A stretch of 64,000 nucleotides of DNA. Source: Acholoe squamosa. Its lineage: Eukaryota; Annelida; Polychaeta; Phyllodocida; Polynoidae. Below are positions 1 through 64,000 of the stretch, piece by piece (the stretch's first letter is position 1; the number at the start of each line of letters is the position of its first letter). Where the stretch lies: contig OX439044.1 in the NCBI GenBank assembly GCA_949317995.1, positions 46,952,166-47,016,165 on the forward strand, written 5' to 3'. Both the position numbers and the translations under genes were made by a program. Under the pieces are notes generated by a model that saw nothing but the letters and a program-made list of their open reading frames with translations, had not been told where the DNA came from and made no database searches.

Positions 1-1
1 C

Positions 2-1486
2 TTTCAAAACAACACAGCTCGAAGTGCTACAGGTGCCACGCCCATTTCTCACCATCAGGGCCAAGACAGAATGGGTAGTGTCCCTTTTTCACACCAGATG
101 GCAGCAGGCGCGCCATCTCAGAGGCCACCAGCCGCTGGAACAAACCTGAGCTCGGTGTACAGGGGTGTATACTACTCACCTCAAGGGCAAACCCCCAGCC
201 ACCAGCCCATCCCTATGCAAACCCTGCACTCACACACTCCAACAACAATGAGTGCTACAGGCCAACACTCAACCCCATACCCACAGGCACCTGCACACAT
301 CACTGGAAACATTGGTAACATGAGCTTTAATCATGACAAACTCACCTCAGTTCAAATGAGCTCCTTCAACAAACCTGAGCCTTTTGACAAACCATCTCCA
401 TACAGATCTGCCTCCAAATTCATAGCAGAATTTAAATTCTGGATCAGGAATATCCACGCCACTAGGCCAGACCTACATGCATCATGCATGTATACCTTCC
501 TCAAAGGCAGAGCTGCTCAATGGTTCTACGCCAATATATTTGATAAGCCCATCATCTATGATGCTGAAGCCGTTTACACAGCTTTCCTGAAGCGTTTTGG
601 CCAGCTTGACCCTGCAACTATCATTAAAGGGTACAGAACCAGAAAACAGCAACCAAAAGAGTCAGTGGAGGATTACATCTCAGACATGACTCTACTACTG
701 GCCAACAGTAACCTAGATGAGTCCGTTCAGGTAGACTACCTGCTCAATGGCCTCAGACCAGAAATTAAAAATGTGGTTCTGTCTGACACTCCTGAGAAAA
801 TAGCTGATGTTGAACGTTTAGCACTCAAGCAGGAGCTGAACATAGAAGCAAATAGCATCGCCCAGGCCTCCAGCCACTCAGCAGACCTCTGCGCCATGGG
901 CCACAACAACAGCTACAATAATAACAAGAACAACAACACGAAAAATAGCTATCAGAGATCCAGAAAAGACAACTACCAAAATAACAACCAAAAGAAGGAA
1001 GACAGACTCCCCAGTGGTAGCTACAACAAGCAATATGAAGCCAAGTACAGAAGTGGTTTTAACAATCAATCTGACCCCAACAATAGGAGGACCAGATTTA
1101 GAACCCCTTCTGGTGACAGATCTGAGTCTTACAACAGAAACAACCAGCCCTACAACAACAGGGGCACTTCTCCAAGTAACTACAGGAGATCTCAGTCCAG
1201 CGACAGCAACAGGAATGTATTTTTCATCCCTGTGGCCACCACCCCCACTGACAACAATCAGGTATCCTTCAAGAAACTCATGGTCCCCTCTGACTTCACC
1301 ATAACTGATGACATATCTCAGGTCAAAAGGAAGCCCAGAGACAGAACCCCTGGCAGATACCCTAAAAGGGACTCAAATAAATACACCTCTGAGTCAGAAA
1401 GTGAAGCCAACCTCAATAACATGGACAGCAACCCAGAAGAGGATGACCATGAGGAGGATGACCACGGTACAAACGACAATGAATAG
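2..1486 (+). CDS. gag: Gag of Ty3/gypsy element (left end may be outside window)
   Basis: The first ATG in frame is at 71, but the frame is open back to base 2, so the true start may be upstream. From the ATG there are 471 codons. Residues about 110-260 look like a retrotransposon Gag capsid core (the LKGRAAQWF stretch, then a helical region ending near VERLALKQEL). The C-terminal half is low complexity, rich in Asn, Ser, Arg and Tyr, and ends acidic. No CCHC zinc knuckle is visible; the Arg/Asn-rich tail may bind RNA instead. The assignment rests on the capsid-like block and on pol following directly. Confidence 0.8.
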   Translation, partial: FQNNTARSATGATPISHHQGQDRMGSVPFSHQMAAGAPSQRPPAAGTNLSSVYRGVYYSPQGQTPSHQPIPMQTLHSHTPTTMSATGQHSTPYPQAPAHITGNIGNMSFNHDKLTSVQMSSFNKPEPFDKPSPYRSASKFIAEFKFWIRNIHATRPDLHASCMYTFLKGRAAQWFYANIFDKPIIYDAEAVYTAFLKRFGQLDPATIIKGYRTRKQQPKESVEDYISDMTLLLANSNLDESVQVDYLLNGLRPEIKNVVLSDTPEKIADVERLALKQELNIEANSIAQASSHSADLCAMGHNNSYNNNKNNNTKNSYQRSRKDNYQNNNQKKEDRLPSGSYNKQYEAKYRSGFNNQSDPNNRRTRFRTPSGDRSESYNRNNQPYNNRGTSPSNYRRSQSSDSNRNVFFIPVATTPTDNNQVSFKKLMVPSDFTITDDISQVKRKPRDRTPGRYPKRDSNKYTSESESEANLNNMDSNPEEDDHEEDDHGTNDNE

Positions 1487-1534
1487 GTTTCGGGGGAAGG
1501 CTACCTTGCACCTAGCAACCCCGCCCCCACCTCA

Positions 1535-2422
1535 GTGAAAAAGAAACCTGGAACGCCCCCCACAAGCCATCAACCTACTGGTGTTCACAGTGATGCAGAA
1601 CTCAATTCACTACGGCCCCCTACCAGCAAAAACAAAATAAAAGCCCAACCAAAACTGGATTACAGCTCATCTTCAGACAGTGAGGACTGCTGTGAGGACG
1701 ACAGCAGGAGAGTGTCCAGACTGCGACTTAGGATCAAAACAGATAAGTATGGGCAGCAAGGTAAGGTCTCTTACATTAATACTGATTTGACTAAGGGATC
1801 TGTGTTTGTCGACATAAATGACCATCTATACAGAGCATTGATAGACTCAGGTGCCTCCCTATCTTTTATCAGCCAGAAAATGGCAGATAGAGTGTCAAAC
1901 AGCCCCAACTTCCTCCATGGTAAAAGATCCAGACTCGTTGTACTCCTAGCAGACAAATCCTCAGTACAGGTAAACAACTCAATAACACTAAAATTCTTGA
2001 TTCAGGGAGCAGAATTCTCTTGTAAATTCCATATCGTCCCCAAACTAAACCACCCACTCATCCTTGGCGTAAATTTTATGACCAAATACAAGGCCAGGCT
2101 CAGTTTTGGACCAAAACCCCTCATAGGGTACCCAATCAGACCTACTGAAGATTCAATCATCCCACCGAATTCTGAAGCAACTCTAAATGCCTTTGTAGCT
2201 GGGCCACAGGAAATTATTAACTCAACAGGCATCACTGAAAACATTGGTCTCAGATTACCAATACTGATCAAACATGCCTTGGTTAAACCCAAGACAGAAT
2301 CAAAATTAATACCGGTAACTATGGCAAATCCAAATGATTTTCCCGTACCATTGAAAAGACATACCACCCTAGGTACCTTTAAGCTTTTCAACATTAAAAG
2401 CTGTGCCCATAGGTTCCCTTGA
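1535..2422 (+). CDS. pol: Retropepsin-like aspartic protease region
   Basis: This 295-codon frame follows gag by about 50 bases in the same frame class, and overlaps the RT frame by about 20 bases. The active-site motif L-I-D-S-G-A-S lies at residues about 102-108 (Asp104), with the flap and second strand further on, ending in a hydrophobic I-L-G-V motif as in retropepsins. The Ser/Asp-rich N-terminus is probably linker. The opening codon is not ATG, so translation is probably continuous with gag by recoding. The -1 type offset to the next frame at 2403-2422 could be a programmed frameshift or a mutation. Confidence 0.75.
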   Translation: MKKKPGTPPTSHQPTGVHSDAELNSLRPPTSKNKIKAQPKLDYSSSSDSEDCCEDDSRRVSRLRLRIKTDKYGQQGKVSYINTDLTKGSVFVDINDHLYRALIDSGASLSFISQKMADRVSNSPNFLHGKRSRLVVLLADKSSVQVNNSITLKFLIQGAEFSCKFHIVPKLNHPLILGVNFMTKYKARLSFGPKPLIGYPIRPTEDSIIPPNSEATLNAFVAGPQEIINSTGITENIGLRLPILIKHALVKPKTESKLIPVTMANPNDFPVPLKRHTTLGTFKLFNIKSCAHRFP

Positions 2423-4724
2423 CAACCAGCAGCCTTCAAAAAAGGACAGCAGACCTGCCAAAGATCTTTTCCCAATTAATTGTGGGGATGATCCATTGCA
2501 ACAGCTCCCTAAAAGCAACGAGCCTCTAAAGTATAAAATCTGTGAGCAGCTCAATGACAAACAGAAGGAGCAAATCCGCAATATTGTTGAAGAAAACAGG
2601 CAGGCCTTTGTACTTAATGACAGTGCTATTGGTCTAAATGTAGAGAATGAGATCAAACTTGAACTGATCCCAGACTTCAAACCCTGTAACAGACCGTCAT
2701 ACAGAATGTCCCCACACAAGGAAATTTTTCAAAGAGAGCTCCTGGAGAAACACCTGAAACAGGGAGTAATTGAAGAATGTACAAAACCTTGTGAGTGGAA
2801 CTCCCCAGCCTTCTTGGTACCAAAACCCCAAGGCGACAGATCTGTAGCATCAGGGTGGAGAATTGTAGTGGACTACAGATGGGTTAATCAAAACCTCAAG
2901 TCTTTTTCATATTCCTTCCCCAGGGCAGACGATCTCATGCAGCAAATTGGTAGAACAGGCGCCAAGTTTTTCTCTAAATTAGATGTCTACAGCGCCTACC
3001 ACCAGATCCCCCTAGCGGAAGAATCCAGACCAATCACCACCTTCTCTGCAAATGGAACCAGATACATGGCAAAAGTATTACCTATGGGACTCAAAACATC
3101 AGGCTTATCCTTCATGAATGTTATGGAACAGCTACTCATGAAATGTAAATACAGAAATGCTGTAGCCTATGTCGATGATGTAGCCATATACAGTCCCACC
3201 TGGGAGAGACATCTACAAGATCTAGATGAGGTACTCAAACTTTTCATAAAGGAAAATATCAAACTGAAATCTGAAAAATGTGAATTTGGCACAACCAAGA
3301 TGGATTTCTTGGGTTTTTCTGTAGACCAACATGGTGTGTCACCTTCCCCAGACAAAATCTGGCCAGTCAAAACCTTCCCACCACCTAAAAACATCCATGA
3401 CCTTAGATGTTTTAATGGTATGGCACAATTCTACAAAAGATTCATTAAGGGTTTTGCCCACATAATGAAGCCCCTCTATGATGCCACCAAGAGTGCTTTT
3501 GTATGGACCGCAGACTGTCAAAGAGCCTTTGAGAAAATCAAGGCCTCAATCTGCACTGAAGCCATCCTCAAGTTCCCTGATTACAGGAAGCCTTTTGTGA
3601 TTTTCACTGACTCAAGTAATTACAGCCTAGGAGCTGTGATCACTCAGATTGATGAACATGGTTTCTACAGGCCAATAGAATTTGCAGGAAGAGGTTTGAC
3701 CCCTCAAGAAACCAGATATGGTATAACAGACAAGGAACTCTTAGGTATTGTCTATGCAGTAAAGAAATTCCACCACTATGTGGATGGAACCCACTTCAAA
3801 GTGTACTCAGACCACACAGCCCTAGTCTCTCTTTTTAATAAAAAAGAGAATATCACAAATGGAAGATTGGCTAGATGGGTGGATACAGTCATGTCATACG
3901 ACTTTGAAGTAAAATACCTGCAGGGCAGAGCCAATATTGTGGCTGATTTTCTCTCCAGGAGAAAATACCCACCAAGCTCTGATGATCCAGTACCAATAAG
4001 ATCAAAGGGACAGATCATCCTCCCCCCTAAGAAAGTGACTTTCTCTGATATCACCATGACCAAGGTTTTCAAATCAAACGCGCCAGTACCAAATAATCCT
4101 GTTTTAATGGGACCTCCCAGATCAATATTAAAGGGAGGAAGGATTTGGGGAAGTACAGGAAAATTACCAAGAGGAGTGGTTGCAAAGAAAAATAGCTCTG
4201 AAAGAATATATTCTGAAACACCCAAGGGATATTCAGAGCTGTGCGTCTTGACCAGGGCCCAGTCCCGGAACACACAAGACATACCCCCGACCATCGACCA
4301 ATCAGAACCCAGCACCAAGCACACCAAGCCGACCCGACCTAAGGAGGTCAAAACCACCACAACTAGGTCAAGGGGTCGACCCAGTGCGTCCAGGTCACCC
4401 AGGGTTTCAGTGAAGGCCGCCAATGCTAGAAGGGTCAAGTTATCTCAGAAGGTATTACCTATAGCTGAGAGCGCCATCACCAAAATTTGCAAACATCACT
4501 CCCTCACCCCATTAAGAGAAGCATTAATTGAGGCCCAACAAAAAGACCTTTTTGCCTCATCCATGCTAAATTACATTGAAAAAGGTCAATTGCCACATGA
4601 CTCTGGTTTAATAAATCAGATTTTAAGAAACCATGATCAGTTCATCATTCTTGACGAGGTACTTTTCAGGATCACAGATACTGTAATGGGCCACTCATTG
4701 AATCCACCCACTGCTCACCTCTAG
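2403..4724 (+). CDS. pol: Reverse transcriptase-RNase H of Ty3/gypsy Pol
   Basis: A 773-codon frame. RT spans residues about 90-270, with F-S-K-L-D-V-Y-S-A-Y-H-Q (motif A) and Y-V-D-D at 256-259. RNase H follows with F-T-D-S-S at about 401-405, D-K-E-L-L, and Y-S-D-H-T-A-L near 465. The fusion order RT then RNase H, with the VDD box, is classic Ty3/gypsy. Residues about 540-700 form a basic Ser/Thr/Arg/Pro-rich linker containing an AT-hook-like R-G-R-P. The frame ends just inside the integrase zinc-binding region, where the next frame takes over at about 4720, so a frameshift breaks Pol here. Confidence 0.9.
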   Translation: MPIGSLDNQQPSKKDSRPAKDLFPINCGDDPLQQLPKSNEPLKYKICEQLNDKQKEQIRNIVEENRQAFVLNDSAIGLNVENEIKLELIPDFKPCNRPSYRMSPHKEIFQRELLEKHLKQGVIEECTKPCEWNSPAFLVPKPQGDRSVASGWRIVVDYRWVNQNLKSFSYSFPRADDLMQQIGRTGAKFFSKLDVYSAYHQIPLAEESRPITTFSANGTRYMAKVLPMGLKTSGLSFMNVMEQLLMKCKYRNAVAYVDDVAIYSPTWERHLQDLDEVLKLFIKENIKLKSEKCEFGTTKMDFLGFSVDQHGVSPSPDKIWPVKTFPPPKNIHDLRCFNGMAQFYKRFIKGFAHIMKPLYDATKSAFVWTADCQRAFEKIKASICTEAILKFPDYRKPFVIFTDSSNYSLGAVITQIDEHGFYRPIEFAGRGLTPQETRYGITDKELLGIVYAVKKFHHYVDGTHFKVYSDHTALVSLFNKKENITNGRLARWVDTVMSYDFEVKYLQGRANIVADFLSRRKYPPSSDDPVPIRSKGQIILPPKKVTFSDITMTKVFKSNAPVPNNPVLMGPPRSILKGGRIWGSTGKLPRGVVAKKNSSERIYSETPKGYSELCVLTRAQSRNTQDIPPTIDQSEPSTKHTKPTRPKEVKTTTTRSRGRPSASRSPRVSVKAANARRVKLSQKVLPIAESAITKICKHHSLTPLREALIEAQQKDLFASSMLNYIEKGQLPHDSGLINQILRNHDQFIILDEVLFRITDTVMGHSLNPPTAHL

Positions 4725-5239
4725 GTGGCCACCTGGGTTCAGTGAAAACCTATGCAGCCATAAGGTCACGTTACTACTGGCGCTCAATGTTCAAACAGGT
4801 GTTTGATTTTTGTGGCACATGTCATGCATGCCTCACCACCAAAAAGAAGCCCAAAAATCTCAAAACACCTATGACCCTTCGTGAACCGGTACTGACTGCC
4901 TATTCCCATTTAACTATGGACACTATAGGCCCATTCTCCAAGGCTGTAGATGGCTCACACTACATACATGTAGTGACAGACCATGCCACCAGGCATGTCA
5001 CTGCTTGGTCAACCGAGGAAAACACAAGCGCCATTGTGGCACTTGGATTCTTCCAAAGAGTCATTTGCATCCATGGTACACCATCAGTACTTAACACCGA
5101 CAACGCCAAACAATTCATCTCAAAATTCTTTGCACTTTTCTGCAAGAAATTTGGCATTAAACATGTCACAGGGTCAGCACATTGGGCAGATCACAAGCTC
5201 TATGTGAGCGCAAACACCAGACTATTGAATCCTCCCTGA
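4712..5239 (+). pseudogene. pol: Integrase, N-terminal and catalytic core part (frameshifted)
   Basis: From about 4724 the frame reads G-G-H-L-G then C-G-T-C-H-A-C, the second half of the HHCC zinc site. The catalytic core has a first Asp in T-M-D-T-I-G-P-F and a second in N-T-D-N-A-K-Q-F. The frame fails near 5190, where the catalytic Glu region appears in another frame. Both the join to RT and the join to the C-terminal part are therefore broken in this copy. Confidence 0.8.
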
Positions 5240-5928
5240 GAGCTTTTGTGTCAAAATCACAAAAACACTGGTCTACCTTCTTACAGGCTGTAATTTTCAG
5301 CGCTCTAGGCTACTCACCAAACCTTTTGGTATTTGGCAAACAATCTCACTTGCCAACAGAAGCAGCCCTAGCACTAGGCACATCACTAAGTGATGTCAAA
5401 CAAAGGGAAGGTATGGCCCTACATTTGCTCAACCTCAGGGATGATATTCAATTGAAGGCAGCAGAAAACATGATCAAAGTTCACAAAAAGATGAAGGCGA
5501 AACATGATGCCTCAGCAGAACTTAGTACATATACCACAGGTCAGCTTGTGTATTTACACATTCCCAACCTGTTGGCAAAACATACAAGCAAAAAGCTGCA
5601 GCCTACCTACTCTGGCCCATATATCATCGTGAAAATGACCTCATCAGTAACTGCAATTGTCAAAAGATTGCAGGATGGCAAAGTTTTCAAAAAAGCAGTA
5701 CATGTGTCCAGATTGAGAACACCAACATCCAGAGCCAGCGCCAAAGCCATAGTCAAAAGACTACAGACTGGCCCGGCTTTATCTCTCTACGACCCAGATT
5801 TGAACTTAACACCTTCTACCAATACCCCCACTCCCCCACCAAAAAGAAAGAGAGGGAGACCAGCCAAAAAGGGTATTGTCAGCTTCTCACCACCTAAAAA
5901 GGCTAAAAAGCGCCATCAGCAAAAATAA
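5182..5928 (+). pseudogene. pol: Integrase C-terminal part with AT-hook-like tail
   Basis: This frame begins with C-E-R-K-H-Q-T-I-E, the catalytic Glu region of the integrase core, then carries the conserved C-terminal block that binds DNA (G-Q-L-V-Y ... Y-S-G-P-Y-I-I-V). The last 30 residues are very basic and contain K-R-K-R-G-R-P-A-K-K, an AT-hook core. No chromodomain is seen. It is the third segment of one integrase split by frameshifts. Confidence 0.8.
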
Positions 5929-7224
5929 ATACGCAAACTACACACTCTCACACACCAAAAAGCACAGCCCCCCCCCCAGCACCACAACCAAATACACGGC
6001 AAGTCAAACATACCTCCATCCTATGCACCAGTGATCTGGATAACCACCACGTGCCTACACCTTGATCCCTGATCAAGTGCAGAAATCCGCATCCAACACC
6101 GCCCCCCCCCTTAATTTGCCAAACATATTACCCTCAGAGCATATACATACCAACCACATTGCACCCAGCGCCCCACACGCCACCTGTCCAACACTAAATA
6201 CTGACCACCCCCCCAGAAACCTCCCAATACTCAACCCCCATTCCAGATTTTCTTTCTTTACTTTTCTGTTTTCTATTTATCAATTTTTCCTTCTCAAAAA
6301 CACCAATACACCTTTTTCCTTTTATTGTACGTTGTATGAAAGTTACACAACACTCACATGAGTCTTGTAGATTTAGTTTTTCCGCGCCCATGGACGTTCT
6401 CAGCACCCCCACATTTAATGGTTCGATACGCCACATATACTACCCAAGGCAGCAGTGCATTCTAGGGTATATGTATAAAATTTTTATTTTATATATTCTT
6501 GCACCGGCTTGATGGCTTGTCAGGACTCCTGTTAAATTCGGTATTCTTGCCACCGACACGCCTACTGTAGGAGTCCCTGTCTCCCATGCTCCAGCCATGT
6601 TTGCACCTCTGTTTTTCTCAGATCCAGTAATGCAGGTGGAATACCATTTTGATTGGCTGTAATCAACCACAGCCCCATTTTCACGCCAAGCTTCCACAAA
6701 GCAGGCAACCCACCTGGTCAGAATTCAATCATAACCTTGACCTGCATCTACCAACCTTCTTGACCTAAAAATTCCAATTTTTAATCAATACATACCAGGC
6801 CTCAGCGCTGAGGCCACCAGAAATTTGCATACGGGGCAGGCCTGCCCCCACTGCATATATCCAATAAGATAAGGCCTAGCCTTTTAAGGGCAAGACATAC
6901 CTACATGGGAGATCTGCAACTGAGGGTTAGCTTCCCTCACGACCAGGTTTATAAGCCTTGACCCACCCCAATCTTATCCATTCTCAATAATACACCATAT
7001 CCAACCACTTCCTGTTTTTCTGAGAGCAAGTGCCTGATTGAAGTTAACCATGGCGAACAGGGCATGCAGCCAGCCCAGGTAGGCCTGTCTTAAGTGTCCA
7101 CTTTAGTACATAGACCATCAGTCGTTCTTGTATTTGGTAATGACATATTTATTGTCATACTGCCCAGACTCCTCAATTCACCAATGGTAGTGTGAGCTCA
7201 GAGTATCAAGAAAAAGTTGAATGA
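5929..7224 (+). other. Non-coding stretch between pol and envelope-like region
   Basis: No convincing gene is seen. It is C-rich at first, with several runs of 8-9 C, then AT-rich around 6240-6500. A leader or splice region for a subgenomic transcript would be expected here, but I cannot place a splice site with confidence. Confidence 0.5.
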
Positions 7225-8545
7225 TCTTCACTCTTCACTGCCCAATATTTGTGCCTGCTGAATCCTCCATCTCGTGTGAACCTAACATCTCAAATACACT
7301 CAACCAAAACCTATTACACAGGTAGACTTACCCTGCAAAATTTTATTCTTTCCAACCACAGATTGGATACCATTGATTGCTGGACCATACATGACCTATT
7401 GGGTCCTGTGGGATTATTGGACGCTGATAGAGAAATCCTTGAATTAAGATCTCTCATCTGCCGGTATAGGAACTTGGTCCTGGGAATATCCCCCTGTGAC
7501 GTGGCTTTCTATTTGACAAACCCTGCTGTATTAAAGCAGATGGATTTAACCAACGATCGCGTTCAAGCTGTCATAAAAACAGTACTTACTATGGTGTGCT
7601 CTGACACACCCACTAAACCTATCTGGGCGAGGTTTGACCAGCATGTGGCTAGTTACTTAGCCCTATTGAGCGCAAGGATGCTCCTGGCTTCAGAGAAGCC
7701 GCTAGCTAATCTGCCTAGACACTATACAAGTGTCGGCAGAAGTCTAGCAATCAACAATTCGATAGATCTGGTTCTCCAACAGGCCATCTTTGAATGGTAT
7801 CACTGGTCAGGCAGGTCCAGATATTTCCGGCTCCAAGTACCCGGCTTAGACTCACGCAGGGGTAAGCTACCTACCTTCACATATTATATTTTTATAATTA
7901 TTCTTAACACCTTACTAACCAATATTACACAAAGACACCACCCTACCCCACACCCCTGTTTCCCCCAAACCTGTTATCTCACCAATACCCCACACATAAC
8001 CACCCACACACAAACAAACACCCAATGCAAGACCCCCCCCCCACATACACACACAAACCGCTACTCCCTCATGTCATTTCAAAACCATTTTTCTAAGACC
8101 CTACATATTTTTTAAATTTTTTTTTAGGGCTGCAGTCCTGATGACTACCCTAGCAGCAATCCTATCCACAACCGTCGGATTGGTACACCAGGAATTTAAC
8201 CAAAGGACCATCTTCAGACCAAACTTTGGAGTGATTTTCACAAAAATGGACCAACCCCTCCTCTCCAACTATATGGATTACCCACTAGTATTAAGCCTAA
8301 ACCTGACCCTAGACCAGCCCCTCAGAAAACCAGACAATATCTCACCACTAGTGAAGCCCACCGCACCTCCATACATAACCCAAACAGCCACAAATTTGGA
8401 TCACATGTTAGATAACCTTTTCTACAAATCACAGACCCTACTGAATGATCTAATCAAAATTGTAAGCCCGCCCAGCATGAGATATCCAAGAAACGCCCCA
8501 GGCCAGCCCATAGGAGATCCTGGTAGGCTTGGGAACACAGCCTGA
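7225..8545 (+). CDS. Envelope-like region, N-terminal part, with predicted intron 7862-8135
   Basis: A frame open from about 7225 (no clear ATG) reaches a strong donor (G|GTAAGC at 7862). A T-rich tract and an AG at 8134-8135 allow a GT-AG intron whose removal keeps the frame into the 8141-8545 segment; the earlier AG at 8126-8127 would give a stop almost at once. Position upstream of an F1-like segment suggests the surface or F2-like part of a retroelement envelope. Sequence identity is not recognised directly. The frame is lost near 8530 (breaks are described, not repaired). Confidence 0.5.
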
Positions 8546-9722
8546 AATTGATATCCTAAATTCAGAAATGTCAGAATTGGATAAAAGATTCGCTACCAAA
8601 ATGCATGTAGTTGAACTAGCCACACACTTCCTATTAAATATGTCAGAATATAATTATCACACACTCACCGCCTTCTCAGAATTCCAAAATGACACAGATG
8701 ATGCCTTATCACTGTTAGCAAATAGATTTCAAAATTTAAACTCAAATCTTTCTGACATTTTTCTAAATCTGGAATCACAAACCAAACAAGATACCTTCTA
8801 CTCCATGCTATTTTCGGCCGCAAATTCACAAATAGAATCACTCATTGATCTCCATGATAATTTAAGTAACCTACTATCTGCTCTAAATTCACTCATGGAG
8901 GGCGAGCTACCCCTTACCCTTATTCCACACGACACATTAGAAATAGGACTGAATAACCTTTCAGACCTCAGTAGCAACCACCCAGAAATAAATATTCTGA
9001 AATTACCGGTAGACTTCTACTACAAAAGGAAAGTTAGAGCACAGTGGAATGATAATACCACATTATTTATAACCATACCGGTACCCATAGGCCTAGGGGA
9101 AAATACCTATTCCATATATAGAACAGAAACCTTCCCCATCCCCTTCGATACCTCCGACCCCCATTCACTAGGATACACCCTTTTACAAAAACTACCCCCA
9201 TTTATAGCATTACCACCAACCCACTCACACTACATTGAGCTACAACAAGCCGACATGGACCTATGTACACATGATACCTTTATCAGTTGTGACCTGCCCC
9301 TACCCTTGTTATCACCCCTACACCCCACATGCTCCCTGTCACTACTGTTAGATACACCAGATGCAGTACACCACACATGCAGCTTTGCTGCACACATGTC
9401 CGCCCCCATTCCACGCTTAGTTAAGTCTATATCACACTCAGACTACCTATTAATTACCAATGAATCACCCTCACTTATGCTATGTCCCAATGAAGGCCAA
9501 ATTGAGCTTAAAAACGCAGCCTCTTCAGTAATATCAGTGCCATGTATGTGCTCAATTAGAAATGCTGGAATGATAATGATAAATTCAAACCTTTCCTGCA
9601 TACATAACACTACACTACAGCCCCTTGTTAGGATACCCATCAACCTCCCTCTATGGCGCCATTTTGGCAACCCACCAGCCAATGTTTCAGGCGTCACCAT
9701 GACAACCATCCCCGGACCCTAG
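8511..9722 (+). pseudogene. Envelope fusion-subunit-like segment (Baculo_F/errantivirus type)
   Basis: The open frame starts just after a stop at 8511-8513; no ATG is evident. It has a hydrophobic Gly-rich start, a heptad-like helical region (residues about 10-130) rich in Asn, Leu and Glu, then a Cys-bearing domain ending near 9720. This layout resembles the fusion subunit of Baculo_F-type envelope proteins found in insect errantiviruses and related gypsy elements. A frameshift separates it from the upstream segment and another from the downstream one near 9715, so no intact envelope is encoded. Confidence 0.5.
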
Positions 9723-10778
9723 ATCTACCAAATTTTGAATATTTAAAACACCTCCACAACCAAAGATTATTGCCTATTTTTAAAGAAGTAATCGCCCTCA
9801 GGAAAGCCGCCCTGGGTTTGACCAAGTCAAGACCCTTCTTGTCAGTGAACACATTAATGCATCTTGGCTACCATCTGGAGTATTCCCCCTGGTTGCATCT
9901 TCTTTCCCCGCTACTGGCCATCTTGTGTTGTGCAATCACGTGCCACGGTCAACTGCGCGTGACGAGACTGGCGCAGCTAGTCACCATGCACATTGCGCTG
10001 AAGACACCAACCATGGCGGACGCGACAAAGTTCGACACCTTAAGAAAGCTAGTGCTGAACATCAGCAGCTTGTGGCCGCCTCAGGCAACAACTTCGCCAC
10101 ATGCAGAGAGCAGCATGGAGGAATACCAATCTCCATACCAGGCCAGCAGGTATGATACCATGTGGGCCTGGATCCTGGTTTTCCTGGCTTTGTACCTGGC
10201 CCGCGCCTTGGCCAGGAGATGCTGGCGACACTGGCCCTACCTGGCCAAGGTGGATGATATCACCGAGATGCCAAAATTCGTCCTCCAAATCCACTCAGAG
10301 GGTAGGACCTACGACTTCGTCGTCGGCAGAATGATTTTCGGCAGAAACCTGTGGCCTTTTTCCATTATGGCACCCAAGGTGGCTAAGCCCCGACTGACCA
10401 GCCCTTTCGGCCGCCATCTGGAAGTGGAGTGGAAGGGGGAAGTGACCTTTATAATCGCCGGGAAGATCAAGCAGGTCAAATTGGAGCGCTACCCGAGATG
10501 CCCTCTGTTCTGGAGGCTACGACTCTACAAGGCTCTAACATCCAGCCCCCATGTCTTGACCCTGGTGATTAAGGAAAAGGGACAGCCGGATTTCCAGCTC
10601 TCACCATCAGACACTGTCCCAATGCCCCAGCTATCACCACCCACAAGATATAGATCCTCCTTATGCCCCAAAATGGAAGTCCCCTCTACCTCTAGGAGTT
10701 TAGTGGAACTCACTAAGTTCACTAACCTGGAGCTACAAACGGGGTCAGATAAATATCCCAAAAAGTCATCCCCCAGCG
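9653..10778 (+). CDS. Envelope-like C-terminal segment with membrane spans, ending at a splice donor
   Basis: The early part (from about 9720) continues the expected envelope alignment after a frameshift. A hydrophobic stretch lies near residues 80-100 and a clearer transmembrane helix near 170-190, followed by Arg-rich residues that would face the cytoplasm. About 150 further residues are not recognised. The frame runs into a consensus donor (G|GTAAGT at 10779), so the coding part probably ends there rather than at the stop at 10798. Confidence 0.45.
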
Positions 10779-11732
10779 GTAAGTTTATTTATTTTTAATC
10801 TAGAAACCCACAACAAGCCACATGTGGGGATCATCAATTGGAAATCAGGCGGCAATTAAGCCACCTTGCACCCTGTTAAAATCATGTAAACAGACCCCAA
10901 CCCCTCTCCATGAACGACCCACCGGATAGCCCCACCCCAGAGGAGATCACCTTTTATGTGGGGATAAGCCCATAAACAACTCAGCCCAGCTACTCCGAGC
11001 CCAATGCTTCACACCATCTTCCCACGGCCCCCAACCCCACTCAAAAACCCAAACCCCATTACCCCCCCCCAAATCAAAATTCGTATAGGTCACCATTTCA
11101 GTAGAGCACATGTGCACTGGCTAAATCAAAACAAACCGTTATCAGTATACCCATAACCATAACAACGGGGGAACCACCCACTCTATGTATAGAACAGGTG
11201 TCCCCGCGCGTTGATAGTGGACGCCCGGCGAATTCAGCCACGGCACTGTTCCCCGATCCAGGAGATCATAGCAGAAAGAAAGCTCGGGCCCAGGCGGCGG
11301 CAAAGCAAATCAAGCTCACTATATCGACTCCCCTGAACCCCAGCATCCCAACTGCCTATATGTGTTTGATTTCAAACTGGCTGAGAGGGCCTATTACATA
11401 ATCTATGGTAGGTAAAATTTCGACTCACCATTCCAACATGGCCGAGTTTCAGTTCATGACGGAGACCACTGTCCCACCCCAGCGACTACCGGCCACCCCC
11501 ACAATCATATAACTTAGGACCGTCCCGAGGTTATACCCAAATGTCAGTAGCGTTTGGAAACCCCAAATCATTACAATACCAATGCTACTGTATTTTGTTT
11601 CATGGTCGACACACAGACAAATTAACCTTTTGGTCAAATTTCGGTATTTTTGTGGACCGCCTTGTGAACCATACAATGTTTTCAACCTGTTTCTAACGTC
11701 AGACACCCCTCTGTTTTTGTCTCTATCTGCAG
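10779..11732 (+). other. Predicted second intron of the retroelement
   Basis: The donor GTAAGT at 10779 and an acceptor with a long pyrimidine tract ending CTGCAG at 11732 define a 954-bp intron. Joining phase 1 to the downstream frame stays open until 11905. The interior contains no gene I can support. cDNA would be needed to confirm splicing. Confidence 0.5.
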
Positions 11733-12514
11733 GACCACAAAAGAAGAAGGGCAACCAGGGCAAGTGCAGCCCGGGAACAGATTCGCCACCATCTACAGAC
11801 CCAGGCCAAGCCCCTACAGCAGGTGGTGCCACAGCAGCTGGACCAACTGGACCAGCAAAAGAACTAGCAAACCCCACCAAGAAGACTTCCCAGCCGGCCC
11901 AATAGACCCAAGGCCCCCAAGCAACACCACCAGCCACCCAATAAGCCGCACACGGCAGGTCCTATACGCAAATAGGACTTGCAACCAACAGGCCTGGAAC
12001 TCCAATTCCCCCAGGCTATGCGGCTTGGAAGGACAGTTATTTCTCCCCCAAGCCTGTACACCCAACCAGGCCAGCCACCTTAAACCTGTGTACCTTATGT
12101 ATAGACGGTCCAGGAACCTTTGCATGCCCCTGTGCTTATTATCAAAGCCAGGAACAAGCCACAGCACGCACTTCACCTTCCTTTACCACCTTCAGGCCCA
12201 TCGACAGAAATTCAAAAAGACATTCTTCCAAGCCTACACCACCACCAAGAAGCAATATGACATTAGACTCACCCCTTGATGACAGCAGCTCATCCTCCTC
12301 CTCCTCCTCAACTTCCCCTGAGGTTGGAGACATGGCTTTTATGGAAGTCTCATTCTCAAAATTTAGAATAGACTCCTTTGATGACGACTACAGCATGGAA
12401 GCCAAACAGAGGAGAAAATCGGCTGCTGGAAAACACTTCTGTAGATCCCCTATGGAACACTACAATTTACCACCAAGCAGCATTGGCACAAAATTAAGAA
12501 AATATAAATACTAG
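11733..12514 (+). CDS. 3' exon and downstream accessory frame of the retroelement
   Basis: After the acceptor the frame reads a Lys/Gly/Pro/Thr-rich segment to a stop at 11903-11905. The same frame has a further stop at 11941-11943 and is then open for 190 codons to 12514. That stretch carries a Cys cluster (C-T-L-C ... C-P-C), a Pro-rich part, a run of Ser (12283-12312) and an acidic-basic tail. The first ATG is at 12257. It may be a cytoplasmic tail or an accessory protein; no family is recognised. Confidence 0.35.
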
Positions 12515-13666
12515 GACTGTATACAAATAAAAAATTATGAACCTTATATCTTCTTGATCTGACATTGTAGGGACACAATTTTTCCCACCCCCCCACCCAT
12601 GGGACTCCCAGAGTCACCACATGTTTACAAATTTATATGCTGATTCATTTTTAAGAAAGCTGATATAAAGCGTTCAAATTTATTACTGTGAAATCTTTGA
12701 AACCTCATGTAAGTTTTTCTTGATGCTAATCCACTCTGTGAGGATACTGAGTCAAATCAGAAACCTAGGTGCCACAGAGCCCCCCCCCCAATAAGTTACC
12801 TTTTTTCTCTAAAAGGACGATACCTGTTTTTCAAGCCCAAAACAGTTTGCATTTGTATTTATGGGTTTTAGTCTTAGCCAGCGTGTTACATTTTTCCTTT
12901 GTATCTATTGTATTGCAAGATTACTGCCAATCGTCTAAAAACGACAAGACAGTTTTCAGAGTTTACATGTTTTCCATTGAGTTTAATGATCAATATTTGT
13001 CAACTAGTCAAACTCAAGTACGCTTGCAGCAAGCCTCGTTGAATGCAACTGCTGTGGCTGCCCTGATTACCCAAGGCAGCACACGGCACAGAATATCACT
13101 ACTGCCCTAGTCAATATCTGACTATGTAGAGGATATATTTTTGAAGCATGTATTTTTATATAAAACTTGTTAACCATGTACACTTGATCTCATTCAGTAA
13201 CCGGTATATGTGACAGAGTATCACTGCTGTTTCTGCCCTGATTGCTCAAGGCAGGACATAGCAACCAGTATCACTGTTGCCACCAGGATTCTCGAAGTAT
13301 TTCTCATCCATGTGTATTTTCTTGATTTGCATGTATCTCTAAGATTTTTATAGCAATCAGTACATAGTAGAGACTGTCACCACAACCTTGTGGGCTCGAC
13401 TATATTTTGTATGTGTTTTTCCAACGAAACCTGCCTCACCATTGAGGATGTTATTGTTCTTAGAAGTAGATCTATACACACAGTTGATAATTCAAGAATG
13501 TAAGTTAAGACATTTATACCGGTATCAAGCCAAGTATACACAACGTTCACCAAGTTTTGAGTCACCTTATAAAGTTTTGCCAAACCTTGAATGTACCAAT
13601 GACGATTATAAGAACCTGTTCTCTACCTTTTGCATTCGCGTAGAATCGAATAGGAATGTGGGGATA
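12515..13666 (+). other. AT-rich stretch without recognisable genes
   Basis: No coding region is supported. Two related short stretches around 13050-13090 and 13230-13280 share CTGCCCTGATT followed by CAAGGCAG, suggesting a decayed internal duplication. A purine-rich GGAATGTGGGGATA ends at 13666, directly before TGTC, and could be the polypurine tract. Confidence 0.4.
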
Positions 13667-14332
13667 TGTCAATGGGGTATTCAAGGTTCATTTATTATTA
13701 TATGAAATATTTTAAGCCGAATGATCAAGCTCGCCTATAAGGCTCCCTTATACCAAACCTTTGGATCTGACAGAGCCAGGTATCTCTACCCAGCTCTGCC
13801 TCTCCTGGCCAGTGACCTCAGATTCACCTCCGGATCCTGGCTAGGGGTCATGACCTCGACCCCCACTAACCCTAGGTACAGGGTGGGAGTGTGCTCACAC
13901 CCACCTCCATTCCTAGCCAATCAGGGATCGAGCTGCTCCTCCAACAGGTGGCCAGCTCGACCCACCTTTAGGCAAGCCCCCTCCCCCCTCCAGGGTGAGA
14001 TGATGCAAGGCACGCCGGGTCTTGCCAATCCCTAAGCATGACGTCATGCTTCTCCCAAGACTGACGTCATGCCTACCCCGAGCTGCTCCTATATATATGA
14101 ATACAGGACTAGCTTGGGATACTCTTATTCTTTACTTTCCTCTCTCCACACCTAGTCTCTATGACACACAGTGCCTTGGTATAGAGCTAGCTTGATCAGG
14201 TGGGCAGCATACACATTGTACATCACCATGCCAACATGTACCTGCCTAACACTACAATAAAATGGATTCATCAACTGTACTCTCTGGACTCCTGAGTTGC
14301 TCATGTTCATGACTTGTAACGGTCCGTCGACA
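13667..14332 (+). promoter_or_regulatory. LTR-like promoter block: two CRE palindromes, TATA box, poly(A) signal
   Basis: TGACGTCA occurs twice (14039-14046 and 14062-14069), followed by a TATATATA box at 14091-14098 and an AATAAA at 14256-14261. This order (enhancer, TATA, short transcribed part, poly(A) signal) is what a U3-R-U5 LTR looks like, and it lies downstream of the envelope-like region. The proposed ends (TGTC at 13667, GACA at 14332) are weak; without the 5' LTR they cannot be tested here. Confidence 0.45.
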
Positions 14333-14544
14333 GTGAGAGGAAAGCATGTTTCAGACATGATACCAATGGCAAATGTCTTTGACTAATGAATATTTTTTTT
14401 CCAAACATTCCGTGCAATGCTCATTTTTAACAAAGCAATAGCTGCAGAAAGACTTCCAATAGCTTAACCTCCATCAATCTAATCAACGTAGTCAGAGCAT
14501 GTTAGTATTTGTTGACTTGCCCCTAACAGTAAAAGTGCTGGAGT

Positions 14545-14672
14545 GTGTGAGTACCTACATGTTTAACGCCATTTCCACAGCTAAGGTCATATTCATGGTA
14601 AGAAAACTATGCAATATCAGGAATTTGTCGGTACCTGTGCATATTATGTGCACCACATACATCTGAAGAGAT
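14545..14672 (-). mobile_element. SINE type C fragment, degraded
   Basis: It shares the GTTTAACGCCATTT and GCTAAGGTCATATTCATGG blocks with the intact type C copies at 37.4 and 43.2 kb, and a decayed version of the GTGCACCACACA block. Orientation is taken with the simple-repeat tail as the 3' end, so the element reads on the minus strand. Confidence 0.6.
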
Positions 14673-14673
14673 A

Positions 14674-15197
14674 GGATTGATTGATTGATTTGTTTAACGT
14701 CCTAATTGATTGATTGATTGATTGATTTGTTTAACGTCCTAAGGCCGTAGGCCTCATGGGACTGCCTCATTGGTTATCAGACATTTAGTCCATTCTTTTC
14801 TCAAACTTAATTTGCGCGTGTGTGTGCGTGCGAGTGTGCGTGTGTTTGGGAGTCTGCTTGTAGCAGTGGGACACAGCTCGTAGCAGTGAGACACTGCTCG
14901 TGGCTCAAGGCCCCTCTTTATCGTGCTGCCTCACCCAGACGCTGTGCCGCAGACTGTTGACACATCATCTGACCGGTCCATTATCCTGACACCGGCCGGA
15001 CAGTCGTGGTTCTATACCAATCGGGTCAGCTTACCACGGACTGACGAGCATAGAGAGCCACTTTCCAACCTGGCTGCAAGATTACTCTTCCAGCCGGGCC
15101 GGAGGATCATTCCCCCAGCCCACCTGACAGATACTTGAGGGGAGGTGTTTCCCCCCCGCTTCAGAGCTTCTCGAACATCTTCACTTCCCTGAGGAAG
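14674..15197 (-). mobile_element. LINE family A 3' end (3'UTR with AATC tail), 5'-truncated
   Basis: On the minus strand this is the 3'UTR of the LINE whose ORF2 ends are seen at 18216 and 29037: it runs from the last codons of ORF2 (near 15190) through the UTR to a (AATC)n tail at 14674-14735. The tail block GTTTAACGTCC is present twice. Other copies lie at 17.78, 23.9, 28.6 and 34.65 kb. Confidence 0.8.
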
Positions 15198-15267
15198 GAC
15201 TGCTTACATGAGTGACCGTGCAAGTAATGAAAAAAGAGCAATACTGAGTTGGATGCATGGAGGAAAA

Positions 15268-15426
15268 CAGGGCTTTTGACAGGGCTGCGCAGTGTGCAAT
15301 ACACGCATTTAATGCCTAAATGTCGCATTTAAATGGCTAGAATGGCCATTCATTTACAGAATGGCGCATTGTATTTGCTAAAAAGTGTGCAATTGGCGCA
15401 TTGCAAAAAATCCTGTCAAAAGCCCT
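15268..15426 (+). mobile_element. hAT-like MITE, copy 1
   Basis: 159 bp bounded by perfect 16-bp terminal inverted repeats CAGGGCTTTTGACAGG. GGAAAA flanks both sides. Two further copies are at 58554-58713 and 59957-60116. Terminal CAGGG with roughly 8-bp target duplications is typical of hAT non-autonomous elements. Confidence 0.85.
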
Positions 15427-17065
15427 GGAAAAGCACTCTTGATGAAGCCAACATCCCTGATGCTGAGCGGACAGTTGTCTACCACTGCTACTGCATGTAC
15501 TCCTTGGTTTCCATAAAAATGTCTCTGAAATCCAAAAGCTGCAGAAGACCATGGAGCAAGAGCAATGAATTGGGAGGGACTCCTTGGGCAAGTTCAGTGG
15601 TTGGAAACAGCAATCCATTGTTGAAAGGGTTCATCAGCATCATCAGCATTTGGGCCTGTCGGTGATTACAGAGGAGCTCGAGACATTTGGACTGCCCACT
15701 GTTCCATTAATGGAATAAAATCAAAAATCACATCTTACAAAGACAACAGGTTCAATGGACTCTTTGCAGCATGCGCTCAGGTATTTCACCATCAAAATGA
15801 CATCCTCCATGTCCTCTCTGCCCGAGATTCAAATAACCTTCTCCAATCCTTGAAGGCTGATCTTCAAGACCCAAAAGTGATTGTGTTTCTTCAAGCCTTG
15901 GGGATACTTTATATTCAGATCACACAACCATATTGGAATCTAATGGAATCCCCAGATGTCTAAGATCCAGCCGAGCTCTTCACTGATGGTCCCCCATGCC
16001 TAGTGTCATTCAAAGATGATAACACTGCTGTGTTTGCTCCGATTCTCACCAGGTTCTACCCTGAGCATGATAAGATGCTGGAAGATCTGCTGAAATCAGC
16101 ATGCCAAGGTCTAGTTCAGCTCATAAAGAAACAGCTAGCTGACTTTCTGGAAGGTGGGAAGTATGGGCAAGATGCAGAAGAGGAAACTGCAGTAGCAACT
16201 GCTTTCATCCCAAAGCACAACATTGTATGTGAAAAGCACTTTGGCAACTTTGACAGCAGCGATCGGAAGAGACCAAACTGTTCAATGCATCACCACAGCA
16301 CAGTCCAGCTGCTGAAGCAGAACCGCAAACTGTTCAAAAAGTGGTATGCGAAATTGACAGACACTGAGGAGAAGGAGCTTTGGAATGATGCATTGAAAAA
16401 TGGCAGTCAACTACGAGAGAAACATTGACAACACGAAAAGGAACAACAGAGCCTATCATATAGCAATGCCATGCAAGAGAAAACAGGGACAAAATGCTAG
16501 AGGGCCGTGGAAGATGAATCAACCTCAACATTCCTACCAGAGTCTACACAGGATTGATTGATTGATTTGTGTTTTACAGCACTTTAGCGGCACTAAGTGG
16601 CTATCCCGTGCTTCACAGGTTGTTAATTTAGAAGAGGAATGTGTCAGTGCCCGCGCATATGTGCACCACACACATCCTGAGGGGATAGGAAAGAAGTAGA
16701 AATAGACCCTTTTAAGGGTTAGGGAAGCTGGAGTCTACACAGGAAGAGGAATTGAATAGTGTGCTACTTGAAAAACCAGAGCTGAAGGAAGGTGACTGGG
16801 TTGCCTTTGCGTATCAGGATAACTGGTACCCAGGTATCATCCATGGAACACCAGAGAAGTCTTTTGAAGTGAATTTTGGTTAGCGTACTAGTCATCCACA
16901 CCACTTCAAAGAGCCCAATGGAAAAGACATCCAAGTGGTATTACCAGAGTTCCTGCTACGTGTAGGCCTGATACCAAAACCAGTGGCTCGTGGAAGATCT
17001 TACACATTTGACACTGTGGAATATCTAGACCAATTATTTGCTCAATTTAGTCGCATAATATTCTA
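15427..17065 (+). pseudogene. Decayed multi-copy gene with C-terminal SH3/Tudor-like module
   Basis: Broken reading frames include a part with I-T-Q-P-Y-W-N-L-M (about 15930), an open 141-codon segment at 16003-16428, and a C-terminal piece at 16780-17060 with G-D-W-V-A-F-A-Y and N-W-Y-P-G. It resembles an uncharacterised family that is multi-copy in cnidarians, amphioxus and fish (recollection, unverified). There are in-frame stops (for example at 15961 and 16880) and a SINE insertion at 16554-16730, so this copy is dead. The last module matches the end of the gene at 38.5-38.8 kb. Function is unknown. Confidence 0.6.
16554..16730 (-). mobile_element. SINE type B with 14-bp target duplication
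   Basis: It carries the type B blocks (GTGTTTTACAGCACTTTAGC, GCATATGTGCACCACACACA, CCCTTTTAAG). The tail is (AATC)n on the minus strand. GAGTCTACACAGGA is present at 16540-16553 and again at 16731-16744, a clear target-site duplication inside the decayed gene. Confidence 0.9.
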
Positions 17066-17111
17066 GATTTCATGACATGCTGCACCTTGCAAGGCTATCA
17101 CTACTAACATG

Positions 17112-17370
17112 GATAGTGTACTCCTTATTACTCAATGATATGCTCGTGGCAAGAGCCAGTGCAATAATATTATTTGAGTCTCACACATTGAACACTAAAT
17201 GGATAGTTTACTCTCAATAACTCAAGATATGCTCGTGGCAACAGCCAGTGCAATAATATTGTTTGAGTCTCACACATTGAACACTAAATGGATAGTTCAC
17301 TCTCGATTACTCAAGATATATGCTGGTGGTGATTTTATTTTGAGTCTCACACATTGGACATTTAATGGAT
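17112..17370 (+). repeat. Tandem repeat, about 89-bp unit, nearly three copies
   Basis: The block with GCTCGTGGCAA, AATAATATT and GAGTCTCACACATTG followed by ATGGATAGTT recurs with a spacing of about 89 bp. The third copy is shortened and diverged. The rest of 17,066-17,778 is AT-rich and shows no gene. Confidence 0.75.
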
Positions 17371-17777
17371 AGTTTACCTTAAAGATGACCTTATCATTAT
17401 GCTAATTATCAAGCAGATTACAAGTACTAAGAAGGATACATGCAGAGTAGTCACTTGTCAGGGATAAATTTAAACAATTATTTTGCAAATTATTAGCCAG
17501 ATGTGCAAATTAGTCCAGTAGGCCAAATGCTAATCTGAAATCATAATTAGCTTCAGAATGTCTAATTACCCCCTCCCCCAGAATGCATTAAAAACAAACT
17601 TTGCATACTCAAGATATGCTTGTGGCATACTGCAAATAATTTCTGCATATTACTCATAACTCAAAGTAATTAGGGTCTAATTATTATGATAATTAGCTGT
17701 CAGATGTGCATATCATTAAAAACATATACCACCATTTGCTTTAGTTTGCATAATCACTTCATTAGACCAAATACAAT

Positions 17778-18690
17778 ATTGATTGATTGATTTGTTTAAC
17801 GTCCTAAGGCTGTAGGCCTCATGCGACTGCCTCATTGGTTATCAGACATTCAGTCCATTCTTTTCTCAAACTTAATTTGCGCGTGTGTGTTCGTGTGCTT
17901 GGGAGTCTGCTTGTAGCAGTGGGACACGGCTCGTAGCAGTGGGACACGGCTCGTGGCTCAAGGCCCCTCTTTATCGGGCTGCCTCACCCAGACGCTGTGC
18001 CGCAGACTGTTGACACATCATCTGACCGGTCCATTATCCTGACACCGGCCGGACAGTCGTGGTTCTATACCAATCGGGTCAGCTTACCATGGACTGACGA
18101 GTATAGAGAGCCACTTTCCAACCTAGCTGCAAGATTACTCTTCCAGCCGGGCCGGAGGATCATTCCCCCAGCCCACCTGACCGATACTTGAGGGGAGGTG
18201 TTTCCCCCCCCTGCTTCAGAGCTTCTCGAACATCTTCACTTCCCTGAGGAAGGTCAGAAGTTCTTTCTTACCAGTGCTGGTAAACACACTGTTCATGGAC
18301 AAACCATGAAGGTGCTTGTCCCTACTCCTCTTTGTTGCCTGACATGAGAGCACCAGGTGTTCCATAGTCAGAGGTTCTTGACATCGCTGACACGTGGGTT
18401 GGTTTTCACCCTTCATGAGGTGTCCATGAGTCAGCAGAGAGTGACCTATCCGAAGACGGGTCAGTCTTGTCGATTCCCTCCTGGTCAGGCCAGTGTGGTC
18501 ATGCTCTTTGCCAATCGAAGGTTCGATGGCTCTGAGCATGTCGTTGTGGTCAGAACTCCATCTTTTCTGCCACTCTTTCTTTATGAACTCCTTGGCCATA
18601 GGGAGCAGGTCTGAAGAGGGGATGGGAGCCAAGCCGGGTTCCCGGCTCAGGGCTTTCTTAGCTGCATGGTCTGCAGCTTCGTTCCCCTCT
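17778..18690 (-). mobile_element. LINE family A copy, 5'-truncated (ORF2 end plus 3'UTR)
   Basis: Minus-strand frame 18725-18216 ends with the C-terminus of LINE ORF2: the last RNase H motif (E-G-N-E-A-A-D) then a C-x2-C ... H zinc-like motif (C-Q-R-C ... H-L-V-L-S-C). The 3'UTR runs from 18215 to about 17795 and ends in an (AATC)n tail. The copy is truncated inside RNase H, where it abuts fragment E. Confidence 0.85.
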
Positions 18691-18949
18691 ATCTCATGAC
18701 AATTTCTTCTCTTCTGCTCTTGCATTTGGCTTTCTTGGTTGTGCCTATCTTGGGCTGTATTTTGTAGAGTTTATTGTCTCTTTCAGCGTCCCATAACTCT
18801 TGCCACTTTTGTTGGATGTATTTCCTGATTTTCCGTTTGAGGTCCTCTGATGGTAGAGGCATATCTATTGGAACTTGATTTGTTGCATCCTTGGCAGCAA
18901 CATCTGCTAGGTCATTGCCATGGATTCCTTCATGGCCTGGTACCCATGC
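18690..18949 (-). mobile_element. LINE family E fragment, 3' half of RNase H region
   Basis: The minus strand encodes a W-V-P-G-H-E-G-I-H-G-N-D-L-A-D RNase H motif and a following Lys-rich stretch. It joins logically to 22396-22957, which ends in A-Y-A-W-V-P. The two halves are separated by LINE C, which is flanked by GGTACCCATGC repeats. Confidence 0.8.
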
Positions 18950-19239
18950 TTGGTTTGGTTTGGTTTGGTTGATTTAACCTCCGCTAATAGTAGTTAAAAT
19001 TTAGCAGAGAGACTATGTTTCATTTCTTTTCTGTTTTTCCCTATTTACTTATAGGATCAGGCTCCCTTGTTTTTCATATAGGATCAGGCTTCCTTGTTTT
19101 TCATATTTTGTCAAAGAGCTTGGCTTCCCGCAGGAAATCAAGAATCTCCTTGTTTCCAGTGCTGTGGAAAACACTGTTCATTGTCGTTGGATTTTTCAGG
19201 AATTTCAGATCGAAGAAGATCCCAACCACATGTTCTTTG

Positions 19240-20124
19240 TTAGCGAACCCATCTCTCCAGGCTCACTAGGTGGTCTGTCGTGCTGCGTCCTCGACGGAAT
19301 CCTGATTGGTGGATTGTAAGCTTCCCCTTGGATTCGAGGAAGTAGACAAGTCTGTTGTTCACCAACCTTTCCATGGTCTTTGCCAGACAACTGGTCATGG
19401 CTATGGGCCGATAGCTTGAGGCCAGAGTTGGGTTTTTCCCTGGTTTGGGAATTGGAACCACTGTGGCCTCTGACCAAGAAGGTGGGAATTTTTCTGTGTT
19501 CCAGATGTCATTGTACACGTCTAGAAGAAGCTCCAGGGTTTCCTCAGGTAGATGTTTTAGCATCTGGTAGTGGATGTCATCTGGTCCAGGACAAGAATCT
19601 TTAGCCTGGCCAAGGGCATATTTCAACTCCTCCATGGTGAAAGGCTTGTTGTAGCTTTCCTTGTTGTTGGAGGTAAAGTTGAGTTTCTTCCTTTCTGTTC
19701 TGGTTTTGTGCTCAAGGAACTTCTCTGAGCAATTGTTGCTCGAAGACACCTGACTGAAATGTTCTGCCAGGGTGTCTGAGATCTCTTTGCTAGACTCAGC
19801 TTTCTGTGCTCCTTTTTGCAGGTGGTGCACAGTTGGAGGGTTTCCATTGAGCTTTCTTACTTCTTGGAACACCTTACGCAGGGGAGTGGATTTCGATAGC
19901 GAACCCACATACCTACGGAAGGATTGCCGTTTCTCTTTCTTGAATGTTTGTTTGGTGTTGGCCCTTGCATTCAAGTACTTGTACAAGTTTTCAGTTGTGA
20001 TGGTCTTGCTGAACTTGCGATATGTCTTTCTTCGTTCTCTCCTTGCCTCATAGCATTGCTCATTGAACCAAGGGCATTTTTGTCTCTTTTTTTGTGATGG
20101 AAGACTTACCAATGCACATGACAC
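19240..20124 (-). pseudogene. LINE C ORF2, linker and start of reverse transcriptase (truncated)
   Basis: A 294-codon minus frame. A basic linker (residues 10-100) is followed by RT fingers: P-G-P-D-D-I near residue 175, V-P-I-P-K-P-G-K, S-Y-R-P-I-A-M-T-S-C, and Q-S-G-F-R-R-G-R-S-T-T-D-H. The Y-x-D-D palm motif is absent because the element is deleted just downstream. Confidence 0.85.
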
Positions 20125-20916
20125 TCACTTCCTTGAGGGTGTTTGCAAAGTCCTTTTCCTTGATGAGTGGCCATGATCGAAAAGATTGCTTGCATTTCTC
20201 TTGGTAGTCCTCCCAGTCCGCTCTCGAGATGTTCCATCTCGGAGGGAGGTCAATGTCAGAGTTCTTCTTCATAGTCCGCATGATGATGGGAAAGTGATCA
20301 CTCCCACAGAGGTCATGATGCACCCTCCAGTCAAAGTCAGCAAAGATAGAAGCGTCACTCATAGTTAGATCGATGGAGGAGAAGGTTCCTGAAACTGGAT
20401 GGTGGTAGGTTACTTCCTTCTTGTTGAAGAGGCACAACGACTTTCTGTCAATGATTCTCTCCACCATTCTCCCCTTTCCGTCTGTCCTGCTGTCTCCCCA
20501 CACTGCACTGTGGGCATTAAAATCACCCATCAGGATGAATGGGGGTGGCAGCTGATCGACGATTGCTGTGACACTCTCTCATCTGGGGGTAGATACAGAG
20601 AGCAAAGTGTCATAGGTGAATTTATCGTGATGCGAGCTGCTACAGCTTGCAGATTTGTAGTCAGTGGTACTTCTTCTTGTGGGTGTTCAGGGGCTAGAAA
20701 GAGTGCTACACCTCCCTTAGGGTTTTCACCACCCGGGATATTGATGTACCCTTTATAGCCCTTTAGTGTGATTTTTCCTGGTTTCAAGGATTTGATTTCT
20801 TGCAGGGCAAGTGCCATTGGGTTAAAGTCTTTGCATAACAGTTGCAAAGACTCCAGATTGGCACTAAAGCCTCTGCAGTTCCATTGGATGATGTTATATT
20901 TTGGATCCATTTTCAT
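20060..20916 (-). pseudogene. LINE C ORF2 endonuclease domain (APE type), frameshifted
   Basis: Minus frames 20916-20530 and 20530-20060 together carry the apurinic-endonuclease motifs: I-I-Q-W-N-C-R-G near the start, Q-E-I-K-S, G-D-F-N-A-H-S ... W-G, and G-S-D-H-F-P-I. A frameshift at about 20530-20560 separates the two halves. The domain nicks target DNA in LINE retrotransposition. Confidence 0.85.
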
Positions 20917-21021
20917 TATTTAGTTGTTCATACCTGTTTGATGTATGAACTGCTTTTTGTTTTGTCAAAGTTACCATCTGACTTTTTCTGCTGTTACCCG
21001 ACCTTGTGTGTGCAGGGCTGG

Positions 21022-21193
21022 TTGATTGATTGATTGATTAGTGTTTTACAGCACTTTAGCGGCACTAAGTGGCTATCCCGTGCTTCACAGGTTGATAATT
21101 TAACAGAGGAATGTGTCAGTGCCCGTGCATATGTGCACCACACACATCCTGAGGGGATAGAAAAGAGGAGATATAGACCCTTTTAAGTGGGCT
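21022..21193 (-). mobile_element. SINE type B in LINE C
   Basis: A full type B block with the (AATC)n tail on the minus strand. AGGGCTGG occurs at 21014-21021 and 21194-21201 as a target duplication. It inserted near the end of LINE C ORF1. Confidence 0.85.
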
Positions 21194-22395
21194 AGGGCTG
21201 GGTTCTGGGCTTTTCTGGTTATTGCGTGTGTTGCTTTGGCTTCGCTTGCTGAAGTCTCTGTCCAACCTGACATGTTTTGAGGAGACCTCTGCAAACGAGG
21301 AAGATGGTGACGGTGGCCTTGCAAGAGGGGTGGATTGTGTTTCCTGCCCCGGGGTCTCCCTTGAAAGGGACCTCCCAGGGGAAGGTGGGGGCGATCCGTC
21401 TGAGCCCAAATCTGGGTAGTCCTCCTTGCTTTCCTTTTCCTTCCTCTCATCTTCCTCATGTTTGTTTTTCTTTCTTTCCTCCCTCCAGTGGTTGCTCTTT
21501 GCAGCCTGGATGGAGGATTTGCCTTTAGGGGCTCGTTTGCTCTGCTTTCCTTTCCCATCTCCCTTTGATAGTACAGGGATACGGGAAGGAGAGCTATTTG
21601 GCATGACTTTGGCAGGGATGCGGGGAGTGATGTATCCCACTATTTCCGTTTTTTCACCCGTTTGACAGGCAATTGTCTTCTTCTCATTAACCACATCAGC
21701 AAAGGTCTTTTTCGCTAATGTGGCTCTTACCATCTTCCGAGCAACGGTGATGGAGACTTTCAATTTTGCCCTAATTTTCTGTACTTCTTGTTCTTCAGAG
21801 TACTTTGGGCATTTGCGCGAAAAGGCGGGGTGTTCCCCCTTGCAATTCACACAATGGGCTTTTTCTGGACATTGATGGTCTTCTGTTTTGTCCTTGCTAC
21901 ATCTGCCGCAGACAGTCTTGCTCCTGCAAGCTTTAACTGCATGCCCAAATTTGTGGCAGTTGTAGCATCTGAGGGGAGGTGGATTGTAAGTCTCAACCCT
22001 CACGATATGGTACCCACACTTTAAGGTTTCAGGTGGGGTAGGTCTGTCGAATGACAGAATGAATGTGGAGGTTTCCTAAGGCCACTCCAGTGGATGACTC
22101 CCTTTGAGAAGTTGAGAGTCCTATGAGGGGAGACCTGAACCTCGGTGTTTCCCAAGGTGGTCAGTTTTAGCAAGTGAGTTGCTTCCTTTTTAAATGTTAC
22201 CTCTATTAAAAGGGTTCCATTTTTACACATTTTGATCTTTGTTTGTCCAGCTAAACTGGTCACGGTTTTGTCTATAATGAAGGGGGAAATCTTCGCCAAT
22301 GTTGTGTCTTTGTTTTTGGCTTCGACTACCAAGAATCTAGGCCAGTTGTTTTCATTGTATTGCTTTGCAATCGTTTCTGTGGTTGTTCCAGTAGG
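21194..22395 (-). pseudogene. LINE C ORF1 (Gag-like, CCHC zinc knuckles)
   Basis: Two minus-strand frames (22404-22021 and 22003-21116) make one ORF1 split by a frameshift near 22010. The second has a row of zinc knuckles near its start: C-Y-N-C-H-K-F-G-H-A-V-K-A-C, then two more C-x2-C type knuckles within 60 residues, as in Jockey/I-type ORF1 proteins. The C-terminal half is Lys/Arg/Ser/Pro-rich. It binds RNA during retrotransposition (family knowledge). The apparent last residues come from the inserted SINE. Confidence 0.85.
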
Positions 22396-22957
22396 GGTAC
22401 CCATGCATACGCTATCTTCTTTCCAGCTAGAGCAAGACTATTGTGTCGTTCCAACACTCTTTTCACGAGAGGGTGTGTCCATTTGCTATGCTGCATTGCT
22501 GACAGTGATGATTTGGAGTCAGATACAATCAGATAGTTGTTGCCTTCTGATGTCTCAATGTGATCTTGTGCTAGGTATAATGCATGTAGCTCTGCTGTGT
22601 AGATGGAGGCTTTGTCTGGCAGGCATTCTTTGAAGGCATGAGGTCCTAGAACGGCTGCAGATGCTGTTTTGTCTGCCATATGTGATCCCCAGTCTGAGTG
22701 GGAAAGCATCTTCAGGAGGTTCATGGCCTTCTGGCATTTTTTCCGGAGGTATTCGATATGGGGTTTGAAAGCAAGAATGCTATCAAACACGAGTCCAAGG
22801 AATTTGACCTCCTTTTCTACCTTTAGTGCGTTCCCGTGCAGTGTGAGGGTAGGAGCCTACTTGCATCCTCGTCTACGACAGAAGTGCACACAGGATGTTT
22901 TTGTTTCAGAGAATTTGAAGCCATTTTCCAGGCTCCAAGTCTCTAGGTGGGCTAGGG
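22396..22957 (-). mobile_element. LINE family E fragment, RT thumb and RNase H start
   Basis: The minus strand reads F-L-G-L-V-F-D-S (RT end), then jumps to an RNase H region with S-I-Y-T-A-E-L-H-A-L and V-S-D-S-K-S-S. The first RNase H Asp region seems deleted. It ends in A-W-V-P at the LINE C insertion point and continues at 18949. An in-frame stop occurs near 22858. Confidence 0.75.
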
Positions 22958-23700
22958 AAGCCCGAGCTGAGTGTTGTATGCCTGACATACAGGTGCCACT
23001 TCACCTTTCAGAAGGTGACTGTTTGTCAGTTGGCTGTGACCAGTCCTTAGACGGGTCAGTTTCACCTGTTCCGATCTTGTCAGGTTTTCTTCTGTAAAAC
23101 TTTTGCCGACTGTTGGTCGGATGGTTCGCAGCTTGCTGGCATTTGCAGTGTTCCATCTGCGCTGCCATTTTTCCTGAACATGGACTTTTGCCATGGGTAG
23201 GGCATCTGTGTATGGCATTTGGTCGGCCCCTACAGGCCTCCTCAGAGCACTTTTTGCAGCAGTGTCTGCAGCCTCATTTCCTTCGATTCCTATGTGGCTT
23301 GGCACCCAACACATAACCACATCTTTACTTTTTGTCTTGTTTTCTGTGTACGCTTCCCGGATGGCTGGGATTACAGCATTTTTTGGATATAGGTCACGTA
23401 TGGCTTCTAGACATGGGTGGGAGTCTGAAAAGATGACAAATTTCTTCATCATCGAGACCTTGATCCATTTCAATGCCTGCAATAAAGCGTTTCCTTCTGC
23501 AGTGAAGATACTACTTTGTTTGTGGAGTGCCTTCTTCAGGTTACCAAAAGGTGTGTGGACAGCGAATCCAACACGGCTGCCATCTTTGGAACCATCAGTG
23601 AAAATGGCTTTGTGGTCATTGTACCTCCCCCTGAGTGCCCTGTATTCTTTCTCAAATACATGATCAGGGGTTTCGCTTTTCTTATTCTTGTCAAGATCAA
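22958..23700 (-). mobile_element. LINE family C second copy, RNase H region only
   Basis: Minus frame 23767-22952 is close to the copy at 26.1-27.5 kb. RNase H residues are visible: F-T-D-G-S-K-D-G, F-T-A-E-G-N-A-L, F-S-D-S-H-P, H-I-G-I-E-G-N-E-A-A-D. It stops at V-C-Q-A-Y-N-T-Q-L, before the normal C-terminus, and is truncated on both sides. Confidence 0.85.
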
Positions 23701-23734
23701 GGTTACACAAACTCAAGAAATCCCACTTCATCTT

Positions 23735-24529
23735 TGTGAAAGATTCAAAGGGAAAGGAATATGCCACCCTCGATCATCAACCACTCAAAAAAAATCACCA
23801 GGGGATTTCTTTTCATGACGAGGAACATGAACAACGCATGTATAGGACTGGAGAAGAAAGTTGCCCATTGAAGTCATTGAAGCTGTATCTGTCCAAGCTA
23901 CATATGGATTGATTGATTGATTGATTTGTTTAACGTCCTAAGGCCGTAGGCCTCATGTGACTGCCTCATTGGTTATCAGACATTTAGTCCATTCTTTTCT
24001 CAAACTTAATTTGCGCGTGCGTGTGCGTGTGAATGTGCGCGTGCGTGTGTTTGGGAGTCTGCTTGTAGCAGTCGGACACGGCTCGTAGCAGTGAGACACT
24101 GCTCGTGGCTCAAGGCCCTCTTTATCGTGCTGCCTCACCCAGACACTGTGCCGCAGACTGTTGACACATCATCTGACCGGTCCATTATCCTGACACCGGC
24201 CGGACAGTCGTGGTTCTATACCAATCGGGCCAGCTTACCACGGACTGACGAGTATAGAGCTACATATGGAAATCGATAACTTCTTCCAGACACCAAAGAA
24301 AAAAAACTTTAGGCTCTCAACTTCTTGTTATGCTAAATCAGCCGTAGGAGTTAACACCATTGGAAAGTTCATGAGTCGTTTATCCATGGATGCTAAATTA
24401 AGCAAGATCTACACCAACCACTGCATCCGTGCCACTTGCATCACCAAACTTAGGGAGCAAGGAATTGCAGCGAAAGACATTAAATCGGTTACAGGACATC
24501 GGGCAGCAGCATCAGGTAAGAAGACCTAT
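23735..24529 (+). pseudogene. Crypton/DUF3504-like tyrosine recombinase, split by a LINE tail
   Basis: The frame before the insertion (to 23908) carries G-K-E-Y-A-T-L-D-H and C-P-L-K-S-L-K-L-Y-L-S-K-L. After the insertion it resumes (24258 on) with N-H-C-I-R-A-T (the H-x-x-R box), V-T-G-H-R, and a Tyr eight residues later (24527-24529), the spacing of the catalytic Tyr in this class. Removal of the 349-bp insertion plus one copy of the 13-bp duplication rejoins the frame. The box I Arg region is missing, cut by the LINE copy to the left. Confidence 0.72.
23909..24257 (-). mobile_element. LINE family A 3'UTR insertion with 13-bp target duplication
   Basis: A 5'-truncated LINE A tail. AGCTACATATGGA is duplicated at 23896-23908 and 24258-24270. 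It interrupts the tyrosine recombinase frame. Confidence 0.92.
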
Positions 24530-24737
24530 GCTAAGGTAGTGGCATCAAAGGAGACCCCAGGGGTACCTATACTAGGTGAAAAAATTGAAGACCTGGATAG
24601 GTTCCATAACAACTTACGTTGGAAACACCATTTTGAGAACAAAACGACCAACCAGGTCCCGATTTTAGAACAAAAAGTAAAAAAAATCCAGAGTCTTCCG
24701 GTCGAAATCCAACAGGAAGGCACCCGAGGGGAGCTCT

Positions 24738-26126
24738 ATGCTAGAAACTTTTATAACCTTAAATGAATTAGAACTGCAAAAATGCAAAACGATTAGTCCT
24801 AGGAAACACAATCATACCTTAGAGGAAACCAAAGCCTTAGAAGGTCTGTCACAAGATAAGGATATAATAATCAAATCTGCCGACAAGGGCGGTGCAGTAG
24901 TTATACAAGTAGACTACATCCGAGAAGCAGAAAGCCAATTGAGCGATAAAAAATTCTACAAGAAATTAGATCGAGACCTAACTGAGGGTCATACACAGAT
25001 AATCAATGATTACCTGAAGAAACTCCTAGATAAGGGTGAATTAACTAATCAAATATATGATAAAGCTATAACGGAGGAATATAAAACACCCCAATTTTAT
25101 ACACTCCCCAAAATACATAAAAACAAAACACCCCCACCAGGAAGACCTATTGTTTCGGCCAATGGCTGTGCCACTGAAAAAATATCTGCCCTCATAGATA
25201 TAATATTAAGACCAATTGTCCCCCTTACTAACTCCTATGTCAAGGACACAGGTCACTTCTTACACAAATTAGCATCGATCCAAACAGGATTGACCCCTAG
25301 CAGCATTCTCTGCACCCTAGATGTAAGTGCTCTATATACAAATATCCCCAATGAGGGAGGCCAGATGGCAGTGGCCAAATGGTTAATAAAATTCCGACCC
25401 AATCATAACATACCTAAAGGGGAACCCTCTAATACTTCTGTATTAACAATGCTAAAAATAGTATTAGAATTAAACAATTTTGAGTTTAATGGAACTCATT
25501 ACATACAAGTGGGAGGGACAGCTATGGGCACCCGTGTCGCACCCACTTTAGCTAATTTATTTATGGCAGACTTTGAAGAAAATCATGTCTACCCCTACCC
25601 ACTCCAACCTATTATATGGTCCAGATTTATTGATGACATTTTCTTAATCTGGAATCATGGTGAGGAAGAGCTGGTCAAATTTATCAGCCATCTAAACACC
25701 TGCCATGAGAGTATCAAATTCACACATGAATACTCCAGCAAGTCTGTCCCCTTCCTAGACGTACTAGTAAAACTAGAGAATGGTCATATCACTACAGACT
25801 TGTATAATAAACCGACAGATGCCCACAATTATTTACACTATGACTCGGCGCATGCGGGTCATTGCAAAAAGGGCATCCCATATGGGCAATTCCTAAGAAT
25901 ACGCAGAATCTGCACTAAAAAGGAAGACTAGATGAGACACGGTCTCAACATGGCTGCCCATTTCTTACATAGGGGCTATCCTATAAAATTGGTTGCGGAA
26001 GGGTTCAAACGCGCACTGCTAAAAACCCACCCTGATCCCCTTGACCCCTACAATGTAGGTGACAAATCCACATGTGATAACAACCTAGCCATACTGGTCA
26101 CCACCTACCACCCAGCTTTCAATAGT
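24738..26126 (+). pseudogene. Penelope-like reverse transcriptase
   Basis: RT motifs in order: A-D-K-G-G-A-V-V near residue 50, F-Y-T-L-P-K-I-H-K, G-R-P-I-V-S, L-D-V-S-A-L-Y-T-N-I-P (motif A), G-T-A-M-G-T-R-V-A-P (motif B), F-I-D-D-I-F (motif C, Asp299-Asp300), then P-F-L-D-V. The stop at 25931 is followed by 80 more codons of the same type in the next frame (25932-26126), so one frameshift or stop is present. An upstream stretch (24530-24766) adds PLE-like N-terminal sequence. The protein reverse-transcribes the element's own RNA (family knowledge). Confidence 0.88.
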
Positions 26127-27520
26127 TTGGTTTGGTTTGGTTTGGTTGATTTAACCTCCGCTAATAGTAGTTAAAATTTAGCAGAGAGACTATGTTTCAT
26201 TTCTTTTCTGTTTTTCCCTATTTACTTATAGGGCATTGCCTGATAGGATCAGGCTTCCTTGTTTTTCATATTTTGTCAAAGAGCTTGGCTTCCCGCAGGA
26301 AATCAAGAATCTCCTTGTTTCCAGTGCTGTGGAAAACACTGTTCATTGTCGTTGGATTTTTCAGGAATTTCTTCCTGCTTCTCTTGGTTGCCTGACAATG
26401 TAGCATGAGATGTTCCACACTCAGCTGAGTGTTGCATGCCTGACATACAGGTGCCACTTCACCTTTCAGAAGGTGACTGTGTGTCAGTTTGGTGTGACCA
26501 GTCCTAAGACGGGTCAGTTTCACCTGTTCTGGTCTTGTCAGGTTGTCCTCTATGTATCTTTTGCCGACCGTTGGTCGGATGGTTTCGCAGCTTGTTGGCA
26601 TTTGCAGCGTTCCATCTGCGCTGCCACTTATCCTGAACATGGACTTTAGCCATGGGTAGGACATCTGTGTATGGCATCTGGTCAGCCCCTACGGGCCTCC
26701 TCAGAGCATTTTTGGCAGCAGTGTCTGCAGCCTCATTTCCTTCGATTCCTATGTGGCTAGGTACCCAACACATAACCACATCTTTGCTTTTTGTTTTGTT
26801 CTCTGTGTATGCTTCCCGGATGGCTCGGATTATAGCGTTTTTTGGATATAGGTCACGTGTGGCTTCCAGACATGGGTGCGAGTCTGAGAAGATGACAAAG
26901 TTCTTCATCGTTGAGACCTTGGTCCAATTTAAAGCTTGTAACAGAGCATTTCCTTCAGCGGTGAAGATACTACTTTGTTTGTGAAGCGCTTTCTTCAGGT
27001 TCCCAAAGCGGGTGTGGACGGCAAATCCGACTCTATTACCATCTTTGGAACCATCAGTGAAGATCGCTTCGTGGTCACTGTACTTGTTCCTGAGTGCTCT
27101 GTATTCTTTCTCAAATACATGATCAGGAGTTTCGGCTTTCTTGTTCTTATCAAGGTCGAGGGTCACCTTTGGTGTCTCCTGCTCCCATGGAGGGGTCTTT
27201 GCGGGTTCATCTGTCACAATCCGTTTCATAGGAATCCCAGCCTCCCGGAACAGTGCTCTTGTTCTCACTGCCATCGGTTTGACGACATTTGGTTTTTCTC
27301 TGTAGATGTTTTTGTTGTTGAAGATCAACTTGTGAGCTGGATTGGTCGGGTTAGCCCGCACACGTATAGCATACTGTAGTGTGAGCTTCTCCCTGCGCAG
27401 GTCCAGTGGTGGGATCCCTGCTTCCACATGGAGGCTGGATGCAGGTGTTGTCCGAAATGCCCCAAGACATAGACGGAGTCCCTGATTCTGAATGGGTTTT
27501 AGTCCGTCCAGGACTAATAA
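26127..27520 (-). mobile_element. LINE family C copy, 5'-truncated, inserted in the Penelope element
   Basis: Minus frames 27427-26504 and 26664-26266 encode the end of RT (L-G-A-F-R-T-T-P), a complete RNase H (F-T-D-G-S-K-D-G, T-A-E-G-N-A, F-S-D-S-H-P, E-G-N-E-A-A-D) and a C-terminal C-x2-C ... H-x-x-x-x-C motif. A frameshift at about 26580 splits it. The 3'UTR ends in the same (CCAAA)n tail as LINE C, at about 26127. Confidence 0.88.
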
Positions 27521-28104
27521 ATACCAATTGGGAGTTATTATCCCGTTCTGCCCGGACCAGGGAAATACATCAAAGAAAATTCTTGATGTCTCTAAGAAAA
27601 CCTCCCTCCCTGAAAAACAAATTGACCAGGGCCAAATTAGATTACCATCCGGGGAGAAAACACAAAAAGGCTATCAGGAGTGGGCAATCGCATGTGTGCG
27701 CATGGGCAGAACAGGGCCGATGCGAATATTGTCCCAGAATGAATAAATCAGGCAAAATCACCTCTTTCACCACGGGTAAATCTTACAGTACCAAAATTAA
27801 TGTTACATGTAAGAGCTCCAACTTGATCTATGCACTAACCTGCAAAGGTTGTGGGGTACAATATGTAGGTCAAACTAGCCGACGAGTCATAGACAGAATC
27901 GGGGAGCACTTTACTCAAATCCGAACATCCAAAATGGACACGGATATAGGTAATCATTTTAATTCCAATAACCATGACGAAGTCAATGATGTGGAAATTA
28001 CTGTTCTAGACTTCATCCAAAGCCACCCACAAAGTGAGTTTGCTGCTAAGATACGGAACAAAATAGAGAGGGACTGGATAAGCAAAATGTTCCTTTTGGT
28101 ATGA
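27500..28104 (+). CDS. Penelope-like GIY-YIG endonuclease segment
   Basis: This is the part of the Penelope ORF after the LINE insertion. A conserved connector (N-W-E-L-L ... N-K-L-T-R-A-K-L) is followed by Cys motifs (C-A-W ... C-E-Y-C; C-K-G-C) and a GIY-YIG core read as L-I-Y-A-L-T-C then V-Q-Y-V-G-Q-T, with R and H further on (R-I-G-E-H-F) and a Glu near the end. It nicks the target site for priming. The frame closes cleanly at 28104. Confidence 0.85.
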
Positions 28105-28390
28105 ATTTAGTAGATGCACCCATCTTCTAAATCACATAGGGCCCTTAAATTCCAGGCCCCCTACCCCAATCTTCGTTAAAAACACATGTTTACTGGTAGG
28201 GGACCACAAGTTGTATTGGGAATTCAGAAAACTAGATGTTTCAATATAGCCTAGGGACCCAAGTTGTAAAGAGAAAAAATATTTTCTTCTTTACACCGTA
28301 CTGTCTCTTTTCTAATTTCAAATGATATATTTTATTTTTTGAAATTAACACTCTTCAATTTAATTTGGGTTGAAAATTTGTTTGCCAGTT

Positions 28391-28437
28391 AAGAGCCTGA
28401 TGAGATCCAAAGATCGAAACCTTGGAGTCACACCCCC
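28391..28437 (+). ncRNA. Hammerhead ribozyme motif (type I, minimal)
   Basis: CTGATGA (28397-28403) is followed by a 4-bp stem II GATC-CAAA-GATC (28404-28415), then GAAAC (28416-28420), a very short stem III region, and GTC with predicted cleavage after 28429. These are the invariant hammerhead core elements in the right order and spacing. Stem III has only about two pairs and stem I pairing is poor, which fits the minimal ribozymes of Penelope-like elements that work better as dimers, or partial decay. Confidence 0.72.
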
Positions 28438-28575
28438 CAGCAAAGCTGAGGGATCTTCAGATTAACAATTTGGGGAGGTCCCAGTCTAAACCATGACCCC
28501 TGACCCGGAAGTCATAAACACAATGAACTTCCTGTGTGACATAGCAACCGAGTAAACTTTTACAATGGTTGCCTA

Positions 28576-30090
28576 GAGATTGATTGATTGATTGATTTGT
28601 TTAACGTCCTAAGGCCGTAGGCCTCATGGGACTGCCTCATTGGTTATCAGACATTTAGTCCATTCTTTTCTCAAACTTAATTTGCACGTGTGTGTGCGTG
28701 TGAGTGTGCGCGTGCGTGTGTTTGGGAGTCTGCTTGTAGCAGTGGGACACGGCTCGTAGCAGTGAGACACTGCTCGTGGCTCAAGGCCCCTCTTTATCGG
28801 GCTGCCTCACCCAGACGCTGTGCCGCAGACTGTTGACACATCATCTGACCGGTCCATTATCCTGACACCGGCCGGACAGTCGTGGTTCTATACCAATCGG
28901 GTCAGCTTACCACAGACTGACGAGTATAGAGAGCCACTTTCCAACCTGGCTGCAAGATTACTCTTCCAGCCGGGCCAGAGGATCATTCCCCCAGCCCACC
29001 TGACCGATACTTGAGGGGAGGTGTTTCCCCCCCGCTTCAGAGCTTCTCGAACATCTTCACTTCCCTGAGGAAGGTCAGAAGTTCTTTCTTACCAGTGCTG
29101 GTAAACACACTGTTCATGGACAAACCATGAAGGTGCTTGTCCCTACTCCTCTTTGTTGCCTGACATGAGAGCACCAGGTGTTCCATAGTCAGAGGTACTT
29201 GACATTGCTGACATGTGGGTTGGTTTTCACCCTTCATGAGGTGTCCGTGAGTCAGCAGAGAGTGACCTATCCGAAGACGGGTCAGTCTTGTCGATTCCCT
29301 CCTGGTCAGGCCAGTGTGGTCATGCTCTTTGCCAATCGAAGGTTCGATGGCTCTGAGCTTGTTATTGTGGTCAGAACTCCATCTTTTCTGCCACTCTTTT
29401 TTTATGAACTCCTTGGCCATAGGGAGCAGGTCTGAAGAGGGGATGGGAGCCAAGCCGGGTTCCCGGCTCAGGGCTTTCTTAGCTGCATGGTCTGCAGCTT
29501 CGTTCCCCTCTATCCCAATGTGGCTGGGGAGCCAACAGAGGGTGACCTCTTTCTGGGCCTGAGTCAGGTGCGAGATAGATTGTTTCATCTGCTGCACCAC
29601 CGGGTTTCGTGGGTCATGCTGGCATAGAGTTTGCAGGCATGACTTCGAGTCAGAGAATATGATGAAGGCATTGCGCGTAGACACCTTCATCCACTCCAGT
29701 GCACTTAGGAGGGCATGCGCTTCTGCAGTGAAGATGCTGCTCCTTCCATGTAGTGCTCCTTTCCATACTCCGAAGGGTGTACAAGCCGCAAAGCCTACTC
29801 GGTTTCCATCCTTGGAGCCATCAGTGTACACCTCAGTATACATTTGATGGTGATGGCAGACTTCTGCCAATTTCTCCAAGTACACCTTGTTTTCAGTTTC
29901 GCTTTTCTTGTGTTTGCTCAGTTCAAAAAGGATCTTGGCTTCTGCCTGTTCCCAAGGAGGGGACTTGGCAGGTCCTTCCTTCAGGACCTTTGTGATGGGA
30001 ATTCGGGCCTCTCTGATCAGGGTTTTCACCCTTACTGAGAAAGGCTTTGCCACGTTCTTGTTTCTACGAACGGGCAGTGTGAGATTAACA
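28576..30090 (-). mobile_element. LINE family A copy with RNase H region and 3'UTR
   Basis: Minus frame 30101-29037 (354 codons) holds a complete RNase H: Y-T-D-G-S-K-D-G, F-T-A-E-A-H-A-L, F-S-D-S-K-S, S-H-I-G-I-E-G-N-E-A-A-D, then the C-Q-Q-C ... H-L-V-L-S-C tail motif. The 3'UTR and (AATC)n tail reach 28576. It is 5'-truncated where it meets the gypsy integrase relic near 30090. Confidence 0.9.
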
Positions 30091-30228
30091 GGACTCTGCA
30101 TGATTTGCTGAGAACACTACCCCCAGGAGAGAAGAGGAGGTTGCCAGTCCACCTACCTGAGTTGGTGTTTGCATTCACTCCACATGCTAGTACTGGGTAC
30201 TCACCTTATTATCTACTATTTGGCAGAG

Positions 30229-30305
30229 ATTGTTTGTTTAGTTTTACATCCAGGGGCCATCAAGGAACTCAGACATTCAAGGGTTCTCGGACATTAAGTC
30301 CTTAT
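30229..30305 (+). mobile_element. SINE-like element D copy
   Basis: It starts TTTGTTTAGTTTTACATCCAG and carries GGAACTCAGACATTCAAG and CGGACATTAAGTCC. Further copies are at 32870-32955, 38288-38338 and 63034-63095. The (TTTG)n end is probably the tail of a minus-strand element. Confidence 0.65.
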
Positions 30306-30727
30306 TTGGCAGAGAGCCTCGCCTCCCTATCAACCAGCTATTGGGCGATGTAAGGGATGAGCGGCTTGCTGCTGGAGAAGGGGTGACGGGGGTAGACGCA
30401 TGGCTGGGGGAACACCAGTGCGGTCTTGAGGATGCAATGGAGAGGGCTGGATCCAACACTGAGGAGGCTGCTCTGGAGCGTCAAGACCGGCATAACAAAG
30501 ATGTTAGGGCAGACATGGATATTCCTGTAGGTCCCAGGGTATTCAGATTGAGTCGGGTCAGCCTGGGGACAAAACAAAATCCAAGATCGCTGGGATAGAC
30601 AACCATATATCATCACAAAGAGAAATGGTAATGTCTACACAATCAAAAGTGCCAGTAATCCTGAGGATGTCAGGACCCTGAATCGGAGGGACCTGCTTCA
30701 CTGTCAGAGTCTGCATGAACCAATAGG

Positions 30728-30906
30728 AGTGAGTGAGTAATAGATGTTTAACGCCATTTCGACAGCTAAGGTCATATTCATGGCGAGAACGACATTACAC
30801 AATTTCACAGGGGAATGTGTCAGTGCCCGCGCATATGTGCACCGCACACATCCTGAGGGATAGGAAAGAGGAGAAATAGACCCTTTTAAGTGGGCTAGAG
30901 AAGCCC
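30728..30906 (-). mobile_element. SINE type C with 12-bp target duplication
   Basis: Type C blocks with a (ACTC)n tail on the minus strand. TGAACCAATAGG flanks it at 30716-30727 and 30907-30918. Confidence 0.9.
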
Positions 30907-31090
30907 TGAACCAATAGGTGCGGACGGCGATGGTCACATAGTTGTACAAGGTAACATACATCTCACAGTGAAGATGATCTTGTTGTTCCTGTGGCTATTC
31001 CACCAGTTAATGCCGAAGAACAATTGGTACCAGATCAGGAAGAAAGTGACAGTGAACCTGAGGGTGACCAGGTGCAAGAACCGGCCCCAA

Positions 31091-31256
31091 GGAGAGTGAG
31101 TGAGTGAGTAATAGGTGTTTAACGCCATTTCGACAGCTAAGGTCATATTCATGGCGAGAAAGACATTACACAATTTTACTGAGGAATGTGTTGGTGCCCG
31201 CGCATATGTGCACCACACATATCCTGAGGGGATAGAAAAGAAGTGGGCTAGGGAGG
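31091..31256 (-). mobile_element. SINE type C with 10-bp target duplication
   Basis: A type C copy lacking the CCCTTTTAAG segment. CCGGCCCCAA flanks it at 31081-31090 and 31257-31266. Confidence 0.85.
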
Positions 31257-31812
31257 CCGGCCCCAAAAACAAGCAGGGAGGGTGCGGGACACCATCCTAA
31301 CCCGTACAACCTGCCTAGATCAGTAGTCGCCAATAAACAGCAAGGCACTACTGATGATCATACAACAGCGATGTTGGGACAGATGGCTGAGGCACATATA
31401 TTGATGCTGCAACTAATGGCGAGGAAGTGATTTATGACTGAAGTAGCTCACAAGGGTGCTTCGCAAAAAGTTGGGGCGGATGTGATCTGTCAAAGTCCAT
31501 CTACTCTATTGATGTGATCTGTCAAATCCATCTACTCTAGTACAGAGTTTACCCACTTGGAGGAGCATGTGTCATTTACTCACTCTCCAGACATACATGG
31601 CCCTTAGGGAGCTGCTCTTCAGCATGTGTGCTGGGAGAGGGAGGCTTGCTTTCAAAGGAAAAGGACCAGGAGCCCTTTTGTTTCTGCTTTTAGGGCTAAA
31701 AGCCCCTTTTCCACATGGAGGATCCTCCAAAGACACCCAGCTGATGAGAGATGGTTAGGGGGAGGAACCCACTGTTTTTGCATGGGTTTTATTTTTATTC
31801 TCGGTTTTGTTA

Positions 31813-32024
31813 CCGTATATACTCATCTTTTACCTTGCCATGAATAAAAAGTCATTATTATCACAACCTCATTCCGCATACTTTTCTTTTTTTTATAATG
31901 TGCGACTTCACGCTATCACTTAGTTGGTATGTTACATAAGCCTGCCCCTGCCCCGTGTATTAGCCTGGTCAATTTGCCACTAAGTGCTTATATAAGCCCG
32001 GGCTTATACACGGGGGAAATACGG
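31813..32024 (+). mobile_element. TA-flanked MITE (CCGTAT type)
   Basis: Ends CCGTAT / ATACGG are flanked by TA on each side, with inner ATAAGCC repeats and a hairpin around GCCCGGGC. It belongs to the same broad group as the MITEs at 44741 and 46704. Much of the surrounding 31.44-32.54 kb shows no gene. Confidence 0.55.
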
Positions 32025-32544
32025 TATGTATTACGGACAAACTTTAGGATAGGGAGGTGACTGGTTAACACTCACAAGAGGGTGCAAGTACTGGTAAACA
32101 CTCCCCTCTGTGATTTGAGACTATTGATATTCTAACTTTTACCGGTCTGACATGAGCAATCCGCAAACACCATGGCCGACGCACTCACAGGTTTAACTAT
32201 TCCACAGAATCTGTCTGGGAGTTGGCCTTCAGAAAACTAAGACATATGCTGCGAGACTCCCACCCTTGCCTATTATGATGTAAGGGTTCCCACAATATCC
32301 GGAGAGTCAGATTTCATGACAAAAATCTAAATTATCCATGACATTTTGAATATTTGGACATTATCAGTGATGACCTCATGGCAAAATTCCTGCAATCGAG
32401 GTTGATTGATTGATTTTTATAATGGCCTAAGGTTTTAACACCTCATAGGACTGTGAGGTGGAAAGAAAGTCCACTTCAATGGAATTTTTTTTGCAATAAA
32501 TAATCAGTTTTCCATGAGACAAGACCAATTTTCAGAAATTTCAT

Positions 32545-32800
32545 GACATTCCCTCACGACTTTGAATTCTATGTCTTTCCATGACATCTTTGGTAAGGAG
32601 ATCAGCATTGAGAGTGATCACAGGCCACTGCAAGCTACATTTTCAAAGCCTCTGTTAAAAGCAACCATGTGTCTACAAAGCATGATGCTAAAACTAAAGC
32701 ATTATAATCTTGTTATAAAATATGTACCAGGGAAATGTGCAGTCTTGCAAGTGGCTCAGGAAGATATTGAAATCGTACCAATTATTGACTATTGCTGAGC
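32545..32800 (+). pseudogene. Ty3/gypsy RNase H relic
   Basis: A short frame with K-E-I-S-I-E-S-D-H-R-P-L and a downstream Y-V-P-G-K motif, the end of a gypsy RNase H domain. Both sides are lost; it ends at an A-run near 32800. Confidence 0.75.
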
Positions 32801-33710
32801 AAAAAAAAAAAAAGCAGATGAACTGAACGACATATATCAAGTCATCCAGAAAAGGATGGCCTGAGAACTAGGTTTGTTTGATTGTTTGTTTAGTTTTACG
32901 TCCGGGGGCCATCGAGGAACTCAGACATTCAAGGTTTCTCGGACATTAAGTCCTTTCTTTTCTGTTTGGACAGGTATTTTTATGCTGCTTACCCGACACA
33001 GCAGTGACTGTATCGGTGAATGACCAAATCTATGAGGCAGAGATGTCAGTTCGATATTTGGCGAAACTCTGAAAATTATTTTTGGGCACTTCAAAAGTGG
33101 AGTTATACCCTAATCAGAGTGACAAATACCTTCAAAATTAATCACTTAGGGTTTGGTGTATCTTTAAGGATTATCAGAATTATAAAATATTCATTTTAAT
33201 TTTTTTTTCTTATTATTTCTGTAGTAAAATATCACCTTTGAAACTCTGAAATCAGAGAAAATCTGAAACTCTGACATCTCTGATGAGGAGGGGTGAGGGG
33301 GAAAACCGCTACCGGGGCTTCATTCCCATACTCTTTTCGAAGGATAGCAAGTGTTCTTTTATTTGCCTGGTCCCATAGGCAGGGCCAGACAAACCACGGC
33401 CTTTGATCACTCAGACGTGGTTCACTGAGGGGGAATCCCAAGGCAAAAGGCAAGCATGCATGCCCGAGCCCACGCATATGGGTCAGATCTTTCATTATTG
33501 TACAATTGGCTATTTTTCAGGTTCTGAGTTCTATATAGTCAGACTACTCCAAGAATCAATGCAATCTTGGTCTCATTCGATGCACAAGAGTCGGGGCTAT
33601 CCAAAAAGTGCCGGTTTGTTTCAGTCGGACCAGAATATCTTGTGATATTCATGTCCAAAGTCCAAAAAACCTCTGAAAGCCCATTATTTTTAATTATTTT
33701 CTCATTTGTA
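32801..33710 (+). other. Stretch without recognised genes; contains a D-type SINE piece
   Basis: 32870-32955 matches element D. The remainder is AT-rich or moderately mixed with no supported coding region. Confidence 0.4.
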
Positions 33711-34170
33711 AGGCCACACCAAATTAAAACATTGGTCTATGGATTTCCCGCACCAAATTTTCCTAAATGGAAATTTTATTTTTGTTTGAAAAATATTTTG
33801 TCTATGGATTTCGCCTGCATCATTTTCTGGAAAATTGATTTTTTTTTTTTTTTTTTTTGTGCAAATTCCTTAGTGTCAACCAATAAAGGTACAGCACCAG
33901 CAGACCACTCATTGGATAGGTAAAAGTCTTCAGATTTGCAAATTTCATTGTCTATGCTGCATTTAGAAGCCAAAATTCTAGTATACATATATTTGAAAAA
34001 AAGGAGCAAAAAAAAAATTATTTAAAAAATCGCCCTCTTCACATCTTTGATATTGAAAATCCATAGACAAATAATTTTTTTTTAGAAAAATTAAATTAAA
34101 ATTTCGCCCTCCCGCTCCAGTTTTCAAAAATGAAAATCCATAGACCAATTATTTTTTTTTGGTGTGGCCT
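33711..34170 (+). mobile_element. MITE with long inverted ends (AGGCCACACC type)
   Basis: AGGCCACACC starts at 33711 and GGTGTGGCCT ends at 34170. Inside each end TTGGTCTATGGATTT recurs in inverted orientation, with a further inner inverted copy (GTCTATGGATTT at about 33800, AATCCATAGAC at about 34060). A related right end lies at 46580-46685. A poly(T) run is at 33840-33859. Confidence 0.7.
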
Positions 34171-34651
34171 AATGATCATTTTTTTTACAAATCAGCAGTC
34201 TCAAGGACACCAATATCATTCCTCATGCCCCCAGAGGTGTTACCTGGCATATTCAGCTCAATTTGTGGGTATCTCACACTTGCATGTCATATGCCATCAT
34301 GTTCATCACCATAAGTACTCGTTGCAATGTCTGACACCTATTTCAGTGCATCAAATTCTATACAACCAATCCCTCCTCATTTAAACCTCTGTTTGAAGGG
34401 TATATGACCCTTGTCTCATGGTGTGAAGATGGAGTGTCCTTTTCACTAAGATACTACACATCAAAACATTATTTTCAACTGGATAAAGGTGTCGAACGTT
34501 ACATCGATATGTTGTGTCCTGCTGTCTATTTTATACACTGTTTCATTCTTTTTTTCTCTCAGCAATGTATTTTAACATATTTCCAACTAACTTGACCAGC
34601 TATTGCATATGTATTGCCTTCCGCTATGTTCCCTGTAGAGGTATTTCGAGA
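34171..34651 (+). other. No gene seen
   Basis: Unremarkable AT-rich DNA with only short chance ORFs and no recognisable repeat. Confidence 0.4.
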
Positions 34652-34947
34652 TATTGATTGATTGATTTGTTTAACGTCCTAAGGCCGTAGGCCTCATGGG
34701 ACTGCCTCATTGGTTATCAGACATTTAGTCCATTCTTTTCTCAAACTTAATTTGCGTGTGTGTGTTCGTGTTCGCGTGTGTGTGTTTGGGAGTCTGCTTG
34801 TAGCAGTGGGACATGCCTCACCCAGACGCTGTGCCGCAGACTGTTGACACATCATCTGACCGGTCCATTATCCTGACACCGGCCGGACAGTCGTGGTTCT
34901 ATACCAATCGGGCCAGCTTACCACGGACTGACGAGTATAGAGAGCCA
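34652..34947 (-). mobile_element. LINE family A 3'UTR fragment
   Basis: It matches the other LINE A tails but lacks an internal piece near 34815 and stops at AGAGAGCCA, directly before the motif-rich transposon that begins TGTAACGTCCGACAG. Confidence 0.85.
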
Positions 34948-35574
34948 TGTAACGTCCGACAGCTTTATACGCCGAATGAAGGCGGCAAAATTTGAGACAC
35001 TCACGTTATGCGGGCGGAAGTAGGCTCGAGGTTTGCGCATGCGCAGTCATCAAAAGACCGTTCACCGTCAAATGGAGGAGTTTAACCCACCTTTTACCAT
35101 CAAAATAGGCTTATTTCGACCAAAAAGGTGAGTAATCGATCGAAAATCGTATGAATTGATGAATCTAGACATGTCAGGAATCATAACTATACAAAAATTC
35201 TGTACCGACATTATTTATTTTGCCTTTTACAGGCTGTTTTCGGTTGATTCATGTTGGTTCAGATACCCGCCATATTTTAACTAGCCAGCAGCCAGGAAAG
35301 TATTCTGCACCGATCGTGTAGTTGACGAATAACGTCCGACACTTTTATTCTGCTATGCACTCTACGGCCCCTTGTCGCCCTCCTGCTCTTATTATGGCAA
35401 AACGATGCTTCTATGGACAGAATACACCTTCCTTTATGCATTTTTAGTTGTTTGTGTACAGTGTTTACAAAATTTGACACTCCCTAACCCCAAAAGTCTT
35501 TGTAATATCAAAAAATTGTCCTCCATGTTTCTCCACCCTATTTCTAACTCAAAACAGGAAAAATGATGTCGAGT

Positions 35575-35831
35575 GAGTGGTCATTATTTATTAACAGGGG
35601 GGGGGGGTAGGGTTTGAGGGGGGTGCGTAAAATTTTCAGTCCCCTCCTGAGGGGGGGGGGGCTAAAAAAATTTTGACCCCTCTTGAGGGGGGGGGGGCTA
35701 AAATAATTCACCCTCTTTTTAGCAAAAAACCCAGCACGCTAGTATAGATCAAAGGGGGGGGGGCGTAAAACATTTCCGTGGGTCTGCACGAAAACCCACG
35801 TCCCCCCCCTGTTGATAAATAATAACCACTC
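35575..35831 (+). mobile_element. MITE with GAGTGGTCATTATTTAT ends and G/C runs
   Basis: GAGTGGTCATTATTTATTAA at the left mirrors a right end reading TTGATAAATAATAACCACTC. The inside has several runs of 8-10 G or C. Related copies are at 44588-45122 and 45157-45401. Confidence 0.75.
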
Positions 35832-36501
35832 CCTTAGGGTTAAAAAGTAACGTCCAACACCTCTTTACTGATTGTATAGCAGTAAACTGCCTTATTGTAA
35901 CGTTAAACACCCCTATTCTTCATTCTAGAGCATTGTATTATAAAAGTGTGAGACGTTACGAGTCCTGATATTTTTCGTTTCACCCCGTATGGTGGTCCAA
36001 GTTCAACATTTCTCTATTCCATTGTATCCATAAGTTAAATATACATATAAAGATTAATTCTAGTTCTTATAGAAGCATTTTTCCACCCAAGTACAGTGGT
36101 TTTGGCTATAAATAATAAAAGTGTCGGACGTTACATTTTATATTTTCCTTCTAGAAATGCCGGTTACGGTTGGGGCAGGTCCTCCATATTTTGACACAAC
36201 ATGCCCCTCTGGTAATATTATCAAATTAAACAGTCATTTCCCAAATACAAGATACTTAATTTCACCCCATTTCTTAAGGGGGATATATTTTGGTATTTTC
36301 CAAAATATTTTTTACGTGTGAGACTTGGAGAATGGCAAGTGTTGAGTATGGACCGCCCGGTTGTGGAAAAACTACGATGAAACTCCGTCTCAGACCCTCT
36401 ACCATGGACAAGGCTGCTTTCATAGAGAGCCTTGGAGACGAGTTTCTGACTATATTGGACCACTCCGAGCGTGCCCATACTCAACATCGTGTGGTGAGGG
36501 A

Positions 36502-36682
36502 TTGATTGATTGATTGATTTGTGTTTTACAGCACTTTAGCGGCACTAAGTGGCTATCCCGTGCTTCACAGGTTGATAATTTAACAGAGGAATGTGTCAGT
36601 GCCCGCGCATATGTGCACCACACACATCCTGAGGGGATAGGAAAGAGGAGATATAGACCCTTTTAAGTGGGCTAGGGAAGCC
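36502..36682 (-). mobile_element. SINE type B with 14-bp target duplication
   Basis: CGTGTGGTGAGGGA flanks it at 36488-36501 and 36683-36696. It sits within the coding frame of the DDE-like gene. Confidence 0.93.
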
Positions 36683-37429
36683 CGTGTGGTGAGGGAGTTG
36701 CGTTCAACGATATCAATCCAGGAGGTGAGCATCCAAATAGATTTCGCCGAAAACTGGATGATAACCTACCCTGAGGGCCCACAGAGTGTTTACTTTGCTA
36801 AGGAGCCGGTGACCCTCCACCCTGTGGTAATACACTTCAGGGAGGAGGGCACCGGTGATACCAAGCATTGCTTGCTGGCCCTTGTGACTGACGTTCTGAA
36901 GCATGATGCAGGTGCCATTCTTTCGTTTCTGGTTGCAATAGTAAGGTACATCAAGCAGAACCTTCCAGAGACAGTGAGAATGTTGCACTATATGTCCGAT
37001 TCTCCCTCATCGCAATATCGAAACACTTCGATATTTTCGATCCTGTCTCGGCACAAGGGGTTCAGGGCAACCTGGAAGTACTTTGAAGCAGGCCACGGGA
37101 AGGGGCCGTGTGATGGAGTGGGTGCAGCCGCCAAGTGTAATGCGGATTACGCTGTCCAGCGTCGGTATCTCATCAAAGATGCAGCGGACTTTGCCAGGAT
37201 TGGGAACAATCCCAATAACTTGGCAAACTGTGAGGTACCGACAAAGGTATATTATGAGTGCATCCCGTTGGAGGATGTCCAAGCTGGCCGTGAAATGCTA
37301 AAGAAGATTAAAGCTGACGATAGCTTGGAGGGAACCATGGGGTTGCACGCAGCTGTTCCAATTGCACAGGGCCACTCACTAGCTATCCGTGCAACCTCAT
37401 GTTTCAAGGAGTGTTGTTGGAAAAACCTT

Positions 37430-38554
37430 GAGTGAGTGAGTAATAGATGTTTAACGCCATTTCAACAGCTACGGTCATATTCATGGCGAGAATGACATTA
37501 CACAATTTCACAGAGGAATGTGTTGGTGCCCGCGCATATGTGCACCACACACATCCTGAGGGGACAGGAAAGAAGAGATATAGACCCTTTTAAGTGGGCT
37601 AGGGAGGCCCGCGGAAAAACCTTGAGTTGCAGAGGGGTTGTGAAGGGTGGGAGGTACCCAACCTGCAATTTACCTACCGTGAACCTCCACAACCCCGACG
37701 CACTCGGTCCGTCCAAGAAGCACCCACTCCTGAAGAACAGCCGGTGCAAGTAGAGGTTGGGGATGTAGAGGGTGCGGACATAGATACACCAGGACAACCA
37801 CCAGAACAACCAGAGCAACCACCAGAACAACAACCAGAGGCTACTGAGGCTGGCCCAGAACCATTCAGGGAGCTGAAACGTTATGCGGTTGGTACATACG
37901 TGGCCTGTGTGTATAACAACCAGTGGTACCTGGGCCAAGTTTTGCAACGTGAGTGAGTGAGTAATAGATGTTTAACGCCATTTTGACAGCTAAGGTCATA
38001 TTCATGGCAAGAACTACATTACACAATTTCACAGAGGAATGTGTCGGTGCCCGCGCATATGTGCACCACACACATCCTGAGGGGACAGGAAAGAAGAGAT
38101 ATAGACCCTTTTAAGTGGGCTAGGGAGGCCCGCGGAAAAACCTTGAGTTGCAGAGGGGTTGTGAAGGGTGGGAGGTACCCAACCTGCAATTTACCTACCG
38201 TGAACCTCCACAACCCCGACGCACTCGGTCCGTCCAAGAAGCACCCACTCCTGAAGAACAGCCGGTGCAAGTAGAGGTTGGGGATGTTTGTTTGTTTAGT
38301 TTTACGTCCGGGGGCCATAAAGGAACTCAGACATTCAAGTTGGGGATGTAGATGTAGAGGGTGCGGACATAGATACACCAGAACAACCACCAGAGCAACC
38401 ACCAGAACAACAACCAGAGCAACCACCAGAACAACAACCAGAGGCTACTGAGGCTGGCCCAGTACCATTCAGGGAGCTGAAACGTTATGCGGTTGGTACA
38501 TACGTGGCCTGTGTGTATAACAACCAGTGGTACCTGGGCCAAGTTTTGCAACGT
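37430..38554 (+). repeat. Tandem duplication, 521-bp offset, each unit with a SINE C
   Basis: GAGTGAGTGAGTAATAG at 37430 recurs at 37951, and the following SINE and coding sequence match through the E-L-K-R-Y-A-V-G module. The second unit has extra Pro-Glu-Gln repeats and a 51-bp element D insert (38288-38338, duplication GTTGGGGATGT at 38277-38287 and 38339-38349). The SINE came first, then the duplication, then element D. Confidence 0.88.
37433..37612 (-). mobile_element. SINE type C with 14-bp target duplication
   Basis: GGAAAAACCTTGAG flanks it at 37419-37432 and 37613-37626. Confidence 0.92.
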
Positions 38555-38771
38555 GAAGACCGTGAGTATGAAGTTTCCTTTCTCACTAAGGAGCAAGAGG
38601 ACTCAAATGAGTTCTGTTGGCCTCGCCGCAAAGATGAATTGTGGGTGCGCCACGTTGACATACTTGGTTCTACTCCCCAACCAGATGAGGGCATCATACG
38701 CCGGGAGATAAGATATTACACCCTTCCCAGGCACCTCATCAAAAGTATTGACAAGGCTTTTGATGAGGTGT

Positions 38772-39186
38772 TTGATTGATTGATTTGTGTTTTACAGCAC
38801 TTTAGCGGCACTACCGTAAACTCCCGCGTAGAAGACGCGCTGCGCATATAGGACGCACCCCAAACTCAGCAGAGGCATTTTCATGTATAAGACGCACCTC
38901 TTAGGGCTCAATTTTGTAAATCCAGTACATTTCTATAGTAAAATTACCCCTCGTATAAGACGCACCCCAAACTTCAGTAGATCATATAAGACGCACCAGG
39001 CATTTGTTTGGCGTAGAGGACGCGTCTTATACGCGGGAGTTTACGGTAAGTGGCTATCCCATGCTTCACAGGTTGATAATTTCACAGAGGAATGTGTCAG
39101 TGCCCGCGCATATGTGCACCACACACATCCTGAGGGGATAGGAAAGAGGAGATATAGACCCTTTTAAGTGGGCTAGGGAAGCCCAG
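38772..39186 (-). mobile_element. SINE type B carrying a nested MITE
   Basis: TTTGATGAGGTGT flanks it at 38759-38771 and 39187-39199. A MITE occupies 38814-39046; without it the element is a normal type B SINE. Confidence 0.92.
38814..39046 (+). mobile_element. TA-flanked MITE (CCGTAAACTCCCGCGTA type)
   Basis: 233 bp with inverted ends CCGTAAACTCCCGCGTA and TACGCGGGAGTTTACGG, and TA on both sides as the target duplication (38812-38813, 39047-39048). Tc1/mariner-type insertion preference is inferred. Inner AAGACGC repeats recur at 54876 and 62265. Confidence 0.9.
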
Positions 39187-39737
39187 TTTGATGAGGTGTA
39201 ACCAAATTCAGATGACTCACTATAACCTACTTCAGGAGTTGGGGATTATCTATTACTATTACAGATGCGTAACGTCCAACACTTTTATTTTGTAAACTTT
39301 TGCCCCCCCCCTAGATCTATAGCTCCATGTTTGATGATTGTACTTGGTATGTATGAGCCTGTTAATAGACATGTTAAGATGCATGTTAGATGCTATTTTG
39401 ATCCTCCAGTATAAATTAACCAGTGTTTGTAATGGGGTGGAAAGTCTAAAGAGGTCTAAACTGAGATTGTCATCAATTTTCAAAGGCATGGTTGATACAC
39501 TTACACAGACAACAGTGAGTGTTTTAGAGTTTAAATGTATAATATGATATGTTGTTGATAGGTGTGTGGAGCTAAAAGTTCTTTGGTACATTTTTGGTAC
39601 AGATAGGATGTACACAACTAAACCATACCATCGTTGTAACTTCTGACACTTTTATCAAAGTGATTCAACCTGGAGGCCTGACATGTGAAAGAGAATTGTT
39701 GTCTGGTGGCTGCTCCGGTTATATTGTTACTAGATAT

Positions 39738-40384
39738 ATGTGCCTTATGATTTGGGAGGATTTGGGTGTTCCATGGGTCTTTTGAGTTTGGGCATGATGC
39801 ATTCGCAGGGTAAAAAGAACTAAAAAATATTGTTTTTCAATTTTCAAAGTCATGTAGGAGACACTTACATAGGTTAAACTGAGTGTTTTAGAGTTCAAAT
39901 GTGTAGTATAAAAGGTTTTGTAAGCATGTATGGAGCTAGAAGTGGTTTGGAACATGTTTGGTGCTCATATGATGCATGTTCCTAGCTGCTATCGACGCTG
40001 TAACATCCGACACTTTCATAACAATTTTGGTAGTGCCTACTATAAGGGCTATTCTGGATAATAGGGTTATGGCATGGTGGTTGCTATGGTTTATATTGTT
40101 AATAGACATATGTGCCTTATGATTTGGGAGGATTTGGGTGTTCCATGGGTCTTTTGAGTTTGGGCATGATGCACTCGCAGGGTAAAAAGAACTAAAAAAT
40201 ATTGTTTTTCAATTTTCAAAGTCATGTAGGAGACACTTACATAGGTTAAACTGAGTGTTTTAGAGTTCAAATGTGTAGTATAAAAGGTTTTGTAAGCATG
40301 TATGGAGCTAGAAGTGGTTTGGAACATGTTTGGTGCTCATATGATGCATGTTCCTAGGTGCTATCGATGCTGTAACGTCCGACA
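39738..40384 (+). repeat. Tandem duplication with 372-bp period
   Basis: About 270 bp starting TATGTGCCTTATGATTTGGG is repeated nearly identically at 39738 and 40110, each ending in the TAAC-TCCGACACTTT motif. It adds copies of the putative transposase-binding motif to the right end of the element. Confidence 0.9.
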
Positions 40385-40530
40385 CTTTAATCAATTTTTG
40401 ATACTTCATGGTGTACCGTCCTCTTCAGGTGATAAATGGGAGTGAACCAATGGTTCTGTGTGAAAGTATACATTCTAAAGGACATGTGCAGCTGATTTGA
40501 AGAGCCTATGATGAAAATTAAGTGAGGTAC

Positions 40531-40536
<6 letters not shown>

Positions 40537-40605
<69 letters not shown>
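40537..40605 (+). repeat. (AT)n microsatellite
   Basis: About 34 uninterrupted AT units. Confidence 0.97.
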
Positions 40606-40610
<5 letters not shown>

Positions 40611-40812
40611 AGGGATCATGACAAAAACAAAAAACCTGAATTTTCAAAAATTTCATTCCCCCAGCTTTCCGGTAATATTTCACCAATCAAATTGATTTCC
40701 AGTATACATGATGTCCTCCTTTGTAATAGTCTGCACAAGTCATTTAGAGAATATCCAATCATTTTAAATACTGTTTTCACCATGATTGGAAATAAAAGTG
40801 TCGGACATTACA

Positions 40813-41929
40813 CGATAAGATTTCATTATAGTTGGAGGGCTACCAAAACTGACATGGTTGGAGCACAAGGTGTGAATCACATTTTCCAGGGAGTAAATAT
40901 ATTTGTCTTTCACTTTAATAAAGACTTTTAACTGGATTTTGAGTTTTGCCATCTTTCTGCCCGGGGGGGGGGAGGGGGGTAACTGTGTGTTAAATGAAGA
41001 CCTGACCCATATATGGACACCAGCTGCCTACATGCTCACCCAAAGCCACAAGAAACCCCAAGTTTGTCGCCTTTTATGAATCTGGTACGCCCACTGGTAG
41101 AATGGAAGGAAAACTCCTCCTTCGTGGACTCCCAATGAAGTTATTCTGCTCTTCCATGCCCTCACATGGAGATCCCCACTCCACAGGGGGAATGAGAACT
41201 AGGTTGACACCACAGTAAGTGTTGGAGAATACATGACAAACTGACAGCATAATATACAAAGGGACATTGAAAAACCAAATTCGTGAAAGCCATCAAAGGA
41301 TCGTAAAATGTAAAGAAAGGGCAAAAGAGTCCTTTTATCTGCCAGGAATGATGTCCCAAATAGAGGATTTCGTTGCTGACTGTGTACCCGGGTAACGTGC
41401 CCGACTGGGCCCCAACTGGGTTAACCCTGGGTAATGCTGGGCTAAACTGGGCTGTGTTATCTGCTGGGCAGACCTATGGGCTCCAGTTGGGCCCTAGTAG
41501 GACAAAATGCAATTTACAACATTTTCAGTATATGTCCCTAACATCATGAATCATGCTCTCTTTTCGAGAAAATTAAGTATAAAAATGCTTTAACCATTAT
41601 TTTGAGGGAAATGCATAGTTGGGTTTTATATGGGCTTGGGCTGGGGTAATTGAAATTTACAAAATGCTCTCTAGAATTCACAACCAGTGTGAATCCAACT
41701 CTCCTTTTGAAATAAATGAATTTTCAAATTTTGTAACCAGGATTTTGATGAAGAAACATAACTGGGCTTTTGATGGGCTTATGTTGGGCTAAAATCCTTT
41801 TTATAAAAATCATTTTAAATCAATTATTACTTTCTAACTCATACTCTGTGCCTGTCTAATTGACTTCTTAGTGATTTAGTTTGAAAGTCATCATAGGGCT
41901 TTCCATGGGCTTGGCATATTGTTTGATTG
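40813..41929 (+). other. Stretch without genes; repeated TGGGC words from 41.40 kb
   Basis: A G-run is at about 40963. From 41400 there are many spaced ACTGGGC, CTGGGCT and TTGGGCT words, a decayed repetitive sequence that may be the internal region of the LTR element to the right. Confidence 0.4.
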
Positions 41930-42104
41930 ATTGATTGATTTGTGTTTTACAGCACTTTAGCGGCACTAAGTGGCTATCCCGTGCTTCACAGATTGATAAT
42001 TTAACAGAGGAATGTGTCAGTGCCCGCGCATATGTGCACCACACACATCCTGAGGGGATAGAAAAGAGGAGATATAGACCCTTTTAAGTGGGCTAGGGAA
42101 GCCC
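41930..42104 (-). mobile_element. SINE type B
   Basis: A full type B copy with an (AATC)n tail on the minus strand; no target duplication is obvious. Confidence 0.85.
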
Positions 42105-42493
42105 GTCTGGGCCCCGTTGGCCGACTAAGCCGCTTCTGGGCAGTGATAGACCTTTGGTCAGGGCTCCTAGCCCTCGTATTCCCCACATGGCGGGCTTTAG
42201 CTAGGAGGGGGCGCCCTCGTGTTTAGGCTCCACATGAGCAGCGGCATGTTAATCTTAGTTATGGGCTCTTTGGCCGACTAAGCCCCTTAAGGGCAGGGTA
42301 TAACTTTAAGGAGGGGTTCCTAACCCTATAGCCCCACACGGCTGGCTTAGATCGGAGGGGGCAGAAGGGGGCCGCTCCCGATTAGTTTTCATTCCTTACT
42401 TCTAAGATTAGTTAAAGTTGGCTGTTGACCTCAGGGTCCATTTTACCTTTTTATACTCGTTCCCCCCCTGTGCTTTAAATGGGCAGGGGAGAG
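42105..42493 (+). repeat. Direct duplication of about 170 bp next to an LTR
   Basis: GGCCGACTAAGCC ... GGGCAG ... CCCTA or CCCTCGTATTCCCC ... GGAGGGGGC occurs twice (starting near 42119 and 42272), diverged. It ends in a purine tract that touches the LTR-like block. Confidence 0.65.
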
Positions 42494-42785
42494 TGTAGCG
42501 GTGGGCGGCACCGAGGGCGGCACATACCGTGCGGCGCGCGTATATAAGACGACGCGTGCCGCACGGGGGCCAGTCTAGTCTTGCTTGAGCTGAGAGTAGG
42601 ACGTGCCCTGTGCTGGTCTTAGTGCCTCCACTGCTGCTCTCCACTAGGCTATAGGAACGACGTGAGCTGGTGACAAGTTGATGTCAAGTGATGTTATACT
42701 CCTGCATTCTTCAATAGAGAACTCTAGCTTATTTACAGTACTTCTGCCTTGTGTCTTCTCTACACTCATATAAATTCCCGTTACA
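42494..42785 (+). repeat. LTR (292 bp) with upstream polypurine tract
   Basis: It starts TGTAGCGG and ends CCGTTACA, inverse complements with one mismatch, and is preceded directly by AGGGGAGAG, as a 3' LTR is by its polypurine tract. A TATATAA box lies at 42541-42547. No matching 5' LTR is visible in the window and no target duplication is seen. Confidence 0.55.
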
Positions 42786-43196
42786 ATATATTCCATGGCA
42801 GTTTAAGAGTATCAACTTTTTAAACTAAATTGTATAAATTGATGCACAAAATCAAGTATTCAGTTAAAAACACCCTTACTCTGATTAGGGATTGACTCTA
42901 AGTAAGGCTACACTTGAAGGATGTATGTGAAGACATGTTTGCCAAGGTGGATATCTAGATGGCTAGACTTCCTCAATAGGCCTATTGATGTCTTTGACTA
43001 ATTTGATGATGAATCTCCTATCTGCTGGGAGGATTGCCCCTGTCCCATCATGGGCCAGCCATCCGAGTGGAGATAAAAGCAGAGATGTAGACCCCTTTAA
43101 TAGTGGGCTAGGAAAGCTGAAGAACCCTTCCTCAAAGGCAACTATAAAACCCCTAAATGGCAACTTTCGTCACACGGCACATCAACAAAATTAAGA

Positions 43197-43384
43197 GTGA
43201 GTGAGTGAGTGAGTAATAGAGGTTTAACGCCATTTCGACAGCTAAGGTCATATTCATGGCAAGAACTACATTACACAATTTCACAGAGGAATGTGTCAGT
43301 GCCCGCGCATATGTGCACCACACACATCCTGAGGGGATAGGAAAGAGGAGAAATAGACCCTTTTAAGGGGGCTAGGGAGGCCCG
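43197..43384 (-). mobile_element. SINE type C with 12-bp target duplication
   Basis: ACAAAATTAAGA flanks it at 43185-43196 and 43385-43396. It is the most complete type C copy in the window. Confidence 0.92.
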
Positions 43385-43396
43385 ACAAAATTAAGA

Positions 43397-43610
43397 AGTG
43401 ACAACGGCCCACAATATTTATCGGCCAAGTTCAGTAGATTCGTTGATGACTGGGAAATGGCACATAACATCATCTCCATGTGATCCTCAATCAAATGGGG
43501 AAGCAGAACGACCTGTCCAGACTGTGAAAAAGGAGGTGAAGTGCAATTAGACTGCAATGTGCAGTTATGTCTTTTGGGACAAACTGCACCGTTCAAAGTG
43601 TGGACAACTA
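43397..43610 (+). pseudogene. Ty3/gypsy integrase core relic
   Basis: After a few bases the frame reads N-G-P-Q-Y-L-S-A-K-F, then, with a frameshift, S-N-G-E-A-E-R-P-V-Q-T-V-K-K: the second Asp neighbourhood and the catalytic Glu region of a gypsy integrase. Confidence 0.75.
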
Positions 43611-44587
43611 TTATAAAGCCTGTCTAGATAAAGAGTCTCCATGACTTGCGTGCTGCAGTGATTGACAAGACCAAGGGAACATGTCTACATGTGTTGGTGT
43701 AGATGCTATTTCCATCGTTTGCAAAAAAAAAAAACACACAAATGACAAGGGTCAGAAGGTTGACAGAAAAATGTACATCCTCAATGACCGCTGAGAGGCT
43801 TTTCCCTACCAGCATCAGTGACCGGCTCACCACCCTGATGCAAACTGCTACACCCACAGGGAGCGCATCAGTGACCTGCTCACCACACCAGACGCCAACT
43901 GCCACACTCACAGTGAGCACATCAGTGATCATTGGCTCACCAAGCTCGACATCCATTGCCACAGCGCTTGGTATATCTACGAAACAATGCTACATATACC
44001 TCTACAGAACCTGCCACAACACCTGCAGGAGCAAACACACCGAAAAGTCAATCTGCTACATCTAGTGGTTTTCGGTCATCAGGCCATCCATAAAAAAAAA
44101 TCTGTTTCCGGTCGACCGGCCGGGTGACTTTTTTCCCTCATCTCACCCGGCCGGGGTATAATCTTTTTTTTTTTTTTTCCCTCCCCCCAAATAGCTGGTG
44201 AGTACACCACACAGGGAAATGTTATCTGTAACTCGAAACAACCACAGAGATAGCTCTTGTGGGGCTCTATCAATGAACGGCATCATGGTGGGGCAGCAGT
44301 TCCCGTGTATATCTGTCAACGGCATCATGTCAGATTTCATGACGTCACAAGCTGCTTTCTGCCGTGGTGTGTTCTTGTCGTCTGCTTCAAACAACTAGAT
44401 AGATAAAGGTAGGTTTATATCTATAATATATAAAATATTTGTCAAATAATAAGATCAGCTCACATAGAAAGAGCTGCACATGTAGTTGGAGGGGTTAAGA
44501 GTTGGATTAAGTGTGTTTATGGGAGATCTTTGGCCTCACGGGCATGGCGGTATGTGACAGGGAGACTGAATGACATGGGTACCATTA

Positions 44588-45122
44588 GGGAGTGGTCATT
44601 ATTTATCAACTGGGGGGTGGATTTTTTTCGCATAGATGCACAAAATTATTCCATGCCCCCCTCCCCCCGGTCAATTTTTTTTTAGCTCCCCCCCCTGCAC
44701 CTGAGGCACAGATTATTTTCGTGCCCCTCTTTGATCTATACCGTAAATTCTCTCATATAAGCCATGGCTTATACCAGGATCCAAATCAAAATTAGGCTTA
44801 TAGGATAAGTCAAAAGAAGGGATGCAGCTTATGAGGGTTTTTGGCATTATAGAACAGTACTAAAACTACAATTTTCAAGCATCAGATGCACCTCATAGGC
44901 CCTTCCAAAGTAGGGGGTGCGGCTTATACGAGGGATGCGGCTTATACGAGAGAATTTATGGTAGTAGCTTGCAGCTTTTTTACTAAAAAGAGGGTAACTT
45001 TTTTAAGCCCCCCCCCCAAGAGGGGTCAATAGTTATTACGCCTTCCCCTCAGGAGGGGTCTGAAATTTTTATGACCCCCCCCCAACCCATCCTCCCCTTT
45101 TTGATAAACTATGTCCACTCCC
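44588..45122 (+). mobile_element. MITE of the GAGTGGTCATTATTTAT family, with nested MITE
   Basis: The left end GGGAGTGGTCATTATTTATC and the right end reading GATAAAC ... CCACTCCC are inverted. G/C runs lie inside. The nested TA-flanked MITE lies at 44741-44961. Confidence 0.7.
44741..44961 (+). mobile_element. TA-flanked MITE (CCGTAAATTCTCTC type)
   Basis: 221 bp, ends CCGTAAATTCTCTCATATAA and inverted AGAGAATTTATGG, with TA at each side. The same family is at 46704-46926. Confidence 0.85.
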
Positions 45123-45156
45123 GTTCAGGCTGATAGTCTGTACATGAATGGCTTAA

Positions 45157-45401
45157 GGGGGGTGGTCATTTTTGAACAAGTGGGGAGGGGTGGCAGACAG
45201 TTTCATGCATGCACACCAAAAAACCAAAAATGTATCAGTAACTTCCTCACAGGGGTCTTGAAATATTTTCAGCACCCCACTTTTGTTTTATAGTAATGAA
45301 CAGGCCATTTTACTGGAAAGGGGTGAAAATATTCCTGCCCCCCCCTCCAGTGAAGGGACTGAAATTGTTTGTTACTTTTGTGTTAAAAAATAACCACTCC
45401 C
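45157..45401 (+). mobile_element. MITE of the GAGTGGTCATT family, diverged
   Basis: GGGGTGGTCATTTTTGAACA opens and a stretch ending AATAACCACTCCC closes it. A further half copy is near 45640-45722. The remaining 45.4-46.6 kb shows no gene. Confidence 0.6.
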
Positions 45402-46579
45402 AGATTCCTAGGTAAGGGGTCAAATATTGTTCCACAAAAAGAAAGCATGCTTATATATTTTACTTGGGTGACACCTTTACAGCAAAATGTCTTTGTTTTT
45501 CATTTTCAAAAGGGATGTTCAAAAAATGTTGACATGCTAACTAATTTCCCCTCTGCATGCTGGTTGGGGAAAGCTTTTTGAAGGGGCTACAGCTGCACAC
45601 CCACCCTCCTGAAATGGTCTACAAGCCACGGCTTATACATGGGGTTTTACAATAATCTTTTAATATCCATCCAAAATATCACCACAACCCCTCCCCCGGT
45701 TTCTGTCATATAATGACCACTCCATTTATAGGTTTAGGGGAGACAAGGCCTGGTACTGGATGGGGGAGGGTGTAAAATGTGTACTAGAGTATTTACCGTA
45801 AACTTCCTGGTATAAGCAGCACCCCCAAACAACATGTACCTTGAGTTCAAAGTGGAGATATAGGCCCCATCTAAGAGTAAGAAAATTTGCAGGTTACATA
45901 CTGTTCTAAAGATAAAAAAATCATATTCAATGCAATGAGCGCACATCCCATAATAAGTGCACACCACTTTGTTTTGCTCAGATATTTTACTCAAAATTAC
46001 CAAAAGCTTTCCAATTTTGAGGTCCAATTAAACTCTTAACTACTGATCAAACATACACTAATTAGATTCACATGCACTTAAATATGGATCAAATTGAATG
46101 TGGATCCTTAACTCTAACCCTGACCTAGGCAGATTCTTTAAGGTATGGTAATATATACACAGCAGTTTTATGGTACATATAGTCACCAGGGACAGAACAC
46201 AAACAGCTGGCCCCTGTTTCTGTCATCACCTAATTGTCTCCACCACCCCCTCCTCACCCGGTTCCTGTTACTACTATCAGTGGTTTGTCAGCTGATAAAT
46301 GAACCAAGTAATAGTAAAACACTAAGGTCTGTGCATAGAGGTAGTATGTAGACTTGCATAGACCTCTCAGATTTGAAGAGATCCCAGATTTTGTAAATTT
46401 TGTTCAGCCCCCCCCCCAAGACTCTGGAACAGTTGGGAAAATATTGGGGTATGTGAAATCTGACCCCCTACCCCCAACCCTCCCTCCACCATTCTGAATT
46501 GGGTTCTGGTACTAGCTGCGGCTTATATGAGAGAATTTTTGGTAATATTGATTATGGTAATATTGATAGAAAGTGAAGC

Positions 46580-46685
46580 GAGCGAATCCGTAGACAAGAT
46601 TTTTTTCAAAGAAAAAAAAAATTTGCATTTCCGAAAATATGGAGAGGGCGATCCGTAGACCAACTTATTTTTTTGGTGTGGCCTT
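46580..46685 (+). mobile_element. Right end of an AGGCCACACC-type MITE
   Basis: ATCCGTAGACCAA ... GGTGTGGCCT matches the right end of the element at 33711-34170. An inverted inner copy (CCGTAGAC) is at about 46590. Confidence 0.6.
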
Positions 46686-46703
46686 ATCATTGATTATTGA
46701 TTA

Positions 46704-46926
46704 CCGTAAATTCTCTCGTATAAGCCGCATCCCTCATATAAGCCGCACCCCCTACTTTGCAGGGGGCTATGAGGGGCATCTGATGCTTCAAAATTGTAGT
46801 TTTAGTACTGTTCTATAATGCCAAAAACGCTCATATAAGCCACACCCCTTATTTTGGCTTATCCTATAAGCCTAATTTTGATTTGGATTCAGGTATAAGT
46901 AGCGGCTTATATGAGAGAATTTATGG
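46704..46926 (+). mobile_element. TA-flanked MITE (CCGTAAATTCTCTC type), second copy
   Basis: 223 bp, CCGTAAATTCTCTCGTATAA to an inverted right end, with TA on each side. It lies just upstream of the transposase gene's predicted 5' splice acceptor. Confidence 0.85.
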
Positions 46927-47169
46927 TAAAATGCATGTATAATTATTATGTGCATATAACACTCAAGAAGGAGCATAGGGGCTAAGTTAAAGAAAAGGCA
47001 TTAAGGATGCCAGGACTGGCGTTTGGTTTTGGGGCCTTTGCAGCCATGAAATGAGCAAAAACATTGTACACTGGGTTGAACTGAATTTAGAAGGACTCAT
47101 TGTTTTCTTTTGTATTCTTACAGAACCTACTAGAAACAGCAGTGAGGCGAAAATATAGTACAAAGCAAC

Positions 47170-50100
47170 ATGGCATCCAGTAGTGATAACAGAATCTACT
47201 CAGTCTGTGTCACTGTGAATGTCCAGAAGTCTGGATCAACCAACACCTCTACTGTTGTCAACAACAGGATAACACAGTTTCCAGAACAAACTACTTTCAA
47301 GTTATTTCTCAATGAGCTTATTGAAAAGCTCAATCTTGGACAAGAACTTTTGGATCGAAGAGGTCTAAATATAAAAGTATCTACCCTTCACGAAAAGACA
47401 TTTGAAGTGAATGAAAATGATGTGCTGGGAACTGCTATGCAGTTTGCAGATATCAAATTTATTAGATATCATGCTATTATCAAGGAGGACTCCCCAAAGC
47501 CTGATCCTCCGAAAAAGGATGCATTTGTTGTATTGATGAGCTCGAGTCAAAAGCCATTGGATCCACTACCTGAATCAAACCAAAAGAACAAACTTCATAA
47601 TGCAGTCTTAGGTGACCTGCAAGAGCATGGACCTATTCGAAATCAACACTTCACTCAACAAGATGGTAGTAGTGTTCTGCAGAAAGTCACTAATGCACTA
47701 TGGTATTTAGATGGACGGCAAAAAATCATTGAAGATTGTGTCAATGCAAGGGGCAGTGCCATCACAGCAATACCTTCCCGTTTCAAGAAGTATGTTGGTT
47801 TTCAAAACTGGAAAGAGTGGAAGAAAAAGCCAAGAATAGACCAGTCAAGTTGTCACGAGTTTGCAGAGTCTCTTCTCTCAACATTACAGAGGAAGGCCAT
47901 AAAATGGCCAGAAGGATGGGCTGAAGATATAATATCACTCGCATCAACCTTTTCGACCTATGCCCAATATCTGAAATCTTCGAATGAAAATCAGCAGCAA
48001 AGGCAGTGCCAGCTAACTCCTATTCGAGAGCTCAGCAAATATGCATCTGCACAGTACAGGTCACCAGTAGCACCCGAAAAAGTTCATAAAAACTTTAAGA
48101 TGTTATCTGAGTTGATGGAACAGCAGACAGACTATGAACCAGTACTTATCAATAACGAACACTTCCCAAGCCCACTTGATTCCAGTCAAAAGTATTACTT
48201 CCTTAACAACATAGCTCTGGCTGTCCCAGTGCAGCACATCAGGTATGATGCAGGAGGTGGTACATCAGTCATGCATTTTCTTTATAAGGTCCCACTGTCG
48301 CTTAGTGGAGATGAGCGCATGACATCAGCCATGCGCATTCTGAAAAAGATTGAGCCCCAAATCCCAGTGTATCACACCAGGGCCATGAGGAAAATGTTTC
48401 AGGAAGAAGTTACTAGCCTTCACAATGCAAACATTCCACCTCATGTACTTCGTCATATATACAGACGTCTCACTGGAGATTCATCTGCAGAAACTGTATG
48501 TGAATCAATAGATGAACGAATTAAAGTTGCCATTGAAACAGGAGACCCAGACCTTATACTTGATTTACGGCATCTGAACCAGGGTCGTCCTGGGGACACC
48601 TTCGAAACTTTCTTTGAAGAATTGGAGAAATTAGTAGAAGAAAAAACTGCAGCAGATGAGAGGAGGCATGGTATTGCTCATATGAGTGAGTTTCTTAGTA
48701 TCAGAGATTTGATAGAGCAAGTCAAAGAAAAAGTCCCAGAGGGCAGTCCAATCCCATCTGAATCTACAGTGATATATTCATTTTCTCCACCAAATACCCA
48801 CTCCCAAACATCACAGTATTATACTGGGCGTATCAAACTGAAACATGCAGTTCAGAGTCGTCAACTTAGAGCATTCCACCAAGATGCACACTATTGTAAT
48901 GCACTCTTCAGGTATCTCAGAGAGATGTCTATTCTGCATCAAGAGAATTCACTCTTCCTGTCGTGTGACGACAAAGCGAAAATCGATTTTGGTGAGCCTG
49001 GCCTTGCCATGTCATCAGGGGTCAGAGGAAAGCAATCTATTATCCCAACAACTAGCTTCTTAGGAGCACTTGACCATGACATGGAACAGAAGGGGAGTTT
49101 GACACCATCTGTAACACTGAATTGTGACATCCCTGAAAATATTGATGAATCATTCTACAGAGGTCAAGTAAGCGTCTGCCTGAAGGATTCAGTGTTTCAA
49201 CCTAGTAGTAGCTTCAGATCAACATTGGAGCTATTGAATACTGTCAAAGAAGCCAACATTGAAGAAGGGTCTGTGAAAAATGTGTTCATGATAACTGATG
49301 GGAGCCCTGAACACAGAGTAACATTTGACTCTGTGAAAATCCCACTGATCTTGTTGTTTCGAGAGTTGAACCTGGACATGCTTGTAGCCATACGCACAGC
49401 TCCTGGTCACAGCTACACAAATCCTGTTGAGCGGGTGATGAGTATTCTTAACATTGGGTTCCAAAATGTAGCCCTACAGCGAGAAAGTACACAGTCAGAC
49501 GCAACAATCAAAAAGTGTAGGAACATACAAGACCTCCGCAACCATCCTGAAATTCGGGAAAACTGGAGAGAATCACTACAGCCAATGTTAACTGTTCTGG
49601 AAAACCGGGTTGAAAGACTAGCCTTGAAAGGAGTCCCCTTCAAGGTTACAAAGGCAGCATCTGATGAAGAGGTCCAGGACTTTGTGGCAAAGTCTGCTGA
49701 GATCGATGAGAACTTACCCATTCTTCACAAAGCTGGCAAGCTTACAAAAGCAAATCTGGCATCAAAGCGCTCCTATCAACAATTTTTAGAGCAGCATTGT
49801 CAGCAAGGTGTCTATTCTTTCCAGATCCGCCGTTGTGACAATGAAGAATGCTGTCCTGGGGAGCCCCTACCAGGAAATCTTCATTGGTTGCCACACCCAA
49901 AGCCTGATGTAAATAATCCAGGACATTACATGGATTTTGCCACACTGTATGGCAAAGATAATACAGGGAGTGAGGACTATATTCCATCAAAGTTGAATGC
50001 AACTGGCAAGGTCACAGCTGAACAACAGGGATGCAAGGCAAGTACACTAACAGCACAAAATGTCCGTGCTGTAACAAGGTGTACAAACTGTCAGAAGCCC

Positions 50101-50502
50101 CGCTGTATCTATGCAGAGAAAAAGCAAACTCCGAGAGAATCAAGAGAACTTGCATCTGTGTTGCGCAAGTATGACTACACCTGTGGATGCATGATCACAC
50201 CTGATGTCAGCCTACTGTCAGGGGTAGTTTTTACAAGATTGGATATCACATGTGAAAGTCCACTAGAATGGGCATATTATGGTGCCACCAAAGTAAATAC
50301 TCAAACTGACTTGTGTGCACATTGTGGAGGAAAGGGAGCAAGCCCTGACAGAGAGCTTAAGAAGGTGTTTAAAACGGTCTTACCTATCTGCGCAACATGC
50401 CAGATCAATGGCAAGCAGTGCCTAAAGCGTGGTCCACTGCCAGGAGCAAAACGTGCAGGAAACCAAATGCAAAGCAAAGCAAAGAAAGGCAAACATACAT
50501 AA
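47170..50502 (+). CDS. DDE transposase-like protein, 1,110 aa, intact single exon
   Basis: A 5'-UTR intron acceptor (T-rich tract then CAG at 47121-47123) precedes the ATG. Residues about 8-100 look like a compact N-terminal domain, perhaps ubiquitin-like. The middle is helical. The catalytic candidates are Asp601 in S-C-D-D-K-A-K, Asp710 in I-T-D-G-S-P-E-H-R and Glu754 in N-P-V-E-R-V-M-S (D-x108-D-x43-E). The C-terminus (870-1100) is Cys-rich: C-D-N-E-E-C-C-P-G, C-T-N-C-Q-K-P-R-C, C-G-C, C-A-H-C, C-A-T-C, probably zinc-binding, followed by a Lys-rich tail. No stop or frameshift is present. AATAAA lies at 51034. It is inferred to move the element whose inverted ends flank it; a host-domesticated role is the alternative. 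Confidence 0.8.
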   Translation: MASSSDNRIYSVCVTVNVQKSGSTNTSTVVNNRITQFPEQTTFKLFLNELIEKLNLGQELLDRRGLNIKVSTLHEKTFEVNENDVLGTAMQFADIKFIRYHAIIKEDSPKPDPPKKDAFVVLMSSSQKPLDPLPESNQKNKLHNAVLGDLQEHGPIRNQHFTQQDGSSVLQKVTNALWYLDGRQKIIEDCVNARGSAITAIPSRFKKYVGFQNWKEWKKKPRIDQSSCHEFAESLLSTLQRKAIKWPEGWAEDIISLASTFSTYAQYLKSSNENQQQRQCQLTPIRELSKYASAQYRSPVAPEKVHKNFKMLSELMEQQTDYEPVLINNEHFPSPLDSSQKYYFLNNIALAVPVQHIRYDAGGGTSVMHFLYKVPLSLSGDERMTSAMRILKKIEPQIPVYHTRAMRKMFQEEVTSLHNANIPPHVLRHIYRRLTGDSSAETVCESIDERIKVAIETGDPDLILDLRHLNQGRPGDTFETFFEELEKLVEEKTAADERRHGIAHMSEFLSIRDLIEQVKEKVPEGSPIPSESTVIYSFSPPNTHSQTSQYYTGRIKLKHAVQSRQLRAFHQDAHYCNALFRYLREMSILHQENSLFLSCDDKAKIDFGEPGLAMSSGVRGKQSIIPTTSFLGALDHDMEQKGSLTPSVTLNCDIPENIDESFYRGQVSVCLKDSVFQPSSSFRSTLELLNTVKEANIEEGSVKNVFMITDGSPEHRVTFDSVKIPLILLFRELNLDMLVAIRTAPGHSYTNPVERVMSILNIGFQNVALQRESTQSDATIKKCRNIQDLRNHPEIRENWRESLQPMLTVLENRVERLALKGVPFKVTKAASDEEVQDFVAKSAEIDENLPILHKAGKLTKANLASKRSYQQFLEQHCQQGVYSFQIRRCDNEECCPGEPLPGNLHWLPHPKPDVNNPGHYMDFATLYGKDNTGSEDYIPSKLNATGKVTAEQQGCKASTLTAQNVRAVTRCTNCQKPRCIYAEKKQTPRESRELASVLRKYDYTCGCMITPDVSLLSGVVFTRLDITCESPLEWAYYGATKVNTQTDLCAHCGGKGASPDRELKKVFKTVLPICATCQINGKQCLKRGPLPGAKRAGNQMQSKAKKGKHT

Positions 50503-51033
50503 GAACTCAAGACTGAAGATGCATTTAAAGCAGTTAGCAAAACAAGAATAATTGATTCTGGCTTTTGGTACAATCGTATAAGGCATACCTGTTTTGTGTG
50601 TAAGACTCAAGTTATGTGTGGGTACTGCAGGTGTACCAATTATCAACTTTTGAGTTAAAGATTAACTTTTTACATATATGCTGGGTATATTCTATGTGAC
50701 ATATTTTCAGGAAGGACCTATGCCAGTCTAGTATCCAAACAGAGCAGGAGGCTTGTCACCACTGAAGGCAAGATACACTGTGCCTTGTCTTTTACTAACG
50801 GCTATTAAACCTTTAGGTGGCATGGATTTCATGATGCATGAATGCAGTCCTGGAGAGTTACTCGTCCCCCAGGATGGATTTATGCTTCATGCCAATCCTA
50901 ATAACAGGTTAATTTTTGATGCAGTGCCAGTGAGTAACTCACTAGAAATGCATTGGTAGATCTTGGTAACAGAGCTTTGAGACATCATTTAATAGGTCCT
51001 TAAAGGACACTAACTTGTAGTTGTAATGTGTAC

Positions 51034-51039
51034 AATAAA
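51034..51039 (+). terminator. Poly(A) signal for the transposase gene
   Basis: AATAAA, 530 bases after the stop codon, on the same strand and before the right terminal repeat. Confidence 0.5.
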
Positions 51040-51464
51040 GATTACATATGTTTAACTTGTTTTATGTGTTGGATGTTTATTTCTTTTTACCTTTAAGGGC
51101 TGTATAATGGTTCAAATCATGTGTCTGTTTTCCAGTATGATGTAAACATGAAGCACTGAGAATTTTATTTGCTTACACTACATTGATGCATAATGCTGGT
51201 CTTTTAGGGCTGTATCACTCTCCCCAAAGATCAGCATGGTGCCATAATGCTGATAGAAGAAAAGTAGTCTCTCTAGGGCTGTATCTAAAGGGCTTCTGTA
51301 TGTTTTACAGGGTTATTGTATACCGATAACACTGATGTCTGCACTGGGCCTTTCCCCAGTAGAAAAAAAAATTAAAAAAAAAAGAAAAAAGATTGAGGCC
51401 GCCCGGGTGACTTTTTTTTAGGCCACCCGGTCCACCGGAAACAGAATTATTTTTATGGATGGCC

Positions 51465-52048
51465 TCATTACGGAAGGGAAAGTTGGTACACCATGTAAAG
51501 CGAAACTAAAGCAAAGGATTGACTTCATGACGGAAAACACACTTAAGCTGAAAAGAGAAAAAAAAACTCTAAATAAAAGAGCTAAAAGCAAGACTCAAGG
51601 TAACAGCAGCAAAGAAGGCTCAAAATCAAACTTTGCAGAGAAGACTAAAAAAATTAAGTGTATTGAGAAAACAGCTGAATGACGTGCTGCTAAAAAAAAA
51701 CTGTCCAATTTTCAAAGGAGAGAGACCGAGAGAAAGGTAAGACAAGAGTCAGCCAATCTACTTCAGCTGACCCAGAAAATGGTGAGATAATTTGTCTCAA
51801 AAATGCTTGTATATGACTCAATAGTAAACAATGTACCAATACATAACATCCCTCTTTCACACTTGTGTCTTTACTGAGCATTTTGATCTTTTCCTCAAAT
51901 TCCTTCAGGAACGTGTGTATTAACACTTCTTTCTTACTTTGCCACTGCCATTGAGAGAGTAGAAATGCAAGTCCTTGGGCTTGTAGGTAAGCTCTTTTAA
52001 GGACCCTGGAATAGGAAGTGTTTTACCTCAGCAGAGAAGCAACAACAC
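51465..52048 (+). other. Short Lys-rich ORF region of unknown nature
   Basis: An open frame to 51682 encodes a Lys/Glu-rich, possibly coiled-coil segment. It starts inside the terminal repeat of the transposon and may be an old exon into which the transposon inserted. No family is recognised. Confidence 0.25.
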
Positions 52049-52049
52049 T

Positions 52050-52199
52050 ATTCGACCTAATTAGCGCACATACCCTCTTTTTTTTTTAAAACTAGAAATT
52101 ACCCAAATTTTCGGGTTTTTAAGCCCAATTAAACTCTTAACTACTGGATATACATTTGGGATATTTTTTAAGTGCACAGTGCGCTAATTAGGTCGAATA
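52050..52199 (+). mobile_element. MITE with ATTCGACCTAATTAGCGCAC ends
   Basis: About 150 bp bounded by 20-bp perfect inverted repeats ATTCGACCTAATTAGCGCAC. A related inner part (CCAATTAAACTCTTAACTAC) also occurs at 46024-46043. Confidence 0.85.
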
Positions 52200-52699
52200 C
52201 GGTAATGCATTTACCGTAATCTCTGGCGTATAAGATGCATTCCGCATATAAGACTCATCCCGCATATAAGACACACCTAGAGTTTAAAGACATGGTCCAA
52301 AAATATAAAAATTCATAACTTTCGTTCCACTGAATGGACTTTCAAATTCTGTCTGATGTGGTAATGAACCAGGGAGTCTATAGGGCCAAAATAGAGGTAC
52401 AACAAGAGTAAGAAAGCTGCTGCTATCTTGCATTCATAACCTTGAATTAGGTGAGGAAGCGACTGATGCATTAATGCTTACGATAGTGCGGTCACACATC
52501 AAGTGCAATTTTGAGAAACCTGCTCTAGTCCTAGCAGCTGTAGCAGTAGCAGAGTGCCTACAGGTTGCTGAAGTTGAGGGCGAATAAGTCTCAAAAAAGT
52601 TCCTCACATTGAGAGAGCTTCTGCTTTTCCACGAGTACTTACCAGCAGGAAGTATCCTGCATGAAATCGAGTATGATTACAACTCAGTCTGAATCAGAC

Positions 52700-53094
52700 T
52701 CGGAATGATATCGTAATAACCAAACCAGGTAGAGATTGGGGAAAAGAACTGCCATCAAAATGTTGCTAAAAGAAGCACTAGCAATATACATTGCTTATAA
52801 GAAGAAGCCAGATGAATTCAAACATAAAATCATCAATGCCCTCAGACATGACAATGTTGACTTCAGGGAATTTACCAAACAGCTTGGCAAGTCATATTTG
52901 AAGGCAAGGGGTAAGAATAGTACAGACTGGTCAACAATAGTCAATCAACCTGCAGTAATCCCAACAAAAGCATCAGAAAATAAAACATCCACTGCCCTAA
53001 ATCAACCAACAGATGCCAGTGCTCTATCGCAATCTGAAGAGGTCTACAAAGAAGTTGCAACATCAATAGCAAAGCATTTAGACAGTACAAAATG
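52700..53094 (+). CDS. Small hypothetical ORF, 119 aa
   Basis: A Lys/Ala/Asn-rich frame with an ATG-type start near 52736. The first 60 residues look helical; the rest is Ser/Thr/Gln-rich. A second short frame (53127-53312) follows. No family is recognised, and upstream 52.2-52.7 kb shows only a half MITE (from 52213). It could be a relic of a C2H2-less host gene or of a transposon. Confidence 0.25.
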
Positions 53095-53635
53095 ACAAAC
53101 AGGATGTTGATGAGGAAAACTCTTCTTTGAATACATCCCTCAGGCCATTTTATTCTAATACCTTGGATTACGGATCTAATGTAATGGGACAGGGATGGGC
53201 AACGAAAAACTGTGAGTACATGCAAATCTCAATTATTCACCCTGGAAGTGTGGAAACTGAATTTTTTTGGCCTGAAGCCAAAAGCATGACAGACATGTGC
53301 CATCCCCAATAGCAGCCATTTTGTAAGCCCTCCCTGACACACATAGCAACTGGTTAAAGAGACTCATTGACTCAAGTCTACACCCTGGAAGTGTGTTATA
53401 GATAAAGTTTATGCCCTGAAAGTGTATAGGAATTTATATAGTGACAATTTTAGGCCTGCTAGTATAATTATACTATTCTGAACTGTGACCTGCTAGGCAC
53501 GCACCCCTATTACAAAGTACACAGTTACCAACACCAGAATGTAAGATGAAGAGGATAATGTAGGGGGAACCAAAACCAAGGAGGAAATCTACCGGCAAGC
53601 CATTTGGTGCCTAGTATCAGACCTCTTATCCCCAT

Positions 53636-53757
53636 AGATTTCACAGAGTATTGTGTCAGTGCCCGCGCATATGTGCACCACACACATTCCAGGTAATAGG
53701 AAAGAGAAGAAATAGGAAAGAGAAGAAATAGACCCTTTTAAGTGGGCTAGGGAAAAC
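53636..53757 (-). mobile_element. SINE type C/B shared half, fragment
   Basis: Only the shared GTGTCAGTGCCCGCGCATAT ... CCCTTTTAAGTGGGC part is present, with a short duplicated GGAAAGAGAAGAAATA. Confidence 0.8.
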
Positions 53758-53779
53758 CGTGGCGCATCAGTCAACCTCA

Positions 53780-54360
53780 TTCTGGTTAAATGTCGACGCT
53801 GCCAAGCTCAGCCCACCAAAGAATACTCTCAAGATTTGTGACAAGAAAAGCGCCCACTTGGAGAGTGCCAAGTCAAGAAAAAGATCCTGGCGATTAGAAT
53901 AGGCTACAATGTAAAATTCATAGTTGTGGAGCACAGCGAGCTCATGCCGATCCTGGGAGTATCAGCGAGGCAACAGATGGACCTCATCTCTGTCCTCAAA
54001 GACAACTTCCACGGAATAGCAAGTGTGAAAAAGAAGGAAGGCATCCATGAGTGCCCGATCTTAAACAAATACAAAGAGGTCTTCGGAGAAGATGTCATCT
54101 GCATGCCCGGCACTGCAACATTCCATGTCGATCCAACCGTCACGCCAACGATTCAACCCTCAAGAAAGGTTCTTGTTGCCCTTAAGCATCGGATCAAGGA
54201 TAAGCTCTACCAGCTCGTCGAGCAAAGGGTAATCGCGCCTGTCAGCAAGCTGACGGATTGGGTCAGTGCAATGGTGACTGCTACGAAGAAGACCGATGAA
54301 TTAAGGTCTGCATAGACCCAAGACCACTAAACAAGAAAGCGTTTAGTTTAAAACAGTTGA
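53780..54360 (+). pseudogene. Ty3/gypsy protease end and RT start, relic
   Basis: A frame from about 53860 to 54315 encodes F-H-V-D-P-T-V and R-V-I-A-P-V, the run-up to RT fingers, and a stop interrupts the R-x-C-I-D-P-R-P-L-N-K-K block near 54313. This is a different gypsy family from the one at 1-6 kb. Confidence 0.75.
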
Positions 54361-54582
54361 GTCAAGAGTATGTCTTGTAGAGACAGAAAGGAAACGAGGC
54401 AAGGGTACAGAGCCTAGGCTAGATGACTTGCCCATGACTATGTCATAAGGACACATGTACCTGCTTGATTGTCTTCCTCCCCCTCCCACCCACAACTACC
54501 AGCACAGTTCTGAGCAGTGAGACATGACTGAGTACCCCCCAACCCACCTAGTGGTGTGCCTACCTACCATCCCCTCTGCCTC

Positions 54583-54744
54583 GGGCTTCCCTAGCCCACT
54601 TAAAAGCATCTATATCTCCTCTTTCCTATCCCCTCAGGATGTGTGTGGTGCACATATGCGCGGGCACTGACACATTCCTGTTAAATTATCAACCTGTGAA
54701 GCACGGGATAGCCACTTAGTGCCGCTAAAGTGCTGTAAAACACA

Positions 54745-54775
<31 letters not shown>
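54583..54775 (+). mobile_element. SINE type B, plus orientation, with 12-bp target duplication
   Basis: The only full type B copy reading on the plus strand: GGGCTTCCCTAGCCCACTTA at the head and (AATC)n tail at 54743-54775. CCCCTCTGCCTC flanks it at 54571-54582 and 54776-54787. Confidence 0.93.
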
Positions 54776-54776
<1 letters not shown>

Positions 54777-54875
54777 CCCTCTGCCTCCCACACCCACTGA
54801 TGATTGTCTGGTGGTGCCACCACCTACCCCTGCCTTTAGACCCAACTGCCTTAATTTGTGTGTTACTAGTATTAA

Positions 54876-55085
54876 GTACCGTAATCTCCCGCGTAAAAGA
54901 CGCTCCCCAAACTCACGGTAGGCTGGTTCGCGTAGAGGACGCATCCAACCCCCCTGAATCGATTTGTAAAAAAAAAAACCCGTACAAGACGCCCCCCCCC
55001 AAACTCAGCGGGGGTGGGGGGTGTGTGTGTGTGTGTGTTGAGCATTATTTATTTTTTTTTTTTTTTTGGGGGGGGGGGGGGGGTG
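54876..55085 (+). repeat. MITE half and homopolymer runs
   Basis: ACCGTAATCTCCCGCGTAAA and AAGACGC words resemble the MITE at 38814; then (GT)n, a run of T and a run of about 16 G. Confidence 0.6.
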
Positions 55086-55119
55086 GTGACAAGTAGGCCC
55101 CTTTGAAAGTGAATAGTGG

Positions 55120-56270
55120 TCAATTAAAATCCATGGTGCCACCAGTCTCTAAAATTTGAGTCATATTAAAATAGGGTTCAAAATGAATTTAGAGGGCCTC
55201 CCCAGTCTCTATGAGTCATTTTCAGGTGTTTGTTAGCCTGGACATTCAAGTCATTTTTAGGGTCAAAATTGGGTTCAAAACTAGAGGAAAGGGTCTCGCC
55301 ATTCTCTGCGAGTGATTTTTAGGTGTCAACGAGTGGTTGTTAGCCTACCAATAGGTGACACAAGTACTTGCGAGTCATTTTTAGGGTCCAGATAGGGTTC
55401 AGAATCAAAGTAAAGGGTCTCCCTAGTCTCTGCGAGTGATTTTAAGGTGTCAAGGAGTGGTTGTTACCCTACCAATAGGTGACACGAGTACTTGCGAGTC
55501 ATTTTTAGGGTCAAAATAGTGTTTAGAATTAAAGTAAAGGGTCTCCCTAATCTCTATGAATGTTTTTTAGGTGTGAACGAGTGGTTGTTAGCCTCCCAAT
55601 AGGTGACACGAGTACTTGCAAGTCATTTTTAGGGTCCAGATAGGGTTCAGAATCAAAGTAAAGGGTCTCCCTAGTCTCTGCGAGTGATTTTTAGGTGTCA
55701 ATGAGTGGTTGTTAGCCTACCAATAAGTGATACGAGTACTTGCGAGTCATTTTTAGGGTCCAGATAGGGTTCAGAATCAAAGTAAAGGGTCTCCCTAGTC
55801 TCTGGAAGTGATTTGTAGGTGTCAACGAGTGGTTGTTAGCCTACCAATAGGTGACACGAGTACTTGCGAGTCATTTTTAGGGTCAAAATAGTGTTTAGAA
55901 TTAAAGTAAAGGGTCTCTTTAGTCTCTGCGAGTGATTTTTAGGTGTCAATGAGTGGTTGTTAGCCTACCAATAAGTGATACGAGTACTTGCGAGTCATTT
56001 TTAGGGTCAAAATAGGGTCCAGATAGGGTTCAGAATCAAAGTAAAGGGTCTCCCTAGTCTCTGGAAGTGATTTGTAGGTGTCAACGAGTGGTTGTTAGCC
56101 TACCAATAGGTGACACGAGTACTTGCGAGTCATTTTTAGGGTCAAAATAGTGTTTAGAATTAAAGTAAAGGGTCTCCCTAATCCCTGCGAGTGTTTTTTA
56201 GGTGTGAACGAGTTGTTGTTAGCCTCACAATAGGTGACATGAGTACTTGTGAGTCATTTTTAGGGTCAAA
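55120..56270 (+). repeat. 124-bp tandem satellite, about eight units (dimer of a 62-bp monomer)
   Basis: GAGTGGTTGTTAGCCTACCA recurs at about 55331, 55455, 55579, 55703, 55827, 55951, 56086 and 56210, spacing 124 bp (one interval 135). Each unit holds two GCGAGT(C/G)ATTTTTAGG halves about 62 bp apart. A stray unit lies at 56975-57100. Confidence 0.93.
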
Positions 56271-56794
56271 TAAACCCTATTTACACTATATATAAAAATG
56301 GGTTCCTAGATCACTGGTTACAAAATTCGAAATTGTCACTGCTTTAGCCTACAGTACCCTTGGGGTACCAGATGAAGCAAAATATTTAGGCTGTGAAGCA
56401 GTGAGGAAAGTGCCAGCTAACTCGATCTGAAGTATAGACAATTAAACAAAAATATTTTCAAAACATTGTAGTGTTTTACCAACTTGATTATTCCTAATGT
56501 TTAACTCTTAAAGATTTGGTTATCTATATTTTGGAGAAATGTTTTATAGCCTCAAAAATCGTCAGACATGCTGAAATGGCCGCCATTTTGGATCTCAATC
56601 CAGATAGATTGGCACCCATCCTGAAAATATTTAGGATGGAAATCTCTAGACCTTTGTAGATCTAGATTGTACTCGTTGAGGGCTTTAATTTGATAGGTCA
56701 TATGTTAAGATCTGATCATTAGATCCAGAGAAAATCAAAAGTCAACCCTCCGAGAGTATCTGCTGGGAGAGTGTAGAATTGTTTGCTGTTGCTA

Positions 56795-56850
56795 TGATGA
56801 GCGTTGCTAAGATAAGCGTCGCTAAGATAAGCGTCGCTAAGATAAGCGCT
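56795..56850 (+). repeat. Short tandem repeat GCTAAGATAAGCGTC
   Basis: Three consecutive copies of a 15-bp unit. The rest of 56.27-57.24 kb shows no gene, apart from satellite pieces. Confidence 0.85.
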
Positions 56851-57299
56851 TCTAGTGTAAGACACCAGGGGGCTGCACTGAAGGAGTGTATGAATAGCCC
56901 TACAGATCCGGGAATAGGCCATAGATTTCCGTGCATAGGCACATGTTTCCCAAGATAGGTTCTATTGCTTAGAATTTAAGTTAAGGGTCTCCTTAGTCTC
57001 CGCGAGTGATTTTTAGGTGTCAATGAGTGGTTCTTAGCCTACCACCAAGTGGTGACACGAGTACTTGCGAGTCATTTTTAGGGTCAAAATAGTGTTTAGT
57101 GACACTAGTATTTAAAAGTAACTCATTTTTAGGGGTAAAAATGGGGTTTACAGTTAAAACAAAGGTTCCATTTCGGGTAATCAAAGCTATATTTACCTAG
57201 GTTCAATGGGTGTATGCAAATAATCAACATATTGTTTATTAAACCAAGACATGTGTCAATACTATGCTAGTCAAAACTTCCTATTCTTCTCGTTTACAG

Positions 57300-57686
57300 G
57301 GAGAGGCCACTACCTTCAACACCCAGGAAGACCCCAACTCTTAATAAGGCCCCAACACCAAAGAAAGTCTACAAATCACCACGCCGAGTATCAACTCCAA
57401 GAAAAGTGTCTGAAAACGTCTGTGTTGTATGTGCAAAGAGGCCTAATTACACAAACATTAACAGTGATGTTGCTGTTAGAAATGATTTGCGCCAAAAGCT
57501 TTATAGGTATGGGGGTTTCACTGTTGAGAATGGTGGAGTATGCCGGACATGCAATGATCGACTTATGCGCCTCCACAAAGAGACTCTTGCCTTTCGCAAA
57601 GACTGCAGTGATACAATGAGGAGATTGCATGCAAAAAGAGTTCCCCAGAGAACTCCTGAAGGAAAAGGAAGAAAACTGTTGTTGAG
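57300..57686 (+). CDS. Cys-rich exon of a multi-exon gene
   Basis: The acceptor CGTTTACAG ends at 57299 and the donor G|GTAAGAG starts at 57687. The exon encodes a Thr-Pro/Lys-rich lead (S-T-P-R-K-T-P-T), then C-V-V-C-A-K-R ... C-R-T-C-N-D-R-L, a C-x2-C ... C-x2-C treble-clef-like zinc motif spaced about 46 residues, then a basic tail. The end phase (2 nt) does not fit the phase-0 exons that follow, so another exon or a frameshift may intervene. Function is unknown. Confidence 0.6.
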
Positions 57687-57833
57687 GTAAGAGCAAAGCT
57701 TAATAGATTTCCAAACATCTGTCATTCATTGCACATATATCTAAGTAACAATGTTCTGATGAAGCAAAATGAACCATCAGTACCATAAATATCTATAATT
57801 AAGTTATTTCAAAGTTTAGGCTCTTTATTCCAG

Positions 57834-59002
57834 AACACACCCAAGAATCTGTCTATGCATGTGGAACAGCAGAAGACACAGCAAACTAAAAGGGCTCGTC
57901 AATTGTTTTCTGTAAGTACCTTATCCTTCTACCATAGTGTATACACTGAGTTTACCAGTCTAATGCCCAGTAAAAAGCCTGGGTAAAACCAACAATAGTC
58001 AGGATTTTGGATGACCCAACTAGTGTGCCAACCCTGTTATAATAGGACATATTTCTCTTACAGGTGGACGGTACTATTACATCTCCAACTACAATGCAGA
58101 CACAACCAAATCTTCCATTCGATACCTCACCACTCATGCTACATCTTCCTGGAGCATCTCACATGGACTTTGTAAGTATAAACACATGTATGCACAAAAC
58201 TAGCTGTTGATAAATGACTTATAAAGAATAGCATACTATCTGAAATATTGTCAATACACAGGGAATTATCAGTAACTTGTGATAAAAACACAATACTGTT
58301 TCATCCTTGCAACCAGATAAATTTGAAACTTGAGAATACTTGTTTCCTCACTGAACAAAGAATGAAGTAGCACATCCTCTTCCTCTTAAAGGTGATGACT
58401 CCAGGTAGTGTGACAACTGAAGCTAATGCTGTCCCTCTTGAGACCTCACCCCTGACAGTACCTACTCCAAGAACACCACAGATGGAAATGGTTAGTATAC
58501 AATTGATTGGAGAGAAAAAAATGTGATATAATCTATTTTAAACAGTACTAAACCAGGGCTTTTGACAGGATTTTTTGCGATGCGCCAATTGCACAATTTT
58601 TAGCAAATACAATGCGCCATTCTGTAAATGAATGGCCATTCTAGCCATTTAAATGCGACATTTAAGCATTAAATGTGTGTATTACACACTGCACAGCCCT
58701 GTCAAAAGCCCTGCTAAACCTTCAAAAATCAAATCCCAGCTTCACCTTATAACATTTTATCAACTCAAGTTGGGTCGTATATGAGGATTGCAGCTTAAAG
58801 GTAAATCATTGGGGTATTTAGATAAAATCTCTGCTCCAGGATTACCTTTAATAGTTAAATCTGTAGGGAAGAGTTCTGATTTTGCATTTTGAAGGGAATT
58901 CCTTTGCTGAAAGATGGGCAGGCCACTCCACGTAGAAGTTCAGGAACTCTGCAGAATACACCAGTGCAGATTTTTGTTCCACAGACACTAAAATGGAATT
59001 TT
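57834..59002 (+). CDS. Four symmetric mini-exons encoding Thr/Ser-Pro-rich segments
   Basis: Predicted exons are 57834-57911 (78 bp), 58064-58171 (108), 58392-58490 (99) and 58895-59002 (108). Each has AG before and GT after (GTAAGT for three, GTTAGT for one) and is a multiple of three, read in phase 0. They encode similar low-complexity stretches with S-P or T-P pairs, as if one exon had been duplicated. Introns hold no genes except a hAT-like MITE at 58554-58713. Confidence 0.6.
58554..58713 (-). mobile_element. hAT-like MITE, copy 2, inverted
   Basis: 160 bp with CAGGGCTTTTGACAGG ends. CTAAACC flanks both sides (seven of eight positions conserved in an 8-bp duplication). It lies in an intron. 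Confidence 0.9.
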
Positions 59003-59428
59003 GTAAGTAACTCTTTTCATCTTCATCAGTTGATAGTGGACCTTGATACTGCCATTTGCCAGTAAAGATTAATTGGAGATGGTAGGGGCAAAAGAAACAT
59101 GCTGGAAAAATTCAAGGGTTAACTGACTATTCATTTTCAAAAGAAAAAATCTAAAAGATGTTTAAGACAATATCAATCATGTTTTTGTTTGGCAAATACA
59201 GAATTAAGCTGAAAAATCTATTCTCCCTTACTTCAATCACCAACAAGGCATGAACAAGGACCGAGTGTACAGGTTACTCCAGTAATGCAGGCTAGAACAC
59301 CTGTGGCTATGACACCAACACACAGCTTCATTCCTATAGAAGGACCAATCAGCAAGCATCCCTTCTTAATGTGTCCCAAGCATTCCAGGCCCCACTTGGC
59401 ATACCACCAGCACAGTCTCTATCAGTAG

Positions 59429-59855
59429 TGTAGTGGGAACGGCCAGCGCGCGAAAACCTAAGTCTCGCGCTGGACCGGGATCTCACGTGAGCTGACTCGG
59501 CGTCCCCCTCTGACGTCACGGGCCAACGTCGTTTTCAGTCAGTTTGCAGTTCCAGTTCCCAGAGTCAAGATCAGCAGGTAATATCCTCGCCTTGGCCGGA
59601 CTATCATCGAGCTGCCGACTCCGCCACTTCCGCATATATTGTTCAGATAAATCAGTTAGGGTGTGCTGGTCATTGTGATATATTATTTGTACCTTGTTTC
59701 CACTGTGAAATACACTTTTATTTGAGATCAAAGTCACTGTGTTTGTCCTCCTGTGGCGGCCGCCTCCGAGGAGGTGGTCGCCATCTTTCTAGGTTCCCAC
59801 ATCCATTATTTGGTAATTAGATCCACCCCGAGCTGTCCCCTTCCCATTTCAGTAG
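59429..59855 (+). mobile_element. 420-bp insertion with 7-bp duplication, solo-LTR-like
   Basis: TCAGTAG at 59422-59428 recurs at 59849-59855. The insert begins TGTAGTGGGAACGG, contains TGACGTCA (59511-59518) and a TATATT-like box near 59635, and is GC-rich at its start. Solo-LTR identity is inferred from these; the 3' end does not read CA. Confidence 0.55.
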
Positions 59856-59956
59856 CGCCATCTCAAACATCAGCTCAAACACCCCCAGGCCCATTCTCTA
59901 TGCAGGCATTTACATCAATGATCATTTGTCATACACCTACATCATCATTGGCAGTG

Positions 59957-60116
59957 CAGGGCTTTTGACAGGGCTGCGCAGTGCGCAATACACGCATTTA
60001 ATGCTTAAATGTCGCATTTAAATGGCTAGAATGGCCATTAATTTACATAATGGCGCATTCTATTTGCTAAAAAGTGTGCAATTGGCGCATTGCAAAAAAT
60101 CCTGTCAAAAGCCCTG
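59957..60116 (+). mobile_element. hAT-like MITE, copy 3, in exon
   Basis: 160 bp with CAGGGCTTTTGACAGG ends. GGCAGTG flanks both sides. It has the same orientation as copy 1, and removing it with one flank copy keeps the reading frame. Confidence 0.9.
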
Positions 60117-60754
60117 GCAGTGGCTCAAAGTGTTATACCAGCTCCAGTGTTGCCTGCACATTCTCCAGTAACTTTAACTTCAGCAGTGATGCAACAATCT
60201 GCCTCAGCCAAAGCACCAAAATCTACCACATTGGATCCTGCTGTCCACGTAACACAAAAGGTAAAGGAGAAGTATATGCATAAGAAGCAAACAATATCTA
60301 AGTCAAAGGTCAACAAAGGAAATGAAAAGCAGGATACCCCTGCAGCACTAAGTGACCACAACATGGCTCAACCCAATCCTCTTGTAAACAGAACCAAGAA
60401 AACAACACAACCCAAAAAACCAAAGAAAGCACCACATATATGCTCACAGGAAGTACCAACCACTTTGCAGAAACTCCTTACACCTGTCAAGGATACCCAG
60501 ATTAATGAGAAGGGTTACATGTTGCTCTGGTCAGCACTTCACTCTCAAAGTACCAGGAGAATAGCTGCTGCTGCTGCTGCTGCTGTACAGATCGAGGAAG
60601 TAATTAATACTATTTTAGAGCTGGTAGGTAGAAGTACTACTATGAGTTCTGATAACATGGGTAGCTGCTTGAATGGGGAAGTAGGCTACCTTATGAAGAA
60701 AGAATTCTATGATATGAAGCACCTGGACTGGGGAAAGGTGGTGGCAGATGGAAA

Positions 60755-61500
60755 AATGACTCACACACACTTGGTTCACCTCTTTTTAGCCTCACAGACC
60801 CTCACTGACACCTAAAAATGACTCGCAGACACTTGGCCCACCTCACTTTAGCCTAACATACCCTCACTGACACCTAAAAATGACTCACAGACACTTGGTA
60901 CACCTTTCTTTAGCCTCACAGACCCTCACTGACACCTTAAACTGACTCGCATACACTTGGGTCACCTCTATTTGGCCTAACAGACCCTCGCTGACACCTA
61001 AAATTGACTCGCAGACACTTGGTACACCTCGCTATAACATGACAGGCCCTCACTGACATCTAAAAATGACTCACAGACACTTGGTACATCTCTCTTTAGC
61101 CTCACAGACCCTTGCTGACACCTAAAAATGACTCACAGACACTTGGCCCACCTCACTTTCGCCTTTAAAGACCCTCACTGACACCTAAAAATGACTCGCA
61201 GACACTTGGTACACCTTTCTTTAGCCTCACAGACCCTCGCTGACACCTAAAAATGACTCGTAGACACTTGGTACACCTTTCTTTAGCCTCACAGACCCTC
61301 ACTGACACCTAAAAATGACTCACATACACTTGGGTCACCTCTCTTTGGCCTAACAGACCCTCGCTGACACCTAAGATTGACACGCAGACACTTGGTACAC
61401 CTCGCTATAACATGACAGGCCCTCACTGACATCTAAAAATGACTCACAGACACTTGGCACTCACAGTAGCCTAACAGACTGTTGCTGATACCTAAAACTG
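60755..61500 (-). repeat. 62-bp tandem satellite, about eleven units, inverted relative to 55-56 kb array
   Basis: CTCACTGACACCTAAAAATG recurs every 62 bp (for example near 60801, 60863 and 60925). Its reverse complement contains GCGAGTCATTTTTAGGTGTC, the core of the 124-bp units at 55-56 kb. Confidence 0.93.
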
Positions 61501-61860
61501 GAACTCTGAATTTTAGAAGTGAAAATATTTTGAGCCTGAAAATTACTGCTGTGCACTATTCACTCTAATACTTCCACACCCCCCCCCCCCACTAAAAAAA
61601 GAGGTTTATCATCATTCACGTTGTGCCCCCCACCCCCACCCCATCTTAATGTCAACTGATTTAGCTATACAAAAGTATGGGTTCTTATATACCTAAGCCT
61701 GCTCAACACGACCACTGCTGTGGGTGACTGGAGGTTAAGGAGGGTGACTGGGGGTTATGAACTGACCAATCAGACAGCTCCCCCCCACACCACCCACCCT
61801 TCCGGCCCCCACGGAGGGCGTAGGCCATACCGTCCCTACACCCCGGCAAGCCACACCGCA
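61501..61860 (+). other. C-rich stretch without genes
   Basis: Runs of C at about 61581 and around 61627-61640 and 61783; no coding support. Confidence 0.4.
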
Positions 61861-61864
61861 TTGT

Positions 61865-62250
61865 CAACCTGTTGAGTCTATGCTGTCATCGGCACACGGT
61901 CGGCGTCTTCCCCGCCAAGCAAATCTACAGCGACCGGTCTGCCGCGGTGCAGGCTCTATGAGTTCAAGCTGTCATTGGCACACGGTCTGCGTTTTGCCCG
62001 CCGAGCAAATCTACAGCGACCGGTCTGCCGCGGTGCAGGCTCTATGAGTTCAAGCTGTCATCGGCACACGGTCGGCGTCAAACCCGCTGAGTGCCCGTCA
62101 ACACCTCCCGGTCTGCCGAATTGCTGGCTATATGGGTTCAAGCTGTCATCGGCGCATGGTGGGCCTTATCCCCGGCGAGCGCGTCGACACCTCCCGGTCT
62201 GCCGCGGCGCTGGCGCTATGAGTTCAAGCTGTCATCGGCGCATTTTCCCA
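61865..62250 (+). repeat. 86-bp GC-rich tandem repeat, about 4.5 units
   Basis: GCTGTCATCGGCACACGGT-type words recur at 61882, 61968, 62054, 62142 and 62228, with CGGTCTGCCGCGG-type words between. One unit is 88 bp. The ORF over it is a by-product of the repeat. Confidence 0.92.
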
Positions 62251-62254
62251 AATG

Positions 62255-62350
62255 AGATGTTGGAAAACCCCGCGTATAAGACGCACCCCCAACTTGAAGA
62301 AATCCTATAAGACGCACAAGGCATTTGTTTGGCGTAGAGGACGCGTCTGG
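62255..62350 (+). mobile_element. MITE half (AAGACGC type)
   Basis: CCCGCGTATAAGACGCACCC and GGCGTAGAGGACGCGTCT match the inner parts of the MITE at 38814-39046. Confidence 0.65.
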
Positions 62351-62599
62351 ACCAATCAAACATCAGTCATAGCTTTCCCTGGTCTTCAGGGCCAACTCAA
62401 CTAGCCATGCTTCAGCTGTCTACTTTTAACAATAATAACTACATGATTCTGAATTCCATATTATCTACAAATGCATCCATAATGACTATCTTCCACATAC
62501 AAAACACTACAAACAAAATGAGACAAGGTGTGGTTTTCTCAACCATTATCTTAGTTGTTTGTCTGTATTACAAAAAGGAATGCGTCCAGTACCATGTCC

Positions 62600-63030
62600 T
62601 TCCCAGGGGTGGACAAGGTCCTAAAGACCCAAAAAGGTCCCAAGGTAAACAAAAAGGTCCAAAAGTCATGAAAGGTCCTATAAAGGTCCCAAGGTCACAA
62701 AAAGGTCTTATAGTTCCGAAAAGGTCCCAAAGTCCCGAAAAGGTTCTGAAAAGGGCCCAAAATCTTCAGAAAGTCCCAAAGTCCTAAAAAAGTCCCAAGG
62801 TACCAAAAAGGTCCTAGAAAGGTCCCTAAGTACCAAAAAGGTCCCAAGGTACCATAAAGTTGAACAAAGATCTGTAAAGTTCTACAAAAACATAAAACCA
62901 ATAAAGATCCATAAAGTTCAACAAGGTTCAACAAAGATCCATCAAGTTCAATAAAGATCCATAAAGTTCAACAAAGATCCATAAAGTTCAACAAAAGAAC
63001 ATAAACCCACTACAGATCCATAAAGTTCAA
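62600..63030 (+). repeat. Degenerate simple repeats: AAAGGTCCCAAGGT, then AAAGATCCATAAAGTTCAAC
   Basis: A run of AAAAAGGTCCC variants to about 62850 passes into AAAGATCCATAAAGTTCAAC variants (about 20 bp) to 63030. Confidence 0.85.
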
Positions 63031-63033
63031 TAA

Positions 63034-64000
63034 TTTTTGTTTGTTTGTTTGTTTAGTTTTACGTCCGGGGGCCATCGAGGAACTCAGACCTTCAAGAATT
63101 TTAAAATATAAATAGTAATGGTGGGCTGCGGGCCTACCTCGGGTTTGCGCATATGAGTGGATGGGTGTGTGTGCGCGCGTGCATATATTTACGAGTCTGC
63201 TTGTAGCAGTGGGACAAGGCTCGTAGCGGTGAAATACCACTTGTGGCTCAAGGCCCCTCTTTATCGTGCTGCCTCACGCAGGTAACATGTCGTAAACTGT
63301 AGACACATCACCCGGTCAGTCACATTATCCTGACACCGATGGACCAGCCATTTTTCGATTTTTTTTTTTTTTTTTTTTTATATTAATTATATGTATATAT
63401 GATCTATATGTACTTATATAAGTTTGATTCTTTGAGGAAGTTCAGGAGTTTTTTTGTTTCTATTATGTTGAAGACAGCTTTCAGTGTTGTTGCATTTTTA
63501 AGATATTTTCTTCTGTTGCTTGCAGTCCTTCGACAGTTGAGCTAGATATGCTTAACTGTGAGTTCAGTCTTGCATTGTTGGCACATTGATTGATTGATTT
63601 GTGTTTTACAGCACTTTAGCGGCACTAAGTGGCTATCCCGTGCTTCACAGGTTGATAATTTAACAGAGGAATGTGTCAGTGCCCGCGCATATGTGCACCA
63701 CACACATCCTGTTGGCACATTGGTTGGGCTTCATGTTTCAGGTGGTGTTCGTGTGTAAGCCTTGTGTGGCCAATTCGTAGATGTTGCATTTTTAAGATAT
63801 TTTCTTCTGTTGCTTGCAGTCCTTCGACAGTTGAGCAAGATATGCTTAACTGTGAGTTCAGTCTTGCATTGTTGGCACAGTGGTTGGGCTTCATGTTTCA
63901 GGTGGTGTTCGTGTGTAAGCCTTGTGTGGCCAATTCTTAGACGTGTTAGTTTCACTACGTCTGATCTGGATAGTTTTCTTTTTTCACCCTTTCCTTTCAG
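63034..64000 (-). mobile_element. LINE family F copy (3'UTR and ORF2 end), continuing past right edge
   Basis: On the minus strand a (CAAA)n tail at 63034 is preceded by a 3'UTR related to LINE A (GAGTCTGCTTGTAGCAGTGG and GTGGCTCAAGGCCCCTCTTT shared) and by ORF2 end frames (63955-63731) with R-L-R-I-G-H-T-R-L-T-H and C-Q-Q-C-K-T-E ... H-I-L-L-N-C. Part of the coding end is tandemly duplicated (63489-63580 and 63783-63880) around a SINE. Confidence 0.8.
63589..63709 (-). mobile_element. SINE type B, 5'-truncated, with 13-bp target duplication
   Basis: TGTTGGCACATTG flanks it at 63576-63588 and 63710-63722. It ends at CACACACATCC, shorter than other copies. Confidence 0.93.

Follow-up and report, generated by a model that had tools for sequence, protein, structure and literature searches.

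A probable Zator transposon, the eukaryotic counterpart of bacterial ISAzo13, with an intact transposase gene and young short copies in Acholoe squamosa

The window analysed here, a 64,000-nt stretch of Acholoe squamosa DNA (contig OX439044.1), carries a complete and apparently recently active DNA transposon of 7,383 bp (positions 44082–51464). It is very probably an autonomous cut-and-paste element and a member of Zator, the superfamily that in eukaryotes corresponds to ISAzo13. Zator is a rare kind of transposon related to bacterial ISAzo13, and the element is a new family within this superfamily, known here from its published description. It is the only intact copy found in the genome, where about 20 shortened copies, most of them nearly identical, accompany it.

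Architecture of the element

The element is bounded by terminal inverted repeats of 38 bp (44082–44119 on the forward strand and 51427–51464 on the reverse strand), which are identical at 35 of the 38 bases and beyond which the likeness ends. The left end begins with GGCCATCC... at 44082, and its complement ends at 51464. The original prediction, made from the letters of the window, had placed inverted ends here but gave their length as about 39 bp. The TCA target-site duplication that it considered possible is present and perfect, occupying 44079–44081 on the left and 51465–51467 on the right. Two subterminal palindromes can be read on the forward strand: CCGGCCGGGTGA...TCACCCGGCCGG on the left (44116–44154), which is a possible extra transposase-binding site, and CCGGGTG...CACCCGG on the right (51403–51430).

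The transposase gene is a single uninterrupted ATG–TAA frame of 1110 residues on the forward strand (47170–50502). It is preceded on the same strand by a putative 5'-UTR intron (44409–47123), which would run from a donor-like AG|GTAG, with its GT at 44409, to an acceptor-like TTCTTACAG terminating at 47123. An AATAAA, a possible polyadenylation signal, is found downstream of the gene (51034–51039, forward strand). The uninterrupted gene, the acceptor and the AATAAA had all been described in the original prediction, and its view that the DNA transposon is complete and its DDE gene intact is borne out by the ends, the duplication, the 1,110-residue frame and the copies described below.

Copies and target sites

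The 1.48-Gb source genome contains 22 complete copies with these ends, namely the window element and 21 others, all of which are internally deleted or rearranged. The genome-wide query consisted of the first 31 bases of the left terminal inverted repeat, carrying a two-letter code at each position at which the two ends disagree. At up to three mismatches it finds 47 sites, compared to none for the same pattern read backwards, so the motif recurs more often than expected by chance. Seventeen of the copies are short (~395 bp) and diverge from their own consensus by a mean of 0.39%. The short copies retain both ends, where they are 98–100% identical to the window element. The near-identity of the 17 short copies to their consensus supports recent activity and the earlier suggestion that the element is young. 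Together, the element and its short copies are a young autonomous-plus-MITE pair that is open to testing.

No second intact transposase gene was found in the genome search, the other matches being partial. An open-looking relative at C10:72424618–72426039 was examined as a candidate for one and dismissed, since it falls into overlapping pieces that are read in different frames. We take the frame changes to be frameshifts, though very short introns could also account for them.

Exact 3-bp duplications flank 17 of the 22 copies, and the duplications of the remaining five mismatch at one base. The target trinucleotide is Y-N-R at 22/22 sites, mostly TNA. In all five mismatched duplications the odd G directly adjoins the element (G|GGCC). 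Related empty sites were found for three short copies (two of them clean, one drifted), and none was found for the insertion at 44082–51464, the flanks of which matched only themselves. The search for other loci with the same ends that the original prediction proposed did find them. Six-frame reading of the joined flanks reveals no host gene cut by the insertion. One frame of the joined flanks resembles, by eye, a decayed retroelement integrase.

Domains and active site of the transposase

The protein is a DDE transposase that carries D600 (48967–48969), D710 (49297–49299) and E754 (49429–49431) on a predicted RNase H fold. The RNase H-like catalytic domain spans residues ~590–770 (48937–49479, forward strand), as judged by the predicted model, profiles and alignment, and the earlier proposal of such a fold at residues 580–780 agrees with the model. 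The full model is of moderate quality (pLDDT 75, pTM 0.45). In searches with the sequence of the window protein, Pfam yields no credible match for the whole protein, its N-terminal 114 residues or its C-terminal 258 residues, the transposase models of Pfam and NCBIfam give no match, and the PDB sequence search returns chance-level matches only.

In an alignment of the window protein with 21 relatives, both D710 and E754 are conserved in 21 of 22 rows, with one gap each. They are separated by 43 residues in 21/21 and 71/71 rows for the window protein and its relatives, whereas the spacing is 42 in 7/7 bacterial ISAzo13 proteins. D600 and D601 are both aspartates in 22/22 rows. In the seven bacterial relatives aligned, however, the residue that matches D600 is again D, and the one that matches D601 is T, A or S. 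Because the bacterial proteins keep the aspartate at D600 only, the first catalytic acid is probably D600 and not D601, the residue chosen in the original prediction, which named the same other two acids.

The catalytic domain is preceded by a helical region (residues ~402–560; 48373–48849, forward strand), which may tentatively be equated with the regions of Mos1 and ISAzo13 that bind DNA. Structure comparison identifies a ubiquitin-like (β-grasp) domain at the N-terminus (residues ~7–105; 47188–47484, forward strand). VIA-align places the N-terminal matches within residues 1–111, and the matched folds are, by their names, ubiquitin-like. The Foldseek rows for the N-terminus include FERM proteins and staphylococcal superantigen-like proteins, from which we keep the fold alone and derive no function. 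The C-terminal tail (residues 876–1077; 49795–50400, forward strand) is rich in cysteines and histidines (H876, C877, C889, C894, C895, H919, C971, C974, C1005, C1028, C1049, C1052, C1074 and C1077). These residues are conserved and probably form zinc sites. No fold matches were obtained for residues 118–400 or the tail, which says little, since the VIA rows fall mostly at residues 565–868 for the full model and 4–107 for the N-terminal model. The viral structure library gave no match at ≤0.001. Among 72 relatives there are two zf-CW hits (best 1.5e-4).

Relationship to ISAzo13 and Zator

The original prediction could not name a superfamily that matches the N-terminal domain and the multi-Cys C-terminus, and its hint that the element may lie outside the named superfamilies is not supported. 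The assignment to Zator is made because some relatives carry ISAzo13-family domains, profile comparison links the protein to bacterial ISAzo13 and the duplication is 3 bp long. Few relatives match the ISAzo13-family domain models (PF07592), and this is the sole DDE family listed in domain scans of 22 + 72 proteins. To the extent that Pfam models cover KDZ and Academ, neither set lists a transposase signature of either. In a profile comparison, D600, D710 and E754 all align with their counterparts in bacterial ISAzo13; one in five column-shuffled controls reached 15.1% with an E-value of 0.0017. A tblastn search of plasmids with a relative (P0034) finds one significant record (3e-4), annotated as a transposase, and nine others with E-values of 0.08 to 4, of which three are annotated as ISAzo13 and one as SIR2. 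A genome search with PF07592 gave no match, and neither did its controls, which makes this negative uninformative.

The bacterial proteins (TP36, PF07592) also share with the window protein motifs of the DxK...GE, DH and PxxxSxxNxxE types. Seven bacterial loci were scanned, and two of them (L053 and L061) have clear GGG-ends with TTA duplications on both sides, as a further likeness to the element. A third locus (L055) has GGG-ends but is flanked by TAA and TTA. Unlike the compact bacterial insertion sequences, which encode proteins of ~400–700 residues in the records examined and measure 1.6–1.75 kb where their ends are clear, the window element encodes 1110 residues, measures 7.4 kb and resides in a 1.48-Gb genome.

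Zator is described as a eukaryotic element with an ISAzo13-like transposase and a 3-bp duplication (PMC10045372; PMC5718144) and has been reported in bivalves (PMC10045372; PMC5718144; PMC10294476). A passage of a paper on Rhizophagus transposons names it only among the profiles employed (PMC11075540). Compared by published description, the element and Zator have in common an ISAzo13-related DDE transposase (ISAzo13/TP36-related via relatives and profiles in our case), a 3-bp duplication and a eukaryotic host. The element also displays the terminal inverted repeats of Zator and, in the predicted model, its RNase H fold with D-D-E.

A related but separate eukaryotic lineage, with an origin in ISAzo13 distinct from that of the named Zator families, has a small probability. 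Such a lineage would suit the large size of the window protein and the abundance of its relatives: the core profile finds 506 at E ≤ 0.01 (the named sources among the 120 listed are molluscs, an echinoderm, a lancelet, a fish and Rhizophagus), compared to just 44 Zator elements given in a mollusc survey (PMC10294476). However, the element bears every published mark of Zator, and no feature was found that distinguishes it. It is very improbable that the gene has been adopted by the host and persists between old transposon ends. A single intact copy with an uninterrupted gene, among otherwise partial matches, is what domestication would leave, but the ends are intact, the duplication is perfect, the near-identical short copies indicate very recent movement, and 5/21 relatives from other sources likewise exceed 1000 residues, with the triad kept. 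Placement in Tc1/mariner, Academ, KDZ or another superfamily is scarcely credible. The closest solved folds to the RNase H region are those of mariner Mos1 and Metnase (SETMAR), but with only 12–13% identity over the fold; PF07592 is the one DDE family listed, and the duplications are 3-bp Y-N-R instead of the TA that IS630/Tc1/mariner elements duplicate in general (PMC10045372).

Proposed mechanism and significance

As a Zator element, the transposon would move as follows. The transposase would recognise the 38-bp ends, and its active site (D600, D710 and E754), as the fold and conservation suggest, would cut the element out. The new site would be a Y-N-R trinucleotide, TNA in most cases, joined with a stagger of 3 nt, the repair of which would give the 3-bp duplication, an outcome seen in the duplications of the copies and in the empty sites. 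The short deletion copies are most likely moved in trans, because they keep both ends and match the element so closely there, and because no other intact source was found. The ISAzo13-like core is flanked by a ubiquitin-like N-terminus and a Cys/His tail, whose role, we guess, is DNA binding, multimerisation or contact with a host factor. A more elaborate scenario is doubtful: a currently active Zator would be the sole intact source of a fresh burst of short copies, its gained ubiquitin-like domain would couple transposition to a host partner of the ubiquitin/SUMO type, and end processing would leave a trace in the element-adjacent G of the five mismatched duplications, as expected if the final base of the gap came from copying the element end or was brought along from the donor.

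Zator appears to be among the less studied eukaryotic transposon superfamilies, and the titles found in the open-licence literature include no biochemical or activity study of it. Here, the definition of one intact gene comes with that of its exact ends, its target preference and short copies that can serve at once as substrates, which makes activity directly testable. The element and two bacterial ISAzo13 copies have the T-N-A target and the GG-ends in common, which suggests that the mechanism has been conserved between bacteria and animals.

Structure of the element and its surroundings

The element (window positions 44082–51464) is a complete DNA transposon, as the original prediction held: the 38 bases at its left end match the complement of the 38 at its right end in 35 positions, TCA flanks it on both sides, and a single uninterrupted ATG frame (47170–50502) encodes a protein of 1110 residues. 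Sites resembling a splice donor and a splice acceptor also lie between the ends, together with an AATAAA, and point to a putative intron. This putative intron holds a pair of repeats in opposite orientation (44743–44960 and 46705–46930), around CCGTAAATTCTCTC(A/G)TATAAGCC, which by eye appears to be a separate small repeat. The insertion site (43400–44081) is decayed retroelement-like sequence, in which one frame looks integrase-like by eye (SSPCDPQSNGEAERPVQTVK). Elsewhere, the window carries a Gypsy-like retroelement with long frames (71–5928), of which 2403–4724 matches RVT_1 and RNase H models, and, downstream of it, two overlapping long frames of 397 and 381 residues (8529–10798), the first of which has no Pfam match.

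Copies in the genome

The ends on which the original prediction rested recur at other loci. With up to three mismatches allowed, the terminal 31 bases were found at 47 sites in the 1.48-Gb genome, and the same pattern in backward order at none. Comparison with the loci retrieved assigns 42 of these sites to the ends of 22 complete copies, including the window element, and leaves five ends without such a partner; in two of the complete copies only one end was detected at this threshold. Besides the element itself, the complete copies comprise 17 short ones (392–402 bp), single copies of 916 bp and 1001 bp, the latter a short copy carrying an insert, and a pair of 1887 and 1888 bp. Counted from the left end of the element, the consensus of the 17 short copies consists of bases 1–239 fused to 7226–7383; the 1.9-kb form retains 1–243, about 1190–2293 and about 6831–7383, and the 916-bp copy retains 1–244, an inverted 2083–2231 and 6855–7383. 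At the joins of the deleted copies, the aligned pieces share 2–5 overlapping bases, which appear as in microhomology repair.

The short copies diverge from their own consensus by 0.39% on average (range 0 to 1.0%). Older pieces with a similarity of 75–88% exist alongside, so the family has an older history in addition to its recent burst; these older pieces are undercounted, because the DNA search of the genome scored 40 of 652 first-look candidates. One older copy of about 1.4 kb (L045:5933–7326) has diverged ends, with TCA on one side and TGA on the other. A variant terminal repeat, identical over 31 bases at two further loci (L047:501, C2:70022162, and L048:4490, C15:21615459), has no partner end within the fetched DNA and possibly represents a sister family.

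Target sites

The 3-bp flanks are identical on both sides in 17 of the 22 copies and differ by one base in the remaining five. Every flanking trinucleotide of the 22 copies, left and right, begins with T or C and ends with A or G, with a free middle base. Three copies (L021, L024 and L042) are inserted in repeats that have other loci without the insertion. The related empty loci of L021 (80% alike) and L024 (81% alike) contain once the same trinucleotide as the copy, TCA and TGA, respectively. For L042 (78–80% alike), three comparisons are continuous without the insertion and read AAG, AAA and AAA versus CAA, a trinucleotide that has drifted in all three. A genome search with the flanks of the window element for its empty site matched its own locus alone.

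The five mismatched duplications, versus 0.5 expected from the 0.39% background (Poisson P 2e-4), belong to short copies (L012, L015, L016, L019 and L022; one base each). On the strand reading into GGCC, the base adjoining the element is G in all five, and its counterpart in the far duplicate is A; by our own count, the chance of the same direction in five of five is 1 in 32. CpG decay could account for three of the five. The element-adjacent G is a small-number lead.

The transposase and its bacterial relatives

No Pfam model matches the window protein, for which a protein search returned 21 relatives. Among these 22 proteins, the sole match to PF07592 (ISAzo13 transposase) is that of the relative P0004 (1.8e-7), and two match NF033519 (ISAzo13) at E <= 0.1 (best 2.4e-5). 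A core-profile search found 506 proteins at E <= 0.01; among 72 aligned from the best 120, three match PF07592 (best 7.3e-12) and three NF033519 at E <= 0.001, and the sole other family listed is zf-CW, in two proteins. In a tblastn search of plasmids with the relative P0034, one of the best 10 records is significant (3e-4) and annotated as a transposase; the other nine (E 0.08 to 4) include three annotated as ISAzo13 and one as SIR2, the rest being unannotated. Against a profile of seven aligned bacterial sequences, two of them incomplete, the 10-member core scores 94.9% (E 4.8e-8), the 72-member set 94.8% and the full 22 proteins 92.8%. For the controls, a longer core of 22 members was used: the genuine comparison scores 94.2%, the reversed one 0.2% and five shuffles 0.3, 0.1, 15.1, 0.4 and 0.1%.

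Two members of the originally predicted D-D-E triad, D710 and E754, were borne out, while the first, Asp601, shifts by one residue. Asp occupies positions 600, 601 and 637 in 22/22 rows of the alignment, and D710 and E754 are each kept in 21 (one gap each). The D–E spacing is 43 in 21/21 rows and in 71/71 of the 72-protein set, whose remaining row has E in place of D. Because the residue aligned with D600 is Asp in the seven bacterial proteins (D–E spacing 42), and the one aligned with D601 is T, A or S, the first catalytic acid is most likely D600, not D601. In the alignment, an AFxxLMxxS-like motif can be made out by eye after the ubiquitin-like domain, at about residues 118–128 of the window protein and also in the relatives P0003, P0004, P0006, P0007, P0016, P0017 and P0021.

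Seven plasmid loci were scanned for inverted ends, at first only where the 3-bp flanks were identical and the two ends shared their first two bases; a second scan lifted the flank rule and added 20 shuffles per locus. In L053 and L061, 18 of 18 bases pair from GGG, with TTA on both sides (shuffles reach at most 14). L055 has GGG-ends pairing at 16/18, with unequal flanking triplets (TAA and TTA); the GGG pair of L056 (14/18, with TTA) is at chance level taken alone, and L059 has a weak GAG pair and no more. Inverted ends in L054 and L058 are not above the shuffles. The flanking DNA scanned was short for some of the seven loci. The T-N-A target and GG-ends of the ISAzo13-like L053 and L061 agree with those of the element, in two clear cases.

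Two degenerate-looking transposase relatives in the worm genome, L051 (C10:72420500–72430400) and L052 (C1:104323500–104332500), are 32–40% identical, with stops or frame changes, and come from another lineage of the same kind. A window frame without a Pfam match (36686–37435) shares by eye an SPxSQYRN-like stretch with a frame at L051:1290–2441; these frames are possibly another transposase kind.

Classification

The paper naming Zator reportedly traces the superfamily to TP36 (Pfam07592) and takes 3-bp duplications as characteristic of it. The ISAzo13 resemblance and the 3-bp duplications are as in descriptions of Zator, and on these grounds the element is very probably a new Zator family, named Zators being compared by published description. 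Across four publications, Zator is said to resemble ISAzo13, with 3-bp duplications made by both (PMC10045372), the two are paired (PMC5718144), Zator is set beside Tc1/mariner within the IS630 group (PMC7386202), and bivalves are reported to contain it (PMC10294476). The element is real, complete, young and of an already known kind; its interest lies in its completeness, its testability and its two extra domains.
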